Shown here piece by piece: positions 1-64,000 of a DNA stretch of 64,000 bases (its first letter is position 1; each line of letters begins with the position of its first letter). The stretch lies in NCBI GenBank assembly GCA_013297775.1, contig JAAFIL010000004.1, positions 1-64,000 on the forward strand, given 5' to 3'. The notes under the pieces were generated by a model. The model was given only the letters and a program-made list of their open reading frames with translations. It did no database searches and was not told where the DNA came from. Position numbers and translations under genes: made by a program. Source of the stretch: Bacteroidota bacterium (lineage in GTDB: Bacteria; Bacteroidota; Bacteroidia; B-17B0; Aurantibacillaceae).

Positions 1-189
1 AGAATAAGTCGCCAACGCACTATCCTACGTTGACTTATTACCCATTTCAACACGACATCAAATAAATCATATTTATTTTAATTTTTTGATTTCATTTTTC
101 TAATCCCCAACTTTTAACCCTGACCCGAAAAAGTGCCTGTTTTATTGGGCTTTCACCTCTCACTACTACTCCTATTGCATAATTCCATA

Positions 190-274
190 TAGTTTATTGA
201 AAACTTAAATCAGTTGAACGCTTGGAAGAAAGTTATAACCTTTGGTCTATTACTTTCTTGAAATCTCGGTTTAA
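190..274 (+). repeat. Left arm of island-flanking inverted repeat
   Basis: The last 24 bases (251-274) are the exact reverse complement of 16176-16199. The preceding 60 or so bases align with gaps and mismatches to the reverse complement of 16200-16270, including a GTTATA(A/G)CCTT segment and a TTGAAAA..TAAATCA segment. Similarity stops on the island side at 274. The two arms lie outside the first and last genes of the metal cluster, about 15.9 kb apart. Confidence 0.75.
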
Positions 275-377
275 CTATAATTTCAGGAAATCGGATACTT
301 TAGAATAAAATATCTAACTCTGTAAAACACTTAAAATCAAAACTTAAAAATGAGTTATATGGGATAGACAGTTGAAG
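275..377 (+). repeat. Dispersed intergenic repeat, copy 1
   Basis: This segment resembles 60421-60712 in two blocks and in the same order. The first block contains AATTTCAGG, then CTTTAGAATAAA and TAACTC. The second contains a GTTA(T/C)ATGG(G/A)ATAGACAGT motif followed by GAAG. In the distal copy, a tandem-repeat cluster separates the blocks. No coding potential is seen. It appears to be a degenerate member of a genome-specific repeat family. Confidence 0.55.
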
Positions 378-609
378 TAGTAATTTATTAATCGTTTCAT
401 TGGGTTAAATTATAGTATGAGTAAAAGGTACACAACAACATGGAAGTATTTCTTTTTTATTTTGAATTCAATTTCTTATTGATTTGTATCTAAAATGTAG
501 TTGCCAATATGAATTTTAAATAGAGATCTATGGGTTAACCTGCGTACTAGTAATCAACGGTCTAAAGAAGATTTAATAACTAATAAAACTACTTCTTAAC
601 TTTAAAACA

Positions 610-1347
610 CTAATGATGATGAAAAAATAGATTGTAAACAAAATAACCTGCACCAACAAAAATAATGAGATAGGCACTCAACACATCCATTTTACTAAAC
701 AGTGGGTGCTTTTCTTGTTGCTGTGCCAGTTTTTTACCAACTATAGAAAATAAAACGGCAATCGAAAACATCACCAATATAAATCCCAATACATAAATTA
801 AAACATAACCAAACGAATTAGAAAAACTACCTGATTGACCTGCCATAAAAAATGCGGCAATGGCAGACGGACAAGGCACTAAGCCACTTAAAATACCCAC
901 CAATGCTGTTGTTTTATGCGTATGCGTGGATTGAACCGCCGTAATAGTGTTCAACTTTAATTCCTTTACATTTACTTTTTTTTTAGCCGAGATATTTTTT
1001 GAATGGGTGTGATGAGCACAACTTGGCGAACAAACGTGTTTATTATTTTTTAGTTTATACAACATATAGCCACCTATCGAAATTAAAACAAGCGGTGAAA
1101 CAAGTCCTAAAATATGCTCTGCACGTTCTGAATTAAATTGAGGAAATAAGTAAGATACAATGAAACCAATAGCTAACAACATAAACGTATGCGAAAAGGC
1201 CATACTAAACACCAGCGTAAACAAATGACTCTTTGCATTTTTATTGCCAATAGTGTAAGATGCCATAGCCGTTTTTCCATGCCCTGGCTCTAAAGCATGC
1301 ATGGCTCCTAAAACAAAAGCCGTTCCAGTATTTAAAACATTAACCAT
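610..1347 (-). CDS. RcnA/NicO-family metal permease
   Basis: This is an integral membrane protein of 245 aa, likely moving a divalent transition metal across the inner membrane. The motif HALEPGHGKT at residues 17-26 is the hallmark of the NicO/RcnA nickel-cobalt family, and a second conserved loop GLVPCPSA occurs near residue 155. About six hydrophobic segments are visible. Histidine/cysteine-rich loops (CSPSCAHHTH near 106-115, THTH near 141) and a C-terminal HHH may bind metal. It is divergently oriented from the ABC operon and shares its intergenic region with the Zur-like operator. The family is known for Ni/Co, but the context suggests zinc. Direction of transport cannot be read from sequence. 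Confidence 0.85.
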   Translation of the reverse strand: MVNVLNTGTAFVLGAMHALEPGHGKTAMASYTIGNKNAKSHLFTLVFSMAFSHTFMLLAIGFIVSYLFPQFNSERAEHILGLVSPLVLISIGGYMLYKLKNNKHVCSPSCAHHTHSKNISAKKKVNVKELKLNTITAVQSTHTHKTTALVGILSGLVPCPSAIAAFFMAGQSGSFSNSFGYVLIYVLGFILVMFSIAVLFSIVGKKLAQQQEKHPLFSKMDVLSAYLIIFVGAGYFVYNLFFHHH

Positions 1348-1495
1348 AAAACAAATTTAAACTATTTATTGCAAAAGAAAAAAAGATACGTTTACGGTGT
1401 CTTTAAGAGCATCTATCTATTTGTATTTAATATTTCACCATCTAATGTAAAAGCATCATAAACTCAGTCTAATTTCTCGATTTACTCATGTTTTC

Positions 1496-1524
1496 TTGTG
1501 TGTATTATTAATTGATTATATTTG
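1496..1524 (+). promoter_or_regulatory. Predicted Bacteroidota promoter of ABC operon
   Basis: A TTG at 1496-1498 is followed after 18 bases by TATATTTG at 1517-1524. This fits the Bacteroidota housekeeping pattern TTG-N17-23-TAnnTTTG. Transcription would start near 1530, inside the operator, about 24 bases before the ATG at 1554. Confidence 0.6.
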
Positions 1525-1537
1525 CAACATTGTTGCA
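1523..1537. promoter_or_regulatory. Zur-like operator, site 1
   Basis: A perfect 15-bp palindrome, TGCAACA-T-TGTTGCA, overlaps the end of the predicted -7 box and the expected start site of the ABC operon. A near-identical palindrome (TGCAAC-ATA-GTTGCA) lies before the NiCoT operon at 5855-5869, downstream of a Fur-family repressor gene. Size, symmetry and position fit a Fur-family repressor site. Assignment to the local Zur-like protein is inference. Confidence 0.65.
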
Positions 1538-1553
1538 TTAATAAAATTAGTTT

Positions 1554-2231
1554 ATGATAGCTCTTCAAAATATTCAAAAATCTTTTGCTGGACAAAAGGC
1601 ATTAAACAATCTTACACTTGAAATTAAAGCGGGTGAGATATATGGCCTCTTAGGAGCCAATGGCGCAGGGAAGTCCACAACCTTGAACTTACTTTTGGGC
1701 TTCCTAAGTCCAGATTCAGGAACACTCACTATGGGTAAAAATCTTAAAACGGAAGTAGGATACATTCCCGAGAATGTCAATCTATACCCTTATTTAAGTG
1801 GCATAGAAAACTTAGATTACTTCTGCAAGTTAACAGGTTTAAAATACAGTAAAATTGAATTAACCGATTTTTTATCTGAATGCGGTTTGGCAAAAGAAGC
1901 GCACAACAAGCGAACACAGTCCTACTCAAAAGGAATGCGACAAAAGGTGGGTATTGCTATTGCGTATGCAAAAAAAGCGAAGTTTTATTTATTAGATGAA
2001 CCTGCTAGTGGACTCGACCCCTTAGCAAGTAATGAACTTTCAGAATTATTAAAGAAATTGGCTTCTAATGGTGCTACTATTTTAATGGCTTCGCACGATA
2101 TTTTTAGAGTTCGAGAAGTTTGTCAACGTATCGGTATTCTCAAACAAGGCTCCTTGGTGAAAGAACTCCGTAGTGAAGAAGTTAGTGCTAATGAATTGGA
2201 ACAACTCTATTTAAAATACATGCAAAACTAA
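1554..2231 (+). CDS. ABC transporter ATP-binding protein
   Basis: This is a 225-aa cytoplasmic ATPase subunit of an ABC transporter. Walker A GANGAGKS is at residues 34-41, the signature YSKGMRQ at 124-130 and Walker B FYLLDEP at 144-150, all intact. It resembles the NosF/CcmA-like group that works with ABC-2 permeases. It is first in a three-gene unit, with only 7 bases to the next gene, and follows a predicted promoter overlapped by the Zur-like palindrome, so it is probably derepressed under metal limitation. The two downstream DUF3526 permeases are its likely partners. The substrate is unknown. Confidence 0.93.
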   Translation: MIALQNIQKSFAGQKALNNLTLEIKAGEIYGLLGANGAGKSTTLNLLLGFLSPDSGTLTMGKNLKTEVGYIPENVNLYPYLSGIENLDYFCKLTGLKYSKIELTDFLSECGLAKEAHNKRTQSYSKGMRQKVGIAIAYAKKAKFYLLDEPASGLDPLASNELSELLKKLASNGATILMASHDIFRVREVCQRIGILKQGSLVKELRSEEVSANELEQLYLKYMQN

Positions 2232-2238
2232 TTTATTT

Positions 2239-3654
2239 ATGTGGGAAATTATAAAAAATGAATGGCAGTTTTTTGCGCGCAGCCGCACTTTACTTGTTAC
2301 GTCCTTGGGCTTTGTTGTTGTTTTATTACTAACTATTTTTTTGGGATATCGTCAAACACACGAACAGACTCTTCGTTACCAATCTGCTCAAAAACACTTT
2401 CGAACGCAATGGGAAAACAACAGAGAGATGCACCCGCATGGCGTTGTTCACTATGGAACATTTGTATTTAAACCCGCTAACTTGTCAAGTGGCCTTGATG
2501 AAGGTATCAATAGCACAACGGGCAATATGCTAAAATTGGAAGGACACGTCCAAAACGAAATTACGCATACAGAAGCATCTCAAACACAAGCCATCTCTAA
2601 GTTTGGAAAACTCAAAGGCTCACTTTTACTGCAATATATTATTCCGCTTTTATTAATTTTCTTGGCTTTTCAATCCATCAACAGCGAAAAGCAAAGCGGA
2701 CGTTTAAAATTACTAGTACTTCAAGGTGCAAATCTTACAAAAATTATTTTAGCTAAAACCTTATCAGTTTCTATATATGGCATAGCACTTTTAACACTAA
2801 GTGTTTTAGCTTATGCTGTGTTAAATTTAAAAACCCTCAACGCAGAAATCATCAGCAGAACCTTGTTTTTATTTTTAGCTTACTGTTTATACTATTTTAT
2901 TGTTAGCGGATTAACAGTATATCTTTCGGCTCGTTTAAAAAATACGGCTTTAGCCCTTACTTCTATGTTAGGCGTATGGATTATTTGGACAATTTTTTTA
3001 CCCAATATTTTATTGAGTTCAGTAGAACAATGGCACGAACTACCGAGCCGAGTTGCTTTTAAAAAAGCAATGCGAGATGACCGTTCAAATGGCATTAACG
3101 GACATAACTCTTCTGATGGACGTTTAAAAGAACTAGAAAAAAAACTGCTGGCGGAGTATAAAGTAGATACCATTTCAAAATTGCCTTTTGATTTTTGGGG
3201 AGTGGTTATGCAAAAAGATGAAGAGTATGGCAATTTAGTTTGGGATAAACACTTTGGTAATTTGCGAAATGTATTGGCACAACAAAAACAGAGTTATCAA
3301 TTGGGCGCTATACTCAATCCATTCATTTCATTACAAAATCTTAGCATGGGCTTTGCAGGAAATGACAATAAGCATCATCAAGATTTTTTATTGCAGGCTG
3401 AAAATTACCGAAGAGGGTTCATCAAAAAGCTAAACGATAAACACGCTTATGGAAGCACGAAAACGGATACAAGTGATTGGGACGTGAAAGTAGGCGCAGC
3501 TTTTTATAAATCGGTAGCTGATTTTGAATATCAACCAGCAAAACTTTCTTCCATAATTCCTATCTACCTAATTGACTTGGTGATTTTGATTTTTTGGATG
3601 CTGCTCTCCGTTTCACTCCTCATTTTCGGATCTAAAAAAATACAAATCCTATGA
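2239..3654 (+). CDS. ABC-2 permease, DUF3526 type
   Basis: A 471-aa membrane protein with an N-terminal transmembrane segment (about 20-36), a soluble loop of about 100 residues, a cluster of five hydrophobic segments (about 130-260), a second soluble loop, and a C-terminal membrane segment ending near residue 465. This architecture and the EKQSGRLKLL motif after the second helix match DUF3526-type ABC permeases. It sits 7 bases after the ATPase gene and its stop overlaps the next start by 4 bases (ATGA). It probably forms a heterodimer with the next gene product. Export is more likely than import, since no binding protein is present. Confidence 0.88.
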   Translation: MWEIIKNEWQFFARSRTLLVTSLGFVVVLLLTIFLGYRQTHEQTLRYQSAQKHFRTQWENNREMHPHGVVHYGTFVFKPANLSSGLDEGINSTTGNMLKLEGHVQNEITHTEASQTQAISKFGKLKGSLLLQYIIPLLLIFLAFQSINSEKQSGRLKLLVLQGANLTKIILAKTLSVSIYGIALLTLSVLAYAVLNLKTLNAEIISRTLFLFLAYCLYYFIVSGLTVYLSARLKNTALALTSMLGVWIIWTIFLPNILLSSVEQWHELPSRVAFKKAMRDDRSNGINGHNSSDGRLKELEKKLLAEYKVDTISKLPFDFWGVVMQKDEEYGNLVWDKHFGNLRNVLAQQKQSYQLGAILNPFISLQNLSMGFAGNDNKHHQDFLLQAENYRRGFIKKLNDKHAYGSTKTDTSDWDVKVGAAFYKSVADFEYQPAKLSSIIPIYLIDLVILIFWMLLSVSLLIFGSKKIQIL

Positions 3655-4973
3655 AAAATTTATCCATATTTTTATACGAATGGAAACATTTTACCCGAAG
3701 TCCATTCAAAATAATTGCCGTGTTGCTTTACTTATTGGCGGGTATTTATGGATTACACAAAGGTGCTAGTTTATACCATAAACAACATGCCGCTATTAAT
3801 GAAATTGAACAGAAAGCTGCAAAAGAAAAGCAAACCTGTTTAAATAGATACCAAGGCGATAGTTTAGTGCCATCCAAAGAAGATTGGGTAAATTTAGCTG
3901 AACCCAATTGGGCTATTGAATATACTCAAGTTTATCATCATAAATCGCCGTCTTCGGCTATGGTATATAGCATTGGGCAAAGCGAACAGTATGGATTTTC
4001 AAAAAAAATCACACGCTGGGCAAGCCCCTATGATGATGACTTAGTAGAAGAAATTGCTAATCCCGAACGCCTTCAAATAGGTACACTTGATTTTACTTTT
4101 GTTTTACTTTTTTTATCGCCTTTGCTTTTGTTGGTATTGCTTTATAATATCAAAAGCTCAGAAATAGAGCAGGGCTTTATGGCATTGATAGAGGTACAAA
4201 GTGTCTCTAAAAATAGTTGGCTTGTAACACGGGTACTGTTTTATTTTCTTTTAGTACTCTTTACCAATCTATTGCTTATTATTTTTGGTGGATTGCAAAC
4301 TGGCGTATTTACTGCGGCCAATAAAGCATTTGGGCAAATGCTTTTGTATAGCTTTAGCTATTGTACTTTTTGGTTTGTCTTGTTTTTCTTCATTCTACAA
4401 ATTGGCAAAAGCATTATGAGCAATACGTTGAAAATGATTGGCATTTATTTTGTATTTGCATTTATTATCCCAGCGGCGGTCTCTCAATATTTAAGCATTC
4501 AATACCCCACCAACTTAATGACCGAATTTGCAGATGCAAAACTTGAAAAAAGATGGCAACTGTGGGACAAATCGGATACGCTTAGACTTGCTGAATTAGA
4601 AAAACTATTTCCTGCAATTACGAAGAGTTCTTTACTGAAAAATAACGATAAGCGATCAACAGCCATTCAGGAATCAACCTCTGCTTTAGAAAACCGATTA
4701 AGAAAAGTAAGCATTCAACCCATTGAGGAAGAAAATAGAATTAAAAATGCGTTTATTAGCGGTACGTTTTGGTTCAATCCAGTAAGTTTTTTTCACAACC
4801 GCTTTAATACTGTTTCCCAAACGCATTTTGATAATTACCAAAATTATCGAAATGAAATACAATACTTGATTGATAAGCAAATTGGATTTTTAATTTCAGA
4901 AATGTGGAACGATGTAAAAGTGGATAAGAAAAAGTACTTGGAGTATGATCAAAAACTTAAACGTTTGAATTGA
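3651..4973 (+). CDS. ABC-2 permease, DUF3526 type, second
   Basis: A 440-aa membrane protein and the second permease of the unit, translationally coupled through a 4-base overlap. It has an early membrane segment (about 18-35), a soluble loop of about 100 aa, several hydrophobic segments from about 143 to 290, and a soluble C-terminal part. The motif SSEIEQGFMALI corresponds to the position of SEKQSGRLKLL in the preceding paralogue. Unlike that paralogue, it lacks a clear C-terminal transmembrane segment. Family: DUF3526/ABC-2. Substrate unknown; the metal-island context suggests a role in envelope changes or export during metal limitation. Confidence 0.87.
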   Translation: MKNLSIFLYEWKHFTRSPFKIIAVLLYLLAGIYGLHKGASLYHKQHAAINEIEQKAAKEKQTCLNRYQGDSLVPSKEDWVNLAEPNWAIEYTQVYHHKSPSSAMVYSIGQSEQYGFSKKITRWASPYDDDLVEEIANPERLQIGTLDFTFVLLFLSPLLLLVLLYNIKSSEIEQGFMALIEVQSVSKNSWLVTRVLFYFLLVLFTNLLLIIFGGLQTGVFTAANKAFGQMLLYSFSYCTFWFVLFFFILQIGKSIMSNTLKMIGIYFVFAFIIPAAVSQYLSIQYPTNLMTEFADAKLEKRWQLWDKSDTLRLAELEKLFPAITKSSLLKNNDKRSTAIQESTSALENRLRKVSIQPIEEENRIKNAFISGTFWFNPVSFFHNRFNTVSQTHFDNYQNYRNEIQYLIDKQIGFLISEMWNDVKVDKKKYLEYDQKLKRLN

Positions 4974-5113
4974 TTTATAGAAAATCTATTGATGAGTAAT
5001 TAATATAAATAGTAAGAAAAAATAGCGATGAACCATTTTAAATCAAGAGAATTTATCAAGTTAAATACAATAGACTAACGTATAAAGAATTGAAACCAAA
5101 AAATAAATTGTAA

Positions 5114-5308
5114 ATGCTACCACAAACATTTCACGATTGGCGAAACTGCATCACTAACGATTGCAAAATAAATCTAACAAGAGAATTTGCGGCTGAACGT
5201 TTGGCCGTTTATCAAGATAAACAACACCCCGAAACGCAAAAATTTATTTCGCTTTATGGCGAGTTTCACTTGTACAACGTTATTAACTGGTTTAGTCAAA
5301 TCCTGTAA
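5114..5308 (+). CDS. Small uncharacterised protein upstream of zur
   Basis: A 64-aa soluble protein, lying 11 bases before the Fur-family gene. It has a paired-cysteine segment (NCITNDCKINLT) near the N-terminus and a C-terminal LYGEFHLYNVINWF. The composition is that of a real folded domain, with a charged middle and an amphipathic end, and not of chance translation. I do not recognise a named family, although I have an impression of similar small proteins in Bacteroidota. Position suggests co-transcription with the repressor, so a role in metal sensing or repressor modulation is possible but unproven. Confidence 0.7.
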   Translation: MLPQTFHDWRNCITNDCKINLTREFAAERLAVYQDKQHPETQKFISLYGEFHLYNVINWFSQIL

Positions 5309-5319
5309 ATTAGTTTTTT

Positions 5320-5757
5320 ATGTTTAATTTTAACGAAATGAAAAAAGCTGCTCAAATTTTAGATGAATTGGGATTTCGTAAAACAGAAATCCGATTAAAA
5401 GTTTTAGACCATTTACAAAAAGTAAACAAAGCCGTTTCGCAACCCGAACTCGAAATTAAGTTTAATAAGTTTGCCGATAGGGTTACCCTTTACCGCATCT
5501 TATCGGCCTTTGAAGCAAAAGGAATTATCCATAAAATAATGGATGCACATGGCGTGGCAAGGTATGCGCTTTGTAACCACAAACATTGTATGGAACACCA
5601 ACACCACGATGAGCATGTGCATTTTAATTGCACCGAGTGTGGCGATGTGGTGTGTTTAGATACCGTTAAAATTCCTGCACTAAAACTTCCCAAAGCATTT
5701 TCATCAGCAAAAATAAATCTTAACATCGAAGGCATTTGTAACCATTGTCAGAAATAA
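5320..5757 (+). CDS. zur: Fur-family repressor, Zur-like
   Basis: A 145-aa Fur-superfamily regulator. The N-terminal winged helix carries the recognition helix DRVTLYRIL (53-61). A His-rich linker, EHQHHDEHVHF (92-102), supplies regulatory metal ligands. C104/C107 and C140/C143 form the two CxxC pairs of the structural zinc site. With COG0523 GTPases, a TonB receptor and permeases around it, the zinc-responsive (Zur) subgroup fits best; Fur or Nur cannot be excluded from sequence alone. Its likely targets are the palindromes at 1523-1537 and 5855-5869. A second in-frame ATG at 5338 is an alternative start. Confidence 0.85.
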   Translation: MFNFNEMKKAAQILDELGFRKTEIRLKVLDHLQKVNKAVSQPELEIKFNKFADRVTLYRILSAFEAKGIIHKIMDAHGVARYALCNHKHCMEHQHHDEHVHFNCTECGDVVCLDTVKIPALKLPKAFSSAKINLNIEGICNHCQK

Positions 5758-5854
5758 TAACCTTATAGTTTTAAGTTTATCTTATCCAACTACATTTTAA
5801 ACTTACCGTTTAAAAATATAGGGCCTCCACTACAAACATCATATTTTATTTAAT

Positions 5855-5869
5855 TGCAACATAGTTGCA
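5855..5869. promoter_or_regulatory. Zur-like operator, site 2
   Basis: The palindrome TGCAAC-ATA-GTTGCA has the same half-sites and spacing as site 1 at 1523-1537. It lies 38-52 bases upstream of the probable ATG (5907) of the NiCoT-like gene and 97 bases after the repressor stop. A clear TAnnTTTG box was not found beside it. Repression by the adjacent Fur-family protein is inferred. Confidence 0.65.
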
Positions 5870-5906
5870 TTTAATCAAAAGAATCAATACATTTGTCCAA
5901 CAAAAA

Positions 5907-6728
5907 ATGGAGAGTGCTATTCCTTTATCTATCAATTTATCTGGAGTTTTACTATTATTATCTCTAGGCTTGCGGCATGGTTTAGACCCTGACCACATTG
6001 CTATCATTGATGGAATGACCTTACGTTACAATCACTTAAAATCGCCGTTTGCCAAATGGATAGGTACGCTTTTTGCCATTGGCCACGGCTTTATAGTAAC
6101 TCTTATTGCCATTCTATTTAGTTTATTCACCTTTTCGTTTATAGTACCACATTGGTTAAAGTTTATTGTAGAATGGATACCCATAGCCTTATTACTCTTC
6201 ATTGGTGTTTTAAATTTACTCAACCTCCTTCATCAAAAAACAAATACCTTAATAGGTTGGCGAACAAAATTAATTCCAAAAAAATTAAAAAATAGTACCA
6301 ACCCCTTATCCATTGTACTCATTGGTATTCTATTTGGATTAGTTTTTGATACCGCCACACAGGCCGCCGCTTGGGGATTTATTGCCGCCGAACATGGAGG
6401 TGTACTAACGGCTTTACTTATGGGACTCATTTTCTCGCTAGGTATGATTGTAACAGATACCATTGATAGCAGAATACTGCATTTCATGATTAGCAAAACA
6501 GATAATCAATCTTTAATTACACACTACCGTAAAACCATTGGATGGGCGATTGTACTCCTTTCTTTTTTAATGGCTATATATAAAACTATTTTAATTCTTG
6601 TACCAGGTTTTACTTTAAACGACAATATGAACTTATACGTTGGGCTGTCCCTTGTTTTATTGTTGTGCCTTCTCTACCTCTTTTTAATTTTTAAAAAATC
6701 AAAATACCCAGCTATCCATGTCAAATAA
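5907..6728 (+). CDS. NiCoT/HoxN-like metal permease
   Basis: A 273-aa inner-membrane permease with about seven hydrophobic segments. The motif RHGLDPDHIAIID at residues 23-35 corresponds to the HX4DH metal-binding signature in helix II of nickel/cobalt transporters (NiCoT). I place the start at ATG 5907: extension upstream to a TTG at 5865 would run into the operator palindrome. Its last 11 bases overlap the next gene. The family is characterised for Ni/Co uptake, but under a Zur-type site zinc uptake or metal supply to a COG0523 chaperone is plausible. Confidence 0.83.
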   Translation: MESAIPLSINLSGVLLLLSLGLRHGLDPDHIAIIDGMTLRYNHLKSPFAKWIGTLFAIGHGFIVTLIAILFSLFTFSFIVPHWLKFIVEWIPIALLLFIGVLNLLNLLHQKTNTLIGWRTKLIPKKLKNSTNPLSIVLIGILFGLVFDTATQAAAWGFIAAEHGGVLTALLMGLIFSLGMIVTDTIDSRILHFMISKTDNQSLITHYRKTIGWAIVLLSFLMAIYKTILILVPGFTLNDNMNLYVGLSLVLLLCLLYLFLIFKKSKYPAIHVK

Positions 6729-7068
6729 AGACATAACCAAATTAAAGCACACACTATTTATGTGCAATGGCAGTTGTTGCAACAAAGCAGGTGCCGAGGA
6801 AATGATTTTAGAACTGCGTAAAGAAATAAGAGCCTGTGGTTGTTTTGAAGAAATACATACGGTTAGAACCAAGTGCATGGGGCGTTGCGACGATGCGGCG
6901 GTTATCTTTGTTCAACCCGAGTGTGTTTGGTATAAGTGTGTAAATAAAGAAGATGTAAAATCAATTGTACACGATTATCTCATCAATAATAAAATAGTAG
7001 AAACTAAGTTTTTATATAAACACGGCGAGTCGTTTATTAACAGCGATGCCATACCTAATGCAACCTAA
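6718..7068 (+). CDS. 2Fe-2S thioredoxin-like ferredoxin
   Basis: A 116-aa soluble protein with the pattern of (2Fe-2S) thioredoxin-like ferredoxins: C16-x3-C20-C21 near the N-terminus and C53-x3-C57 in RTKCMGRCDDA, plus further cysteines at 40, 42, 69 and 74. The fold LFMCNGSCC...VRTKCMGRCDDAAVIFVQP matches the family well. It overlaps the permease gene by 11 bases and precedes the GTPase by 11 bases, so it is part of one transcript. A redox or metal-carrier role beside a COG0523 chaperone is inference. Confidence 0.8.
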   Translation: MSNKDITKLKHTLFMCNGSCCNKAGAEEMILELRKEIRACGCFEEIHTVRTKCMGRCDDAAVIFVQPECVWYKCVNKEDVKSIVHDYLINNKIVETKFLYKHGESFINSDAIPNAT

Positions 7069-7079
7069 TAACTAACACT

Positions 7080-8465
7080 ATGGAAAATAAAAATGCAATA
7101 CCCGTAACTGTTTTAACTGGATTTTTAGGCTCGGGAAAAACAACTTTACTCAATAAAATATTGAGCGAGAACCACGGTAAAAAAATTGCCGTTATCGAAA
7201 ACGAATTTGGAGAAGTTGGTGTGGATAACGAATTAGTAATTGGCGCCGACGAGGAAATTTTTGAAATGAACAATGGCTGTATTTGTTGCACCGTACGCGG
7301 CGACCTCATTCGCATATTAGACCAATTAATGAAGCGAAAAGATAAACTCGATTATATTATTGTAGAAACCACAGGCATGGCAAACCCTGCACCCGTGGCT
7401 CAAACCTTTTGGGTGGACGATGATATTAGAGCAACTTACAGCCTCGATGCCATTGTAACCATTGTGGATGCAAAGCACGTTTGGCAACACATTGACGATA
7501 GTTCTGAATGTAAAGAGCAAATTGCGTTTGCCGATGTAATACTACTTAACAAAACAGATTTAGTTTCGGAAGAAGAATTAATCACACTCGAAAAACGAAT
7601 TAAATCAATGAATGCGCAAGCTAAAATACACCGCACGAAAGATGCCGCTATTGATTTGAACAATATCCTCGACATTAAAGCATTTGACTTAGATGCCAAA
7701 GCCGAATTAAATCCAGAATTTTTAATTGAAGAAGTACCTTTTGAATGGTGTGGTATTTTTGATTTTGAAAGTACCGAATACCAAATCAATATGACAGAAG
7801 GACCCGATTCATCGTTAGATATAGCATTCGTAAAACTAGACAATGATTCGGAATACCAAATTACAAAAGCTAAGAAATCAGCTATCAAATTATTTTCTGA
7901 AGAATACAAAGAAGTTAAAAACGGTAAATTTTTAAATTCCAATCACACACGCAATTGCCTTTTGATTGAAGAGGCGCAACAAACCTTTTATTTTAAACCC
8001 AATAAAAAAAGTTTTTATGCCGTGTTTACCCAACATGGTCCCGATGAGTTTAATATGCAATTTCTAAAAAGCGCAACCAATACTCAAGAAGAGAAAGAAA
8101 TAAAACCCATAAACGAAATTGAATATGCGCATAGCCACGAACACGATGATACTGTAACTTCGGTTGGTATCGAAGATGATAGTGAACTCAATATTCAAAA
8201 AGTAAATGAGTGGATTTCGTACTTACTTCAATTTAAAGGCACAGATATTTATCGCATGAAAGGTATTTTAAATATTAATGGTAACGACGATAGATTTGTA
8301 TTTCAAGGGGTACACATGCTGTTTGATGCGAAAGCCGATAGACAATGGAAACCCGAAGAGAAAAGAAGAAACCAATTAATTTTTATTGGTAAAAATCTTA
8401 ATAGAGAAGAGTTAGTAAACGGCTTTAAAAAGTGCATCGTTAAAAAACAATTAAATTTTGCCTAA
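7080..8465 (+). CDS. COG0523 GTP-binding metallochaperone
   Basis: A 461-aa G3E-family GTPase. Walker A GFLGSGKT is at 14-21, the family metal motif GCICC at 66-70, and LNKTDL serves as the guanine-specificity (NKxD) motif. The C-terminal CobW-C domain ends the protein, preceded by a short HSHEHDD metal-binding stretch. Between about residues 220 and 340 there is an extra segment of about 115 aa not found in short members such as the 312-aa copy at 15227. COG0523 proteins deliver or insert metals (Zn, Co, Fe) into client enzymes; the subgroup with Zur is linked to zinc limitation. Its stop overlaps the WD40 start (TAATG). Confidence 0.9.
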   Translation: MENKNAIPVTVLTGFLGSGKTTLLNKILSENHGKKIAVIENEFGEVGVDNELVIGADEEIFEMNNGCICCTVRGDLIRILDQLMKRKDKLDYIIVETTGMANPAPVAQTFWVDDDIRATYSLDAIVTIVDAKHVWQHIDDSSECKEQIAFADVILLNKTDLVSEEELITLEKRIKSMNAQAKIHRTKDAAIDLNNILDIKAFDLDAKAELNPEFLIEEVPFEWCGIFDFESTEYQINMTEGPDSSLDIAFVKLDNDSEYQITKAKKSAIKLFSEEYKEVKNGKFLNSNHTRNCLLIEEAQQTFYFKPNKKSFYAVFTQHGPDEFNMQFLKSATNTQEEKEIKPINEIEYAHSHEHDDTVTSVGIEDDSELNIQKVNEWISYLLQFKGTDIYRMKGILNINGNDDRFVFQGVHMLFDAKADRQWKPEEKRRNQLIFIGKNLNREELVNGFKKCIVKKQLNFA

Positions 8466-9517
8466 TGTCCAATCCTATCGAAATAAGTAAAACTATGGAG
8501 TCGTTAAATGAATACGAGTTATGGCGTGTTCAACTGGATGATTATATTATAGGCTTAAACTTTACTTATGATAATGAAATATTAGTAGTTGCTACTTCTT
8601 CGGGTTTACTTGCTTGCTACTTGGCTAAAACATCAACAAAATTATTTGAGGTAAACGCCCATCCAAAAGGACTCATGTGCTTGCAGGCTTCTCCTATTGA
8701 AACTAAAATAATTACTACTGGTCAAGATGGTTTAATAAAACTGTGGGATTTAACGTCTAACACGTTACTAAAAACTATTAACGCCTCGCACGCTTGGGTA
8801 GAGCAAGCGGCTTGGTCGCCTGATGGTAATTATTTTGCCATTGGCTCGGGTAAAAGTGTAACGTGGTTTGATAAAGATGGAATGGAAATTAATAAGTTTG
8901 AAACACACGAAAGTGCAGTATCTGGAATAGCTTGGAAGAGCAACAGCAGTGCATTTGCCACCTCTTGTTATGGCGGTGTGCGCTTGTTTGAAATAAATAA
9001 ACAAGAACCTGTTGAATTTTTAGAATGGAAAAACTCTATGCACTCGTTATCCTGGAGCCCAGATGATATGTGGATTGGCTGTGGTACACAAGATTCCCGT
9101 GTACATTTTTTTCCTCTGCCTTACAGCTACGGAACAGATTTTGAAATGAATGGTTATAAAGGAAAGGTAAAACTTTTGGATTGGACCAATGATGCTAAAT
9201 TTTTTCTTACAAATTGCTGGGACGAATTGGTGATATGGCAATTTGAAGGTAAATCGCCACAAGGACAAGAGGCATTAATTTTAAATGGTCATCTTGCCAA
9301 AATTACCCAAGCTAAATTTCAGAATAAAGGAAGTTTTTTAGCATCGGGAGATGAGTTAGGATTTGTTCATTTTTACGATGCCGAAATAGGTAATAATTTA
9401 ATACTTGGCGTTAAACTTAAAAATACAATAAGCAACCTTTGTTGGTCGAACAACGATAAATACATGGCGTTAGGAACATCGCAAGGCGAATTAGTAATCA
9501 TGGAATCACCTGCATAA
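8465..9517 (+). CDS. WD40-repeat protein coupled to COG0523
   Basis: A 350-aa cytoplasmic protein (no signal peptide) made of about seven WD40-type repeats, with blades such as IITTGQDGLIKLWDL and GTQDSRVHFFPL. WD40 propellers are protein-interaction platforms, uncommon as stand-alone cytoplasmic proteins in bacteria. The start codon shares a base with the GTPase stop, so translation is coupled and equimolar production is likely. A scaffold or client-binding role for the COG0523 chaperone is inference. No catalytic residues are apparent. Confidence 0.85.
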   Translation: MSNPIEISKTMESLNEYELWRVQLDDYIIGLNFTYDNEILVVATSSGLLACYLAKTSTKLFEVNAHPKGLMCLQASPIETKIITTGQDGLIKLWDLTSNTLLKTINASHAWVEQAAWSPDGNYFAIGSGKSVTWFDKDGMEINKFETHESAVSGIAWKSNSSAFATSCYGGVRLFEINKQEPVEFLEWKNSMHSLSWSPDDMWIGCGTQDSRVHFFPLPYSYGTDFEMNGYKGKVKLLDWTNDAKFFLTNCWDELVIWQFEGKSPQGQEALILNGHLAKITQAKFQNKGSFLASGDELGFVHFYDAEIGNNLILGVKLKNTISNLCWSNNDKYMALGTSQGELVIMESPA

Positions 9518-9528
9518 AAAAATAAACG

Positions 9529-9837
9529 ATGAAAAAAATACTACTTACAATTACAATTGCTTTTTCATTAATGGCTTGTAACCGTATTGAAAAAGAAACT
9601 AGAGTTTTGGTAAAAAGTAATACTGACTCTTTACTTGTGGTTAATATCCCACAGGCCAGTTGCCCCAAATGTCAGCAAGTAATAGAAGGCGGCTTGGCTA
9701 TAAACCAAGGTATAAAACAATCCATCTTAAACCTCACCACAAAACAAGTATCTGTTGTTTACAACCCAGCAATTACATCAGCGCAAGTTATCGAGGCTTC
9801 ACTTAATAAACTTATACCGCAAATGCCATGCAAGTAA
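9529..9837 (+). CDS. HMA-domain metal-binding lipoprotein
   Basis: A 102-aa predicted lipoprotein: a short signal peptide ends in the lipobox LMAC with the acylated cysteine at 17. The mature part is a heavy-metal-associated (HMA/CopZ-like) domain with the CPKC ligand pair at 45-48 and the usual alpha-beta pattern (IEGGLAINQGIKQSILNLTTKQVSVVY is split here only in description; key residues are V37-I40, C45 and C48). It probably sits on the periplasmic face and passes metal ions to or from the neighbouring membrane proteins. It overlaps the next gene by 10 bases. Confidence 0.82.
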   Translation: MKKILLTITIAFSLMACNRIEKETRVLVKSNTDSLLVVNIPQASCPKCQQVIEGGLAINQGIKQSILNLTTKQVSVVYNPAITSAQVIEASLNKLIPQMPCK

Positions 9838-10364
9838 GTAATAAATTAAAAAAAATAAGTTTGAAAATTTTAGGATGTATTGCAATCCTACTTACTACAA
9901 TGTCTTTCAAGCATCCTATTAAGTTAACCGCTTCGTTGATTGAGTACAATGCTGATGCTAAAACTATAAAAATGGAATGTAAAGTTTTTATTGATGACTT
10001 TGAAAAAAGTATTAATAAAACATTAGCTAAAAACATCAATGTTTCTAATTTAAGCAAGGAAGATAAAGTGGGTATAGAAGACTATTTTGAGAAGTATTAT
10101 AATATTACTGTGAATGGAAAAAAACTAACATTAAACTATAAAGCATCAGAAGTGATGAAGGAGTATAATGTACTCACCATTAAGTTTTCGGAAAATAGTT
10201 TAGCCATAAAAAAGGGAGATAAAATACTTATTGAAAACACCCTCTTTTTTGAGGAATTTGGGTATATGCAATCGAATAGAATTACAATTCGAATACCGCC
10301 TCATATTACTGAAGATAATCGGGAAGCAACACTTAATAACTACTCTATTTCACTCAACATATAA
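9828..10364 (+). CDS. DUF6702 family protein
   Basis: A 178-aa protein with an N-terminal hydrophobic segment (about residues 10-25, possible signal or anchor), followed by SFKHPIKLTASLIEYN, a start typical of DUF6702 proteins of Bacteroidota. The remainder has alternating beta strands. It overlaps the HMA lipoprotein gene by 10 bases and precedes the HupE/UreJ-like gene by 10 bases. DUF6702 genes are, to my knowledge, often next to HupE/UreJ permeases. Function unknown; an exported accessory protein is likely. Confidence 0.75.
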   Translation: MQVSNKLKKISLKILGCIAILLTTMSFKHPIKLTASLIEYNADAKTIKMECKVFIDDFEKSINKTLAKNINVSNLSKEDKVGIEDYFEKYYNITVNGKKLTLNYKASEVMKEYNVLTIKFSENSLAIKKGDKILIENTLFFEEFGYMQSNRITIRIPPHITEDNREATLNNYSISLNI

Positions 10365-10374
10365 TTCTTAAACA

Positions 10375-10959
10375 ATGAATAATTTAAGCTCCTTTTTTGT
10401 TAGCGGATGGAATCACATTGTGGACATAAATGCGTATGACCATTTGTTATTTGTGATGACGCTTTGTGCGGCTTTTAGACTCACACAATGGAAACAAATT
10501 TTAGTTATTATAACCGCTTTTACTATTGGGCACAGTGGTACTTTAATACTAAGTGCTTTAGATTTTATTCCCGCTAATTCTAAATTAATAGATATGTTAA
10601 TACCAGTTACCATTATGATAACAGCTATTGCAAACATTACTAATTACGATAAAACCAGTAAGTTTTCGGATGCGAAAATAAAATATGGTATTGCACTTAT
10701 CTTTGGTTTAATACATGGTTTAGCGTTTGCCAGTAACTTTAAATTTATGATGTTTGGCGGCAGTATTATTTTGCCATTGCTATCGTTTAATATTGGAATA
10801 GAAGTTGGGCAATTATTTATTGTTTTGTTATTTATGGGTTTATTATGGATTTACTCTAACATCATCAAAGCCGAACATTTTAAGTGGAATTTATTTGTTT
10901 CGGGTGCAGGCTTTGGTATTGCGGCTACTATTTTATTAAAAGCTTTGAATGGCGAGTAA
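10375..10959 (+). CDS. HupE/UreJ-family metal permease
   Basis: A 194-aa inner-membrane protein with six hydrophobic segments. It carries the HupE/UreJ signature residues: YDHLLFVMTL near the first helix, the TIGHSGT motif mid-protein, and IHGLAFAS in a later helix. The family is linked to nickel or cobalt supply for hydrogenase and urease, but here it follows a metal lipoprotein and DUF6702, in a Zur-like island with no hydrogenase or urease in view. It is the third distinct Ni/Co-type permease in the cluster. Confidence 0.85.
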   Translation: MNNLSSFFVSGWNHIVDINAYDHLLFVMTLCAAFRLTQWKQILVIITAFTIGHSGTLILSALDFIPANSKLIDMLIPVTIMITAIANITNYDKTSKFSDAKIKYGIALIFGLIHGLAFASNFKFMMFGGSIILPLLSFNIGIEVGQLFIVLLFMGLLWIYSNIIKAEHFKWNLFVSGAGFGIAATILLKALNGE

Positions 10960-10973
10960 TTAAAACAAATCGG

Positions 10974-11312
10974 TTGATTAAACTTTTAAAATATTTTTCT
11001 AAAGCTACACTCTTCTTATTTCTAATAAGTAGTTCATTAAAAATAGTACACCCCTTAACACACCTTTCTGAAAACTATGAAACACTAATCCATACCGAAA
11101 ACAACCTAAGTAACAATCACCATTGCGATTTATGCGATGAGATTAATGCTACTAAAGTTCTTACGAGTATTGTAGTTCCATTGCTTATTTATTTGTTGTT
11201 ACGTTATGTTCAACTGATATGCCATTATAAAAATAGTTTTATCACCAGTCAACACATCCTACAACTCAAACCTAGAGGTCCTCCCATGGTAAATTTAAAT
11301 TCTAGTGGATAA
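10974..11312 (+). CDS. Small His/Cys membrane protein
   Basis: A small protein of about 112 aa if initiated at TTG 10974, 14 bases after the HupE stop; the frame is open further upstream, but that part overlaps HupE. It has an N-terminal hydrophobic segment, a periplasmic-like loop with NNHHCDLCDEI (a likely metal site: H, H, C, C), a second membrane segment, and a tail ending LKPRGPP. Small proteins with such a tail often precede TonB-dependent receptors in Bacteroidota. The exact start is uncertain and no named family is assigned. Confidence 0.6.
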   Translation: MIKLLKYFSKATLFLFLISSSLKIVHPLTHLSENYETLIHTENNLSNNHHCDLCDEINATKVLTSIVVPLLIYLLLRYVQLICHYKNSFITSQHILQLKPRGPPMVNLNSSG

Positions 11313-11554
11313 GTATTTTATACTGCGGTTTATTCTAAATAATATAACTAAGAAAAATAATTCAGAACGAATACGTTAGCAAACGCTGACTTAGCTTGTA
11401 TTTATCGGTTTATAAAATAATATAGTTTACGATTTACTGTGTCTATCCTTTCTTAGGTTACAAATAAATTGCCTGACTACTGTTTATTCATAGTCAAATG
11501 ACTCCATTATACTAATTACAAAAAATAAAAATTTACTTACTATAAAATAGTTCT

Positions 11555-13705
11555 ATGGCGTTGCGCCTAGCAAAAACTTATAAAATGAAACCATTTAAAA
11601 AAAATAAATCAAGGATTCCAAACTTGCTTTGGATACTCCTATTCTTAATCCCATTCATGGGGTACACTCAAAGAGCCGATACGTTGAGTGAAGTAATTAT
11701 TTCTGCCAATAAAAAAATGGAAGAAATGAAATCCATCAATAAAATAGATGTGGATTTAAAAGACCTACCAGTTACCATTCATAGCATTGATAAAAAATTA
11801 ATAGAACAAAAAGGAGCTATTGCATTAGAAGACGCTATGAAAAATGTAACTGGTGTGAGGACAAGAAATACTTATGGTGGCTTTCAACACTTTCATTTGC
11901 GGGGCATGGAGCAGTTTGTGTTGTTAATAGACGGAGTTAGAGACGAGCGTCATAATATTTCGCAAAGTGCACCCTCTACAAATCTTGCAGCAGTTGAAGG
12001 AATTGACGTACTCAAAGGACCATCTTCTGTATTATTCGGTCACTCTGCATTAGGCGGTATAATTAACGTGAGGCGTAAGCAACCAACAAGCATTTTTAAA
12101 GCTGACTTTTTAGCCAGCTATGGATCTTATAACACCCGAACTATTTTTGCGGGTGCAGGTGGTGCTATTACCGATAAGCTAACGTTTAGAACCGACTTTG
12201 GAGTGGGTCAATCTGCTGGATTTAGAGGACTTGGAAGCAATTACACCAACGGCTATTTTACTTTAAAATACAAGCCACATCAAAAACACACCATTCAACT
12301 ATCAGTACAAGCTAATGATGATGTGTATTCGACCGATACTGGCATACCCGTTCAGCAAGATGGTACACTGGTAAATGGAATGAATCCTTTAACACGTTAC
12401 AACGACCCGCAAGATTATTTAAAAAACAAGCGCATAGATGTGCAATTACGTTACGAATATAAAATCTCAAATAACTGGAGTATAAGTAACATAGCCTCTT
12501 ACTTTGTGGATGATATCAATTACTTTTCTACTGAGGAGTTAACGTTTAACGCTACTAAAGATTCATTGGTACGTTCTTTTCCGTTTTATTTCAATCATCA
12601 AACGAAACCCTTTCAAAATCAGTTAGACCTTAATGGGACTTATAAAATTGGTAAACTAGAAAACAAATTTGTACTTGGATATTCATTCAATATGTTAGAT
12701 AGAAAAACATATAGAGGAACTATTTCTGGTGCGGGAAAAAATGCAATAATATCGGTTGTAAATCCTGTATTAAATCAAGGAGCAATGTCTATTGCAGATA
12801 CACGTTATCAGGCAAGAATGGAAACGGCGCATGGTATTTTTGCACAAAACTGGTTTAATATTTCCGAAAAATTAAAAGCCTTAATTGCTGCAAGAGTTGA
12901 TTTATTTCAAGGTGATTATTTTACTGATTTAGTAGATAAGGATAGAAACATTACTAGTAAAGGCGCAGTTAGTAAACTAAACATTATTAACCCAACCTAC
13001 AGAGCGGGCTTAGTGTATGAACCTATTAAAAATTTATCCATCTATTCATCTTATAATACTTACTTTAAACCCACACGTAACGTTGCGCCTAATGGAGATA
13101 TGTTTGACCCTGAAACGGGCTACCAAGGCGAGTTGGGGCTAAGGTACGCTTATAAAGATTTTATTTCGGTTAATGTAGCTGCGTTTACTTTAGCGCGTAC
13201 AAATATTCTTCAAACATTTCCGGGTGGGGTATTTAAAAATATTGGTACAGGCACTTCAAAAGGATTTGAAGTAGATATTCAAGCTAACTTAACACCAGAA
13301 TTTAGCATCATTGCTGGTTACTCTAAGGCCAATACACGCATTGAAAAAAATAAGGACGATGCATTTGAAAATCCTAATGTCGGCAAACGCTTACCCTTTG
13401 CACCTGAGCATTTAGCACACTCTTGGATGAGTTATGAATTAAATAATAGTTTACTTAAAGGACTGGGTATTGGTGCAGGCGCAAATTATACTTCAGATAA
13501 TTTTACAAATGCTGAAAACACTTATAAATTGGCAGCTTACACTTTACTGGATGCAGCATTATGGTATAAATTTAGTAAGTATGAATTACGTTTTAACTTG
13601 AATAATATTACCGACCAGTTTTATTATAGAGATGCCATTTTCGCCAACCAATTTTTTCCAGGGATGAATAGAAACTTTTTACTAACCTTTAAAGCCGCTA
13701 TTTAA
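11555..13705 (+). CDS. TonB-dependent outer-membrane receptor
   Basis: A receptor of 716 aa (706 aa if the second ATG at 11585 is used; that start gives a better signal peptide). After the signal peptide ending near GYTQ, a plug domain begins with a TonB-box-like DTLSEVIISA, contains LRGMEQFVLLIDGVRDE and GIDVLKGPSSVLFGHSALGG, and is followed by the 22-strand barrel ending in aromatic-rich C-terminal strands. It resembles the FhuA/siderophore-receptor class. In this island it likely imports a metal chelate (zincophore or siderophore). It is followed by the PepSY protein after 2 bases. Confidence 0.9.
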   Translation: MALRLAKTYKMKPFKKNKSRIPNLLWILLFLIPFMGYTQRADTLSEVIISANKKMEEMKSINKIDVDLKDLPVTIHSIDKKLIEQKGAIALEDAMKNVTGVRTRNTYGGFQHFHLRGMEQFVLLIDGVRDERHNISQSAPSTNLAAVEGIDVLKGPSSVLFGHSALGGIINVRRKQPTSIFKADFLASYGSYNTRTIFAGAGGAITDKLTFRTDFGVGQSAGFRGLGSNYTNGYFTLKYKPHQKHTIQLSVQANDDVYSTDTGIPVQQDGTLVNGMNPLTRYNDPQDYLKNKRIDVQLRYEYKISNNWSISNIASYFVDDINYFSTEELTFNATKDSLVRSFPFYFNHQTKPFQNQLDLNGTYKIGKLENKFVLGYSFNMLDRKTYRGTISGAGKNAIISVVNPVLNQGAMSIADTRYQARMETAHGIFAQNWFNISEKLKALIAARVDLFQGDYFTDLVDKDRNITSKGAVSKLNIINPTYRAGLVYEPIKNLSIYSSYNTYFKPTRNVAPNGDMFDPETGYQGELGLRYAYKDFISVNVAAFTLARTNILQTFPGGVFKNIGTGTSKGFEVDIQANLTPEFSIIAGYSKANTRIEKNKDDAFENPNVGKRLPFAPEHLAHSWMSYELNNSLLKGLGIGAGANYTSDNFTNAENTYKLAAYTLLDAALWYKFSKYELRFNLNNITDQFYYRDAIFANQFFPGMNRNFLLTFKAAI

Positions 13706-13707
13706 GT

Positions 13708-15234
13708 ATGGCTCCTTTTAAACTTAAATCACTTCAACTAATTCAAGCGGTGCGTAATGTACACCGCTTGTTTGGATTTTTTTTATCACTTCTTTTTTTT
13801 ATATGGTGTGCATCAGGTTTTGTAATGATGTATAAAGAATTTCCATCGGTTTCAAAAAAAGAATATTTAGCAGTTAGAGATTATCTAAAAGTAGATACCA
13901 GTAAATTAGCCTCCATAAAAAAATGGGAATTTAAACGGCTTGACTCTTGTACAGAAATTAGCATGTATCAAGTACTTAATAAAGCACTTGTAAAAATTAG
14001 TGATAACAATGGAGAAGTAAATTGTTTAGATGCACACACAGGAAAAAAGATAAGTCCAATTAACAGAAGTGGGTTAGACACTTTAATGGTAAGTTACTTT
14101 GGAAAGGCAACAACTATAAAAAATGTAACACTCATCAATGAACTAGACCAATGGATACCGCGCACAAAGTTTTTACCATACATGCCAATTTATAAAGTGG
14201 AGTTGAACGATGTTGCTAATACAACGTGTTACATCTCTTCTAAATCGGGAGAGCTTATACAAAAATTAACGTTTGAAGATAAAGTTTGGGCTTGGCTTGG
14301 TCCTATCCCACATTGGATTTATTTTAAAAATTTACGCATTAACACCAATGCGTGGCGATATGTTGTTATTTCGCTTTCAGCGTTGGGCGTGGGTTTAGCA
14401 TTATTCGGCATAATACTTGGAATAAACAGAACATGGATGGCCCGAAGAAAAAATAAAACCTTAACACCTTATAAAAAGAAGTGGTTTCGTTGGCACCATT
14501 ACTTAGGTTTTACATTTGGTATTTTTATTTTCACTTGGATTTTAAGCGGACTACTTTCTATGAATCCTTTAAAGTGGGCATCAGAAGACTCTTTAAATGA
14601 AGAGGAGTTATCTATTTGGAAAGGTGGTAACTATTCCCTTTTTAATTCTGATGATTCCTATAAACGGAGCCTTATAAAACTTATAAAAGATCATCACCCA
14701 AAAGAAATAAAGTTTACACTTTACAATTCGCAACCTTATTTAGTAGCTTACACAGCGGCCAATGAAGTTATAAATAAAAAGATGGATGCAAATAACACAC
14801 CGATTAATTCGGTAATGGATAACAATTTTCAAACTATGATTTTAAAACTAAAACCTAGCAATACGTTTCTTGCATCAGATGTATTAACTGATTATGATGA
14901 TTATTACTACAACAAACACCGCACCTTAGCATTGCCCATTTACCGTTATAAATTAAATGATGAACACAACACCTGGTACTACGTTAATCCTAAAACGTTA
15001 AGCGTTGTAAAAAAAATGCAAACCGATAATAAATTAGAACGTTGGCTATACAATGGTTTACATAGTTTTGATTTTCCGATTTTATTTTTTAAACGCCCAT
15101 TGTGGGATATTGTTGTTATTATTTTCTTATTGGGTTGTACTTTTCTTAGCTTTACAGGTTTAAAACTAACTGTAAATACGCTGGTAAGAAAAAAATCAAA
15201 AATAGTTACTAAAATCAAAAATCCGAATGATTGA
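13708..15234 (+). CDS. PepSY-TM transmembrane protein
   Basis: A 508-aa inner-membrane protein of the PepSY-associated TM family. The first helix NVHRLFGFFLSLLFFIW with a conserved histidine, further helices near 210-240 and 265-285, and a last one near 470 give the usual four-helix plan, with periplasmic loops in between. Such proteins commonly pair with TonB siderophore receptors and are thought to reduce or release the metal after uptake. It starts 2 bases after the receptor gene and overlaps the following GTPase gene by 8 bases. Confidence 0.86.
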   Translation: MAPFKLKSLQLIQAVRNVHRLFGFFLSLLFFIWCASGFVMMYKEFPSVSKKEYLAVRDYLKVDTSKLASIKKWEFKRLDSCTEISMYQVLNKALVKISDNNGEVNCLDAHTGKKISPINRSGLDTLMVSYFGKATTIKNVTLINELDQWIPRTKFLPYMPIYKVELNDVANTTCYISSKSGELIQKLTFEDKVWAWLGPIPHWIYFKNLRINTNAWRYVVISLSALGVGLALFGIILGINRTWMARRKNKTLTPYKKKWFRWHHYLGFTFGIFIFTWILSGLLSMNPLKWASEDSLNEEELSIWKGGNYSLFNSDDSYKRSLIKLIKDHHPKEIKFTLYNSQPYLVAYTAANEVINKKMDANNTPINSVMDNNFQTMILKLKPSNTFLASDVLTDYDDYYYNKHRTLALPIYRYKLNDEHNTWYYVNPKTLSVVKKMQTDNKLERWLYNGLHSFDFPILFFKRPLWDIVVIIFLLGCTFLSFTGLKLTVNTLVRKKSKIVTKIKNPND

Positions 15235-16165
15235 TATTTACTTAATAACAGGCTTTTTAGGTGCAGGAAAAACGACCTTTTTAAATCACTTTTTAAAGCA
15301 CTACTCATCTTCAAAAAATTTAGTAATTGAAAATGAATTTGGAAAAGTAAATATTGACGCGCAACTCATTACTGAAAAAATTGATGGCATTATTGAGTTA
15401 ACCAATGGTTGCTTATGTTGCTCGCTGGATAATGAACTCATAGAAGTTTTAGCAACGGTTATAAAAAACGAGAACAAACCGGATAACATTTTCATAGAAA
15501 CCACAGGTATTGCCGATACTGGAAATATTATAGGAATTATCAAATCGCCCGAAATTAAAAAGTACTTTAACCTTAAATCGAGCATTTGCATTGTGGATGC
15601 TGAGAATATTGAAAGCCGTTTAAGCGAAACCTTTGAAACTGCCAAGCAAATTGCGGTATCTGATATTTTGGTTGTGAACAAATTAAATGAGGTAGGCAAG
15701 CATTATTTTGCTACTGTTGAAAAGCTATTAACAGAAATTAATCCTTTTGCGAAGATTATAAAATCCTACGATGGCTCAGTTGATTTTAAAGAACTAGAAG
15801 AAATTATAAGCAGTAATAATGATTCCATTCCACCAACTATCGCAAATACCCCTTTAAAAACACCACATAAAATTAATACCGTTTATTTTGAAACTACTGA
15901 CAGTTTTGATTTAGATAAATTAACCTACACCTTGCATATTAATTTTTTATTATATCCCCATCAGCTATTCCGATTAAAAGGATTTGTAAACACCATGCCT
16001 AATAATTTTAGATATACCGTTCAATCCACGGGCAACCAAATTCAGTTTACGAAAATAGTGAATGCGAATCATGAAATTAAATCACAATTGGTTTTTATAG
16101 GGCTACAATTAAAAACGGAAACCATAAAACGTATATTAAGTCCTGCTATTAAACACGGCTATTAA
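15227..16165 (+). CDS. COG0523 GTP-binding protein, short form
   Basis: A 312-aa G3E GTPase. Walker A GFLGAGKT is at 9-16, the metal motif GCLCC at 61-65, an ETTGIAD switch segment follows, and VNKLNE is at the NKxD position (D replaced). The C-terminal CobW-C-like domain starts near residue 220. It overlaps the PepSY gene by 8 bases and is the last gene before the right inverted-repeat arm. With 7080-8465 it gives two divergent COG0523 proteins in one island; they may serve different clients or compartments of the pathway. Confidence 0.88.
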   Translation: MIDIYLITGFLGAGKTTFLNHFLKHYSSSKNLVIENEFGKVNIDAQLITEKIDGIIELTNGCLCCSLDNELIEVLATVIKNENKPDNIFIETTGIADTGNIIGIIKSPEIKKYFNLKSSICIVDAENIESRLSETFETAKQIAVSDILVVNKLNEVGKHYFATVEKLLTEINPFAKIIKSYDGSVDFKELEEIISSNNDSIPPTIANTPLKTPHKINTVYFETTDSFDLDKLTYTLHINFLLYPHQLFRLKGFVNTMPNNFRYTVQSTGNQIQFTKIVNANHEIKSQLVFIGLQLKTETIKRILSPAIKHGY

Positions 16166-16175
16166 TTATCTCACC

Positions 16176-16270
16176 TTAAACCGAGATTTCAAGAAAGTAC
16201 AGCTTTAAATCCAAGGCTATAACTTTTCTCTAAGCATTGATTGATTTACATTTTCAACAAGTTAATTGGA
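16176..16270 (-). repeat. Right arm of island-flanking inverted repeat
   Basis: Positions 16176-16199 are the exact reverse complement of 251-274. Positions 16200-16270 match the reverse complement of 190-250 with gaps and substitutions. The arm begins 10 bases after the stop of the last island gene. No transposase is adjacent. Confidence 0.75.
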
Positions 16271-16528
16271 AGTGTTAATCTGCAAAAGGTAAAGTGTTAA
16301 TAAAACCGTAAATCATTAAACGTGTTATACATTAGCTTTTTGTTTCTTAACTTATACCATTTGAACGTATTAAATGGTTCTATCTTCGACAAAATTTTCG
16401 GGCTATTTAATTTGTACATTCCATATAACTTGTCGTGCGGGTCTTGAAATCTGACGTTTGAAAATTAATTCTAATTTTTCATTTGAGTCCAAGCGACTCT
16501 CTAATTTAGTTTGAATACTTTATACGCA

Positions 16529-16556
16529 AGGGGCTAAAGCGAAAAGCCCGACCCCT
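16529..16556. repeat. GC-rich intergenic hairpin
   Basis: Within AT-rich DNA, AGGGGCT at 16529-16535 can pair with AGCCC at 16545-16549 or with CCCCT at 16552-16556, giving two alternative stems around an AAAGCGAAA loop. It could be a small structured repeat or a weak terminator. No T-run follows directly. Confidence 0.35.
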
Positions 16557-16755
16557 AATTAGAACTATAAGTTAGTACAAATTGATAGTGTAATTTATAC
16601 ACTAAGCAACCAGTACACTTTATAGGGGAACGGCATAATAATCTAGTATAATCTCAACTTGGTTGCTGATTAATCTCCTACTAAGTAAAGAAATTCTTTT
16701 TTTGACACTAACGAATTGTTTGTGTTTATTGAAATGATAGAATCACCTCTATCTT

Positions 16756-17589
16756 TTATAAATGGTCTATAACAACGGTTTGCGCATGAATGGCTTCGCC
16801 GAAAAATAAGGCCCCCGATTTACTAAAAGTGTCTGCTAAGTCGGTCGTTAAAAACACACGACTACCTTGTTGAGAGCATTTTGTTTCTAGCTCGGGATGG
16901 CGTTGCAAGTAATCTACCAAACTAGTGGACACGATAGGACCTTGTGCAATGAGTTGAACGTGGGGCGGTAAAAATTGTTTAATGCGTGTTGCAATGATTG
17001 GGTAATGGGTGCATGCTAAAATAATGGTATCAATGGCGGAGTCTTTGCGCATGAGCTGTTGCACGTGTTTTTCAATAAAGTAATCGGCACCTTTACTGAG
17101 ATGCTCGTTGTTTTCAATTAATGGAACCCACAAGGGACAGGCCTCTTGGGTTACCACCACATTCGGAAAAATTTTTTCGATTTCTACTAAATACGACTCG
17201 GAGTTAACGGTGCCGCTTGTTCCTAATATACCAATGTGATTAGTTCGGCTATACTTACCTATTAATTCGGCCGTAGGACGTATTACGCCCAGCACCCGCT
17301 TTTGTGGTGCCAAGTGTGGTAAATCTTTTTGTTGGATAGTGCGCAAGGCCTTTGCCGAGGCGGTGTTGCAAGCTAGTATAACCAAATGGCAATTGCGTTC
17401 AAACAAGGCTTTTACGCCTTCTAAAGTATAATGGTAAACGGTTTCGAACGAGCGCGAACCATAAGGCGCACGGGCATTATCGCCGAGGTACAAATAATCG
17501 TATTGAGGCAAAACAGCCGCAATTTCTTTTAAAACGGTTAGGCCGCCAAAGCCGCTGTCGAAAATACCTATGGGAGCGTATTCATTCAT
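16756..17589 (-). CDS. murI: Glutamate racemase
   Basis: Glutamate racemase of 277 aa, converting L- to D-glutamate for peptidoglycan. The substrate-binding start GIFDSGFGG (D11, S12) and both catalytic cysteines, C74 in ACNTAS and C193 in ACTHYP, are present. Length is normal. It stands alone on the minus strand, with its promoter region shared with the divergent DUF5522 gene. Confidence 0.95.
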   Translation of the reverse strand: MNEYAPIGIFDSGFGGLTVLKEIAAVLPQYDYLYLGDNARAPYGSRSFETVYHYTLEGVKALFERNCHLVILACNTASAKALRTIQQKDLPHLAPQKRVLGVIRPTAELIGKYSRTNHIGILGTSGTVNSESYLVEIEKIFPNVVVTQEACPLWVPLIENNEHLSKGADYFIEKHVQQLMRKDSAIDTIILACTHYPIIATRIKQFLPPHVQLIAQGPIVSTSLVDYLQRHPELETKCSQQGSRVFLTTDLADTFSKSGALFFGEAIHAQTVVIDHL

Positions 17590-17676
17590 GTTTACTCAAC
17601 TGCCAACGCATTTTATTCTTTTTTATTGAAAGACTTCTGCTTAATTTTATCATTTAAAGTTACACTTATTAAACCC

Positions 17677-17859
17677 ATGTTTACTAAAAACTTAGATCCT
17701 GAAGATTTTTATTATAGCCCCGAAGGGTATATTGTTTTTACTGAAAAGTACCATTTAAAACGTGGGCATTGTTGCAAAAGTGGTTGCAAGCATTGCCCTT
17801 ATCACTACAATAAAAAAACGGGTTTATTTGATAGGCAACCTAACCCACCAAAGTCTTAA
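17677..17859 (+). CDS. DUF5522 small cysteine protein
   Basis: A 60-aa protein. The start ATG at 17677 fits the family start (FTKNLDPEDFYY); an upstream TTG at 17626 would add a poorly conserved-looking tail. The core RGHCCKSGCKHCPY contains four cysteines in CCx3Cx2C spacing, suggesting a metal or Fe-S site. DUF5522 proteins are short and of unknown function. It converges with the DUF3467 gene with 6 bases between the stops. Confidence 0.78.
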   Translation: MFTKNLDPEDFYYSPEGYIVFTEKYHLKRGHCCKSGCKHCPYHYNKKTGLFDRQPNPPKS

Positions 17860-17865
17860 TGGGGT

Positions 17866-18174
17866 TTAGGCCTGCGCCGTTGGACCACCAAAGTTTAATG
17901 GAAAACCCACCGCATCCAAGTCTTTAATTTTACCATTGGCTTGCTCAAAGCGCGAAACGTTATCTTGCAACGCCCTTACCAAACGCTTGGCGTGTTGCGG
18001 CGTTAACACAATGCGCGATTTAACACGAGCCTTAGGTACACCTGGCATTATTTTTATAAAGTCAACCACAAACTCACTTTGCGAGTGGGTAATGATGGCA
18101 AGATTCGAGTAAATGCCTTCTGCAATTTCTTCCGATAATTCAATGTCTATTTGATGTTCTTGATTTTCTTCCAT
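17866..18174 (-). CDS. DUF3467 family protein
   Basis: A 102-aa soluble protein of the DUF3467 family, recognised from IDIELSEEIAEGIYSNLA, SEFVVDFIKIMPG and a PQHAKRLVRAL segment. Function is unknown. It lies 2 bases downstream of pyrF and is probably co-transcribed with it. Confidence 0.85.
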   Translation of the reverse strand: MEENQEHQIDIELSEEIAEGIYSNLAIITHSQSEFVVDFIKIMPGVPKARVKSRIVLTPQHAKRLVRALQDNVSRFEQANGKIKDLDAVGFPLNFGGPTAQA

Positions 18175-18176
18175 GA

Positions 18177-18992
18177 TTAAAGAGTTATAAACGTTTGCAT
18201 TTGATGACTAATGAGTTGAGCTTGTTGGGCAGCCTGCTCCGCAAAGTCTTCGCCACTGCTGGCAAAAATAATTTGGCGACTTAGGTTAATTAATAAGCCT
18301 ACTTCTTTGTTCATTCCATTTTCTAAAACTTCTTTTAACGAACCGCCTTGTGTGCCTACCCCTGGCACTAACAAAAAATGGTCGGGCAATGCTTCGCGAA
18401 TATGTTGAAGCATTTTTGCTTTGGTAGCACCCACTACAAACATTAAATTAGAAGGGGTTCCCCATTGCGCCACACGTTTCATTACGTTTAAATAAAGTGC
18501 TTCGCCGTTTACTTGCAGTTGCTGCACATCTTTAGTGCCTTCGTTGCTGGTTAAACCTAACACAATCGCCCATTTGTTTTCAAATTGTAAAAAGGGCTTC
18601 ACGCTGTCTTCGCCCATGTATGGCGCAACGGTAATGGCATCGCACTCTAAGCGATTAAAAAAGGCTTGGGCATACATGCGGCTGGTGTTCCCAATATCGC
18701 CCCGTTTGGCATCGGCTATTAAAAAATGAGAAGGGTAATTGGTTTTAATGTACTTAATGGTTTTTTCGAGGCTAGTGATGCCGCTTAAACCATAAGCTTC
18801 GTAAAAGGCAGTATTAGGTTTAAAGCCCACGCAATAAGGTGCTGTGGCATCTATAATGGCGCAGTTAAATTCGTAAATGGGATCTTCTTCTTCTAATAAA
18901 TGTTTCGGCAGTTTATCTATGTCAGGATCTAATCCAACACATAAACAACTGCGTTTTAATTTTATTTGTGCAATGAGTTCTTCTTTTAACAT
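18177..18992 (-). CDS. pyrF: Orotidine 5'-phosphate decarboxylase
   Basis: OMP decarboxylase of 271 aa, making UMP in pyrimidine synthesis. The active-site DAKRGD is at residues 94-99, and an LCVGLDPD strand starts the barrel. Length and features match the longer type 2 form (about 270 aa) common in Bacteroidota. It is followed by DUF3467 after 2 bases. Confidence 0.95.
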   Translation of the reverse strand: MLKEELIAQIKLKRSCLCVGLDPDIDKLPKHLLEEEDPIYEFNCAIIDATAPYCVGFKPNTAFYEAYGLSGITSLEKTIKYIKTNYPSHFLIADAKRGDIGNTSRMYAQAFFNRLECDAITVAPYMGEDSVKPFLQFENKWAIVLGLTSNEGTKDVQQLQVNGEALYLNVMKRVAQWGTPSNLMFVVGATKAKMLQHIREALPDHFLLVPGVGTQGGSLKEVLENGMNKEVGLLINLSRQIIFASSGEDFAEQAAQQAQLISHQMQTFITL

Positions 18993-19032
18993 AAGGCTTC
19001 TCTATTAAACTGCGTTTATTGACGGCTTAAAA

Positions 19033-19704
19033 TTACTGTTTGTATTGCCGTTCTCCAAAAATACTGCTGCCAATGCGAATGAGGGTGCTGCCATGTTCAA
19101 TAGCAAGGGTGTAATCGTTACTCATGCCCGCACTTAAATGTTGCATATTAAAGTTGGGGTGTTGGTAGCCTTTGAGTGTTTCGAATACGTGTTGCAGTTG
19201 TAAAAATTCGTTTTTGAGTTGTTGAATGGCGTTGGTGTTGCTTGCCATGGCCATTAAGCCCATCACACGCACCTGACTCCAATTGGCAAAACTGTTGTGT
19301 TGCACGGCATCTAATAATTCGGCCACGCTAAATCCAAATTTACTTTCTTCTTGTGCAATGTGTACTTGCAACAAACACGCTTGCACTCGCCCCTGCTTGA
19401 GGGCTTGTTTATTCACTTCGTGTAGAAGGCTTAAACGGTCTATGCCATGAATAAGATATACAAAAGGGACTAAGTATTTTATTTTATTAGATTGTAAATG
19501 CCCAATGAAATGCCAACGTATGTCTTTGGGCAAGCGTTCGTATTTGTCAACCAATTCTTGCACATAATTTTCGCCAAAGTCGCGATGCCCTGCGGCGTAA
19601 GCTTCTTCGATGCTTTCGATGGGTTTGGTTTTAGAAACCGCAATTAAAGTAACCGAGGGTGGAAGTGCTGCTTTAATCGCATTTAAACGTGTGGCAATAT
19701 CCAT
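19033..19704 (-). CDS. YggS-type PLP homeostasis protein
   Basis: A 223-aa member of the YggS/PROSC family, a pyridoxal-phosphate-binding barrel involved in PLP homeostasis. The PLP lysine is K25 in AVSKTKP, followed by DFGENYVQEL, RWHFIGHLQSNK and the C-terminal SAGMSNDYTLAIEHGSTLIRIG phosphate-binding region (conserved residues S, M, S, D and G, R, G). It lies between pyrF and the polysaccharide genes on the same strand. Confidence 0.93.
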   Translation of the reverse strand: MDIATRLNAIKAALPPSVTLIAVSKTKPIESIEEAYAAGHRDFGENYVQELVDKYERLPKDIRWHFIGHLQSNKIKYLVPFVYLIHGIDRLSLLHEVNKQALKQGRVQACLLQVHIAQEESKFGFSVAELLDAVQHNSFANWSQVRVMGLMAMASNTNAIQQLKNEFLQLQHVFETLKGYQHPNFNMQHLSAGMSNDYTLAIEHGSTLIRIGSSIFGERQYKQ

Positions 19705-19734
19705 TTTAAATAGACAGAAATTGGGTTACTAGCA

Positions 19735-20394
19735 TTAGGCACTTAATTTAACGGCTTTAATAGCAAGGTAATGCAGTAAATGCCGTTGATGGAAAAAATA
19801 ATCAGTTACTTGATAACCATGCTTTAAAAAAAACTGTTTGTAAAAGGCTATCATTTCATCGTATGTGCATTGGTTCACATCAAACGCATCGCCATAAAAT
19901 TGTTTACGTCGCACTAAATGGGCGGCATCAAATACGGTGGGGTATTGTGTTTTCCATTTTGCTTCGGCATAAGGCATCACGTTCATAATTATCAATACTT
20001 CGTTATTGGCGGCTCTAAAACAATTGGGCAATATATCAAAATGTTCGCAATACACGCCGCCAAAAATACCCATGTGCGAGTCAAACACCATCACATCAAA
20101 CTGGCGTGTGGTGCGGTTTATCTCCTCCATCGAATTGGTAACTTTAACAACCGCTTTTGGTAAATTGCTATTTATTTGTGCGGCCAATGCAGGCGTAATT
20201 TCCCAAGCTTCGTAATACGAGGCGTAGGGATAGTAAGCGGGTGCTTGGTGCTCGCCTGTATTAGCAAAGGCTTCTAAAACCGATTTGTTTTGAATGTAAT
20301 TGTTTTGAAGCATCCATTTTACAACTTCGTAAATGGGATAAGCCTTTAGGCGGTGCTTCAAGCGACGGCGTATTTTTCTTAAAAATTCAATCAT
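19735..20394 (-). CDS. Uncharacterised protein of polysaccharide operon
   Basis: A protein of about 219 aa from ATG 20394 (a 5-codon extension is open). No signal peptide or membrane segment. The segment DVMVFDSHMGIFGG...HFDILPNCFRAANNEVLIIMN (only key parts given: D, D, H, G and NEVLIIMN) looks like the second half of a Rossmann-type methyltransferase, but no clear SAM-binding glycine loop is present (VLEAFANTGEH is the nearest). It is the last gene of the polysaccharide operon, 25 bases after the deacetylase. Assignment as a methyltransferase-like protein is weak. Confidence 0.7.
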   Translation of the reverse strand: MIEFLRKIRRRLKHRLKAYPIYEVVKWMLQNNYIQNKSVLEAFANTGEHQAPAYYPYASYYEAWEITPALAAQINSNLPKAVVKVTNSMEEINRTTRQFDVMVFDSHMGIFGGVYCEHFDILPNCFRAANNEVLIIMNVMPYAEAKWKTQYPTVFDAAHLVRRKQFYGDAFDVNQCTYDEMIAFYKQFFLKHGYQVTDYFFHQRHLLHYLAIKAVKLSA

Positions 20395-20419
20395 AACTAA
20401 TAAAATCAAAGATAGAGAA

Positions 20420-21415
20420 TTAAATGTAAGTTGGCGATAGACGTGTTACCGCATTACCATCTTGTTTAACTTGATTGATAAACGCCGTTAACAAGCTAAA
20501 CGAGCAATTGGCTAAAGATTTGGGGTGCCCAAGTACAACCATTCGGCTGCGTTGTTGGCGTTGCAGGTTTTGGTAAATGGGAATAAGTTGCGATGCAAAA
20601 TACCCATCGCAGCAGGCGAAGTGATGCGTAGAGGAATAAAATTGTTTGTAAATTTTTTTCTTATCTTTTAACCAAGTGCCATCACCAATGGGCTTGTAGT
20701 GGGCTGGATTTAATTTCATTTTTAAATACAGTTCCCAATAAAACCAAGGTTTTAAAGTATGAGGGGTAATGGCGAGTTCGGTAAAAAAACCAGTACCGTT
20801 AGGCAAACATTCGTCTTTATCGAACCGCCACTGTTCGAGGGTTGGCGCATTTCGAAAATCGTAAGCATGGGCTTTAAATTGGTGGTAACCGTTTTTATAA
20901 ACGCTGCTGTCGGTAAAAATATGCTGTTCCATTAATGCCTCGCGTATATGGGCAAAGGGTTGTACGCACCAACCACCCGCGCGGAAAGCCATACACGGTT
21001 TACCAACAATTTGTGTTAACACGCGATGGTAATTTTCAAAAATAAGAGAAACTTCTTCTTTCGAAAAATCGGCGAGCTTATAGCGTTGGGTGTTAATATG
21101 CCATTGTCCGTTTTTAAAAAATGAATCTTGCCAATGTGGATGAACGTGCAGGGCTATCTCGTGTCCTCGTTTTTGTAGGGCTTTCAACTGTTTACTCACC
21201 AACTCAAAAATTTTGGCGCAAGCAGGAATGTGTAGGTGTTGCTGTAATTGGTAAAGGTAACCTGCATCAACAAAAAAAGTAAATTGAACCGCGTGTTGTG
21301 CGGCTAATGCCATTAATTGGGTGGTAGGCTCTAACATACATTTTTGAGCCGTGCCGCTATTAGCCCCAAAAAACAATTCATAGTCGAAGGTTATATTTAC
21401 CGTCATGTTCATCAA
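20420..21415 (-). CDS. Polysaccharide deacetylase-like protein
   Basis: A 331-aa protein of the NodB/polysaccharide deacetylase fold. ITFDYELFFG provides the first aspartates, and GHEIALHVHPHWQ gives the His-x-His metal motif; FRAGGWC and a late LGHPKSL loop complete the barrel. It likely removes N- or O-acetyl groups from a surface glycan. The start overlaps the upstream AAC(3)-like gene by 4 bases; a later ATG at 21406 is also possible. No signal peptide is visible, so action on a cytoplasmic precursor is more likely. Confidence 0.83.
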   Translation of the reverse strand: MMNMTVNITFDYELFFGANSGTAQKCMLEPTTQLMALAAQHAVQFTFFVDAGYLYQLQQHLHIPACAKIFELVSKQLKALQKRGHEIALHVHPHWQDSFFKNGQWHINTQRYKLADFSKEEVSLIFENYHRVLTQIVGKPCMAFRAGGWCVQPFAHIREALMEQHIFTDSSVYKNGYHQFKAHAYDFRNAPTLEQWRFDKDECLPNGTGFFTELAITPHTLKPWFYWELYLKMKLNPAHYKPIGDGTWLKDKKKIYKQFYSSTHHFACCDGYFASQLIPIYQNLQRQQRSRMVVLGHPKSLANCSFSLLTAFINQVKQDGNAVTRLSPTYI

Positions 21416-22305
21416 AGTGTTTCGCCATTGGGGGTGTACATGGTAATGCCTTTCTCAATGTAATGGGTTAACATCCATTGGTGCATGGCTTTGGCTTCAA
21501 TACTATAACACGTGGCTTTACCCATCGTTCCTATTTTTAAAAATCCGCCTGTTTTAAACCCTTCCATGAGGGCATTGCATTTACGTTTTTTAGACCATAC
21601 AGGATTGTGATAAGCCACCTGATAAACTATTTCACCTTGTGGATGAATAATTCGACAAGGAATGCGTTCCGCTGCATATACTGGGTATTTAAACTCTTTC
21701 ACGGCATCTTCTAATGTATGCAAATTAGTGAGGGCATTAAAATCTACCCCCATCAAAATAATTTTAGCATTGAGTTCGCATAAACGGTAAAATGGACTTT
21801 GTTGGTGATAAGGTGTGTCGTGTAAATGATGCGCTTCGGTTAAGTAAGTGGCGTGTTTACCCAAAGCACAAACGGGTTCGGTGGGATGCCAGCTTCGGCT
21901 CACCCCTGCGCGTTGCCTAAAGGTTTCGGTAATACTCCCCATGCGCGAAGGAGTTTGTTGTACATTAAACACGGGGTGCTGCTTTAAGTAATCGGCATTA
22001 AAGCCCATTGCCGGAAACGAAGGCATTGCCAAAGTTCCATGGTTGCCTAATGCGTTTAAAAACCCATCTATTACAGCGTTGGCACCGCCTTCAACAAATC
22101 CTAATTTACTTAAACTGCTGTGCAACATTACAACATCTCCATCTGCAATGCCAAATTGGTAAAGGGTTTCGGTTATCTTAGCACTCGTTAAAATTTGTCC
22201 ATTTTCTTTATCACTTCTAAGTTGTGCTGCACGCTTTTGGCGTTTAAACCAATGGTAACTGTTTAAGATAAATTGGGGTACAATATATTTTAAAAACGCA
22301 CGCAT
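21412..22305 (-). CDS. AAC(3)-family acyltransferase-like protein
   Basis: A 297-aa member of the aminoglycoside 3-N-acetyltransferase fold: VVMLHSSLSKLGFVEGG, TLAMPSFP and SWHPTEPVCALGKHA are the family landmarks. In a polysaccharide operon such proteins are more likely to acetylate an amino sugar of a surface glycan than to give drug resistance. It sits 6 bases after the FemAB-like gene and overlaps the deacetylase by 4 bases. The pairing of an acetylase and a deacetylase is notable. Confidence 0.82.
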   Translation of the reverse strand: MRAFLKYIVPQFILNSYHWFKRQKRAAQLRSDKENGQILTSAKITETLYQFGIADGDVVMLHSSLSKLGFVEGGANAVIDGFLNALGNHGTLAMPSFPAMGFNADYLKQHPVFNVQQTPSRMGSITETFRQRAGVSRSWHPTEPVCALGKHATYLTEAHHLHDTPYHQQSPFYRLCELNAKIILMGVDFNALTNLHTLEDAVKEFKYPVYAAERIPCRIIHPQGEIVYQVAYHNPVWSKKRKCNALMEGFKTGGFLKIGTMGKATCYSIEAKAMHQWMLTHYIEKGITMYTPNGETL

Positions 22306-22311
22306 GGTTCT

Positions 22312-23268
22312 TTAAAAAATAGATCGTTTTTTAAACTTCAAGAATAATTCTAACACGACATGGGCCTTATTGATGGTGTAATAAGGCACCAATTGCCCAC
22401 CAAATTCTCTGAAATATTTTTCGACCTCGGGCAGCATGCTTCCTTCAAAATCGAAAGTGCTTAAACCTAGTTTTTGCGCTTTTAAAATGGATTGGTACAT
22501 GCACGAGGCTCCTGCGCCGTGGTGTTTATTTTTATCGTCGTAGCCGCCTAATAAATAATAAGCGGTTTGCCCATGATAGATACAAAAGGTACAAGCCGAA
22601 GGTTGATTGTTTTGATACGCTACAAATGCGAAGCTATTGCTGGCATTGGCGTATTGGTTTAAAATTTTTTGAAGCATTGTAGCCGACACTGTTTTTTGTT
22701 TTCGGCTAAATGTTTTTTCAACTAAAGATTGGATAAGTTGATAATCGCTAGTAGCAACAATTTGTAAAGCATCCTTTTCGGCTCGTCGAATGGACTTCCG
22801 TTTTTCGGATGTGAAGTTGTCGAATAGAGTGTTTGTAGTTAAAGCCAGTTGATAGGTATAGTTAGGGATGACTTTAAACTGTTCCCACACGTAAACCTGC
22901 ATGTCGGTATAATTTGGTGGAAATGCACTTAATGTAATGGCATTTTTTTGTGCTTTTAAATGGTTAGCAATTAAACGGTGTACTTCTTTTTCGAAGGTTA
23001 TTTTATTGGCTAAGGTAAGCGCAGGATTATTAAAAAACAAAGCGTTGTAGGGCATATACGGCGGAATACGCAGTAGTTTTAAACCGTTACTTTTTTGATG
23101 AAATACATTAAATGCGCCAATTAACTCGTGGTTCGGATTATAAATACCTATTACCTCTAAGCCACTTTCGTAAATGTTTAGCCACTGCTGTTGATTGAAC
23201 AGCCCGCCATGTTTAGAAGCTAGAGCGGTGTAGGCTTCTGTGCGTGTATCAACCGATTTTAAATACAC
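22312..23268 (-). CDS. FemAB/GNAT-like acyltransferase
   Basis: A 318-aa protein with the tandem GNAT arrangement of the FemAB/BioF2-like group. Recognisable parts are RKSIRRAEKDAL, FVAYQNNQPSACTF, AYYLLGGYDD and FDFEGSMLPEVEKYFREFGG. Such proteins transfer aminoacyl or acyl groups to cell-wall or surface-glycan precursors. Initiation is at GTG 23266-23268, directly after the stop of the upstream glycosyltransferase gene, so translation is probably coupled. Confidence 0.8.
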   Translation of the reverse strand: MYLKSVDTRTEAYTALASKHGGLFNQQQWLNIYESGLEVIGIYNPNHELIGAFNVFHQKSNGLKLLRIPPYMPYNALFFNNPALTLANKITFEKEVHRLIANHLKAQKNAITLSAFPPNYTDMQVYVWEQFKVIPNYTYQLALTTNTLFDNFTSEKRKSIRRAEKDALQIVATSDYQLIQSLVEKTFSRKQKTVSATMLQKILNQYANASNSFAFVAYQNNQPSACTFCIYHGQTAYYLLGGYDDKNKHHGAGASCMYQSILKAQKLGLSTFDFEGSMLPEVEKYFREFGGQLVPYYTINKAHVVLELFLKFKKRSIF

Positions 23269-24360
23269 TTAAGGGCAAAGGGTTTTATAAATATGAATCA
23301 TTTGCTGAAGGTTTATTTTCCAATCGTATTGGGCTAACACATGCGCTCTGCCGTTTTTACCAAGTGTTTGGCAACGTTCGGGCGATTGAATGAGTTGACA
23401 AATGGCTTCGGTGGTTGCTTCTTTGTTGCCAACGGGTACTTTTAAACCTAATTCGGTGTGGTGGACAATTTCTTGTAATCCGCCTGTATCGCTTACAATA
23501 ACTGGTACTTCGCAAGCCATGGCTTCAATAACCGAAACGCCAAAACTTTCGTATTGACTGATGTTGACTAGTACCTGAAGTTGGTTAAAGTAATGGCTTA
23601 CTTTATCGAATGGGATGCGGCCCGTAAAATGCACCACTTCGTTTAAATGTAGTATTGACACTAGCTTCTCAAGATTTTCGTATTCGCTTCCTTCGCCAAT
23701 AATTAATAAGCGGGCGTGAGGGAACTGGGCATGCACCTCGGCAAAGCTGTGAACGAGAAGATCAACGTGGTATAAAGATTCTAGTGGTTTTATGCTGCCA
23801 ATAACAAAATGTTGGGGTTCAAAAATGGGCGAACTAATGCTTTGCTTTTTAAAATGATTGGTATCTACCCCAAACGGTACTACATGAATTTCTTTTTTAC
23901 TAATGTGTTCAATATAGGTTTTAATGGTTTCGGAGGTGGCACAAAGCACATCGGCTTGTTTAAAATTATATTTAAGGATAGATTTAGCTACAAAGTTTTT
24001 TTGTGGAAACTTCATCACATCGGTTCCCCAAGCCGAAATGATAAAGGGTTTAAAGCCTGTTAAAGCCCCCACTAAGCCATAACTGGTGGCATAGTGGGCG
24101 TGCAACACATTGGGTTTAAAATTTTTAATGATGCGTTTAAGCACCGCCACGTATTTGATATAGGCTAATTTGGTTAAATTACGTTCGGCATTTATTTTTT
24201 TATCAGGCTCAAAAAATACAGTTATGTTTTTGTGTTCGTACCAAGGGTAAGAGGCTTTGTTGAACGAGAATAAACCAATTTCAAACCCTTGTTCGGCTAA
24301 TCCAAGCGCCCATTTTTCGGTGTGCTCACTGTAGGTATCTGATAAAAGTAAAATTTTCAC
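23269..24360 (-). CDS. Glycosyltransferase family 4
   Basis: A 363-aa GT-B glycosyltransferase. The N-terminal half starts with ILLLSDTYSEHTEKWA, and LHAHYATSYG and SAWGTDVM follow. The C-terminal half has PFGVDTNHF, LIIGEGSEY, VHFTGRIPFD, the E-x7-E segment ESFGVSVIEAMACEVPVI and a final DWKINLQQMI. It adds a sugar to a lipid-linked glycan on the cytoplasmic side. It overlaps the GT2 gene by 4 bases. Confidence 0.93.
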   Translation of the reverse strand: MKILLLSDTYSEHTEKWALGLAEQGFEIGLFSFNKASYPWYEHKNITVFFEPDKKINAERNLTKLAYIKYVAVLKRIIKNFKPNVLHAHYATSYGLVGALTGFKPFIISAWGTDVMKFPQKNFVAKSILKYNFKQADVLCATSETIKTYIEHISKKEIHVVPFGVDTNHFKKQSISSPIFEPQHFVIGSIKPLESLYHVDLLVHSFAEVHAQFPHARLLIIGEGSEYENLEKLVSILHLNEVVHFTGRIPFDKVSHYFNQLQVLVNISQYESFGVSVIEAMACEVPVIVSDTGGLQEIVHHTELGLKVPVGNKEATTEAICQLIQSPERCQTLGKNGRAHVLAQYDWKINLQQMIHIYKTLCP

Positions 24361-25118
24361 CGCCTTGGGAATAATTTATGTTTAAGCAAACGAAGGTACG
24401 AAAAGCCAGTTAAGAAATGAAACCATTTCCGCCCATAGCTTTTACTAATTTGGAGTTGTTCTTTAATAAAAATAGGCGTGATGCTTCCTGTTTTAGAAAG
24501 GTTGTAATATCTGAATTGTGCCACCACAAACGGGCATTGGTAGAGTGTGGCCTTATTTTTAAGGCATCGCAAAATGTATTCGTAATCGAAACAACAGCGT
24601 AAGGCTTCTAATACGCCCATTTTGTTGGTAAAACTGGTTTTAAAGAACGAGCCAGGTTGCGATACACTAGGGTTTTTAGAAATGAGGGTGTTATAGTTAA
24701 TGAGGTAAGAGGGAAAGTGTTTTAAAAAATGCCCGTGTTCGTCTATATAGTCCATAGCACCGTAAATGTAATCAATATCGTTGCGGGTTTTTAAAATGGT
24801 GGCTAGTTCAAAAAAGCCATTAAGGTCTATTAAATCGTCGGTGTTTAACCATGTCCAATACTCGCCTTTTACTAAACGCAACCCTTTGTTGATGGCATCG
24901 TATTGTCCTTTGTCGGGTTCAATTAAAGTTGTATCTAAAATGCTGCTGTAATTGCTAATAATTTGCCGAGTTGGGTTATCGGATTTGTTATCTACTAAAA
25001 TGTATTGAAAATATAAACCCTTTGCTTCACCTTGTTCTTTTAAAGACTTTAAATTTTGTAAAGTAGCTTCAATAAATGCGTGTTGATTAAATGAAGGAAT
25101 AATAACCGAAAAAAGCAT
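24357..25118 (-). CDS. Glycosyltransferase family 2
   Basis: A 253-aa GT-A glycosyltransferase: FSVIIPSFNQHAFIEATLQ at the N-terminus, YILVDNKSDN, EPDKGQYDAINKGLRLVKG and a WLNTDDLI DxD-type motif. It is the first gene of the polysaccharide operon and is followed by GT4 with a 4-base overlap. Its upstream region contains the 59-bp tandem repeat. Confidence 0.93.
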   Translation of the reverse strand: MLFSVIIPSFNQHAFIEATLQNLKSLKEQGEAKGLYFQYILVDNKSDNPTRQIISNYSSILDTTLIEPDKGQYDAINKGLRLVKGEYWTWLNTDDLIDLNGFFELATILKTRNDIDYIYGAMDYIDEHGHFLKHFPSYLINYNTLISKNPSVSQPGSFFKTSFTNKMGVLEALRCCFDYEYILRCLKNKATLYQCPFVVAQFRYYNLSKTGSITPIFIKEQLQISKSYGRKWFHFLTGFSYLRLLKHKLFPRR

Positions 25119-25541
25119 GGTTAAAAATACGGATTTTATGCTTCGGGTGTTGCATCTAAATAAGGGTGCAGTTTTATAGCTTGATTTGAAGAACGTATTT
25201 GGAATAAATTATAATGGTAGAGGCTTTTTAAATAATGGTTGGCACGCAAAGGCGCAAAGTTCGCAAAGAGGGAGATGTATTGAGTATTGGTTTTTGAGTG
25301 GCACGCAAAGGCGCAAAGTTCGCAAAGAGGGAAATGTATTGAGTGTTGGTTTTTGAGTGGCACGCAAAGGTGCAAAGTTCGCAAAGAGGGAGATGTATTG
25401 AGAGTTGGTTTTTGAGTGGCACGCAAAGGCGCAAAGTTCGCAAAGAGGAGGATGTATTAAACGTTGATGCTAATGTTCTATTTGTAAGGGTTTTGTATTT
25501 GGGAGAGGGAATAGGGTTGGCAGGTTTGTTGGATATATGAA
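25119..25541. other. Repeat-filled intergenic region
   Basis: The gap between the GT2 start and the ABM gene stop holds a four-copy tandem repeat (25241-25458). Open frames crossing it are translations of the repeat and are not genes. No terminator or promoter could be fixed. Confidence 0.6.
25241..25458. repeat. 59-bp tandem repeat, four copies
   Basis: Copies start at 25241, 25300, 25359 and 25418, an exact 59-base period; the last is truncated. Each begins GGCACGCAAAGGCGCAAAG, continues TTCGCAAAGAGG and ends in a variable ATGTATTGAG(T/A)(A/G)TTGG part. The CGCAAAG-rich core recurs at 60491-60644. Copies differ by only one or two bases, so amplification was recent. The inter-core sequence is conserved, so this is not a CRISPR array. 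Confidence 0.92.
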
Positions 25542-25838
25542 TTAAGGTGTAAAGGTAATTAATTGAATGGTCCACGCTTCGGGTTTAGCACTAAATAATA
25601 CTTTAGTGGCGGCCCATACGCAGGCAAATAATTCGGATTGACGGTAGTTTTCTAAATTGCTTTCGTGTTGCCATATACTGTAAGTAAAAAAAAGGCTAGG
25701 GTCTTTGGCATCTTGCAACAATTCTACATGCTCGCATCCTTCAAATCCTTTGATGTGAATCCAGTTTTTAGCAAAAATAGCTTTAAAGTCTTCAATCTTT
25801 TCGGGTTGGAATTGCATTTTTACCAAACGTTTAATCAT
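25542..25838 (-). CDS. ABM-domain monooxygenase-like protein
   Basis: A protein of about 98 aa with the antibiotic-biosynthesis-monooxygenase (ABM) ferredoxin-like fold: MIKRLVKMQFQPEKIEDF, GFEGCEHVELLQD and FFTYSIWQHESNLENYRQS. ABM proteins include quinone monooxygenases and haem-degrading enzymes; the substrate here is not evident. The start ATG at 25838 overlaps the upstream SAM hydroxide adenosyltransferase gene by 8 bases; three more upstream codons are possible. Confidence 0.82.
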   Translation of the reverse strand: MIKRLVKMQFQPEKIEDFKAIFAKNWIHIKGFEGCEHVELLQDAKDPSLFFTYSIWQHESNLENYRQSELFACVWAATKVLFSAKPEAWTIQLITFTP

Positions 25839-26649
25839 AAAAATCAATGGTTAAATTAAAATCAAAATTACGCCCTACTTCGCGCGGGTGCATAAGTTTA
25901 AAGGCACTACCTCCATTTAAAGCTATTTCTAAAAACCCGAACGAATTAAACAAGGCCAGCGCATCGCCAAATTTTACATCGTCGTAAGTATTACTAATTT
26001 TTGAAATACGAACGCCAGGTAAAACAATCGAAAACGTGCGCCCTTTTTGCGCCTCTATAAATTGGTGTTGGGTAATGTTGGTAACAATGTTTCCAAAGTC
26101 ATCTACATAACAATTTTTTCCTTTTAAGTTATTAGGGCTTGCAAAACTTTCGAGTTGAAAGGCTTTGTAATAATCGGTAGTAGCAATGGCTATATCGCTA
26201 ATGGGTTTGTTGGTTGCCAAGTGTGCGGCTACATCTACAAAAATATCTTTTAAAAAGAATCGGTGTTGCCCCGCATCGTTATAATACAATTGGTAAACGG
26301 GGTTTGCAAAGTTGGGATCAAGTAAAGTTAACAAGCCATTGTCGGGTGTTAAAATGTATTGATCGTGAAAGGAAGCCAGTAAATAGCGGGTGTTATCTAC
26401 TTCATTTTTTTTATGAATGATGCCTTTGCTAACTATAAATTTAACACCAACTAAATGAATGGTATTTTCGGGAAAAAATGGAACAGTTGTTTTAAGGATA
26501 TAGGCGGCGTCGGTAATGGCGTTATCTTTAATGTCGCAACTTAAATCAATAAGCCGAGGATTGGCAATGCGCGCGTATAAACAGGCCTTAACGATAGCCA
26601 AATACGGGTCGCGGTAGCCCAAATCGGTAGTTAAGGTAATAATGCTCAT
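25831..26649 (-). CDS. SAM hydroxide adenosyltransferase
   Basis: A 272-aa protein of the DUF62/duf-62 family, which hydrolyses S-adenosylmethionine to adenosine and methionine using hydroxide. It starts IITLTTDLGYRDPYLAIVK and contains LAPDNG-like LTPDNGLL and YVDDFGNIVTNI, all family features. Related fluorinases and chlorinases need extra residues that I do not see. A TACTTTTG box lies close upstream. Confidence 0.87.
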   Translation of the reverse strand: MSIITLTTDLGYRDPYLAIVKACLYARIANPRLIDLSCDIKDNAITDAAYILKTTVPFFPENTIHLVGVKFIVSKGIIHKKNEVDNTRYLLASFHDQYILTPDNGLLTLLDPNFANPVYQLYYNDAGQHRFFLKDIFVDVAAHLATNKPISDIAIATTDYYKAFQLESFASPNNLKGKNCYVDDFGNIVTNITQHQFIEAQKGRTFSIVLPGVRISKISNTYDDVKFGDALALFNSFGFLEIALNGGSAFKLMHPREVGRNFDFNLTIDFYD

Positions 26650-26663
26650 ACTTAAATAATGTT

Positions 26664-26671
26664 CAAAAGTA
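26664..26671 (-). promoter_or_regulatory. Possible -7 box of SAM adenosyltransferase gene
   Basis: On the minus strand the box TACTTTTG (TAnnTTTG type) lies 15-22 bases before the ATG of the SAM hydroxide adenosyltransferase gene. No good TTG is found at the usual distance upstream, so the call is tentative. Confidence 0.35.
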
Positions 26672-26748
26672 AGTAATTATTAAGAGCCGAAATTGCTTAA
26701 ACTTACAATTAGGATTAACAAATTTATAAACAAGGAAACCTCAAAGAC

Positions 26749-27696
26749 GTGACTGAAAAAATAATTGCGCTTGATAGTGTAGATCCGATGGAGATTTACG
26801 GCGTGAATGATGTGAAGCTAAATGTGATTAAGAAACATTTTCCGAAATTAAAATTAATTACCCGAGGTTATACCATAAAAGTGCTAGGCGAGGCCAGCGA
26901 GATTGTGAAGTTTGAAAAAAAGCTAGAACTTTTAGTGGACTATTACCACAAAAATGGTGTATTAACAGATACCGTTATTGAACGTTTAATGGGGCAAAAT
27001 GGCGATAATATGATTGAGACGAAGGATGCGGTTGTGAATAATGATATTATTCTATTTGGCAATAGTGGTTTAGTGATTAAGGCCAAAACGGATAACCAAC
27101 GGCGTATGGTGCAAGGTCTTGTTAAAAACGATATGTTGTTTGCTATTGGTCCAGCAGGAACTGGTAAAACTTATACTGCGGTGGCCTTGGCGGTGCGTGC
27201 TTTAAAAAACAAAGAAGTTAAACGCATTATCTTAACACGCCCAGCCGTAGAAGCAGGCGAGAATTTAGGATTTTTACCAGGCGATTTAAAAGAGAAGTTA
27301 GATCCGTATATGCAGCCGCTTTACGATGCGTTAAATGACATGGTGCCTTTAGATAAATTAAATCAATACATCGAAAACCGTATTATTCAAATTGCACCTT
27401 TGGCATTTATGCGAGGCCGCACACTCGACAATGCCTTTGTGATTTTAGATGAGGCGCAAAACACCACCGAAAGTCAAATGAAAATGTTTTTGACTCGTAT
27501 GGGAGCTAGTGCAAAATTTATTATTACGGGCGATGCCAGTCAGATAGATTTACCGAGTAAGCAACCAAGTGGTTTATTGCAAGCCATGCGTCTTTTAAAA
27601 AATGTAGAGGGAATAGAAATTATTGAATTAGATAATACGGATGTTATTCGTCACCGTTTGGTGCGTAGCATTATTGAACGTTACGAACAGAAATAA
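26749..27696 (+). CDS. PhoH-family ATPase
   Basis: A 315-aa PhoH-like P-loop ATPase, a family linked to RNA handling. An N-terminal KH-like domain (about 1-80) precedes the ATPase; Walker A AIGPAGTGKTYTA starts near residue 132 and FVILDEAQNTTESQMKMFL is the Walker B region. TGDASQIDLP is also conserved. Initiation is at GTG 26749. Two small unknown genes follow on the same strand. Confidence 0.92.
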   Translation: MTEKIIALDSVDPMEIYGVNDVKLNVIKKHFPKLKLITRGYTIKVLGEASEIVKFEKKLELLVDYYHKNGVLTDTVIERLMGQNGDNMIETKDAVVNNDIILFGNSGLVIKAKTDNQRRMVQGLVKNDMLFAIGPAGTGKTYTAVALAVRALKNKEVKRIILTRPAVEAGENLGFLPGDLKEKLDPYMQPLYDALNDMVPLDKLNQYIENRIIQIAPLAFMRGRTLDNAFVILDEAQNTTESQMKMFLTRMGASAKFIITGDASQIDLPSKQPSGLLQAMRLLKNVEGIEIIELDNTDVIRHRLVRSIIERYEQK

Positions 27697-27703
27697 ACAA
27701 AAC

Positions 27704-28186
27704 ATGAACGGCGATTCGTTTCAAGGTTTAGAAGTTTTAAATTGGTTGTGCGCAACGTTTCATAAACATAATTGGACAAGTGGCGAAATTATTTTGGAGG
27801 TAGAAGCCGCGGTCGTTAGTAATCCTTGTAAAGCTGAAGTTGAAATCAAAAAATTTCTAGTTCAAAAAAATATTCAATACAATGCGTTTAGAGATGCATT
27901 TATTTTGCAAGATAGAGGGGCGGCCATACAAAGCATACAATATGGGTTAAGTACAAAAGTGAATTATACGTGCGTGGCCATTGAGTTTACAAAACCGTTA
28001 AGCGAAAAATTAGCGCATCGTTTTATTAGTTTGTTTGCCAAGGATTGTAAGTACTATACTTTACCCGAAGCTAGTGATACGTTTTACAGAAGTAAATGTC
28101 CTGATGGTGAGTTTGTAGAAAGAGGCGGCTGCATTGTTGTGGATCATCAACAAATAGGTATTTTATGGATAACCGATTTTTACTAA
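27704..28186 (+). CDS. Uncharacterised 160-aa protein
   Basis: A soluble 160-aa protein starting at ATG 27704, 7 bases after phoH (an open upstream extension overlaps phoH and is less likely). It has no signal peptide or membrane segments. Conserved-looking features are VNYTCVAIEFTKPL, and a C-terminal GGCIVVDHQQIGILWITDFY-like strand pair. I do not recognise the family. Its tail overlaps nothing if the next gene starts at 28204. Confidence 0.65.
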   Translation: MNGDSFQGLEVLNWLCATFHKHNWTSGEIILEVEAAVVSNPCKAEVEIKKFLVQKNIQYNAFRDAFILQDRGAAIQSIQYGLSTKVNYTCVAIEFTKPLSEKLAHRFISLFAKDCKYYTLPEASDTFYRSKCPDGEFVERGGCIVVDHQQIGILWITDFY

Positions 28187-28203
28187 GCCTTATTTTTATA
28201 GAC

Positions 28204-28557
28204 ATGGATATATTTGAAAAAATACGCAAGTACGAAAACTTACACATTGTGTTTTGGCTATTAAAAGATACCTGTTGGATGTTAGAACTTAAATGGCTGG
28301 GCGCTTTGATGGTAGTGCCAACCGTAAGTTTATGTATTTGGATTATTTATAAAACCAAAGGCTTAACTGAAATGTATATTAATTGGGCTATTCTATTTTG
28401 GATTTGTGCCAATAGTTTTTGGATGTTATCCGAATTTTTTAACCATGCTAATTACAAATTGTATGCAGCTTTTCCGTTTGCAATGGGTTTTGTTTTTGTG
28501 GCTGTGTTCTATATAAAATCGGGCTTGCGAGGTAATGCCAACAAAGAATCACTTTAG
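28204..28557 (+). CDS. Small membrane protein, uncharacterised
   Basis: A 117-aa protein from ATG 28204, with three hydrophobic segments (about 36-54, 66-85 and 92-108). It starts MDIFEKIRKYENLHIVFWLLKD, of which the ENLHIVFWLLKDTCW part seems typical of an uncharacterised Bacteroidota membrane family. An earlier ATG at 28165 would overlap the preceding gene. Function unknown. Confidence 0.65.
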   Translation: MDIFEKIRKYENLHIVFWLLKDTCWMLELKWLGALMVVPTVSLCIWIIYKTKGLTEMYINWAILFWICANSFWMLSEFFNHANYKLYAAFPFAMGFVFVAVFYIKSGLRGNANKESL

Positions 28558-28898
28558 AAGGATTGATTGATTTTATAGAGTTTTTTATTTTACTATTTAT
28601 GCTTCAATTTTAATGGCTCAACCTAAGGTTTAGTAACCTGTATAAATAGTATAATACCACTATCGGTTCTAAAAGATACAAGTTGAACCAGAATTATTTT
28701 TCTTTTAGGCGACGAAAAAATTATAGGAGTAGCAAGGCCTACGGTTATAATTTTTGAGGAAGTATAAGAGAAAAAGAAACTGGGTCAACGTATCTTTTAG
28801 AAATGATGTTGGTATAAAGTATATCTGTACTTGTGATTATTTATTGCTGTTTTCAATAAATCAAAGAATGAAAAAAGGTTTTCTTAATTTTATGCCCG
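28558..28898. other. Intergenic region with palindromic element
   Basis: No gene is seen in these 341 bases. Almost half is taken by the imperfect palindrome 28654-28815, described separately. The rest is AT-rich. Confidence 0.55.
28654..28815. repeat. Large imperfect palindrome, MITE-like
   Basis: The two halves mirror each other around AGGCCT at 28735-28740. The outer arms share ATACCAC/GTTGGTAT-type ends and TCTAAAAGATAC (28668-28679) versus GTATCTTTTAGA (28790-28801). Inner arms pair AAAAATTATA with TTATAATTTTT and TTTTTCTTTT with GAGAAAAAGAA. At about 160 bp and without coding capacity, it resembles a miniature inverted-repeat element or a long structured RNA. Confidence 0.65.
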
Positions 28899-29864
28899 TT
28901 GAAAAAGATTTTAATTATACGGTTTAGTTCAATTGGTGATATTGTTTTAACAACACCTGTTATTCGGTGTTTAAAGCAAACGCATCCAACAGTTGAAATT
29001 CATGTGGTTACTAAAGCATCGTTTTACGACGTGTTGGCGCACAATCCATATATTTTTAAATTGCACACCTTTGAAGCGAGTGTTAAAACGGTTGTTCCTA
29101 TTTTAAAAAAAGAAAATTTTGATGTGGTGATAGATTTACACCATAATCTTAGAAGTTGGCGTTTAAAACGGGCGTTAGCTAAACCCAGTTACGCATTCAA
29201 TAAATTAAACATCGAAAAATGGGTGAGTGTATTTCTGAAACGGAAGCAGAGTTTGCCGCCTGTGCACATTGTGGATCGGTACTTAGAAACGTTAAAGCCT
29301 TTGGGGGTAAGCAATGATAACAAAGGTTTAGATTATTTTATTGCGCCGCACGAGCATGTAAATTTACAAGAGCGTTTTGGTATAGATACGCCTTACTCGG
29401 TTTTAGTGGTGGGAGGTTCTTATTATACCAAACAAATTCCACTTCAAAAACTATTGGAAATTGTTGAGTTAAGCCAACGGTCAATTGTGTTGCTGGGTGG
29501 CAAAGGCGATATGTCTATTGCCGCTGCGGTAAAGGAACGCTTCCCGGGGGTTATTAATACTTGTGGCGTGTTAAGCCTCAATCAAAGCGCATCGGTTATT
29601 AAACAATCGGCGTTAGTGATTACTTCTGATACAGGCTTAATGCACATTGCCGCTGCTTACAAGAAAAAAATAATTTCCCTTTGGGGCAATACGATTCCTG
29701 AATTTGGTATGGGTCCTTACTTGACTGATGCAGATAGCGTGCTGTTAGAAGTAAGCGATTTAAAATGCCGCCCATGTTCTAAGTTAGGCTACGCGGCTTG
29801 CCCAAAAGGACATTTTAAATGTATGCTTGATTTAAAAATAGATTCAGAATTGGTCAATCGTTGA
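28899..29864 (+). CDS. Glycosyltransferase family 9
   Basis: A 321-aa GT-B protein of the heptosyltransferase family (GT9), acting in lipopolysaccharide core or related glycan synthesis. It starts KKILIIRFSSIGDIVLTTPV, typical of the family, and has ALVITSDTGLMHIAAAY and ISLWGNTIPEFGMGPY in the C-terminal half. The start appears to be TTG at 28899; the ATG at 28892 is out of frame. It converges with the outer-membrane protein gene. Confidence 0.9.
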   Translation: MKKILIIRFSSIGDIVLTTPVIRCLKQTHPTVEIHVVTKASFYDVLAHNPYIFKLHTFEASVKTVVPILKKENFDVVIDLHHNLRSWRLKRALAKPSYAFNKLNIEKWVSVFLKRKQSLPPVHIVDRYLETLKPLGVSNDNKGLDYFIAPHEHVNLQERFGIDTPYSVLVVGGSYYTKQIPLQKLLEIVELSQRSIVLLGGKGDMSIAAAVKERFPGVINTCGVLSLNQSASVIKQSALVITSDTGLMHIAAAYKKKIISLWGNTIPEFGMGPYLTDADSVLLEVSDLKCRPCSKLGYAACPKGHFKCMLDLKIDSELVNR

Positions 29865-29885
29865 ACGAAGCCAACACTATCCCAA

Positions 29886-30638
29886 TTAATAATAATACGT
29901 TTCTCTGTCTTGTAAACGTTTATACAATGGCAGAACCCAGGCCACTCGTAAACCGAGCACAACATCTAAGCGTTGTTTGGTATCTACTGGTGCGCCGTCG
30001 TAGTTAATGCCTCGTACGCCCTTCGTAAACCCTTGATAGCATTCGATGCCAATGTTTAGGTTCACTAAACGGTTATTACTTAAATAAAAAAAGGTTAACG
30101 ATTCTTTTAATGTAGGTCCCATGCTTAAACGATCGTAGCCTTTTCTTAAATCGCCTTTAATGGCTGCAATTTTTTGTTCGGCATCGTATAGTTTAATTCG
30201 GTGCAGCATCATACCCGCACCAAGTGTCAATAAAAAACCCGAGTTAGGATTTATTTTTTTTATGGGCAGTAACTTTCCAACGTTTAAGGTACTCATCCAA
30301 CCCCTCTGAAACACACGTAAATCGGCCGGAAAGCCTTCGTTATTGGTAACATTTCCTTTATCGTTTTTAAGTTGAGTTAGCACATCTTCTTTGACATTTC
30401 GGCTAAACATATAACTAAAATCTCCTTCAAAAATCCAGTTTTTGGGGGCTTTAAACCCTAGTGTACCTCCTGCGGCAAAATTACTACCAAAGCGAGTTGC
30501 CATATCCATATAGGGTAACTGACCCGCAAAATGAATGCTTACATAAGGAGCGACAATGGTTGTATCACTAATTCGTTGTGCATAGACGTTGCCTAACATA
30601 CATGCCCATACTAAAAGTTTAATGATGTTTTGCTTCAT
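29886..30638 (-). CDS. Outer-membrane beta-barrel-like protein
   Basis: A 250-aa protein with a signal peptide ending near NVYAQ. The mature part has alternating beta strands with glycine and aromatic residues (GSNFAAGGTLGFK, IFEGDFSYMF, LNIGIECYQGF, VVLGLRVAWVLPLY), typical of small Bacteroidota outer-membrane barrels. I cannot name a family. It is on the same strand as, and 33 bases after, the SCO pair, so it may be co-transcribed with them. Confidence 0.7.
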   Translation of the reverse strand: MKQNIIKLLVWACMLGNVYAQRISDTTIVAPYVSIHFAGQLPYMDMATRFGSNFAAGGTLGFKAPKNWIFEGDFSYMFSRNVKEDVLTQLKNDKGNVTNNEGFPADLRVFQRGWMSTLNVGKLLPIKKINPNSGFLLTLGAGMMLHRIKLYDAEQKIAAIKGDLRKGYDRLSMGPTLKESLTFFYLSNNRLVNLNIGIECYQGFTKGVRGINYDGAPVDTKQRLDVVLGLRVAWVLPLYKRLQDRETYYY

Positions 30639-30671
30639 GGTAATAAAGTTACAAATTTCTTCACTACAAAG

Positions 30672-31304
30672 CTACTTACGTTCTGTTTTTAAAAGTTGAA
30701 TGTCGCTAATTAGTTTTTTAACGGCAACTTCATCGGTTCCATCGTACATGCCACGTAGGCGTTGTTGGCTGTCTATTAGTAATAGCAATTCGCTATGTAA
30801 AAAACCTTCGGGAGTGCCATCATCCTCTAAGGCATTTACCAAATAATCGTTTTTAGCTAAATCGTAAATTGTTTTTTTATTTCCCGTTAAGAAATGCCAT
30901 TTATTTTTGATGGCACCATAGCGACTGCCATAGTTAGCCAATACTTGCACCGTATCGTGCATGGGGTTTACGGTGTGAGATAAAATAAGAACTGAGTCGT
31001 CGTTAGCATAAGCCGTTTGCACAAGTTGGAGGTGTTTGCTCATTTGCGGGCAAATACTTTGACACGTTGCAAAAAAGAAATCGGCCACGTAAATTTTATT
31101 TTGCACCGTTTTGTCGGTAATAGTTTCATTAAACTGATTGGTGAGGCTAAACGCCCCTACTTGATGGTAAATGGTATCAGTTGAGCCGAGGTGCTTTTCC
31201 CCAAGTATAGGTAGCACTAAATTACTTACTTTTTTTTCGGGTTGGCAGGCTTGGTTTAATAGCACTAGCCCTATTAATTTAAGGAGCAGTCGTTTTAATT
31301 TCAT
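30672..31304 (-). CDS. SCO1/SenC-family protein
   Basis: A 210-aa thioredoxin-fold protein of the SCO family, which delivers copper to cytochrome oxidase or acts as a thiol reductase. The N-terminus is a lipoprotein-type signal (LVLLNQACQ). The copper/redox motif FFATCQSICPQM gives CxxxC, and a conserved histidine lies in EGFLHSELLLLID. It overlaps the upstream cysteine-less paralogue by 26 bases. Confidence 0.88.
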   Translation of the reverse strand: MKLKRLLLKLIGLVLLNQACQPEKKVSNLVLPILGEKHLGSTDTIYHQVGAFSLTNQFNETITDKTVQNKIYVADFFFATCQSICPQMSKHLQLVQTAYANDDSVLILSHTVNPMHDTVQVLANYGSRYGAIKNKWHFLTGNKKTIYDLAKNDYLVNALEDDGTPEGFLHSELLLLIDSQQRLRGMYDGTDEVAVKKLISDIQLLKTERK

Positions 31305-31929
31305 TTTGTTGAGTAGTTTGTTTTTTTCCTTCTTTTAATACCAAGTGTTTACATTCTTCAATGAAGCGTTTTACCTCGGCCACATAACGCAAGTCGTAGT
31401 AACCACGAATGTGGCGTTCTTTATCAATTAGCATTAAAAAACTATAATCAATGTAATAAGGTTTATCTTTAAAGAATAAGGTATTTAAACTATCGAAGCG
31501 TGCGGTTTCGAGTTGATAGACTTTGGTATTGTTGTGGGCTTTTAAAAACGCTAAATCGTCGGTAACAGGAATGTCAACGCCATATTCGGCAATAAAATTA
31601 AATTGTAGTCTATCTATTTTTTCTTTTTTGTACTTGAGGTATTCGGTTAAGCCTTCGAGTCGGTATCCTTCTTTCCTAAATTTTTGGCTTACAAACATTA
31701 ATCCAAAAATGGGTTGTGTTTCGGCACTAAAACTAATTGGCACCAAGCCTGTATCGTTAAGTGTGGCAAAGGTTGGGTTAACGGTATAATAAATACTATC
31801 TTTTCCATTAAAAAATTTTGGGCCATAAAATGGTAATTTTTTAGAATTGATGGTGCTAAGTTCGAGTATAATCCAAAATGCCGATGGAAAGGCAATAATT
31901 AGTAATAGTAACCATTTTTTATTCTTCAT
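31279..31929 (-). CDS. SCO-like protein lacking the CxxxC motif
   Basis: A 216-aa protein with an N-terminal membrane segment (about 6-22). The C-terminal half (DYSFLMLIDKERHIRGYYD, then RYVAEVKRFIEECKHL) aligns by pattern with the ends of SCO proteins, including its neighbour. The CxxxC site is missing and the only cysteine is near the C-terminus, so it cannot bind copper in the usual way. It may be a structural or regulatory partner of the catalytic SCO encoded next to it, with which it overlaps by 26 bases. Confidence 0.68.
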   Translation of the reverse strand: MKNKKWLLLLIIAFPSAFWIILELSTINSKKLPFYGPKFFNGKDSIYYTVNPTFATLNDTGLVPISFSAETQPIFGLMFVSQKFRKEGYRLEGLTEYLKYKKEKIDRLQFNFIAEYGVDIPVTDDLAFLKAHNNTKVYQLETARFDSLNTLFFKDKPYYIDYSFLMLIDKERHIRGYYDLRYVAEVKRFIEECKHLVLKEGKKQTTQQNEIKTTAP

Positions 31930-32004
31930 AGGAAAGCGATTAAGCGAAAGACGTTTATTTTAGTAATAAACAACAGCGTTATTTAATTTGTTTATTTCTA
32001 AAAG

Positions 32005-32012
32005 CAAATATA
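32005..32012 (-). promoter_or_regulatory. Possible -7 box of SCO operon
   Basis: TATATTTG on the minus strand, about 75 bases before the start at 31929. A TTG (CAA at 32039-32041 on the plus strand) lies 26 bases further up, slightly beyond the usual spacing. A second box, TACTTTTG, overlaps at 32039-32046. Confidence 0.35.
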
Positions 32013-32081
32013 TTTAATCCAGTCTTGCGCTGCGGGTGCAAAAGTACGAGCAATCTATTAATTAAAAAAGTAAATCGAAAG

Positions 32082-33170
32082 TTATTTCGTGTTTAGTTTT
32101 TGATTTCGAAAAGGGTTAGAAAACATGGGGTTAACCACGAAACTAGAGTCGGACATGGTTTTTAAAAAGGCAATTATTTTTCGTTTTTCGGCTTTTGTGA
32201 GCGGAGAGCCCCCTCGGTGAACAAACTCCATTTTACTATCAATCGTTGGACTCATTTGAAGACCTGAACTGTAAAAGTCGAGTACCTCTTCTAGTGTTTT
32301 AAAACGCCCATCGTGCATGTAAGGCGCCGTAAATAGTAAATTACGAAAAGATGGTATTTTAAATTTTCCCATATCAATGGCTTGCTTGGTAAAGCCCCCT
32401 AAACCTTTGTCTTTAAATAAATTGATGCTTGCAGCGGCATCCAATCCATTATTACTAAATTGCCCCGATGTGCCAAGGCCGTTTTCGTCGGTGCTGTGGC
32501 AGTGCAAACAGTTTCCTTTGGTCATATCGTTTACCAATTCCATGCCCTCAATTTCATCCATGTTGAGTTTAGCGGTTTTGCGTAAGGTTCTGTCGTAGCG
32601 CGATTGATGCGAAATTAAAGTACGTTCAAACTGTGCAATAGCTTTGGCAATGTGGCTACTATCTATTTGTTGTGTTCCGAAAGCATTTTCAAAAAGTGTT
32701 GGGTAAAAATTACTACGTTGTAAGCGTTTCACCAATTCGTTAGATGTTAAGTTTAACTCGTTTGGGTTGAGTATTGGGTGAAATACTTGTGCTTCTATGC
32801 TGGCGGCTCGCCCATCCCAAAAAAAGGCTTTGTACCATGCTAAGTTAAATAAAGGCAAAGTGTTTCTTAATTGCAGCACGCCGTTAATGCCTTTACTAAA
32901 TGGTTGAGGCGAATCGCTAAACGCATTTTTTTGTTGATGGCAAGTGGCGCACGAAAAACTACTGTCGTAGCTAAGAATAGGGTCATAAAATAAATACCGC
33001 CCTAATTTCACTCCATTTTCGGTTACTGGGTTATTGGCCGAAACAGGCATAACTGTAAAGTTGAAAACAGGCTCAAAAACGTAAGGTTTATCTTTAGGTA
33101 AACCAATAAACGAACACGCTATTAAGCCTGCTATTAAAAAACGTAAGTAATGGTGCTTACTCTTTTTCAT
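32082..33170 (-). CDS. Di-haem cytochrome c peroxidase
   Basis: A 362-aa periplasmic protein of the CcpA/MauG family. It has a signal peptide or lipid anchor (AGLIACSF), a first haem site CATCH preceded by LSYDSSFS, and a second haem site CLHCH in the middle. PYMHDGRFKTLEEVLDFY is the conserved helix near the second haem. It likely reduces hydrogen peroxide or oxidises a partner protein. It overlaps the upstream T9SS protein gene by 14 bases and probably shares its promoter. Confidence 0.92.
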   Translation of the reverse strand: MKKSKHHYLRFLIAGLIACSFIGLPKDKPYVFEPVFNFTVMPVSANNPVTENGVKLGRYLFYDPILSYDSSFSCATCHQQKNAFSDSPQPFSKGINGVLQLRNTLPLFNLAWYKAFFWDGRAASIEAQVFHPILNPNELNLTSNELVKRLQRSNFYPTLFENAFGTQQIDSSHIAKAIAQFERTLISHQSRYDRTLRKTAKLNMDEIEGMELVNDMTKGNCLHCHSTDENGLGTSGQFSNNGLDAAASINLFKDKGLGGFTKQAIDMGKFKIPSFRNLLFTAPYMHDGRFKTLEEVLDFYSSGLQMSPTIDSKMEFVHRGGSPLTKAEKRKIIAFLKTMSDSSFVVNPMFSNPFRNQKLNTK

Positions 33171-34068
33171 ACACTACTTTTACTTTGCGCACCTTGTTGC
33201 GGTAAGAAACGCGCATGTAGTAAACGCCCTCTTTGTGTTTTGAAATATCTAGCACCACTTTGGTGAAATTGCGGCCGTAAGCGTCAACAACACGCCCGTT
33301 TAAATCTAATAACTCAATATTATTGATATAATCTTCGGGACTTGTTTTTTTAATTTCGACGTTAACAATACCATTGGTAACATTCGGGTAAACCATTAAC
33401 TCTTCCACTTGACTGTTTTCTTTAATAGGGTGTACAAGGGTTTGAAAGCCACTGAAATTATCAATCATCCAGCCTTCTTTATTGGTTTGAATGCTGTCGG
33501 ACTTAAACGTAAAACGCATTAAAATATGAGTTGGTTGTGGATTAAAACTACCAAATATACATAACCAAATATCGCGCCAAACCGCATCGGTACCACTAAA
33601 ACAGGGCACACCTCCACTAATGGTATCTTTATTGGCAGGTTGAAAACCATAAAATTGATAGGTTGGCGAAGTGTTTAAAAGCGCATTAATCCACGTTGTA
33701 CCATTATTGATAGAGTATTCAACGATGCCTCCATCGTGATGACTATCCATATCTAATTTTTGCTTCCATTGGAGTTTATAATAAACAGAACCAAACTGAG
33801 ATACAGGAAGGCTAAACGAAAAAGAAGAGGTATTGTTAATCGGATAATACTGTAAGGTATCGGTTACAATCACTTTAGGGAGAGTAGCCGCACTATTAAA
33901 AATTGTTTTTTGAGGCACCCCTATTTGCCAAATATTATTAGGCGTGGATGCAATGTTAACACTAAAGGTGGGTAACCCTTCAAAATAATTCGATTGAGGA
34001 CTTGGAAACTGTGCACGTAAAGAAATACAAAGCATCGCCGACATACAAAAAGTAAAAATTGGTTTCAT
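33157..34068 (-). CDS. T9SS type A sorted exported protein
   Basis: A 303-aa protein with a signal peptide (ending near SLRAQ) and a C-terminal type A sorting domain: VYPNVTNGIVNVEI, IELLDLNGRVVDAYG and a final KEGVYYMRVSYRNKVRKVKV, used by the type IX secretion system. The central part (WKQKLDMDSHHDGGIVEYS, GWMIDNFSGFQ) looks like a lectin/MAM-like beta sandwich. It is the first gene of a pair with the di-haem peroxidase, which may act on or beside it at the surface. Confidence 0.85.
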   Translation of the reverse strand: MKPIFTFCMSAMLCISLRAQFPSPQSNYFEGLPTFSVNIASTPNNIWQIGVPQKTIFNSAATLPKVIVTDTLQYYPINNTSSFSFSLPVSQFGSVYYKLQWKQKLDMDSHHDGGIVEYSINNGTTWINALLNTSPTYQFYGFQPANKDTISGGVPCFSGTDAVWRDIWLCIFGSFNPQPTHILMRFTFKSDSIQTNKEGWMIDNFSGFQTLVHPIKENSQVEELMVYPNVTNGIVNVEIKKTSPEDYINNIELLDLNGRVVDAYGRNFTKVVLDISKHKEGVYYMRVSYRNKVRKVKVVYEKE

Positions 34069-34108
34069 ACAATAATAATTTTTAGTTAATTTTTATCGGA
34101 GAGATAAT

Positions 34109-34140
34109 CAAATATAATTATTTTTTCGGAAAAAGTACAA
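34109..34140 (-). promoter_or_regulatory. Predicted promoter of T9SS protein/peroxidase operon
   Basis: On the minus strand TTG (CAA at 34138-34140) is followed after 21 bases by TATATTTG (34109-34116), matching the Bacteroidota TTG-N17-23-TAnnTTTG pattern. Transcription would start about 30 bases before the ATG at 34068. Confidence 0.55.
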
Positions 34141-34222
34141 TACCATTGTCCATTTTATTTTTCATTAGTTATTTGATTACTTTTAGCGCGTGTAACTAGT
34201 ATTATTTTCTTTTGTAAACGTT

Positions 34223-35020
34223 ATGTTGGGTTTAGCTTTGTTTCTTTCGTTTGGGCTAGTAGATGTGATTGACATTTTATTAGTGGCTGTTATTTTGTAT
34301 TTGATTTATAATTTGGTGAAAGGGACAACGGCTATTAATATTTTTATTGGCTTGGGGCTTATTTATTTGGTGTGGATGGTCATTAAAGCATTTGAGTTAA
34401 AATTATTAAGCAGCATTTTAGGAAAGTTTATTAACGTAGGCGTTATTGCTATAATGGTTGTTTTTCAACAAGAGATACGCAAATTTTTGTTATACATTGG
34501 CTCGAAAGAGTTTTTAAAAAATAAGAATTGGAAGGCATTATTACGCTTTAGTTCGGGAAGCGAAACGGTGTTGTTAGATGTGGCGCAAATTGTAGAGGCG
34601 TGTTTTGCTATGAGCCAAACGCAAACAGGAGCTTTAATAATTGTGGCGCGTAAATCGGATTTAAAATTTTACGTTAACTCGGGTGAGGCTATAGATGCGG
34701 CGTTAACAGCGCGTATGCTCGAAAACATCTTTTATAAAAACTCGCCTTTACACGATGGTGCTATTATTATTAAAGACAATCGTATTATTGCGGCGCGTTG
34801 CGTATTGCCCGTAACAGAGCGAGAAAATTTCCCGACTCATTATGGGATGCGACACCGAGCAGCGGTTGGCTTAACCGAATTGGTGGATGCATTGGCCATT
34901 ACTGTTAGTGAACAAACGGGACGTATCAGCTTAACACAAGGCGGCGAAATTGTTACGGATTTAACCCCTGAAAAATTAAGTACGCTGTTAGAAAAGTATA
35001 TGAACGATTTAGTGGATTAA
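34223..35020 (+). CDS. cdaA: Diadenylate cyclase CdaA
   Basis: A 265-aa membrane-anchored diadenylate cyclase making c-di-AMP. Three N-terminal transmembrane helices (about 1-80) precede the DAC domain, whose catalytic motifs DGAIII and RHRAAVG are intact. Length matches CdaA (TIGR00159 type). It is followed by a short gap before a convergent small secreted-protein gene. No YbbR/CdaR gene is adjacent in the window. Confidence 0.92.
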   Translation: MLGLALFLSFGLVDVIDILLVAVILYLIYNLVKGTTAINIFIGLGLIYLVWMVIKAFELKLLSSILGKFINVGVIAIMVVFQQEIRKFLLYIGSKEFLKNKNWKALLRFSSGSETVLLDVAQIVEACFAMSQTQTGALIIVARKSDLKFYVNSGEAIDAALTARMLENIFYKNSPLHDGAIIIKDNRIIAARCVLPVTERENFPTHYGMRHRAAVGLTELVDALAITVSEQTGRISLTQGGEIVTDLTPEKLSTLLEKYMNDLVD

Positions 35021-35235
35021 TGGCATTTTGAATGCGGAGGCGGTTCGTTTTTATTGGCAAGCCAATTTTGCATAGAAGAAATGAATGAACGATTGTTGCT
35101 AAATTTGGGAGAGACAAGGAATTAGAATCAATCGTGTCAACAACCCTTTCCTAAACAAGATACGTGAATTGGAAAGCAAACCGATTTTAGTTCCATTTTT
35201 TAATTTATTAGAGGTTCAAATTTGATGAGGTGAGT

Positions 35236-35568
35236 TTAGTAATTAATAAAGTTAATATCCATGGTGTAGGTAGTCCCTTGTACTAAATTCGCAAAATTTA
35301 ATTTTGAAAATTGTGTTTCTAACGTTTGACGCTCTTCGCCCGCGTTTAAGTTGGCCGATACAGCATTTACATTTCCTTTTTCGTTAACGGTAAATGTAAA
35401 CGTTACTTTTTTTACTTCGCCACTTTTTGCACTACTTTTTAAAACATTACTTTTTTGAATGTTAGAAACAAATGAACGAATAGATGTTGAACCGCCATTT
35501 CCTGCTAAAGCGTTAACAGATAAAAGACTTAAAGCTACTACGGCGAAGATTGATTTTAAAGTTTTCAT
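35236..35568 (-). CDS. Small secreted protein, uncharacterised
   Basis: A 110-aa protein from ATG 35568 with a signal peptide MKTLKSIFAVVALSLLSVNA-like (cleaved after ALA). The mature part, KKVTFTFTVNEKGNVNAVSA, resembles small periplasmic or surface proteins with a beta-rich fold related to TonB C-terminal-like domains, found widely in Bacteroidota. No named family. An upstream extension of 22 codons is open but unlikely because the signal peptide starts at 35568. Confidence 0.7.
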   Translation of the reverse strand: MKTLKSIFAVVALSLLSVNALAGNGGSTSIRSFVSNIQKSNVLKSSAKSGEVKKVTFTFTVNEKGNVNAVSANLNAGEERQTLETQFSKLNFANLVQGTTYTMDINFINY

Positions 35569-35944
35569 GGTGTCTATTTTTTTTAAGTTTTTAATTTTAT
35601 TTACTTGATGAAGTATATGCCAAATGGATGCCAAACTCTGTTTTGATTATAACTAATTGATTTTCAATTGTTTATTTTTTAATCCATTCAATCGAAGTGT
35701 TCAAAAACGAACAGTAAGTGTACACTGTTGAACAGTGGAATGTGCGATTAGAAGCGGCGTAAATAATTTAACTAACAGATAAACAGCATAGTTACAAGTG
35801 GTTCTGTAAGTGATAACAGATTTAATTTGATTTAGTAAAATAAAATTTTAATATTTAGTAAATTTTTGAAAATTTGAAAAGTGGGAAAAAAAACAATTGC
35901 CCTGCTTGTATAATTTAAAAATAGACGATCAACACACTACTAAA
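35569..35944. other. Intergenic region before the hydroxylase operon
   Basis: 376 bases between the divergent small secreted protein and the CmlA-like gene. It holds a short palindrome AGTGTACACT near 35717 flanked by ACAGT/GAACAGT repeats, a possible regulator site. No promoter box could be fixed with confidence; the end is very A-rich. Confidence 0.45.
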
Positions 35945-37576
35945 ATGGAAAATCAAAGTAAAAAATATTACCTTAAACCCAATGTGGCACTCGAAGCCTT
36001 ATTTGACCGTTGGTACGCTTGGTCTCATCTCGTTTCTCCAGCAACCGCAGCCATGAACTTGAAAGAACGGCATTTAAAAATTATGCAGTCGTATATTAAG
36101 AATCCAAAAATTCATGCGGCGGCTGTTCTTAAACCCGAAATGATGGGCGGGCCGTTTATTAATTACCAAGGTGGTCGAGTAGATGAGATAAAAGCCTTAA
36201 CAGATAAAATAATAGCAAAAAGAGATAATTTACTAAAATTGGCAGATGCGATTAATGCGTTAAACGACCTGATTCAAAGCCAAGCCAAAGGCTTTTCGCT
36301 TCATACATTGTATGCGCAAATACCCGAAGAGTTAAAGGGTTATGTAGAACTTTATTACGATCTTAATGATCAAGTTAACTTCAGATTTTTTGAGGCTTTG
36401 TTGTATAAAAGTAAGTTCTACGACGAAACGGCACAATCTATTGCGCTTCAATTGGTAGAGTCAGATAAGCAACGTAGTTTTGTATTGAGCACGCCACGAT
36501 TAGATGATGACGGTATTATTCATGTGGATCTTCCTTTTAAACATAAGGTAATTGACGATTTATTTAAAATGAAACGCACGCCAGCTAGTTATGATGAGAT
36601 TAAAAATACTTTACAAATAAAACCCGAACAAAACCAATTATTTGAAGAATTATTTTCTTTAAACGCACCTAAAGATTATGAACCTTATACAGGTCCGGGC
36701 ATACGAACAAGGTATTTTGGACATGCTTGTGTACTTGTTGAAACTAATAAAATTTCGATATTGGTGGATCCCGTTATTAGTTATGATGGGTATGAAAATG
36801 AGGTTTCGCGTTTCACCTCCGCCGACCTTCCTGACACAATAGATTATGTGTTGATTACGCATAATCACCAAGACCACGTTTTACTCGAAACCTTATTACA
36901 ACTTAGGCATAAAATTAAAAACGTAGTAGTTCCTTCATCGGGTAAAGGAAATTTACAAGACCCAAGTTTACGTCTTATGTTTCATCACCTTGGATTTAAA
37001 AACGTGATTGAATTAGATGACTTAGAAACGGTTGAGTTGAATAATTGCACGATTACCGCACTTCCTTTTATTGGTGAACATTCTGACCTTGATGTGAGAT
37101 CTAAAATGTGTGTTCATGTAAATTTACACAATCAATATAAAATTATATTTGCCGCCGACTCTAAAAACATAGCTCCCGAATTATATGAAAAAGTACAGGC
37201 CATAATGGGCACCATTGATGTGCTTTTTCTTGGTATGGAGTGCGACGGTGCACCTTTAACATGGCTATACGGACCGCTCTTGCCTAAAAAGATGGATCGC
37301 GATAAAGACCAATCTCGAAGACTTGCCGGAAGTGATTGTTCGGAAGGCATGAAAATAGTTGACCTTTTTAAAGCAAAAGATGTTTTTGTTTACGCCATGG
37401 GAATGGAACCTTGGCTCGAATTTATAAGTTCGATCAAATACACCGATGAATCGAAGCCAATCGTTGAATCGAATCGTTTGGTAGAAGCATGCCGAGCAAT
37501 TGGTATTAATGCCGAACGATTGTATGGAGAAAAAACAATTGAATACGAAGAAATTTTGGAAGCGGTAAATGGATAA
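35945..37576 (+). CDS. CmlA-like diiron MBL-fold hydroxylase
   Basis: A protein of 543 aa from ATG 35945 (16 more upstream codons are open). An N-terminal helical domain of about 265 aa precedes a metallo-beta-lactamase fold with THNHQDH (H306, H308, D310, H311). Instead of the usual later histidine there is E378 (FIGEH), and D405 in FAADSKN. From memory these match in identity and nearly in number the diiron ligands of CmlA (H305, H307, D309, H310, E377, D403), the chloramphenicol-pathway beta-hydroxylase that acts on an aminoacyl group held by an NRPS. The start of an operon with aminotransferase, exporter and PPTase supports natural-product chemistry. A zinc MBL hydrolase is the alternative. 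Confidence 0.78.
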   Translation: MENQSKKYYLKPNVALEALFDRWYAWSHLVSPATAAMNLKERHLKIMQSYIKNPKIHAAAVLKPEMMGGPFINYQGGRVDEIKALTDKIIAKRDNLLKLADAINALNDLIQSQAKGFSLHTLYAQIPEELKGYVELYYDLNDQVNFRFFEALLYKSKFYDETAQSIALQLVESDKQRSFVLSTPRLDDDGIIHVDLPFKHKVIDDLFKMKRTPASYDEIKNTLQIKPEQNQLFEELFSLNAPKDYEPYTGPGIRTRYFGHACVLVETNKISILVDPVISYDGYENEVSRFTSADLPDTIDYVLITHNHQDHVLLETLLQLRHKIKNVVVPSSGKGNLQDPSLRLMFHHLGFKNVIELDDLETVELNNCTITALPFIGEHSDLDVRSKMCVHVNLHNQYKIIFAADSKNIAPELYEKVQAIMGTIDVLFLGMECDGAPLTWLYGPLLPKKMDRDKDQSRRLAGSDCSEGMKIVDLFKAKDVFVYAMGMEPWLEFISSIKYTDESKPIVESNRLVEACRAIGINAERLYGEKTIEYEEILEAVNG

Positions 37577-37708
37577 GGCTTTGTTAAGTATTTATCCTTA
37601 CCTAAGCAAACAGTACTAATTAAAATGATGCCTAACCCGCAAAACATAGTACCCCAACAACACGAATGAATGTAAACAACAGACCTATTAATTAAAAAGA
37701 AATAAAAT

Positions 37709-39067
37709 ATGATTAATCCACTCATACACTCCATGGCAATATGCCCCGACATGAACAAAACCTACCCTAAAATTGAGTTTGGGAAAGGCGTTTATCTTTT
37801 TGAGAAAAATGGAAAAAGATACTTAGACGCTTCATCAGGTTCTTCTTCGGTTTCAAACATTGGGCATGGTCGAACAGAAATAGCTGAGGCGATGTATGAA
37901 CAAGTGTGTAAAGTAAGTGTGCTTCCAACGCATGCTTTCAGTTCAGAAATGGTTGAAAATTACTTACAAAAACTCGTAAATTTTGCACCTCAAGGATTTC
38001 AGAAAGCTTGGACGGTAATGAGTGGCACAGAGGCCGTTGAGAATGCCGTAAAGTTAGCCTTGCAATACCACCAACTTAGAGGCGAACCTAATCGTTATAA
38101 AATTATATCTCGTTGGAATACCTATCATGGTAACTCGGTTTTTATGTTAGATATTGGTGGTATGAAAGTAAGACGCGAACTTTATGCCAAATGGCACAAT
38201 AACTTTCCACACCTTTCGCCAGCATACACTTATCGGAAACCGAATGCGTTATCCATAGATGAATACACTAAAAGTTTACTAACCGAATTTGAGCAATGCT
38301 TAATTGAAACAGGCACCGAAACTGTAGCTGCACTCATTGCAGAGCCAGTTGTTGCTGCGGCACTAGGCGCTGTTCCACCACCCGAAGGCTACTTTAAGGG
38401 AATGAAAGCCATTTGCGAAAAATATGGCGTCTTATACATTTCAGATGAAATTCTAAGCGGGTTTGGCAGAACAGGTAAAAACTTTGGGATTGAGAATTTC
38501 GGAATCATCCCCGATATAATTGCTGCAGGGAAAGGCATTAGCGGAGGATATTTTCCACTATCGGCGGTATTTGCTTCTGGGAAAGTGATGCAGCCTTTTA
38601 TTGATTCTAATTCGGCCTTTTTAGGCGGACATACCTTTGCCTGCAATCCGGTTGGTGCAGCAGTGGGCACAAAAGTTTTAGACATTTTGAAAAATGAAGA
38701 TTTAATTAATCACTCACAAAAAATGGGAGCCTTGCTATTGAATAAATTGCAACAACTTCTCGATTTAGATATGGTGGGCGATGTAAGAGGTGTTGGCTTG
38801 CAATGTGGCATTGAAATTGTGCAAGATAAGGTTACCAAAAAGCCATTTCCGGCCGCACTTGCCGTTTCTAAAAAAATTGGCGAAAAATCGGTAGAAAAAG
38901 GCGTAGTATTGTATCCTGGTTCGGGTTCGGTGGACGGAACGCTTGGCAATCATATTTTAATTACGCCGCCACTCATTGTTTCGGAAACGGAGTTAGATGA
39001 AATTGTAGAGGTATTAAAAACGTGTATTAAAGAAGTGAGTAGCGAGTTAGCAACAAAAGTATTTTAA
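37709..39067 (+). CDS. Class III PLP aminotransferase
   Basis: A 452-aa fold-type I class III aminotransferase. SGTEAVENAVKLA binds the PLP phosphate, YISDEILSGFGRTG contains the cofactor aspartate, and K275 in AAGKGISGGYFPL is the Schiff-base lysine. Such enzymes transfer amino groups to omega or alpha keto acids or aldehydes. It is the second gene of the operon, 132 bases after the hydroxylase, and probably makes or finishes an amine in the product. Confidence 0.92.
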   Translation: MINPLIHSMAICPDMNKTYPKIEFGKGVYLFEKNGKRYLDASSGSSSVSNIGHGRTEIAEAMYEQVCKVSVLPTHAFSSEMVENYLQKLVNFAPQGFQKAWTVMSGTEAVENAVKLALQYHQLRGEPNRYKIISRWNTYHGNSVFMLDIGGMKVRRELYAKWHNNFPHLSPAYTYRKPNALSIDEYTKSLLTEFEQCLIETGTETVAALIAEPVVAAALGAVPPPEGYFKGMKAICEKYGVLYISDEILSGFGRTGKNFGIENFGIIPDIIAAGKGISGGYFPLSAVFASGKVMQPFIDSNSAFLGGHTFACNPVGAAVGTKVLDILKNEDLINHSQKMGALLLNKLQQLLDLDMVGDVRGVGLQCGIEIVQDKVTKKPFPAALAVSKKIGEKSVEKGVVLYPGSGSVDGTLGNHILITPPLIVSETELDEIVEVLKTCIKEVSSELATKVF

Positions 39068-39159
39068 AAAATGTGATTAAACCGAATATTAAGAACAAAT
39101 CGAATAATTGATGTTAGATGAAAAAAATCGCATGAAGACTTATTTAAAATACAATTCAA

Positions 39160-40809
39160 ATGTTTGATTTTATAAAGTTAATTGATCGAAAAAAAGCGGT
39201 CGCCATTTTTGTTTTAGGATTGGTATCTGGATTAACTAGTTTCGGATTTTTAGCTTGCATTAATTTCATGATTGAAGTTATTGTGAACAAAAAGAACGCC
39301 ATTAACACAAATTATATTCTATTATTTTGCGCCCTTATGTTAGGATTTGTGTGGAGCAAAGTTGCACTGGCGCACATCGTTGTTAAATTTTCGCAACGCA
39401 CATTTTGGAAACTACGCGCTGAGGTTTTAAATACCATTTTAAAAGCCAGCTTTTATCAGTTTAGTAAACGAAAAGATAAAATTTATGCTTCGCTAGTACA
39501 CGATGTAAATGTTTTAACCGATTTCTCACTTTCAATTATTAATTTTTTATCGGCTCTTATTATCACTACGGGCTGCTTCATTTATATTGGCATGTTATCG
39601 CGCACCTTGCTACTTATTACGCTAGGCGTATCGGTCTTTGCCGTGGTTCTTTACTGGATTGGTGTTTTCTTCAATCGAAAAAAATTAGAAACATCGAGGG
39701 AATTAGAAAATAGTTTTATGAGTCATTTTTTAGACATTTTATCGGGCTTCAAAGAAATTCACATGAACCCTAAAATTGGGCAAGATATTTTTAATAGAAA
39801 AATAAAAAATATATCCAACGAATCGTTTATTAATAACATCAAAGCATTTAAAGGGTTTTTAAACTTACAAATTACAAGCGAAATAGCATTCTACTTATTG
39901 ATTGCCTTTGCTTTAATTTTTAATTCACTCTTTGTTAATGAAACAGCTGTAACCATTGTCAATTTTGTTTTTATCCTTCTTTATTTACTCGGAAGCATCA
40001 ACACCATTGTATTTATTATTCCAAGTATGGTGCAAGCAAAAATTGCGGCCGATAGAATATACAAGTTGAAAAACGAACTAAGTGATGAACGATTCGAGAA
40101 TCAACTCGAAAACAAAAAGATACCGATGAATGTGTTTGAAAAACTGATTGTTTCGGATTTGAAATTTGTCTATAAACAGGAAGAAAGCAAAGAAAATTTT
40201 TGCGTAGGTCCACTAAACTTTTCATTAGAAAAAGGCGAAGCTGTTTTTATTTATGGAGGCAATGGCAGCGGAAAAACAACCCTGATGAATGCGATACTAG
40301 GCATTTTAAAACCCGACTCGGGAACAATAACATTTAATGAAACTGCGTTATCGCCTTCTAATTATAACGATTACCGAACTTTATTTTCTGTTGTGTTTAA
40401 CGATTTCCACCTCTTTAACGAATTGTATGGATTTGATGCCATTTCGGAAACGGAAATAACTAATTACTTAGAATTATTTGAATTGAATGATAAAGTGAAG
40501 TGGGTCAATCATTCGTTTTCGTCGGCGAGTTTATCTACTGGGCAACGCAAACGCTTAGGGCTTATTGTTGCCCTCATGCGAAAAAGTCCGGTATTAGTGC
40601 TCGATGAATGGGCCGCCGACCAAGACCCTGTATTTCGTAAGAAATTTTATACACAAATAATTCCTGAACTAAAAGCACGGGGTTACTCTCTAATTGCTAT
40701 TACACACGACGATGCGTATTACCATGCCGCCGATAAATTATACAAAATGGAATCGGGACAATTAACACGCGAGTCTTTAATTAACCTATCTAAAACAGAA
40801 TTGGTATAA
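39160..40809 (+). CDS. Cyclic-peptide-type ABC exporter
   Basis: A 549-aa fused ABC exporter: six transmembrane helices (about 15-300), then an ATPase domain with Walker A YGGNGSGKTT, signature SLSTGQRKRL and Walker B VLVLDEW. The length, the WAADQDP after Walker B and the fusion fit the PvdE/SyrD/YojI cyclic-peptide exporter group (TIGR01194). It likely exports a peptide or lipopeptide, as in pyoverdine export. It overlaps the thioesterase by one base (TAATG). Confidence 0.87.
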   Translation: MFDFIKLIDRKKAVAIFVLGLVSGLTSFGFLACINFMIEVIVNKKNAINTNYILLFCALMLGFVWSKVALAHIVVKFSQRTFWKLRAEVLNTILKASFYQFSKRKDKIYASLVHDVNVLTDFSLSIINFLSALIITTGCFIYIGMLSRTLLLITLGVSVFAVVLYWIGVFFNRKKLETSRELENSFMSHFLDILSGFKEIHMNPKIGQDIFNRKIKNISNESFINNIKAFKGFLNLQITSEIAFYLLIAFALIFNSLFVNETAVTIVNFVFILLYLLGSINTIVFIIPSMVQAKIAADRIYKLKNELSDERFENQLENKKIPMNVFEKLIVSDLKFVYKQEESKENFCVGPLNFSLEKGEAVFIYGGNGSGKTTLMNAILGILKPDSGTITFNETALSPSNYNDYRTLFSVVFNDFHLFNELYGFDAISETEITNYLELFELNDKVKWVNHSFSSASLSTGQRKRLGLIVALMRKSPVLVLDEWAADQDPVFRKKFYTQIIPELKARGYSLIAITHDDAYYHAADKLYKMESGQLTRESLINLSKTELV

Positions 40810-41498
40810 TGCACACAGTAACTAAAATCCAACTTTTTTTATTGCACTTTTCAGGTGGAAACGTCTATTCGTTTCAATTTTTAAAACCTCACTTGCCATC
40901 TAATTTTGAGTTTCTACCCATTGAGTTGCCTGGTCGTGGAAAGCGAATGAGTGAAAAATTTGTAAACACAGAAACCGAAGCGGTAATGGATTTAGTAAAT
41001 CAAATTACCTTGTTAAGAAACACGGGACCTTACCTGGTATTTGGCCATAGTATGGGTGCCACTTTAGGATTGAGAGTAACTAAAAAGCTAGAAGAATTAG
41101 GCGATCCACCTCAAAAGCTAATTGTTGCGGGCAATGCAGGGCCTGGAACGGGAGAGGATAAACTACGCTCGACCATGACGGATGAAGAACTTAAAAACGA
41201 GTTAAGAGAGCTTGGTGGCGTACCCGAGGAAGTACTTAATAACACTGACCTTTTTAATTTTTTTGCGCCAATATTACGATCCGATTTTAAAATTATTGAA
41301 GAAGCTGAAGAACTAACGAACGATTTTAAATTGAAACTTCCTATAAATGCTATTATGGGCGACCAAGAAGAAACTTCGGAACAAATTGAGAATTGGAAAA
41401 ATTTTACCTCGGGAGAATTTAAGTCGTATCACCTTCCGGGAAATCATTTTTTTATATTTGACTCGCCAAAAGCGTTAATCGAAATTATTAAAAATTGA
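40809..41498 (+). CDS. Type II thioesterase
   Basis: A 229-aa alpha/beta hydrolase of the GrsT/type II thioesterase family. The nucleophile S81 sits in FGHSMGA, and a late GNHFFIF supplies the catalytic histidine. LLHFSGGNVYSFQFL at the N-terminus is typical. These enzymes clear stalled or wrongly loaded carrier domains of NRPS/PKS lines, so a carrier protein must exist somewhere. It starts inside the exporter stop and is followed by PPTase after one base. Confidence 0.92.
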   Translation: MHTVTKIQLFLLHFSGGNVYSFQFLKPHLPSNFEFLPIELPGRGKRMSEKFVNTETEAVMDLVNQITLLRNTGPYLVFGHSMGATLGLRVTKKLEELGDPPQKLIVAGNAGPGTGEDKLRSTMTDEELKNELRELGGVPEEVLNNTDLFNFFAPILRSDFKIIEEAEELTNDFKLKLPINAIMGDQEETSEQIENWKNFTSGEFKSYHLPGNHFFIFDSPKALIEIIKN

Positions 41499-41499
41499 C

Positions 41500-42195
41500 A
41501 TGATAGACCTTTGGTACCTCGATACAAAAACGATTACCCCAAAAGATGTAGAAACACTGTTAGCGTTTCTGCCGCAAAATCTTGTTAATGAAATTACACG
41601 TTTCAGATTTCATGAAGATAGGCGACTTAAACTTTTTGGAAGATTGATCGTTGAAAGCTATTATAAAAATCAACACCTCGCATTTAACTGGAACGATTGG
41701 AAAATTTCGCCAGCTGGTAAACCATATTGTAACCCCCAGCAAGCGTTTAACATTTCGCACGCCGGAACGTATGTACTCGTTGCGTTTTCAACTCATGAAG
41801 TTGGTGTAGATATTGAGAGGGTGGTTCCCTTCGATGTGCAAACCATTCGTACTTATTTCCATCCAGAAGAAGCCGAATACATTTTGCATTCAACCAACTC
41901 TAATTCAGCTTTTTTTAAATTATGGACCAGAAAAGAGGCGTACCTGAAAGCAATAGGTAAAGGAATTGTGGACGGACTTCATCATGAAAATTGTTTACCC
42001 GATGTATTGAACCAAACCGAAAAATGGTTTTTACATAGTTTATCGTTCGTTCCCGAGTATCATGTGGCGGTGTGCACAAACATTGCCAATTGCCCAATCA
42101 CCATTCGTCAACTTCATCCTAATCAGCTCGAACGCAGCCAATCGGAAAATCAACGCTTAACTAAGAAAAATAAAAACGTCAACCTATTCCCTTAA
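41500..42195 (+). CDS. 4'-phosphopantetheinyl transferase
   Basis: A 231-aa Sfp-type phosphopantetheinyl transferase, which attaches the CoA arm to carrier proteins. VGVDIERV carries the Mg ligands, and FKLWTRKEAYLKAIGKG is the (W/F)xxKEA motif; FNISHAG is also conserved. It lies 1 base after the thioesterase. Again this implies a carrier domain that is not encoded in this window. Confidence 0.92.
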   Translation: MIDLWYLDTKTITPKDVETLLAFLPQNLVNEITRFRFHEDRRLKLFGRLIVESYYKNQHLAFNWNDWKISPAGKPYCNPQQAFNISHAGTYVLVAFSTHEVGVDIERVVPFDVQTIRTYFHPEEAEYILHSTNSNSAFFKLWTRKEAYLKAIGKGIVDGLHHENCLPDVLNQTEKWFLHSLSFVPEYHVAVCTNIANCPITIRQLHPNQLERSQSENQRLTKKNKNVNLFP

Positions 42196-42201
42196 TTTGA
42201 T

Positions 42202-44565
42202 ATGAAACGGATTTCCTTTGGTTTTTTATTCCCATTACTCGCTTTAATTTTACTCATTAGCGTTTTAAACCGAAACGTTTTTATGGTGCCTGCTTTGGGT
42301 ATTTTATTGAGTCCATTTAAAGGCGTGGTGCAAAATGAAAAAAGTACCCAAACAACAATGGAAATGGATTTTGGACGAAAGGTTACCTCCACTATTTTAT
42401 TTGATGAGCGATCGGTTCCACATATTTTTGCCAACAATTCGAGCGATTTATTTTTTAATCAAGGTTATGTAACCGCATCAAACCGATTGTGGCAAATGGA
42501 CTTTTTATCTTATGCAGCAGCTGGAAGACTTAGCGAAGTATTTGGTGAAAACTTATTAGACTACGATCGCAATCAACGACGCGTTGGTTTATTAACCGCC
42601 GCCAAAAACTCACTTGCATTTATTGAAACCAATCCCGAAACTAAGATTGCCCTCGATAACTACACTAAAGGAGTCAATACTTATATTAATCAATTAGCGC
42701 TAACCCATTTACCTTTCGAATATAAATTACTAGATTACCGTCCCGAGCCTTGGACCAATTTAAAATCGGTTCTAATTATGAAATACATGGGTGCTCAATT
42801 GGCGGGTTACGAAGAAGACCTCCCTTCGTCGTACTTATTAGCAGCCCTTGGCAAAGAAGAATATGATAAACTCTTTTCAAATTATTTTATTAATGAAACC
42901 CACAAAAAATTTTCTATAGATCTTGTTAAAGATACCTTACCACCTAATTCTTATTTCGATTTCTCGTTTCTAGAATCTTCGTCTCAAATTGCCAATAACT
43001 CGCATAACCCGAGGTTAGGAAGTAACAGTTGGGTAATAGGTCCTTCAAAAAGTAAATCGGGTTCGGCTATTTTGTGCAACGACCCTCACTTAACACTATC
43101 CATTCCTGCAATTTGGTTCGAGTTACAGTTACACTCGCCCGAGATGAATGTTTATGGCTATTCCATTCCGGGTACGCCTGGCATTATAATTGGGTACAAT
43201 AATTCAATTGCATGGGGGCTTACCAATGGTTCGGTAGATGTTTGTGATTTTTTCAAACTCGAATTAAAAGATAAGTTTAACCAATACCTATTGGATGGGG
43301 CTTGGAAAGACACTAAGCAAACTATTGAAACTATAAAAATAAAAAATGGTAAACCTTTTTATGACACCATTTATTACACCATTCATGGTCCAATCGTATC
43401 CGATTTTAGATTTGGAGCTAAAGAAAAAGAAGGCTTGGCCATGAGCTGGGCTTTACACGAACCTTCGAATGAATTTTTAGCATTAATCCAATTAAATAAA
43501 GCCAATACCTACGAACGTTTTAAAGCCGCTATTCAACATTTTAAATGCCCTTCACAAAATTTTGCTTATGCCGATGTGAAAGGTAATATAGCCAGTCACC
43601 TTCAGGGGCGCATACGCAAGAACTCTAAAAGTGGAATGGGTAAATTTATATTGAAAGGAACCGATTCAAAATATGTATTGAAAGAACTGTTGCCACAAGA
43701 ATTACCTTCGTTGTATAACCCCGAGCGGGGATTTATAGGCTCGGCCAATAACAATCCGTTTCCTAAAAACGATTCGTTGTCTATAAATGGCTATTACTCT
43801 GAATTGAGGTACAATAAAATAAACCAACTTTTATCGAAGCCAAATAAATTTTCGGTAGATGATATGAAGCAAATGCAATGCGATAATACAGACCGTTTGG
43901 CTGAACTAGCGGTTCCTGTGTTAATTCCTTTTATTAGTAAAAATAATAAGTACGAAAAAGAATTGCGCGAATGGAATTGCGCTTACACAAAAGAAACGAA
44001 AATGGCTTTGGTATTTGAGCGGTGGTGGGCTTTTATTAAGGATAATACTTGGGATGAATTAGCCAAATACCCTAAGGTTCAAAAACAGCCCGACGATTTG
44101 GTATTATTAGATCTTATTGTAAATGACCCTAGCAACCTCTATTTTGATGACCTTTCAACCGATGTCAAAGAAACGGCGAGTGATATTATACAACTATCTT
44201 TTGAGCAGTTAACACAAAGTTGGCTATCGTATCCACTAACATGGGGCGATTACAATCAAGTTAGTATTATGCACCTGACAGACATCCCCGCGTTAAGCTG
44301 TCGAAAAAAATCATTGTCGGGTCATGCCAATGCCATCAATGCGCTATCGCACAATTGGGGCCCTGCTTTACGATTTATAGTAGAAATGAGCGATAAGCCA
44401 CAAGGATATGGTATTTATGCTGGCGGGCAATCTGGAAATCCTGCTTCTCAAAAATACGATGCTTACCTAGAGGATTGGACAAAAGGTAGGTATTACCCAC
44501 TTCATTTTTTTCTTAACCAAGCCGAAGGGGAAACTCAAACAACTTACAAATGGATTATAAAATAA
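42202..44565 (+). CDS. Penicillin acylase-family amidase
   Basis: A 787-aa N-terminal-nucleophile amidase. A membrane or signal segment (about 5-25) is followed by the alpha chain. The probable nucleophile S274 in LGSNSWVIG would start the beta chain after self-cleavage; DPHLTLSIPAIWFE and GYSIPGTPGIIIGYN are conserved beta-chain motifs. In pyoverdine and zeamine-type systems such periplasmic acylases (PvdQ-like) trim an acyl group from an exported precursor. It could do the same for the product exported by the adjacent ABC protein. Confidence 0.88.
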   Translation: MKRISFGFLFPLLALILLISVLNRNVFMVPALGILLSPFKGVVQNEKSTQTTMEMDFGRKVTSTILFDERSVPHIFANNSSDLFFNQGYVTASNRLWQMDFLSYAAAGRLSEVFGENLLDYDRNQRRVGLLTAAKNSLAFIETNPETKIALDNYTKGVNTYINQLALTHLPFEYKLLDYRPEPWTNLKSVLIMKYMGAQLAGYEEDLPSSYLLAALGKEEYDKLFSNYFINETHKKFSIDLVKDTLPPNSYFDFSFLESSSQIANNSHNPRLGSNSWVIGPSKSKSGSAILCNDPHLTLSIPAIWFELQLHSPEMNVYGYSIPGTPGIIIGYNNSIAWGLTNGSVDVCDFFKLELKDKFNQYLLDGAWKDTKQTIETIKIKNGKPFYDTIYYTIHGPIVSDFRFGAKEKEGLAMSWALHEPSNEFLALIQLNKANTYERFKAAIQHFKCPSQNFAYADVKGNIASHLQGRIRKNSKSGMGKFILKGTDSKYVLKELLPQELPSLYNPERGFIGSANNNPFPKNDSLSINGYYSELRYNKINQLLSKPNKFSVDDMKQMQCDNTDRLAELAVPVLIPFISKNNKYEKELREWNCAYTKETKMALVFERWWAFIKDNTWDELAKYPKVQKQPDDLVLLDLIVNDPSNLYFDDLSTDVKETASDIIQLSFEQLTQSWLSYPLTWGDYNQVSIMHLTDIPALSCRKKSLSGHANAINALSHNWGPALRFIVEMSDKPQGYGIYAGGQSGNPASQKYDAYLEDWTKGRYYPLHFFLNQAEGETQTTYKWIIK

Positions 44566-44572
44566 AAAAAAT

Positions 44573-44974
44573 ATGAAAATTATTCTTACTGTTTTATTGC
44601 TTGTGTTTGTATCCGTTGCCGTGCAGGCTATGACGTTTTTACCGTGGTGGAGTTTTGTTATTCCTATTTTTTTATTAGGCTTTGGTTTACCTTTAAAAAG
44701 ATGGAACGTTTCTGCTTTTTTGTTGGGCTTTACGGTTGGCTTTTTGGTTTGGGTGTTCTCTACCCTTTATTTTGAAATGCAATACGAAGGCTTCATCATT
44801 AAAAAAGTAAGCCTTTTATTTAACATGCCTCAAGTGGTATTATATGGCTGCATTGGTTCTATTGGCGGGGTACTTACTGGGTTGGCGTTTTACTCGGGCT
44901 ATTTACTAAGAAAAGGAAGAGAAGATATTCAACTGGATTTATCGAATACGCCTAAAACGCATCTTGAGAAATAG
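44573..44974 (+). CDS. Small membrane protein
   Basis: A 133-aa integral membrane protein with four hydrophobic segments (about 1-20, 23-38, 45-66 and 83-108), the last followed by a charged tail. It begins 7 bases after the acylase gene and is likely the end of the same operon. No family recognised; a role in transport or anchoring is possible. Confidence 0.65.
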   Translation: MKIILTVLLLVFVSVAVQAMTFLPWWSFVIPIFLLGFGLPLKRWNVSAFLLGFTVGFLVWVFSTLYFEMQYEGFIIKKVSLLFNMPQVVLYGCIGSIGGVLTGLAFYSGYLLRKGREDIQLDLSNTPKTHLEK

Positions 44975-45232
44975 AGTGAACTGAGGTTAAATATTTTTTG
45001 TTGAGTAGGTGTAACCACTCCAAAAACCATTAATAATATTATATGGGCTCATAACTATCAAAATAATAGCAGCAATTGTAGGCTTTTGATTGGCGTTGAT
45101 AAGTAACTACTTTTTTGTAAATTTATAATTTTAATTTATTAATGAATACCGACGACTGTTTGCAGATTAAAGACAAAGCATCACTCACATTATTTTCAAA
45201 AAATACTAAGAGATACAATAAGATTTTAAGCA

Positions 45233-46225
45233 ATGAAAGAGGATAGCAGTTTTATTATTTACAACAATCCCAATGGTGAAGTTAAAGTAGATGTTTTTGT
45301 GGAAGGTGAAACCGTTTGGCTCACCCAAAAAAGCATGGGCGAACTTTTTGGTGTAACAAAAAAAACCATTAGCGAACATTTGGGAAATATATTCGGAAGT
45401 AATGAGTTGTTAAAAGAAGCAACTGTCCGGAATTTCCGGACAGTTCAACAAGAAGGCCTTCGTGCGGTTAACAGAGATTTGGAATATTACAATCTTGATG
45501 CCATCATTTCGGTTGGTTACAGGGTAAACTCTGCCAAAGCGACCCAATTTAGAATTTGGGCCACACAAACGCTTAAGGAATACATTATTAAAGGTTTTGT
45601 TTTAGACGATAACCGACTAAAACAGGGGCAAACTCTTTTTGGTAAAGATTATTTCAAAGAATTACTCCGAAGGGTTCGTTCCATCCGAGCCAGCGAACGT
45701 AGAATATACCAACAAATAACCGATATCTTTGCTGAGTGCAGTATTGATTATGACAAGCATTCAGACATTACAAAAAACTTTTATGCCATGGTTCAAAACA
45801 AATTTCACTTTGCCATTACAGGAAAAACAGCCGCTGAAATTATACACCAATGCGCAAATAAAGAGAAAGATAATATGGGGCTTAGTACATGGAAAAATGC
45901 ACCAGATGGTCGAATAATAAAAACAGATGTAATTGTAGCAAAAAACTATTTGCAGGAAAAAGAAATTAGCCAATTGGAAAGAACGGTAACTGGCTATTTT
46001 GATTACATAGAAGGTTTGATAGAAAGAGAAAATACCTTTACAATGGAGCAATTGGCAGATAGCGTAAATAAGTTTCTAACTTTTAATGAATATAAACTAC
46101 TACAAGGTAAAGGTAGAATTTCTAAACTTCAAGCAGATAAAAAAGCCGTAAAAGAATATGATGCGTTTAACAAAACTCAAAAAATAATTTCGGACTTTGA
46201 CAAAGAGTTAAAAAAGAAGTTATGA
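45233..46225 (+). CDS. RhuM-family protein
   Basis: A 330-aa protein of the RhuM family (virulence RhuM/ KilA-N-like accessory genes, often in mobile or abortive-infection-like contexts). Landmarks are VWLTQKSMGELFGVTKKTISEHLGNIF (a helix-turn-helix-like start; only the pattern is given), YYNLDAIISVGYRVNS and FRIWATQTLKEYI. The gene carries a 25-bp perfect palindrome at 45421-45445. It stands alone between a natural-product operon and cell-wall genes and probably arrived by transfer. A terminator follows. Confidence 0.85.
   Translation: MKEDSSFIIYNNPNGEVKVDVFVEGETVWLTQKSMGELFGVTKKTISEHLGNIFGSNELLKEATVRNFRTVQQEGLRAVNRDLEYYNLDAIISVGYRVNSAKATQFRIWATQTLKEYIIKGFVLDDNRLKQGQTLFGKDYFKELLRRVRSIRASERRIYQQITDIFAECSIDYDKHSDITKNFYAMVQNKFHFAITGKTAAEIIHQCANKEKDNMGLSTWKNAPDGRIIKTDVIVAKNYLQEKEISQLERTVTGYFDYIEGLIERENTFTMEQLADSVNKFLTFNEYKLLQGKGRISKLQADKKAVKEYDAFNKTQKIISDFDKELKKKL
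45421..45445. repeat. Perfect 12-bp inverted repeat within rhuM
   Basis: AACTGTCCGGAA-T-TTCCGGACAGTT is a perfect palindrome with a one-base centre. It encodes part of TVRNFRTVQQEG just before the NRDLEYYNLDAIIS block. It is GC-richer than its surroundings. Confidence 0.9.
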
Positions 46226-46228
46226 GTT

Positions 46229-46255
46229 ATAGGTTATGAAAGAAACCTATTTTTT
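46229..46255 (+). terminator. Rho-independent terminator after rhuM
   Basis: ATAGGTT (46229-46235) pairs with AACCTAT (46244-46250) around an 8-base loop and is followed by a run of T. It starts a few bases after the rhuM stop at 46225 and before the convergent phosphoesterase gene. Confidence 0.6.
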
Positions 46256-46282
46256 ATCTTTGTCTCAGCTAAAGATCCAGCA

Positions 46283-46789
46283 TTACCCCTCTCCAGCCCG
46301 CTTACCCAATTCAATGACTTCTAATTGTTCAATTTTTGCTTCGTGGATGTTGAAACGTAATGCTGTTTTTACAATATGAAAACCATGCACCCCGCAAGCA
46401 CCCGGGTTCATGCACAAAACTTGATAGGCTTTATCGTAAGCCACTTTTAAAATATGCGAATGCCCACAAATAAATAAATTGGGCTGCTCGCTCACCAACA
46501 ATTGTTTAATACGTGTCGGGAATTTGTCTGGATAGCCGCCAATGTGGGTCATCACTATTTTAATACCTTCGCATTCAAATATTAAGTTTTCAGGAAAACG
46601 CACCCGAATAGCCGCCGAGTCTATGTTTCCATACACCGCTCGAAATGGTTTTAATTGCTCAAACGTATTGGCAACGCTTACTTCGCCTATATCGCCGGCG
46701 TGCCAAATTTCGTCGCACGCACTTATGTATTTGAGTAAGCGTGGCTCTACATAGCTGTGTGTATCGGCTATTAAAAGAATTTTTTTCAA
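46283..46789 (-). CDS. YfcE-type metallophosphoesterase
   Basis: A 168-aa calcineurin-fold phosphodiesterase: LLIADTHSY, WHAGDIGEVSV, AVYGNIDS, VMTHIGGYP and ICGHSHILK provide the five metal-binding blocks. It resembles the YfcE/MJ0936 group acting on small phosphodiesters. It overlaps the mpl gene by 4 bases. Confidence 0.92.
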   Translation of the reverse strand: MKKILLIADTHSYVEPRLLKYISACDEIWHAGDIGEVSVANTFEQLKPFRAVYGNIDSAAIRVRFPENLIFECEGIKIVMTHIGGYPDKFPTRIKQLLVSEQPNLFICGHSHILKVAYDKAYQVLCMNPGACGVHGFHIVKTALRFNIHEAKIEQLEVIELGKRAGEG

Positions 46790-48150
46790 TGCAGTTCTAG
46801 GGCTAATTGAGCAAAATCAATTCCATCAAAATTACCGCTGCTCATCATGAGCAATACTTTATCTTGCCAGTGTTGTTGTTTTAAATAATTCACAACATCG
46901 GCACTTAGGGTAAACACTTTTAAATCGCTGCGCTTAAAGGCATCCATCACTTGCGAAACCGAAATTTCTTTTAATTTTTTATGGCTAATGGTGTGTGGAT
47001 TAAAATAAACAATGGCTTCGTTAGCCGCATCCATGGCACCTTCGTACTCGTTTAAAAAAGTTTCGTTTAAACTACTAAAGGTGTGTAACTCCATGCAAGC
47101 AATGGTGTAACGGTTGGGGAATTGTTGCCTAACCGCTTGCGTGGTGGCTTTTAACTTGCTGGGCGAATGGGCAAAATCTTTAAAAAAATGAAAACTGTTG
47201 CCTTTATGAACCAACTCTAAACGTTTGGCAGCTCCTTTAAAACTTTGGATAGCCTTATAAAAGTGCGTTGGAGTTATTCCAATTTGCGCACAGGCCAATT
47301 GCGCAGCTTTTAAATTCATTAAATTATGATTGCCAAAAATAAGTAAAGGAATGGCCGTTTCGCCCGCTAATAAATACGTTGTACCCGCTTCAATTTTGTT
47401 GGGTGGAACAGAATAAGGATGTTTATTGGTGTTGGCAATGCTTGCGTTGTTTTCGGCAATTTGTTTTAAAACGCTATCCGTTTCGCAATACACCAAATGC
47501 CCATTGGGTTCAATCAAATTAATAAACGTATTAAACTGTTCAACGTAATTATCGAATGTTGGAAAAACGTTAATGTGGTCCCAAGCAATGCCACTGATAA
47601 TGGCAATGTTAGGTTTATAAAGGTGAAACTTAGGTCGGCGATCGATGGGCGAAGCTAAATACTCATCGCCTTCGATTATGGCGTAGCGCGCTGTTTTCGA
47701 AAAACGTACCATGGTGCTAAAGCCCTCTAATTGTGCGCCTACTAAATAATCGGTTTCGATGCCTAAGGTGTGCATCACATGTAAAATCATGGCGGTTATG
47801 GTTGTTTTACCATGACTGCCACCAATCACAATCCGTTGTTTATCTTGCGTTGCTTGGTAAATGTATTCGGGATACGAATAAACTTTTAAGCCCAATTGTT
47901 TGGCTCGCAAGAGTTCGGGATTATCTTCGCGAGCGTGCATACCTAAAATAACAGCTTCTAATTCTGAGTTAATTTTTTCGGGAAACCAACCCATTTGCTC
48001 TGGTAACAATCCAGCCTTGGCCAGCCTACTGCGGCTAGGTTCATTAATTTCATCATCGCTTCCACTTACACTAAAGCCTTTTTCGTGAAGGGCCAAAGCC
48101 ATGTTGTGCATGGCACTTCCTCCAATCGCAATTAAATGTATTTTACTCAT
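46786..48150 (-). CDS. mpl: UDP-MurNAc:murein-peptide ligase (Mpl)
   Basis: A 454-aa Mur-family ligase that joins recycled tripeptide (L-Ala-gamma-D-Glu-meso-DAP) to UDP-MurNAc. The N-terminal Rossmann start HLIAIGGSAMHNMALAL, the P-loop GGSHGKTT, EGDEYLAS and KDFAHSPSKLKAT distinguish it from MurC and fit Mpl. Co-encoded with the phosphoesterase through a 4-base overlap. Confidence 0.92.
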   Translation of the reverse strand: MSKIHLIAIGGSAMHNMALALHEKGFSVSGSDDEINEPSRSRLAKAGLLPEQMGWFPEKINSELEAVILGMHAREDNPELLRAKQLGLKVYSYPEYIYQATQDKQRIVIGGSHGKTTITAMILHVMHTLGIETDYLVGAQLEGFSTMVRFSKTARYAIIEGDEYLASPIDRRPKFHLYKPNIAIISGIAWDHINVFPTFDNYVEQFNTFINLIEPNGHLVYCETDSVLKQIAENNASIANTNKHPYSVPPNKIEAGTTYLLAGETAIPLLIFGNHNLMNLKAAQLACAQIGITPTHFYKAIQSFKGAAKRLELVHKGNSFHFFKDFAHSPSKLKATTQAVRQQFPNRYTIACMELHTFSSLNETFLNEYEGAMDAANEAIVYFNPHTISHKKLKEISVSQVMDAFKRSDLKVFTLSADVVNYLKQQHWQDKVLLMMSSGNFDGIDFAQLALELH

Positions 48151-48296
48151 ACTTGAAAATTACTCGAAAAAAAAATCTGTTTTTTTAAATTTGACGTAAA
48201 TTAAACACAATGGCGTGTTTATTTCTTAACGAAATAATTTTTGTAAAGACATATAAAAATCGGTTGAATAGCCCTTTATTTTAACGCTAAGATTTG

Positions 48297-48304
48297 TACT
48301 TTTG
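48297..48304 (+). promoter_or_regulatory. Predicted -7 box before the paralogue cluster
   Basis: TACTTTTG (TAnnTTTG type) lies 18-25 bases before the ATG at 48322. A TTG at 48264 is further up than the usual spacing, so the -33 element is weak. Confidence 0.45.
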
Positions 48305-48321
48305 CACTTTATATAAATGAA

Positions 48322-48729
48322 ATGGAATTTTTCAAAAATCGCTTTTTTACAGTAACAGAAATAAAACCTAATTTATTTGAATACGAGATTCACGGCGTTG
48401 AACCTACCGACCAAGAAGTGAACGAATGGATAGGTATCGTTGAAAAAATATTAGCAGAACGCCAACGTGTAGCTAGTATTTATCAAATGGCCAATATGAA
48501 ATTTTTAAAATCGGATCATCGAATTATGATTGGAAATTGGCTTAAAAAAGAGTCGGTAAACATCCGCACAAAAACCATTGCGGTGGGTTATTGCACCGAT
48601 AGTGTTTTAGGTAAAATGGTTTTGAGTGGCATTTTTTTAGTTCAAAAACCGGAGTTCCCTTACATGACTTCGACCAATAAAGAAGATGTTTTAAAATGGA
48701 TTGACGAACAAATGCAAAACGAAAAGTAA
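48322..48729 (+). CDS. Uncharacterised paralogue 1 of 3
   Basis: A 135-aa soluble protein, first of three tandem paralogues. Shared core: FFKNRFFTV at the start, then EPTDQEV, IYQMANMKFLKSDHRIMIGNW, TKTIAVGYCTDSVLGKMVLSGIFLVQKP and a C-terminal STN-x2-(D/E)-x3-W helix. The pattern suggests an alpha/beta fold such as STAS/SpoIIAA-like, but I do not recognise a named family. A TACTTTTG promoter box precedes it. Confidence 0.75.
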   Translation: MEFFKNRFFTVTEIKPNLFEYEIHGVEPTDQEVNEWIGIVEKILAERQRVASIYQMANMKFLKSDHRIMIGNWLKKESVNIRTKTIAVGYCTDSVLGKMVLSGIFLVQKPEFPYMTSTNKEDVLKWIDEQMQNEK

Positions 48730-48775
48730 ATACAAGCGAACAAGCACTACTTAATTTTTAATATTTTTTTATTTT

Positions 48776-49195
48776 ATGATGTACCACTTTAAAAACCGAT
48801 TTTTTGAGTTAAAAGAATTAAAACCCAATTTTTTTGAATGTACCATATCTGCAGTAGAGCCTACCGATGCAGAGGTAAAAGACTTTTTGAATGAGTCGGA
48901 TAAGATTTTAAAAGATTATAACCATATAGGCACCATTTACCAATTAGAAAACATGAAGTTGCTAAAAGCTGATCACCGCATTGCCATTGGTAATTGGACT
49001 AAAAAAAATAACGAACTCATTAAGCAAAAAACTGTTTGTGTAGGATATAAAACAGATAGTATCTTAGGTAAAATGGTGCTCAATGGTATTTTTATTATTC
49101 AAAAGCCTGTGTTTCCCTATTTAATTTCGACTAACGAAGCCGAAATTTTAGCGTGGATGGATAAACAATTTCTAGAATCGAAAATAGGAGTTTAA
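48776..49195 (+). CDS. Uncharacterised paralogue 2 of 3
   Basis: A 139-aa protein closely similar to its neighbours. It shares FKNRFFELKELKPNFFE, AVEPTDAEV, IYQLENMKLLKADHRIAIGNW and VCVGYKTDSILGKMVLNGIF. It is closer to copy 3 (WTKKNNELIK-x-KT in both) than to copy 1. Another ATG follows the first, so the start could be one codon later. Function unknown; probably expressed with copy 1. Confidence 0.75.
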   Translation: MMYHFKNRFFELKELKPNFFECTISAVEPTDAEVKDFLNESDKILKDYNHIGTIYQLENMKLLKADHRIAIGNWTKKNNELIKQKTVCVGYKTDSILGKMVLNGIFIIQKPVFPYLISTNEAEILAWMDKQFLESKIGV

Positions 49196-49222
49196 TAATT
49201 GTAGATAAATTAAATAATAAGT

Positions 49223-49633
49223 ATTTATTTTAAAAACCGAGCTTTTGAAATTAAAGAAACTAAACCTAGTTTCTTTGAGTACGTTAATTTTGGATACGAT
49301 TCAACAGACCAAGAGGTTCTTGACTTCATCAACATTCTCGATAAAATTTTAGCCGTGCGCGAGCGAACCGCTACTATTTATCGAATTGAAAACATGAAAT
49401 TTTTGAAAGCTGACCACCGCATTCAAATTGGTAATTGGACTAAAAAAAATAACGAGTTGATTAAGAAAAAAACCATTTGTGTAGGCTATAAAACCGATGG
49501 TGTTTTAGGGAAGATGGTGTTAAGCGGTATTTTCCTAATTCAAAAGCCACTTTATCCATATTTAGTTTCGACCAATGAAACCGAAATTTTAAATTGGATG
49601 GAAGAACAAATCCAAAAAGAAGGAAAAGGTTAG
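49223..49633 (+). CDS. Paralogue 3 of 3, no ATG start
   Basis: The third copy reads without interruption from 49214 to 49633 and aligns along its length with copies 1 and 2: IYFKNRAFEIKETKPSFFE, STDQEV, then IYRIENMKFLKADHRIQIGNW. Where the others have ATG there is ATT (49223), with ATA ATA AGT before it and a stop at 49211. It may start at ATT, start internally at GTG 49355 (giving 92 aa), or be silent. The body shows no frameshift or stop, so decay is recent or a rare start is used. Confidence 0.6.
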   Translation: MYFKNRAFEIKETKPSFFEYVNFGYDSTDQEVLDFINILDKILAVRERTATIYRIENMKFLKADHRIQIGNWTKKNNELIKKKTICVGYKTDGVLGKMVLSGIFLIQKPLYPYLVSTNETEILNWMEEQIQKEGKG

Positions 49634-49750
49634 TTATAACTCAAATCAGTATAATAAGGCAACGTGTATGTTCGGTAGGTAAAACAACTTCGCATTAAAC
49701 ACTTTTTCAACATTTGACTTCTTAAAACAAACTTTGCATCTTTGAAATAT

Positions 49751-49997
49751 ATGCCACGGTACTTGTTATTTTTGGGTGGAGACTTTTCTTTTATTCTAAC
49801 GAAAGTTTCGAACCCATCCCTATTCACGCTGAAAAGGTGATACGGAATGTAAGTTTTGGCTCCTAGTTGATGCGTTTGAAATCAAAGAAGCTTTTGCTTA
49901 TAACATGACACCCGCAGCAACAAGAGAAATAAAGAAAATAATTTACCAGCATTTTGACTTACTTATTGACTCTTGGAATACCTACTTTAAAAAATAA
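49751..49997 (+). pseudogene. Frameshifted DUF4160 gene
   Basis: Reading in three successive frames gives MPRYLLFLG, then WRLFFYSNESFEPIPIHAEK, then DTECKFWLLVDAFEIKEAF...NTYFKK-stop. This is the DUF4160 pattern (MP..LRF.G.RFFFYSNE..EP.HIHVEKGD). Single bases are missing near 49775 and near 49837. The gene lies 3 bases before an intact DUF2442 gene, the usual partner. A sequencing error is possible but would have to occur twice in 60 bases. Confidence 0.78.
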
Positions 49998-50000
49998 ATT

Positions 50001-50231
50001 ATGATTGTAACGCTTACCATACAAGACATTGCCTTCGATAAAGACACAATGGGTTTAATAATTGACGGGAAACTTATTAAAGTTGTTCTCGACAAAGTTT
50101 CGTCAAAATTAAAAGCCGCTAATGAGTTCCAGCGAAAATTCTTTAAAGTGTCACCTTCGGGTTACGGCATTCATTGGCCACTTATAGACGAGGACTTATC
50201 TGTGGAAGCCATTCTAAAAATAGCAACTTAA
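50001..50231 (+). CDS. DUF2442 family protein
   Basis: A 76-aa protein with the DUF2442 end KVSPSGYGIHWPLIDEDLSVEAIL. DUF2442 and DUF4160 genes are usually adjacent and behave like toxin-antitoxin or small regulatory pairs in many bacteria. Here the DUF4160 partner upstream is frameshifted while this gene is intact, 3 bases after it. Confidence 0.82.
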   Translation: MIVTLTIQDIAFDKDTMGLIIDGKLIKVVLDKVSSKLKAANEFQRKFFKVSPSGYGIHWPLIDEDLSVEAILKIAT

Positions 50232-50380
50232 CTAAGAAGACCAACACGCACGCAGCACAGTTTTGGGGTTTAACTAAAGTTTATGTAAATAAATAGCGTT
50301 CTGTTTCATAGAGCTTTTAGGATCTGCAAGTAACCCGTTAAAACCCTTATTACATACATGGTATTAATTTAAAACTTACA

Positions 50381-50971
50381 ATGAAATCAATTATTTGTAT
50401 TTACTTATTTAGTTTGCTTTTATTAAGTGGTAAAGCACAACAAAAAGCGGTTGCCAATGGCGATATTATTTTTATTCAACACTCATCTGGGCAAGGAAAA
50501 GCCATTCAACTGGCTACGAAAAGTAAATTTACACATGTAGGTATTTTATTTATCGAAAATGGTAAACCCATGGTATATCATGCTGTTGAACCTGTAAAAG
50601 TAAATTCACTTGCTGAGTTTATTGCCATGAGCGAAGATGGACGTTATGAAATTAAACACTTAAAGAATAAAGCGCAGCTAACAGATGCCGCCATTGCACA
50701 AATGCTAAAAGAAGCCAAATCGAAACTCGGTACGCATTACGACTTGGCCTTTAATTGGAGTGATGAAGAATTGTATTGCAGCGAATTTGTTTGGAAACTT
50801 TATTTTAACGCTCTTAAACTCGAACTTGGGGCTTTAAAACCTTTAAAAGACTTCGATTTAAGTCATCCAATTGTAAAAGCCTTAATGGAAAAGCGATACG
50901 GTAAACAAATTCCACTCAACGAAAAAATGATTTCGCCAGGCGATATGTTTAGCAGCAGTTTATTAGAATAA
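50381..50971 (+). CDS. YiiX-like NlpC/P60-type hydrolase
   Basis: A 196-aa exported protein with a signal peptide (ending LSGKAQ). It is of the YiiX/YebB permuted papain-like family: GDIIFIQHSSGQGKAIQLAT, FTHVGILF (catalytic histidine) and LYCSEFVWKLY (catalytic cysteine). Such proteins are thought to cleave amide or lipid-ester bonds in the envelope. It stands alone before sodA. Confidence 0.87.
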   Translation: MKSIICIYLFSLLLLSGKAQQKAVANGDIIFIQHSSGQGKAIQLATKSKFTHVGILFIENGKPMVYHAVEPVKVNSLAEFIAMSEDGRYEIKHLKNKAQLTDAAIAQMLKEAKSKLGTHYDLAFNWSDEELYCSEFVWKLYFNALKLELGALKPLKDFDLSHPIVKALMEKRYGKQIPLNEKMISPGDMFSSSLLE

Positions 50972-51020
50972 TGCTTCACAAGGTAAATTTTTCAAAAAAT
51001 TAAAGCTATTCTTTTATTCC

Positions 51021-51054
51021 TTGTCGTAAAAGGAAAACAAAAAGCGTAAATTTG
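51021..51054 (+). promoter_or_regulatory. Predicted promoter of sodA
   Basis: TTG at 51021-51023 and TAAATTTG at 51047-51054, spaced by 23 bases, match the Bacteroidota pattern. The ATG of sodA follows 20 bases after the box. Confidence 0.55.
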
Positions 51055-51074
51055 AGCTTACTAAAAATTATATT

Positions 51075-51686
51075 ATGGCTTTTGAATTACCCAAATTAAA
51101 TTACGCGCCTAATGCGCTCGTACCACATATTGATGAAAAAACCATGGAAATTCACCACGGCAAACACCATCAAGCCTACGTTACTAACTTAAATAACGCC
51201 ATTGCTAACACCGATGCCGAAAAATTAAGTATTGAAGAAATTTGTAAAACTATTTCTAAATACCCGATGCCTGTAAGGAACAACGGGGGCGGGCATTACA
51301 ACCACACGCTGTTTTGGGAAATTATGTCGCCAACAGGTGGTGGAATACCCACTAACGAAATTGGAAAAGCCATTGAAGCGGAATTAGGTGGATTTGAAAA
51401 TTTCAAGAAAGATTTTTCAAATGCTGGTGCAACCCGCTTTGGAAGCGGTTGGGCTTGGTTGTGCGTTAAAGCCGATGGTAAATTATGCGTTTGCTCAACC
51501 CCTAATCAAGATAATCCGTTAATGGATATTGCCGATTGCAAAGGCACGCCTATTTTGGGAATGGATGTATGGGAACACGCTTATTACCTTAATTATCAAA
51601 ACCGTCGCCCCGATTATATGAATGCGTTTTTTAACGTCATCAACTGGTCGAAAGTGAACGAATTATACTTAGCCGCCAAAAAGTAA
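51075..51686 (+). CDS. sodA: Superoxide dismutase, Fe/Mn type
   Basis: A 203-aa Fe/Mn superoxide dismutase. H27 in [13 protein letters not shown], a histidine in HYNHTLFW, and the [18 protein letters not shown] segment with D and H supply the metal ligands. Metal choice between Fe and Mn is not clear from sequence alone. Cytoplasmic, no signal peptide. A promoter and a terminator flank it, so it is monocistronic. Confidence 0.95.
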
Positions 51687-51711
51687 CAACACATTGTTTA
51701 CTTAATTTTTT

Positions 51712-51739
51712 AAAAGGGATTCATTCGTGATGTCCCTTT
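51712..51739 (+). terminator. Terminator after sodA
   Basis: AAAAGGGA at 51713-51720 pairs with TCCCTTTT at 51733-51740, with an inner TCA/TGA pair, followed by T-rich sequence. It lies 26 bases after the sodA stop. Confidence 0.65.
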
Positions 51740-51753
51740 TTTACTTTTGTATT

Positions 51754-52200
51754 ATGCGATACCTTGTATTCTTTTTCGTAACATTTATTTTTAGCTATTC
51801 GTCTTGGGCCAACTGCGACAGCATTTACTATTTAGACAGTAATTGTATTAGCGTTGATACGGCAGGTTTTTCAGAACTACAAACATCAGAAAACGCGTTG
51901 CAATATACACTTCATGTAAAACAAAAACGTCCCAATCCACTGCTATTACTCTTTAAAAAAAAACAACGTACGAATAAAAAAATAACGGCCGCTATTTTAG
52001 CGTTCCCTTTTCCTTTTGGCATTGTTGGGCTTCATCGCATTTACCTTGGCACTGCACCTTACGTGCCAGTTGTGTATATAGCCAGCTTGGGCGGTGTTTT
52101 TGGCATTTTACCATTTATAGATTTTTGTGTGATTGCTTTAGATAAAAACATTGAACGCTACAAAGAAAACAAGAAGGTATTTATGTGGGTAAATCCTTAA
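51754..52200 (+). CDS. TM2-domain membrane protein
   Basis: A 148-aa protein from ATG 51754 with a signal peptide (MRYLVFFFVTFIFSYSSWA). The C-terminal half is a TM2 domain: two hydrophobic helices around GLHRIYLG, with IPFIDF-like LPFIDFCVI after. Upstream GTG/ATG codons at 51727 and 51730 fall inside the sodA terminator, so they are unlikely starts. Function unknown. Confidence 0.75.
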   Translation: MRYLVFFFVTFIFSYSSWANCDSIYYLDSNCISVDTAGFSELQTSENALQYTLHVKQKRPNPLLLLFKKKQRTNKKITAAILAFPFPFGIVGLHRIYLGTAPYVPVVYIASLGGVFGILPFIDFCVIALDKNIERYKENKKVFMWVNP

Positions 52201-52359
52201 AAAAATTCTATTTATTGCTCAATTAGCGACCGTTTACTTTTTAATAAATCGTTTTAAACAATTATTATGATATTTTGTTGAGTAAAATCTAGTTTTTTTT
52301 GAGTGAAAAATTGTTAAATCTGATTTTTACGAGGTACATTAGGGAAAATTACTTACCCC

Positions 52360-55300
52360 ATGAAAAAAAGTTTAGTTTTAAGTAGATTGTGCATTTTATT
52401 TTTCGTTTTTCTTTTCCAAAATAATTTTTCACAAAAAAATGTAGAGGCCGCTCGGTTAAAAATAACCAATATGGTATTTGATACTGACTCGTTGCAAGGT
52501 TTTGACGAGGACGTTTATAAAAGTATGGCTTTAGCTAGTGGCTTTTATGGGTACGAATACAAAACGTTTATGAACAGGGCTAAACGCGCTTACATTAATC
52601 GTAAATATGCCATTTATCCCAACGCCAGTGCTTTTAAGCCTTACAATCCTAACTCTGGGCAACCCAATATTTTAGGCTTACCTTGCGTTAACGAAGGCTT
52701 CGAGGCCTCTCCCAATGTTCCATTTACAACAGTTCCGCAAGGCGGTGTACCCTCAATTCCATCAGGGTGGACAGGCTCGCAAGGTCAAAATGGTCAATGG
52801 GATCCGACTTATACCTTTTACTACAATACCTGTAGCGTAAGTGCCATGCCCAATTCATTTTTTTCGATGACACCAACCGAAATGTGGGTGAGGCAAACGC
52901 CTATTGCCGACCCTAATTTTCCAGGGGGTATTCCTAACTCGCCTTTAGGTGGCACCCGCGTGATGCAACTTAACGATAATATTGCTTTATCTGGCGAAAT
53001 TTCTCGTATTACGCAAACCTTTCCTGTAACTTCTAACAATGCCCTATTTCAATTTGCTTATGCCGCTTGTTTCGACGGTACTGGGCATAGTTGTTGTGAT
53101 CAACCTTTTCTTAACATTAAAGTAAAAAATTGTTCTAATGTTACTTTATCGTGTCCGCAAGTTTCGGTGGTAGCCTCTGGAGCCTATTGTACCGCAGGTA
53201 CACCGGGCTTTGCCACCAATTCGTCTGGTTATCTTTACCGCAACTGGACCGTTCAATCCATTGACTTAACGCCCTACATTGGTTCGTGTGTAACCATCGA
53301 AGTGGCCGTTGGCGATTGCACAGGTTGGGCACATTTTGGGTATTGTTATTTCGATGCCTTATGTTCACCCATGAATATTGTTGTAAATGGCACTTCGTTC
53401 CCAGCCGGAACAGCCGCTTCTACGGTTGCTGCCTGTGGAGCGTCGAGTGCTACCATGACGGCACCTCCAGGTTTAGGCCCTTACACTTGGAATGGTCCAG
53501 GCGGATCGGGAGTAACCAATAATTCTAACCAAACTGTATCTAGTACGGTTGCAGGTACTTATACGTTAAGTATGAATCCTCCTGGATCGTGTGCCCCTAT
53601 TGTAAAATTTGTAACTCTTGTGTTTCCTCCTCCCGTTTCAGCGGCATTTAATAATACCAACGCCTGTAATGTTTTTACTTTTAATCACACAGGTACAATT
53701 CCTTCTACACAATCTTATTCCTTTGCTGGGGTAGGTGCACCGCCTGGTTTTACAACAACAGCAACTAGCACCGCCGTTACTTTTCCAACAACGGGTAATT
53801 TTACTGTTACACATGTAGTAACCAATACTGCTGGGTGTACGGCAACCGCAACGGCTGTTATAAACGTGCCAACCGCTGTAAACCCAGGTTTTGCTATTCC
53901 ATCGGCTACGCAATGTTTAAATGGTAATAATTTTAGTTTTAATGCGGTTACGATTCCTGGCACGCATAGTTACTCGTTTAGCCCGTCGCTTGGTGCGCCT
54001 GCGGTTGGGTCAAGTGCAAATTACGCAGGTAGCTTTACCGCACCAGGAACTTATACGGTTACGCATAGCTTATCAAATGGTGGTTGCACCTCCTCCACAA
54101 CGGCTATTGTAGTTGTTAATCCTATGCCCAGTTTGATTGCCACGCCAACCAATGCTAATTGCGGCAATAGCAATGGCAGTATCGTTATTAGCAATACATC
54201 TCCCGCTGGACAAACCGCTACCGGTTTTTCTTTAAATGGTGGGGCTATACCTTCTCAAACCGTTATTAATTTAGCGGCTGGCACTTATACTTTAGGAATT
54301 ACAAATAATTTTGGCTGCGCGGTTACAACCGTAACAACCATTACCAATACACCGCCCATTACCAACTTAGCACACACACAGGTTAATCCAGCTTGTGGCA
54401 ATAGTAATGGAAGCATTACATTAGGCTTAGTAACTGGTGGAACGGCACCTTATGTGTTTTCGGTAAATGGAGGCCCATTTATTGCTACGCCACCATTAAC
54501 AAATTTAGCAGCGGGTAACTACACGGTAATTGTTCGCGATGCGTTTAATTGTACGTTTACCAAAGTCATCACGTTAGTAAATACTCCTCCTCCAACGAGT
54601 ATGGGCTTTAATATTTTACCAACCGCTTGTGTTGGCAATAGTGGGGTTATTACTGTAACTAACGTAGTAGGCGGGACTCCAGCTTATAGTTATAGTATTA
54701 ATGGAGTAGCAAGTAGTAGCGTTATGAGTGGTTTATCGGGGGGGACTAAAACCATCACCGTGGCCGACGCCAATGGATGCACGTATAGCACCACAGCTAA
54801 TGTACCTGGTGTTAGCGGGCCTAGTTCGGCAACTGTTATTACCCAAAATGCAGCTTGCGGCAATCCCAATGGTAGCGCAACAGTAACCGCAGTTAACGGC
54901 GGAGTGCCAGGGTATCAGTATTCATTCAATAATGGACCTTTTTCGAGTAATGCTTTTCAAACAGGCTTACCTAGCGGCATTCACACGGTTATTATTCGCG
55001 ATGCTAACTCATGTACATTAAGTGTTACTTTTAACGTAGGCAACACAGGAAGCCCTGTTAGTGCGGTTAGCAACCTTAGTCAAGTAAGTTGTTTTAATGG
55101 AAGCAATGGCAGTTTTAGTATTAACACTGTTGGAGGTACACCAGGCTATAACTACACACTCACCCCCATCGGAACAATTAATAGTACAGGTATATTTAGT
55201 AATTTACCAGCTCAAAGTTATACGGTGAGTGTTAAAGATGCCGTTGGTTGCATTACTACTTTAACAACCACTATTACTCAACCCTCGGCAGTAAGTGTGT

Positions 55301-58300
55301 CGGTAACTTCTAATCCTGTAAGTTGTTTTAATGGCAGCAATGGCACTATTACAGCTATTCCAAGTGGTGGAACAGGTCCTTACCAATTTAACATCAATAG
55401 TAATCCCAATCAAGTTAGTCCTATTTTTAGTACCAACATTAGCGCAGGTGCTTATAACGTAACGGTTATTGATAGTAAGAACTGTACCAGTTCGCAAACT
55501 ATTACAGTCAATCAGCCTAGTGCCATTTCAACTACTGTTAACACAACAAATGCTAATTGTACAACTGCCAACGGCACCGCTAGTGTTTCGGCATCAGGTG
55601 GAACGCCTATTTATACTTATAGCTGGAGTCCAAATGGCGGCACAACCGCTTCGGCCATTGGTTTATTAGCGGGTACTTATACCGTTATTGTAAGAGACAT
55701 AAATAATTGTAGTGTAACCGCTACGGGTCTTATAGGTCAAACATCAGGAGGAACTGCCACCATTACCAATATTACAAATGTAACGTGTAATGGGTTTAAC
55801 AATGGTAGTTTAACGGCGGGTATGACTGGTGCGGGTACTGCACCTTATACCTATAGTTGGATACCGACTGGAGGAACTAATCAAATTGCGAGTGGTTTAG
55901 CACCGGGTACTTATAGCGTATTAATTACAGATTTTTATGGTTGTAAATCTGTTGCCAGTGCTAACATTACCCAACCCAATGTTTTAAACTTTTCGTTAAG
56001 CACCAATAGTGTAAGTTGCTTTGGCGGCAATAACGGCAGTGCTACTATCAACGGTCTTAGTGGTGGAACACCTGCCTACACTTATTTATGGGCTGCGGGA
56101 GGGGCAACAACCACTACCAGTAGTAATTTACCGGCTGGCACTTATACGGCAACTGTAACCGATGCCAAAAATTGTACGTTAAGCCGAACCGTCAGCATCA
56201 CGCAGGCTACTTCTTTAACTTTGAATACGACCACCATAACCGCCAACTGTACGCTTCCTACGGGCGGCGCAACGGTAAGCGCATCGGGTGGTGCGCCTGC
56301 CTATACCTATACATGGAGTACGAGTGCGGTAGGTCCAATCATTTCAAACGTTGTTGCGGGCACTTATTCTATTTTAGTGAAAGATGCTAACAATTGTACC
56401 TATTCGGTATCGGCTACTATTCCTGCTGCTGCTGGACCTACAATAACCTCTACTAGTTTTACAAACGTAAGTTGTAACAGCGGCAATGGCGGCACCAATA
56501 ATGGATCGGCTCTAGTTACTGTAATTGGTGGGGCGGGTTTACCAAACTATAATTGGAGCAATGGTCAAATAACGCAAGCCGCTACGAACTTAGCACCAGG
56601 CATCTACACCGTTACCGTTACCGATGTAGCAGGTTGCACAACCTCAACGGCGGTAACTATTTCTCAACCGCCTTTATTAACGGCAAGTATTAATCCAACT
56701 GCGGTAAAGTGCTTTAATGCCGCTAATGGTTCGGCTACGGTTAGCGTTTTAGGCGGTACACCTGGTTATTCTTATACATGGGTACCTAATCCAACCATAG
56801 GTAATACCAGTGCTACGCCTTCGGGCATGAGTCCTGGCAATTACAATGTAATTGTAACCGACAGCAAAGGGTGCACGCGCACAACTAGCACTAGCATTGG
56901 TAATCCTCCTCAATTGTTAGCTGCTGTAACCTCAACCAATGTTAAATGTTTTAATTCCACCTCTACTAGCTTAATGGGTTTAGCTGCGGCCACGGCTAGC
57001 AATGCACAAGGGGCTGTTAGTTATTACTGGATAGGAGGTTCTAATCCTTTAACTACACAAGCAGTAAATGGTTTAGGAGCGGGAACTTACACAATGACGG
57101 CGAGCGATCAAAACAGTTGCACGGCCACGGTAGTTTTTAATATTACACAACCAACCGCTTTAAATGCTTTGTTTACAGCCACTCAAATGCCTAGTTGTAC
57201 TTCTTACAGCAATGGGTTTATTACAGTAACTCCCTCAGGAGGCACACCAGGTTATACTTATAATTGGAGTAACTTACAAACGGGTTCTACGGCTACTAAT
57301 ATTCCGGCGGGCAATTATGCTGTTACCATTACAGATGCAAATACTTGCTCTTTAACTTTATCTACAATTCTTAACCAACCTAGTGGCTTAAATGCTACTG
57401 CTACTGCCACTAATGCTCTGTGTAACAACGGAACAGGAACCTTGAACGTAGCCTACAATGGTGGAACGGGTTCAGTGAATGTACAATGGCAACCGGGGGG
57501 TTTATATACAACAGCGTATGTACCTACCGCTATGCCTTTACCCATTGGATTGGTTTATACGGTTACCTTAACCGATGCAAATACGTGTGCCTTAACGCGT
57601 ACCGTAGCACTTACTGCACCTCCTGCATTAACCGCCGCCGTTACGGCAACGGTTAATACCAATTGCGGACAAGCCAATGGTGGGGCTACTGTAACAGCAA
57701 GTGGCGGAACAGGTAATCCGTTTTATGCGTATCAATGGAATAATGGTGCTTTAACGCAAGGTATTAGTAATGTATTAGCTGGTCCTTATCAAGTAGTTGT
57801 TCGCGATATTAATAATTGTACGTTTACGGTAGTGGCTAATATTCCCAATGTTACGGGGCCAACAGTAAGTATTGTTAGTTCTTCTTCTCTCGTTTGTAAC
57901 GGACAAGCTAATGGCACCGCAAGCATTTCTGTATCGGGACCTGTCGCTATTACAACAACTTCTTGGACTGGGCCTGTGAGTCCAAGTCCTATAAATGCGC
58001 CTACCAATTTAGTGAGCGGTATTTATGTTGTAACAGTAGTAGATGCTGCCAATTGTGTAAGCAGTGCTTCGTTACAAATTAATCAGCCAACACCTTTAGT
58101 AAGTGCCATTACTTCGGTTACGAATGTGAGTTGTAATAATGGCATGGATGGAGGTGCTTTAGTATTAGTGAATGGTGCAACACCAGCCTATACTTACAGT
58201 TGGTTTCCAACGACCTCGCTACAAACGAACTCTGTACTGAGTAGTGTGCCCATAGGCACTTATTCGGTATTGATAACAGATGCGAACGGTTGCACCCGAA

Positions 58301-60348
58301 CGAGTAGCGTTGCAATTATTCAACCTAATCCATTGTTAATAACCACTAATACACTTATTAATGTGAGTTGTAATGGCGGCACTAATGGTCAAATTAATAC
58401 GAGCATTAGTGGCGGTACACCATTTTATAATATCACTTGGGCTAGTACTTCTACGGTAACACTAGGAACTAATCCAGTTGTAACAAACTTAAATGGTACG
58501 CACACCTATAGTTTAACGGTAACCGATATAAAAGGATGTAGCACCAATTCTACTTATGTTATTTCGGAACCATCGGCTTTAACGGTAATTAGTTCGAATA
58601 CAACACCAGCTACGTGCGGTAATACCAATGGAACAGCGAGTGTTAGCGTGAGTGGTGGAACGCTTCCTTACTTATATAACTGGAATACACCAAGCCCACA
58701 ATTAAGTAATAACGCATCAAATTTAGCAGGTGGTAACTGGCTTTTAACTATAACGGATAATAAAGGCTGTATTCGTCAACACTCGGTAAATATCCCTGCT
58801 CCAGCTTTGCCAACCATGAGCATTGCAGGTATAAACGTTTCGTGTAATCCAGGCCCTAATAATGGATCGGCAACTATTACGGCTAATGGCATACCAGGCT
58901 CTGGCGGTTTCTTATATTTTTGGAGTCCAAGTGCGCAAACGGGTAGCATAGCTTCGGGCTTAGGTGCGGCCGTTCACTCTGCCACAGTAACCGATTTATA
59001 TGGATGTGTGGCAACTGGCTTCATTCAAATTACAAGACCTGCGGCATTGGTATTACAGGCTATTCCTGATGCAACCGTTTGTTATGGGCAAGCGGCGCAA
59101 TTGCAAGCCGCAGCCGCAGGCGGCACCGCACCTTATATTTATAGTTGGAGTTCTCCGATTACCATTACCAATGGTGGCCCCATTGCCGTTAATACGTTTA
59201 ATACAGCGCAATACAGTGTAAGTGTAACCGACGCTAATGGTTGTAATGCGGGTTCCGAAGATATCTTTGTTAATGTGAAAGCACCGTTAATTGTAGCCGG
59301 CAGTTCGTTTTCGATTTGTGAAAATAGCCGATTATCGTTAACGCCCAATTTTGTTAGCCCAGGACAATACCAAACGGCTATTTTAAGTAATTATAATTAC
59401 GGTTGGAGTAACGGTGCAGGTAATATGCCAACGAATACCATTATACCTGTGTTTAATGCGGCGAATAATCCTATCACGTATAGTGTAATTGTTTCGGATG
59501 GCTGTAGCATAAGCGATACAGCGTTTTTTAACGTAACAGTACGGCCGTCGCCACGCGCAACATTTACCTCTAGTCCACGTAAAGGATGCGCACCACTGAA
59601 TGTAACCTTAACAGGAATTAGTACTAATACCAATATCACTTACCAATGGAGTTTAGGTGCAGGCGAGTCGTCAGAAGGATTTGGTTCGCCTTATACTTAT
59701 AACTTCCCTGTTGCGGGCACGCATACGTTACAAGTAACCATGACTAATGAGTTTGGTTGTACAAAAGATACAATTGCTCCAAATTACATTGAGGTTTATC
59801 CTGTACCTTTTGCTGAGTTTAGTGCAACGCCTTGGAGTTCGAGTATTTTAAGCCCTGTCATAACCTTTACCAATCAATCGCAAGGGGCTACTAATTACGT
59901 GTGGGATTTTGGTGATCAGGTTGCTGCTTCTAATACAACGGCTATTAATCCGAGTCATTCGTATAATCAAGTGGGTTCGTACAATGTGTATTTAGTAGTG
60001 GTTAACGCTAAAGGTTGCCGCGATACCATTAGGCACAAGGTCGAAATTACACCCGATTTTGCGGTGTACATTCCAAATGCGTTTACACCTGATGGAAATG
60101 GCAAGAACGATGTATTTAATGTGTATGGAATTGGGATTGATGAGGAACGTTTTAAAATGGAGATTTTTGACCGTTGGGGTGAGGTTATTTTTACTTCTGA
60201 AACCTTCAGAAAAGGGTGGGATGGAACCATTAAGGGAGGGTCTATCATTGGACAAGAAGGGGTTTATATTTACAAAATACTTGTAACCGACTCGGAGGGA
60301 AATAAAAAAACTTATACTGGGCATATAACGCTTTTAAAACGTGATTAG
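52360..60348 (+). CDS. Giant SprB-repeat T9SS adhesin
   Basis: A 2662-aa secreted surface protein. A signal peptide (1-25) precedes a unique N-terminal part (about 30-340, rich in cysteine with GWAHFGYCYFDALC). Then come about 21 SprB-type repeats of 70-90 aa from about 590 to 2240, each with a (V/A)xC-x-G-x-x-G-x-(I/V) start, a GGT-x-PY-x-(Y/F) middle and an (L/A)-AGTYTV-x-VTDA-x-GC end. A PKD-type domain (about 2400-2560) and the type B T9SS tail FTPDGNGKNDVFNVYG to the C-terminus finish it. Related proteins (SprB) drive gliding or adhesion. Repeats are translated without breaks. Confidence 0.92.
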   Translation: MKKSLVLSRLCILFFVFLFQNNFSQKNVEAARLKITNMVFDTDSLQGFDEDVYKSMALASGFYGYEYKTFMNRAKRAYINRKYAIYPNASAFKPYNPNSGQPNILGLPCVNEGFEASPNVPFTTVPQGGVPSIPSGWTGSQGQNGQWDPTYTFYYNTCSVSAMPNSFFSMTPTEMWVRQTPIADPNFPGGIPNSPLGGTRVMQLNDNIALSGEISRITQTFPVTSNNALFQFAYAACFDGTGHSCCDQPFLNIKVKNCSNVTLSCPQVSVVASGAYCTAGTPGFATNSSGYLYRNWTVQSIDLTPYIGSCVTIEVAVGDCTGWAHFGYCYFDALCSPMNIVVNGTSFPAGTAASTVAACGASSATMTAPPGLGPYTWNGPGGSGVTNNSNQTVSSTVAGTYTLSMNPPGSCAPIVKFVTLVFPPPVSAAFNNTNACNVFTFNHTGTIPSTQSYSFAGVGAPPGFTTTATSTAVTFPTTGNFTVTHVVTNTAGCTATATAVINVPTAVNPGFAIPSATQCLNGNNFSFNAVTIPGTHSYSFSPSLGAPAVGSSANYAGSFTAPGTYTVTHSLSNGGCTSSTTAIVVVNPMPSLIATPTNANCGNSNGSIVISNTSPAGQTATGFSLNGGAIPSQTVINLAAGTYTLGITNNFGCAVTTVTTITNTPPITNLAHTQVNPACGNSNGSITLGLVTGGTAPYVFSVNGGPFIATPPLTNLAAGNYTVIVRDAFNCTFTKVITLVNTPPPTSMGFNILPTACVGNSGVITVTNVVGGTPAYSYSINGVASSSVMSGLSGGTKTITVADANGCTYSTTANVPGVSGPSSATVITQNAACGNPNGSATVTAVNGGVPGYQYSFNNGPFSSNAFQTGLPSGIHTVIIRDANSCTLSVTFNVGNTGSPVSAVSNLSQVSCFNGSNGSFSINTVGGTPGYNYTLTPIGTINSTGIFSNLPAQSYTVSVKDAVGCITTLTTTITQPSAVSVSVTSNPVSCFNGSNGTITAIPSGGTGPYQFNINSNPNQVSPIFSTNISAGAYNVTVIDSKNCTSSQTITVNQPSAISTTVNTTNANCTTANGTASVSASGGTPIYTYSWSPNGGTTASAIGLLAGTYTVIVRDINNCSVTATGLIGQTSGGTATITNITNVTCNGFNNGSLTAGMTGAGTAPYTYSWIPTGGTNQIASGLAPGTYSVLITDFYGCKSVASANITQPNVLNFSLSTNSVSCFGGNNGSATINGLSGGTPAYTYLWAAGGATTTTSSNLPAGTYTATVTDAKNCTLSRTVSITQATSLTLNTTTITANCTLPTGGATVSASGGAPAYTYTWSTSAVGPIISNVVAGTYSILVKDANNCTYSVSATIPAAAGPTITSTSFTNVSCNSGNGGTNNGSALVTVIGGAGLPNYNWSNGQITQAATNLAPGIYTVTVTDVAGCTTSTAVTISQPPLLTASINPTAVKCFNAANGSATVSVLGGTPGYSYTWVPNPTIGNTSATPSGMSPGNYNVIVTDSKGCTRTTSTSIGNPPQLLAAVTSTNVKCFNSTSTSLMGLAAATASNAQGAVSYYWIGGSNPLTTQAVNGLGAGTYTMTASDQNSCTATVVFNITQPTALNALFTATQMPSCTSYSNGFITVTPSGGTPGYTYNWSNLQTGSTATNIPAGNYAVTITDANTCSLTLSTILNQPSGLNATATATNALCNNGTGTLNVAYNGGTGSVNVQWQPGGLYTTAYVPTAMPLPIGLVYTVTLTDANTCALTRTVALTAPPALTAAVTATVNTNCGQANGGATVTASGGTGNPFYAYQWNNGALTQGISNVLAGPYQVVVRDINNCTFTVVANIPNVTGPTVSIVSSSSLVCNGQANGTASISVSGPVAITTTSWTGPVSPSPINAPTNLVSGIYVVTVVDAANCVSSASLQINQPTPLVSAITSVTNVSCNNGMDGGALVLVNGATPAYTYSWFPTTSLQTNSVLSSVPIGTYSVLITDANGCTRTSSVAIIQPNPLLITTNTLINVSCNGGTNGQINTSISGGTPFYNITWASTSTVTLGTNPVVTNLNGTHTYSLTVTDIKGCSTNSTYVISEPSALTVISSNTTPATCGNTNGTASVSVSGGTLPYLYNWNTPSPQLSNNASNLAGGNWLLTITDNKGCIRQHSVNIPAPALPTMSIAGINVSCNPGPNNGSATITANGIPGSGGFLYFWSPSAQTGSIASGLGAAVHSATVTDLYGCVATGFIQITRPAALVLQAIPDATVCYGQAAQLQAAAAGGTAPYIYSWSSPITITNGGPIAVNTFNTAQYSVSVTDANGCNAGSEDIFVNVKAPLIVAGSSFSICENSRLSLTPNFVSPGQYQTAILSNYNYGWSNGAGNMPTNTIIPVFNAANNPITYSVIVSDGCSISDTAFFNVTVRPSPRATFTSSPRKGCAPLNVTLTGISTNTNITYQWSLGAGESSEGFGSPYTYNFPVAGTHTLQVTMTNEFGCTKDTIAPNYIEVYPVPFAEFSATPWSSSILSPVITFTNQSQGATNYVWDFGDQVAASNTTAINPSHSYNQVGSYNVYLVVVNAKGCRDTIRHKVEITPDFAVYIPNAFTPDGNGKNDVFNVYGIGIDEERFKMEIFDRWGEVIFTSETFRKGWDGTIKGGSIIGQEGVYIYKILVTDSEGNKKTYTGHITLLKRD

Positions 60349-60420
60349 ATTCAGGGTATTACTTCGTTATGTTTATTAAAATGATTGGATGTTATTATCA
60401 CTTCTAAATGCGATATTAAC

Positions 60421-60712
60421 CGCAATTTCAGGAGAGAGGGTCTTTAGAATAAAGTTTATAACTCGATTAAATAATAGACTACATTAAAAGTAGCACGCAA
60501 AGACGTAGAGTTCGCAAAGGGAGGAATATCGAGAAAATAGCACGCAAAGACGCAGAGGGCGCAAAGGCGGAAATTAAATATTGCACTAAAAATAGCACGC
60601 AAAGACGCAGAGGGCGCAAAGACGGAAATTAAATTTTGAAAAAGGATTTCAGAATAAATCATTGCCTTTATTAAATACTATGATTTAAGTTACATGGAAT
60701 AGACAGTAGAAG
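60421..60712 (+). repeat. Dispersed intergenic repeat, copy 2
   Basis: Its first block (60424-60465) contains AATTTCAGG and CTTTAGAATAAA, and its last block (60680-60712) contains GTTACATGGAATAGACAGT followed by GAAG. Both match 275-377 in the same order. The middle is occupied by the CGCAAAG tandem units, apparently inserted later. Confidence 0.5.
60491..60644. repeat. CGCAAAG-type tandem repeat, three copies
   Basis: Units start at 60491, 60538 and 60593, with periods of 47 and 55 bases. Each begins TAGCACGCAAAGACG and continues AGAG(T/G)(T/G)CGCAAAG. The core is shared with the 59-bp repeat at 25241-25458, on the same strand. Spacers differ from that locus (AAATTAAA-type here). Confidence 0.85.
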
Positions 60713-60849
60713 TCAAATGTTTTGGCGAACTATCTGTCTTAAGGCGGACAGGTTCTGATAGTAACTGTAAGGATTTCTTACAAATGATTTACCCTGAAAT
60801 CCTTACAGATACTTAATCGCAGACGGCTTCCTCCTTTGAACTGTCTATT
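60698..60849. repeat. Hairpin element with inverted ends
   Basis: AATAGACAGT (60698-60707) and ACTGTCTATT (60840-60849) are perfect inverted ends. Inside, CTGTAAGGATTTC (60765-60777) and GAAATCCTTACAG (60796-60808) form a perfect 13-bp stem with an 18-base loop. No coding capacity; a miniature element or a structured transcript is likely. Confidence 0.7.
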
Positions 60850-61007
60850 TACGGTTTACCCTACCAGTTTTACTTAAAACACAACCACTTGTGAAAGAGA
60901 ACGTGCCACTTTTCAAAACCGAATTTTAAACGTGTAAAAGTGTTTGTAGTTTTAATGAAGATTAAAAGTAGGGTGCCATTTTAATTGAAATTTAAAACTG
61001 TAAAGCG

Positions 61008-61838
61008 ATGAGCCTATTTCTTAATGACCAGCAAAAAGTAAATGAAATAATTTTCACGAACAGAAATAAAGCCTACGGTGCTTATACCATTCGTAGCGAG
61101 TACGGAACCACCGTTTTCAAATCGTTATGCATTGTTACGTGCAGCATGTTTAGTGTAACGGGCATCTTAGTTTGGCTAAATAAACAACCTATTGTAGTGC
61201 CAAATATTACAGCGGCTAATATTCCTGTAATTGTTCCAGTAGATATGACTAAGGTATATGAAACAGCCGTAGAAACGCCAAAGAAAGCCAATCCAACTGA
61301 AATCATAAATCCACCAAAACCTGCCTCGTTGGCAGGTATAGCCACGCACATTGTTGACTCGTTGCCAATGGTTGCTACCGAAATAAAATCTTTAACACTC
61401 GGTGTAAGCTCTAGTTCAGGAACTACAAGTGAGGGCACCGCAGTTAATGGCAGCGGCACAGCAAGCAGCAGTATCGGTGCAGGAGCCAATGGTGCTGGTG
61501 TAGAAGCAAGTACCACGCCTACCGAAATTTTTAAGTTGGATGAACTGCCCGAATTTGAAGGCGGCTTAGGGGCTTTAAAACGCTTTGTGGCCAGTAAAAT
61601 AAACTATCCCAATGTAGCGCGCGAAGCTGCTATACAAGGCACATTGTATGTAAAGTTTGTAGTGGACGAGAGCGGGCAAGTGGGTGAAGTAGTAATGGAA
61701 AATAATTTAGGCTATGGCTTAGAGCAAGAAGCCTCGCGGGTTATAAAGTTAATTCCACGATTCAAAAAGCCAGGCAAAATAAAAGGGCAGGCTGTTAAAA
61801 CTTATTATCAATTGCCCATTCGATTTACAATTAACTAA
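61008..61838 (+). CDS. TonB-family energy transducer
   Basis: A 276-aa TonB protein. The N-terminal RNKAYGAYTIRSEYG preceding a membrane helix (about 38-58) is typical of Bacteroidota TonB. A proline-poor but Ser/Gly/Ala-rich spacer follows (about 120-165), then the TonB C-terminal domain (EFEGGLGALKRFVASKI, YPNVAREAAIQGTLYVKFVVDESG). It energises outer-membrane receptors, possibly including the one at 11555. No ExbB/ExbD genes are adjacent. Confidence 0.9.
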   Translation: MSLFLNDQQKVNEIIFTNRNKAYGAYTIRSEYGTTVFKSLCIVTCSMFSVTGILVWLNKQPIVVPNITAANIPVIVPVDMTKVYETAVETPKKANPTEIINPPKPASLAGIATHIVDSLPMVATEIKSLTLGVSSSSGTTSEGTAVNGSGTASSSIGAGANGAGVEASTTPTEIFKLDELPEFEGGLGALKRFVASKINYPNVAREAAIQGTLYVKFVVDESGQVGEVVMENNLGYGLEQEASRVIKLIPRFKKPGKIKGQAVKTYYQLPIRFTIN

Positions 61839-61920
61839 TTAATACTACTTAATAAATTGAACTAAAGCGTTAATAAATTGGGTATAATACGCATAACAAC
61901 AAACAAAAAGAAAGCGAAAC

Positions 61921-61956
61921 AAAATAAAGTGTCCTTTAAAAAAGACACTTTATTTT
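61921..61956. terminator. Bidirectional terminator
   Basis: AAAATAAAGTGTC (61921-61933) and GACACTTTATTTT (61944-61956) form a perfect 13-bp stem with a 10-base loop, with A and T tracts on both sides. It separates the convergent TonB and dipeptidase genes and overlaps the stop codon of the latter. Confidence 0.8.
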
Positions 61957-62729
61957 ATTAACGTAAAATGTTGGGCAGCTAATAATTTATTAGTTGCATT
62001 AAAGTGCCACCATTCAGTTGCAATAGGAAAAAACCCAGCTTTTTGCATGCACCACCGTAAGCATTTACGATTCTCGAATTGCTGAATAGATAGTTCGCCA
62101 CGTTCTAAAAAAAAGACCTCGTAACGCGGTTGCGCTAATTTTCCGAAAAAATCGAAAGAGGTTCCCATGTCTATTAACCGACGGGTTACACAATCGTAAA
62201 TGGAAAGATCAACGGCAGCACCGTAATTATGCAATGAGATATGTTGTGGCGGCGAAATGTATAAATGCTTTTCGTAGGGTTTTAGTTTTACCGAATCCCA
62301 AATTAATTGTTGCACCGAAAGTGGTCGGGCGGCATCGAAAATCATTAATCGGTAATGTGGATATCGCTGCTTTAAATAAAACTGTGCATTGCACAAACGA
62401 AGGGCTACTTGGCAGGGAAAGTAAGCGTTAGAAAGTCCCTTGTAAAGATTGCGGTTCATAAAATTATTGCGTGTGCCATATTTCAAATCTACACCAATAG
62501 ATGTATCGAGTTGTTTAATATTAACTAAACCCAATTTTACATAGAGTTCTTCCAGTTCATTAACTTGAGGCTGAGCAAGACTTGGCTGAGGTTTCGGTTT
62601 TGCATACGTTACTTTTTTAGGTTCTAATTTTTGTGGCAAAGGCAGTTGATGCACCGTTTTATCTTTACTAGCCGATGAACACGAGCAAAAAAACAAGAGC
62701 GTAAGTATAATAGCAAACAGAAATTTCAA
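61950..62729 (-). CDS. VanX-type D-Ala-D-Ala dipeptidase, lipoprotein
   Basis: A 259-aa lipoprotein (lipobox FCSC) of the peptidase M15/VanX family. HNYGAAVDLSI gives the first zinc His and Asp, and EWWHFN the catalytic Glu and second His; GTSFDFFG also fits. It probably cuts D-Ala-D-Ala or similar dipeptides in the periplasm. A proline/lysine-rich linker follows the lipobox. VanX-type resistance is not implied: no vanHA genes are present. Confidence 0.9.
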   Translation of the reverse strand: MKFLFAIILTLLFFCSCSSASKDKTVHQLPLPQKLEPKKVTYAKPKPQPSLAQPQVNELEELYVKLGLVNIKQLDTSIGVDLKYGTRNNFMNRNLYKGLSNAYFPCQVALRLCNAQFYLKQRYPHYRLMIFDAARPLSVQQLIWDSVKLKPYEKHLYISPPQHISLHNYGAAVDLSIYDCVTRRLIDMGTSFDFFGKLAQPRYEVFFLERGELSIQQFENRKCLRWCMQKAGFFPIATEWWHFNATNKLLAAQHFTLIK

Positions 62730-62816
62730 TAGGATATAAAATTACATGAATAATTGGTTAAAAAGAGACTAATGAATAACTGCACAGAATGCTTAATTTT
62801 ACCAAAAATTTAGTTT

Positions 62817-63305
62817 ATGCCTTCGTTCGATATTGCCAGTAAGTTAGATACTCAATTAATGGATAATGCTATTAATGTAGCTCGCAAAGATATTTTAAAC
62901 CGTTGGGATTTTAAAGATAGCAAAAGTGAAATTGATTTGAATAAAAAAGATTTGGTATTAATGATTAGCACCGAAACCGAGATGCGCTTAGAAGCCATAT
63001 TAGATGCCATTCACAGCCGTATGATAAAACAAGGGCTAGACCCCCGTGGACTCGACGAAAGTAAAGAACATTATCCGAGCGGTACACTAATTAAAAAAGA
63101 AATTAAAGTTAGACAAGGCGTTGAAAAGGAAGCTGCAAAAAAAATAATGAAGGCCATTAAAGACAGTAAGCTAAAAGTAACGGCTCAAATTATGGACGAA
63201 ATTATTCGGGTAAGTGGTAAAAACATTAATGACCTACAAGCCGTTATTGCTTTGTGCCGCCGAGGTGATTATGAAATTCCTTTGCAATTTATTAATATGA
63301 AGTAA
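62817..63305 (+). CDS. YajQ family nucleotide-binding protein
   Basis: A 162-aa YajQ-family protein: MPSFDIASKLDTQLMDNAI, NRWDFKDSKSEID and the C-terminal VSGKNINDLQAVIA are family hallmarks. Members bind cyclic di-GMP or RNA-like ligands. Length is normal. It precedes the sugar kinase gene on the same strand with an 82-base gap. Confidence 0.94.
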   Translation: MPSFDIASKLDTQLMDNAINVARKDILNRWDFKDSKSEIDLNKKDLVLMISTETEMRLEAILDAIHSRMIKQGLDPRGLDESKEHYPSGTLIKKEIKVRQGVEKEAAKKIMKAIKDSKLKVTAQIMDEIIRVSGKNINDLQAVIALCRRGDYEIPLQFINMK

Positions 63306-63387
63306 GCCTCCATTTTAGAGCAGAATTAGAAACGATTGCCCCTTTACGTTAAAAGGCAATCCACTAAAACGAATAGAAAAAATAAAA

Positions 63388-64000
63388 ATGATAATACGAA
63401 GTAAAGCCCCTCTGCGTATTGGTTTGGCTGGTGGAGGAACCGATGTAAGCCCTTATTCAGATTTATATGGAGGTGCTATTTTAAATGCCTCCATTAATTT
63501 ATATGCTTACGCAAGCATCGAACCTTTAGATAATGGCACTATTGAATTGGTGATGGATGGAAGCGGCCAATGTATCAGTTTTGAAGCCCAAACCGAATTA
63601 CCTTTAGTAGAAGGGTTCGAATTATTTATAGGGGTTTATAACCGCATTGTTAAACAATTTCACAAGCAAGCACTTTCGTTTCGATTAACCACTTATATTG
63701 AGGCACCGCAAGGTTCGGGTTTAGGTACCTCTTCCACCTTAGTTGTTGCCATGCTGGGTGCTTTTGCCGAATGGTTGCAACTGCCACTCGGTAAATATGA
63801 CATCGCACATTTAGCTTTTGAAATCGAACGCATCGAATTAAAAATGGCAGGTGGTAAGCAAGACCAGTACTCGGCTACTTTTGGTGGAATTAATTTCATG
63901 GAGTTTTTAGCAAACGATAAGGTTATTGTTAACCCACTTCAATTGAAAGATACGATTTGGCGCGAGTTAGAAACAACCTTGTTGCTCTATTTCACGGTTA
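63388..64000 (+). CDS. GHMP-family sugar kinase, partial (3' end missing)
   Basis: The gene starts at ATG 63388 and runs off the window end with about 204 codons visible. It begins IIRSKAPLRIGLAGGGTDV and has PQGSGLGTSSTLVVAML, the two GHMP kinase motifs. This start and YGGAILNASINLYAYA closely resemble the D-glycero-alpha-D-manno-heptose 7-phosphate kinase (HddA) group. It likely phosphorylates a sugar for envelope glycans, in line with the GT9 gene at 28899. Confidence 0.85.
   Translation, partial: MIIRSKAPLRIGLAGGGTDVSPYSDLYGGAILNASINLYAYASIEPLDNGTIELVMDGSGQCISFEAQTELPLVEGFELFIGVYNRIVKQFHKQALSFRLTTYIEAPQGSGLGTSSTLVVAMLGAFAEWLQLPLGKYDIAHLAFEIERIELKMAGGKQDQYSATFGGINFMEFLANDKVIVNPLQLKDTIWRELETTLLLYFTV

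Follow-up and report, generated by a model that had tools for sequence, protein, structure and literature searches.

The closest described systems each share some enzymes with the locus considered here. In the biosynthesis of FR900359, as excerpts of the published account have it, FrsH, a diiron enzyme of the CmlA family, carries out the beta-hydroxylation of leucine at an NRPS module (PMC7794379). Portions of the report on the chitinopeptin cluster of Chitinophaga place a CmlA-type hydroxylase, with a metallo-beta-lactamase fold, within the NRPS cluster, and suggest that the product of a missing precursor gene, sbnB, may come in trans from another cluster (PMC9248904). For pyoverdine, the passages drawn on here describe how PvdQ, an Ntn acylase, strips the N-acyl group in the periplasm (PMC6206403). 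The locus under study lies at 35945-44974 of the window, i.e., the whole 64 kb stretch of DNA that was analysed, which is the first 64 kb of a contig of 156,644 bp (C63). It consists of seven intact genes on the same strand, recognized from the list of open reading frames and from Pfam and NCBIfam profiles, and given here after their leader:

35681..35944, plus strand: AT-rich leader of the array (GC 0.27 for 35640-35944)
35945..37576, plus strand: CmlA/FrsH-type non-heme diiron beta-hydroxylase (PF18456 CmlA_N, 303.6 bits, plus a metallo-beta-lactamase fold domain)
37709..39067, plus strand: class III aminotransferase (PF00202 Aminotran_3, 300.3 bits)
39160..40809, plus strand: cyclic-peptide ABC exporter, PvdE/SyrD-like (TIGR01194, 338.4 bits, above the curated cut-off of 286.2)
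40809..41498, plus strand: stand-alone (type II) thioesterase (PF00975, 130.2 bits; GHSMG at residue 79)
41500..42195, plus strand: Sfp-type 4'-phosphopantetheinyl transferase, or PPTase (PF01648, ACPS family, 60.1 bits; PF22624, AASDHPPT_N, 45 bits)
42202..44565, plus strand: penicillin-amidase-type Ntn acylase with an N-terminal hydrophobic stretch (PF01804 Penicil_amidase, 621.5 bits)
44573..44974, plus strand: small hydrophobic protein adjoining the acylase (no family; hydrophobic stretches)

Six catalytic motifs are intact in the array proteins. The hydroxylase joins CmlA_N to a metallo-beta-lactamase domain with the HxHxDH motif (HNHQDH at residue 306), and its family profile scores 574.7 bits against PDB entry 8a90 and 487.2 bits against CmlA itself (4jo0); by the precedents of this family, its substrate would be an aminoacyl group on an NRPS carrier domain. 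The thioesterase is a free PF00975 domain with a GxSxG motif, as expected of the type II enzymes, and the PPTase is a two-lobed protein of the ACPS superfamily, as are Sfp-type enzymes; the only other ACPS-family gene of the genome lies on contig C1. The acylase match spans the whole domain, and the first serine of GSNSW (residue 273) aligns to residue 1 of the mature beta chains in PDB entries, i.e., the N-terminal serine of an Ntn beta chain. Its score on the NCBIfam equivalog model for PvdQ is far too low (72 vs 950 bits), so that what speaks for a role in deacylation is its fold and its gene neighbourhood. The small protein, with no match in Pfam or NCBIfam, is probably a membrane protein; among the 80 loci that encode a related hydroxylase, nine have a relative of it, and each of these nine has an acylase. 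For the aminotransferase we propose a putative role in making or modifying a building block.

The first-pass annotation had described an operon-like array of six genes, and while the gene families stand, the count is seven and a single operon is likely for the last five genes only, because gaps of 132 and 92 nt set off the hydroxylase and the aminotransferase, and in the remainder neighbours overlap by 1 nt or are spaced by 1-7 nt. Scans for signals gave little: the six gaps that were scanned hold no full match to a Bacteroidota-type promoter consensus, the sole partial match, near 39061 on the minus strand, being to the -7 element, and scans for sigma-70 promoters (37 vs 44.2) and terminators (12 vs 11.5) stayed at chance level. 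The GC content of the array, set beside that of the window and of the NRPS contigs, offers no useful contrast. Across 22 gene comparisons with four related loci (L036-L039), pN/pS, or dN/dS where defined, ranges from 0.08 to 0.41; in 17 of these comparisons the synonymous sites are saturated. The set is more than a chance assortment, as most of it recurs in relatives and it changes under constraint.

The array does not form a conventional clustered NRPS locus, in which accessory genes lie beside the synthetase. The earlier observation of tailoring genes with no NRPS, PKS or carrier protein in the window is borne out by frames and profiles, and it extends to the entire contig, for a Pfam search found no PP-binding, Condensation or AMP-binding match anywhere on C63, whether in the 35.9 kb upstream of the array or in the approximately 111 kb downstream. 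When the rest of the genome was inspected for such genes, as the first-pass annotation had advised, they were found on contigs C61, C5 and C96, which hold NRPS genes and one KS-AT PKS gene. The genome has eight Condensation matches (C61 four, C5 three, C96 one) and nine PP-binding matches (C61 six, C5 two, C13 one). The array and the NRPS contigs complement each other in gene content: the sole exporter match in the genome at E up to 1e-40 is the one on C63, and by eye no free thioesterase is seen in the lists of open reading frames of C61 and of C96:1-12000. The last synthetase on C61 carries a thioesterase domain that narrowly passes (26.6 vs a cut-off of 26.4). It is extremely improbable that the product is instead made on a stand-alone carrier by some unfamiliar route; the type II thioesterase and the PPTase do act on carriers, and the window lacks one, but apart from those in the synthetases the genome has a single carrier match, an 83-aa frame on C13 that is probably the fatty-acid ACP, and related hydroxylase loci with both flanks available invariably adjoin NRPS or PKS genes (see below). 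It is also very unlikely that the array is what remains of a cluster after loss of its synthetase, with its genes decaying or reused: the emptiness of C63 on both sides of the array would suit such a history, but all seven frames and six motifs are intact, the genes change under constraint, and a matching synthetase is present in the genome.

The best explanation, to which we assign a probability of roughly 0.83, is that an NRPS-PKS cluster has been split, that the array is its accessory half and works in trans with an assembly line encoded at the edge of C96, on C5 and on C61, and that the pathway is most likely of an ordinary kind, making a nonribosomal peptide. Among the possibilities raised earlier, a synthetase encoded elsewhere is favoured because NRPS-PKS genes are present on C96, C5 and C61 and because relatives keep both halves together; neither a lost synthetase nor an unfamiliar route is needed. 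Gene content, intactness, constraint, the presence of synthetases and co-location in relatives are the observed basis of this reading. C61, C5 and C96 each break off within NRPS genes, and since the contigs end inside synthetase genes we infer their joining into one line, as we do its acyl start and each enzymatic step. In a tree of 37 condensation domains, drawn to ask if the first one on C96 might be an acyl starter and with no named starter domain as an anchor, this domain is very divergent and groups with one from genome G012 (support 1.0) and then with the first domain of locus L102 (0.85). A leader shared by the array and C96 was not detected (the local score of 33 was also attained in 54 of 300 shuffles), and the same holds for the array leader and the 3' side of C61 (score 22, reached by 187 of 300). 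C61 also carries an HPPD-like gene, whose nearest PDB entries are HPPDs, with 2r5v lower. Adenylation codes, read by eye, include some Ser-, Asp- and Ile/Val-like ones and carry no weight.

Comparison with relatives, proposed earlier as a check, shows that most of the gene set recurs, mainly beside homologous NRPS genes. NRPS or PKS genes are within reach in 76 of the 80 loci with a related hydroxylase, and in 51 of the 51 for which both flanks are available. In three relatives most of the accessory genes adjoin NRPS genes that are 47-58% identical to those of our genome. The G031 cluster (JAUXSA010000035.1, L028/L036) has the order of the array, hydroxylase-ABC-TEII-PPTase-acylase-small protein, at 49-82% identity (hydroxylase 82%, exporter 70%), but unlike the array it is joined to an NRPS gene, which precedes the hydroxylase, and has no aminotransferase at the corresponding place; its NRPS is 58% identical to that of C5 over 844 aa, the next best being 39%. 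Locus L037 has an NRPS-hydroxylase-aminotransferase run, the latter two 82% identical each, with the TEII-PPTase-acylase-small-protein block on the opposite strand, and the end of its NRPS (carrier plus thioesterase) is 47% identical over 329 aa to the end of the last C61 synthetase. In L038 the hydroxylase and the block are flanked by two NRPS genes (57% over 313 aa and 57% over 877 aa) whose homologues are adjacent on C61. A fourth relative, L039, has its accessory genes on a short contig free of NRPS; its genome and that of L038 hold a homologue of the 2798-aa C61 synthetase, which matches the C-terminal 899 aa at 62% identity over 897 aa. A luciferase-like gene beside the start of the C96 NRPS (C96:1972-2985) matches genes within the L038 and L039 blocks at 71% and 69% identity, respectively, and no other frame of the 80 loci is listed at >=38% and E up to 1e-10. 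The array might serve a different assembly line that is absent from the assembly, since NRPS-type genes collapse easily in assemblies and the NRPS contigs are fragments, but this is quite unlikely, for the genome is 99.99% complete, homologues of its NRPS pieces accompany array genes in relatives, and the luciferase-like gene links the C96 NRPS to the accessory block.

Some observations count against the split reading. The hydroxylase of L037 is 82% identical but its NRPS 47-48%, while the figures for L038/L039 are 76-77% and 62%, so that the two sets of identities rank differently. A search of G040, the genome of L036, with the C-terminal 899 aa of the C61 synthetase gave no match; the exporter is absent from the short contigs of the three close relatives other than G031; and, among close relatives, a close aminotransferase (82%) occurs in L037 only. 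In favour of the split reading, Condensation matches over the cut-off occur within the genus in all four genomes with the hydroxylase, our own included, as compared to three of 36 others. Against it, G008, G012 and G033 have Condensation matches without such a hydroxylase, exporter or second PPTase. An extra PPTase alone does not accompany NRPS in the genus, because six genomes with two PPTase matches (G001, G023, G025, G026, G036 and G038) lack a Condensation match over the cut-off.

The array could also lie truly beside the NRPS genes, with a false join in C63 either near 35.7 kb or somewhere from 45 to 46.5 kb, an error that we consider unlikely and that would make no difference to the biology. 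In G031 and L037 no more than about 30 nt separate the hydroxylase from the NRPS gene ahead of it, the breaks of C61, C5 and C96 interrupt NRPS genes, and the flanking genes CdaA and Mpl, sought in 40 genomes of the genus (our own included), share a contig elsewhere only in G001 and G002, at distances of about 1.5 and 1.3 Mb. An empty site, with the two flanks directly joined, was found in none of the 40, where location on different contigs does not prove distance. Against a false join, collinearity of the left flank with the relative G030 extends to about 35680; DNA homology (blastn) stops there, which places the join to the housekeeping flank at 35681..35944. The list of open reading frames has no NRPS piece of at least 100 aa at the joins, and the NRPS region gives way at its outer limits to fatty-acid genes (C61) and genes such as the luciferase-like one (C96), the array being at neither. 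Gene order in the genus is moreover loose, since UvrC is near CdaA in G030 and in our genome lies on C1 with different neighbours.

In the split pathway, the PPTase would arm the carrier domains of the synthetases, the diiron hydroxylase would beta-hydroxylate an amino acid held on one carrier, the type II thioesterase would free mis-primed or stalled carriers, and the aminotransferase would supply or alter a building block. The thioesterase domain of the last C61 synthetase may release the peptide, upon which the ABC exporter would carry the still N-acylated peptide over the inner membrane and the Ntn acylase would strip the acyl group at the outer face, the small hydrophobic protein perhaps taking part; export and deacylation are thus probably PvdE/PvdQ-like. 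More tentatively, the TEII-PPTase-acylase-small-protein block might be a portable cassette that moves separately from the synthetases and provides priming, editing and export-trimming in trans, with the small protein as an unrecognised partner of the acylase. This doubtful but possible reading draws its support from the varied positions of the block, which is downstream in G031 (same strand) and L037 (opposite strand), between two synthetase genes in L038, upstream in L102 and wholly apart in our genome.

Cluster finding usually judges a pathway by the neighbourhood of its synthetase; for the C61 synthetase this would miss the exporter, PPTase, hydroxylase and acylase, and the array alone would pass for an orphan. 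When the two are paired, a beta-hydroxylated, perhaps deacylated peptide can be predicted, and the pair offers a concrete test case for accessory enzymes acting in trans. Our literature search found no paper on split clusters or on this gene set. The array hydroxylase is likened to FrsH through membership of the CmlA family. With the PvdE/PvdQ part of pyoverdine biosynthesis, as covered in the passages cited, the array shares a cyclic-peptide-type ABC exporter, an Ntn acylase and a free thioesterase (PvdG) (PMC6206403), and its acylase differs from PvdQ (72 of 950 bits on that model). As in the chitinopeptin cluster, so far as the portions cited describe it (PMC9248904), a metallo-beta-lactamase-fold hydroxylase of the CmlA type and an ABC transporter are found together in a member of the Bacteroidota; unlike that cluster, where the hydroxylase lies inside the NRPS cluster, the array stands away from its NRPS genes and includes an acylase and a PPTase.

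The seven-gene array at 35945-44974 is a real and conserved set of genes, best explained as the accessory half of an ordinary NRPS-PKS system whose cluster has been split. All seven genes are intact and lie on the + strand.

Genes of the array at 35945-44974 (genes 1 to 6 assigned by open reading frame and family search)
Gene 1 of 7, + strand: CmlA-type diiron hydroxylase
Gene 2 of 7, + strand: class III aminotransferase
Gene 3 of 7, + strand: cyclic-peptide exporter
Gene 4 of 7, + strand: free (type II) thioesterase, TEII
Gene 5 of 7, + strand: Sfp-type PPTase
Gene 6 of 7, + strand: penicillin-amidase-type acylase
Gene 7 of 7, 44573-44974, + strand: hydrophobic protein of 133 aa without a Pfam or NCBIfam match

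Genes 3 to 7 overlap by 1 nt or are separated by gaps of 1-7 nt. The tailoring genes that the first-pass annotation had described as an operon-like array of six are real, but they number seven, and gaps of 132 and 92 nt separate the hydroxylase and aminotransferase from the genes that follow them. The array proteins carry six catalytic motifs, and pN/pS (dN/dS in the five comparisons with unsaturated synonymous sites) ranges from 0.08 to 0.41 over 22 comparisons of array genes with the loci of four close relatives (L036-L039), which at the level of sequence shows constraint and nothing beyond that. Immediately 3' of the array is a RhuM-family gene (45233-46225, 357.6 bits); genes of this family are frequent cargo of mobile islands.

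The array was originally noted for the lack of an NRPS, PKS or carrier gene in the window, which spans bases 1-64000 of contig C63 (156,644 bp). On the whole of C63, PF00550, PF00668 and PF00501 all gave zero matches. Elsewhere in this genome (4.35 Mb in 128 contigs, rated 99.99% complete) such genes are present on contigs C61, C5 and C96: PF00550 has nine matches (six on C61, two on C5 and one, in an 83-aa frame, on C13), PF00668 has eight (four on C61, three on C5 and one on C96) and PF00501 has 13. C96 opens inside an NRPS gene whose start, at 1503, bears a condensation domain; C5 (7,490 bp) is one open NRPS frame throughout; and the right end of C61 (34,624 bp), where the contig begins, falls inside an NRPS gene. 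This partial gene is followed by a 2798-aa synthetase, a KS-AT-carrier gene, an aminotransferase, an HPPD-like gene, a last synthetase with a thioesterase-domain match in its closing part (26.6 bits; cut-off 26.4) and two fatty-acid synthesis genes. We read C96-C5-C61 as a single assembly line, with joins that we infer between the contigs. The 2798-aa synthetase (L011 8253-16646) has a methyltransferase domain at residues ~737-864, within an adenylation domain that by eye is apparently degenerate, and a full adenylation domain after it at residues 1155-1492.

That the synthetase might be encoded elsewhere is supported by relatives in which homologous NRPS genes adjoin the same accessory genes. 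In the genus genome G031 (locus L036) the order is NRPS-hydroxylase-ABC-TEII-PPTase-acylase-small protein, matching the window from the exporter to the small protein; the aminotransferase is missing there, and L037 and L038 are arranged differently. Identities of G031 to the window are 82% (hydroxylase), 70% (ABC), 67% (TEII), 57% (PPTase), 64% (acylase) and 49% (small protein), and its NRPS fragment shares 58% identity with C5 across 844 aa (the runner-up in the compared NRPS set reaches 39%). L037 has an NRPS end, comprising carrier and thioesterase domains, that is 47% identical across 329 aa to the final part of the last C61 gene. Next come hydroxylase and aminotransferase (82% each) and, on the opposite strand, small protein, acylase, PPTase and TEII, with no exporter within the 12.6 kb of its contig. 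In L038 (Flavobacterium sp. UGB4466) two NRPS genes, each 57% identical to one of two adjoining C61 genes (across 313 and 877 aa), enclose a TauD-family gene and the hydroxylase, with a luciferase-like gene and the TEII-PPTase-acylase-small-protein block on the other strand. The 8.9 kb contig of L039 (Niastella populi) carries this block, a luciferase-like gene and the hydroxylase without an NRPS. The C-terminal 899 aa of the 2798-aa synthetase found a match (E up to 1e-30) in 11 of 12 chosen genomes, the best being 62% over 897 aa in those of L039 and L038; the genome of L037 gave 48% and that of L036 no match at this threshold. A luciferase-like monooxygenase gene (C96:1972-2985, L014) of the kind kept in the accessory blocks of L038 and L039 sits beside the NRPS start, and its identity to those copies (71% and 69%) ties, by sequence similarity, our NRPS locus to the accessory block.

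To gauge how unusual such a split is, GTDB genomes were scanned with an alignment of six hydroxylase sequences, which yielded 223 relatives. The best 80 loci, more than one of them from some genomes, were scored for NRPS/PKS by BLASTP (80 bits or more to the C5, 2798-aa or PKS protein of this genome). Among these best 80, an NRPS/PKS lies within the fetched stretch of 76, at a median distance of 100 bp to the nearest such ORF, and in all 51 loci with at least 9.5 kb on both sides. The exceptions, L039, L066, L087 and L107, are each shortened on one or both sides. L107 (Hymenobacter rubripertinctus), with exporter, TEII, acylase, small protein, hydroxylase and PPTase, shows no NRPS in its 14.1 kb (10 kb clear upstream, 2.5 kb downstream); its genome does contain NRPS matches, and the locus may represent another array of this detached kind. 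Relatives of the small protein were found by BLASTP in nine of the best 80 loci (L036-L039, L102, L107-L110), always beside the acylase, of which it is a possible partner.

Within the genus, the hydroxylase occurs in 4/40 genomes, all among the seven with Condensation over the cut-off, and the exporter (E up to 1e-40) in 3/40, the window copy being its only match in our genome; G008, G012 and G033 have NRPS pieces without either gene. PPTase matches number at least one in 39/40 genomes and two in 10/40, including ours (on C63 and C1). Since two occur in 4/7 genomes with Condensation over the cut-off versus 6/33 others, a second PPTase is not an NRPS marker in this genus. In G030, an 806-aa ORF lies between two CmlA-type hydroxylase genes of one cluster (C69:195357-201092, L022) that are 56% and 50% identical to the window copy.

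To the left of the array, collinearity with G030:C38 extends to ~35680, beyond which G030 continues with a 95-aa ORF and UvrC; on the right, homology to G030:C39 starts at ~46518, which is that contig's start. The flanking housekeeping genes CdaA and Mpl are ~1.5 Mb apart in G001 and ~1.3 Mb in G002. Proof of the junction is beyond the assembly alone, but UvrC of this genome sits on C1 with different neighbours. Gene order here is therefore loose, and misassembly is not needed to account for the junction. Farther right are a tandem pair of similar small proteins (48322-48729 and 48776-49195; 135 and 139 aa), by eye a duplication, and a giant surface protein (52360-60348, 2662 aa) that combines SprB repeats and PKD domains with a type IX secretion signal of the CHU_C type.

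The TEII-PPTase-acylase-small-protein block may be a portable cassette, and the value of the split-cluster finding is practical, for genome mining. A same-phylum precedent for in-trans supply is one chitinopeptin cluster that lacks sbnB, for which PMC9248904 suggests another cluster as a source. In five Flavobacterium loci (L074, L076, L083, L089, L091) a ~790-aa ORF separates hydroxylase and thioesterase. That of L074, the one examined, is a TonB-type receptor, and such a gene would be in keeping with a product that binds metal or is re-imported. No TonB receptor adjoins the window array; one is encoded at 11555-13705, some 22 kb off. Enzymes of the CmlA/FrsH family, as outlined in PMC7794379, hydroxylate amino acids on NRPS carriers, and by analogy the window hydroxylase would act on a carrier-bound amino acid of an NRPS. 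In pyoverdine maturation, as described in PMC6206403, the acylated precursor most likely leaves via PvdE and is then deacylated by PvdQ. Although the window acylase fails the curated PvdQ model, exporter and acylase together resemble this step, and the exporter may release an acylated peptide that the acylase would then deacylate, in the manner described for PvdE and PvdQ.
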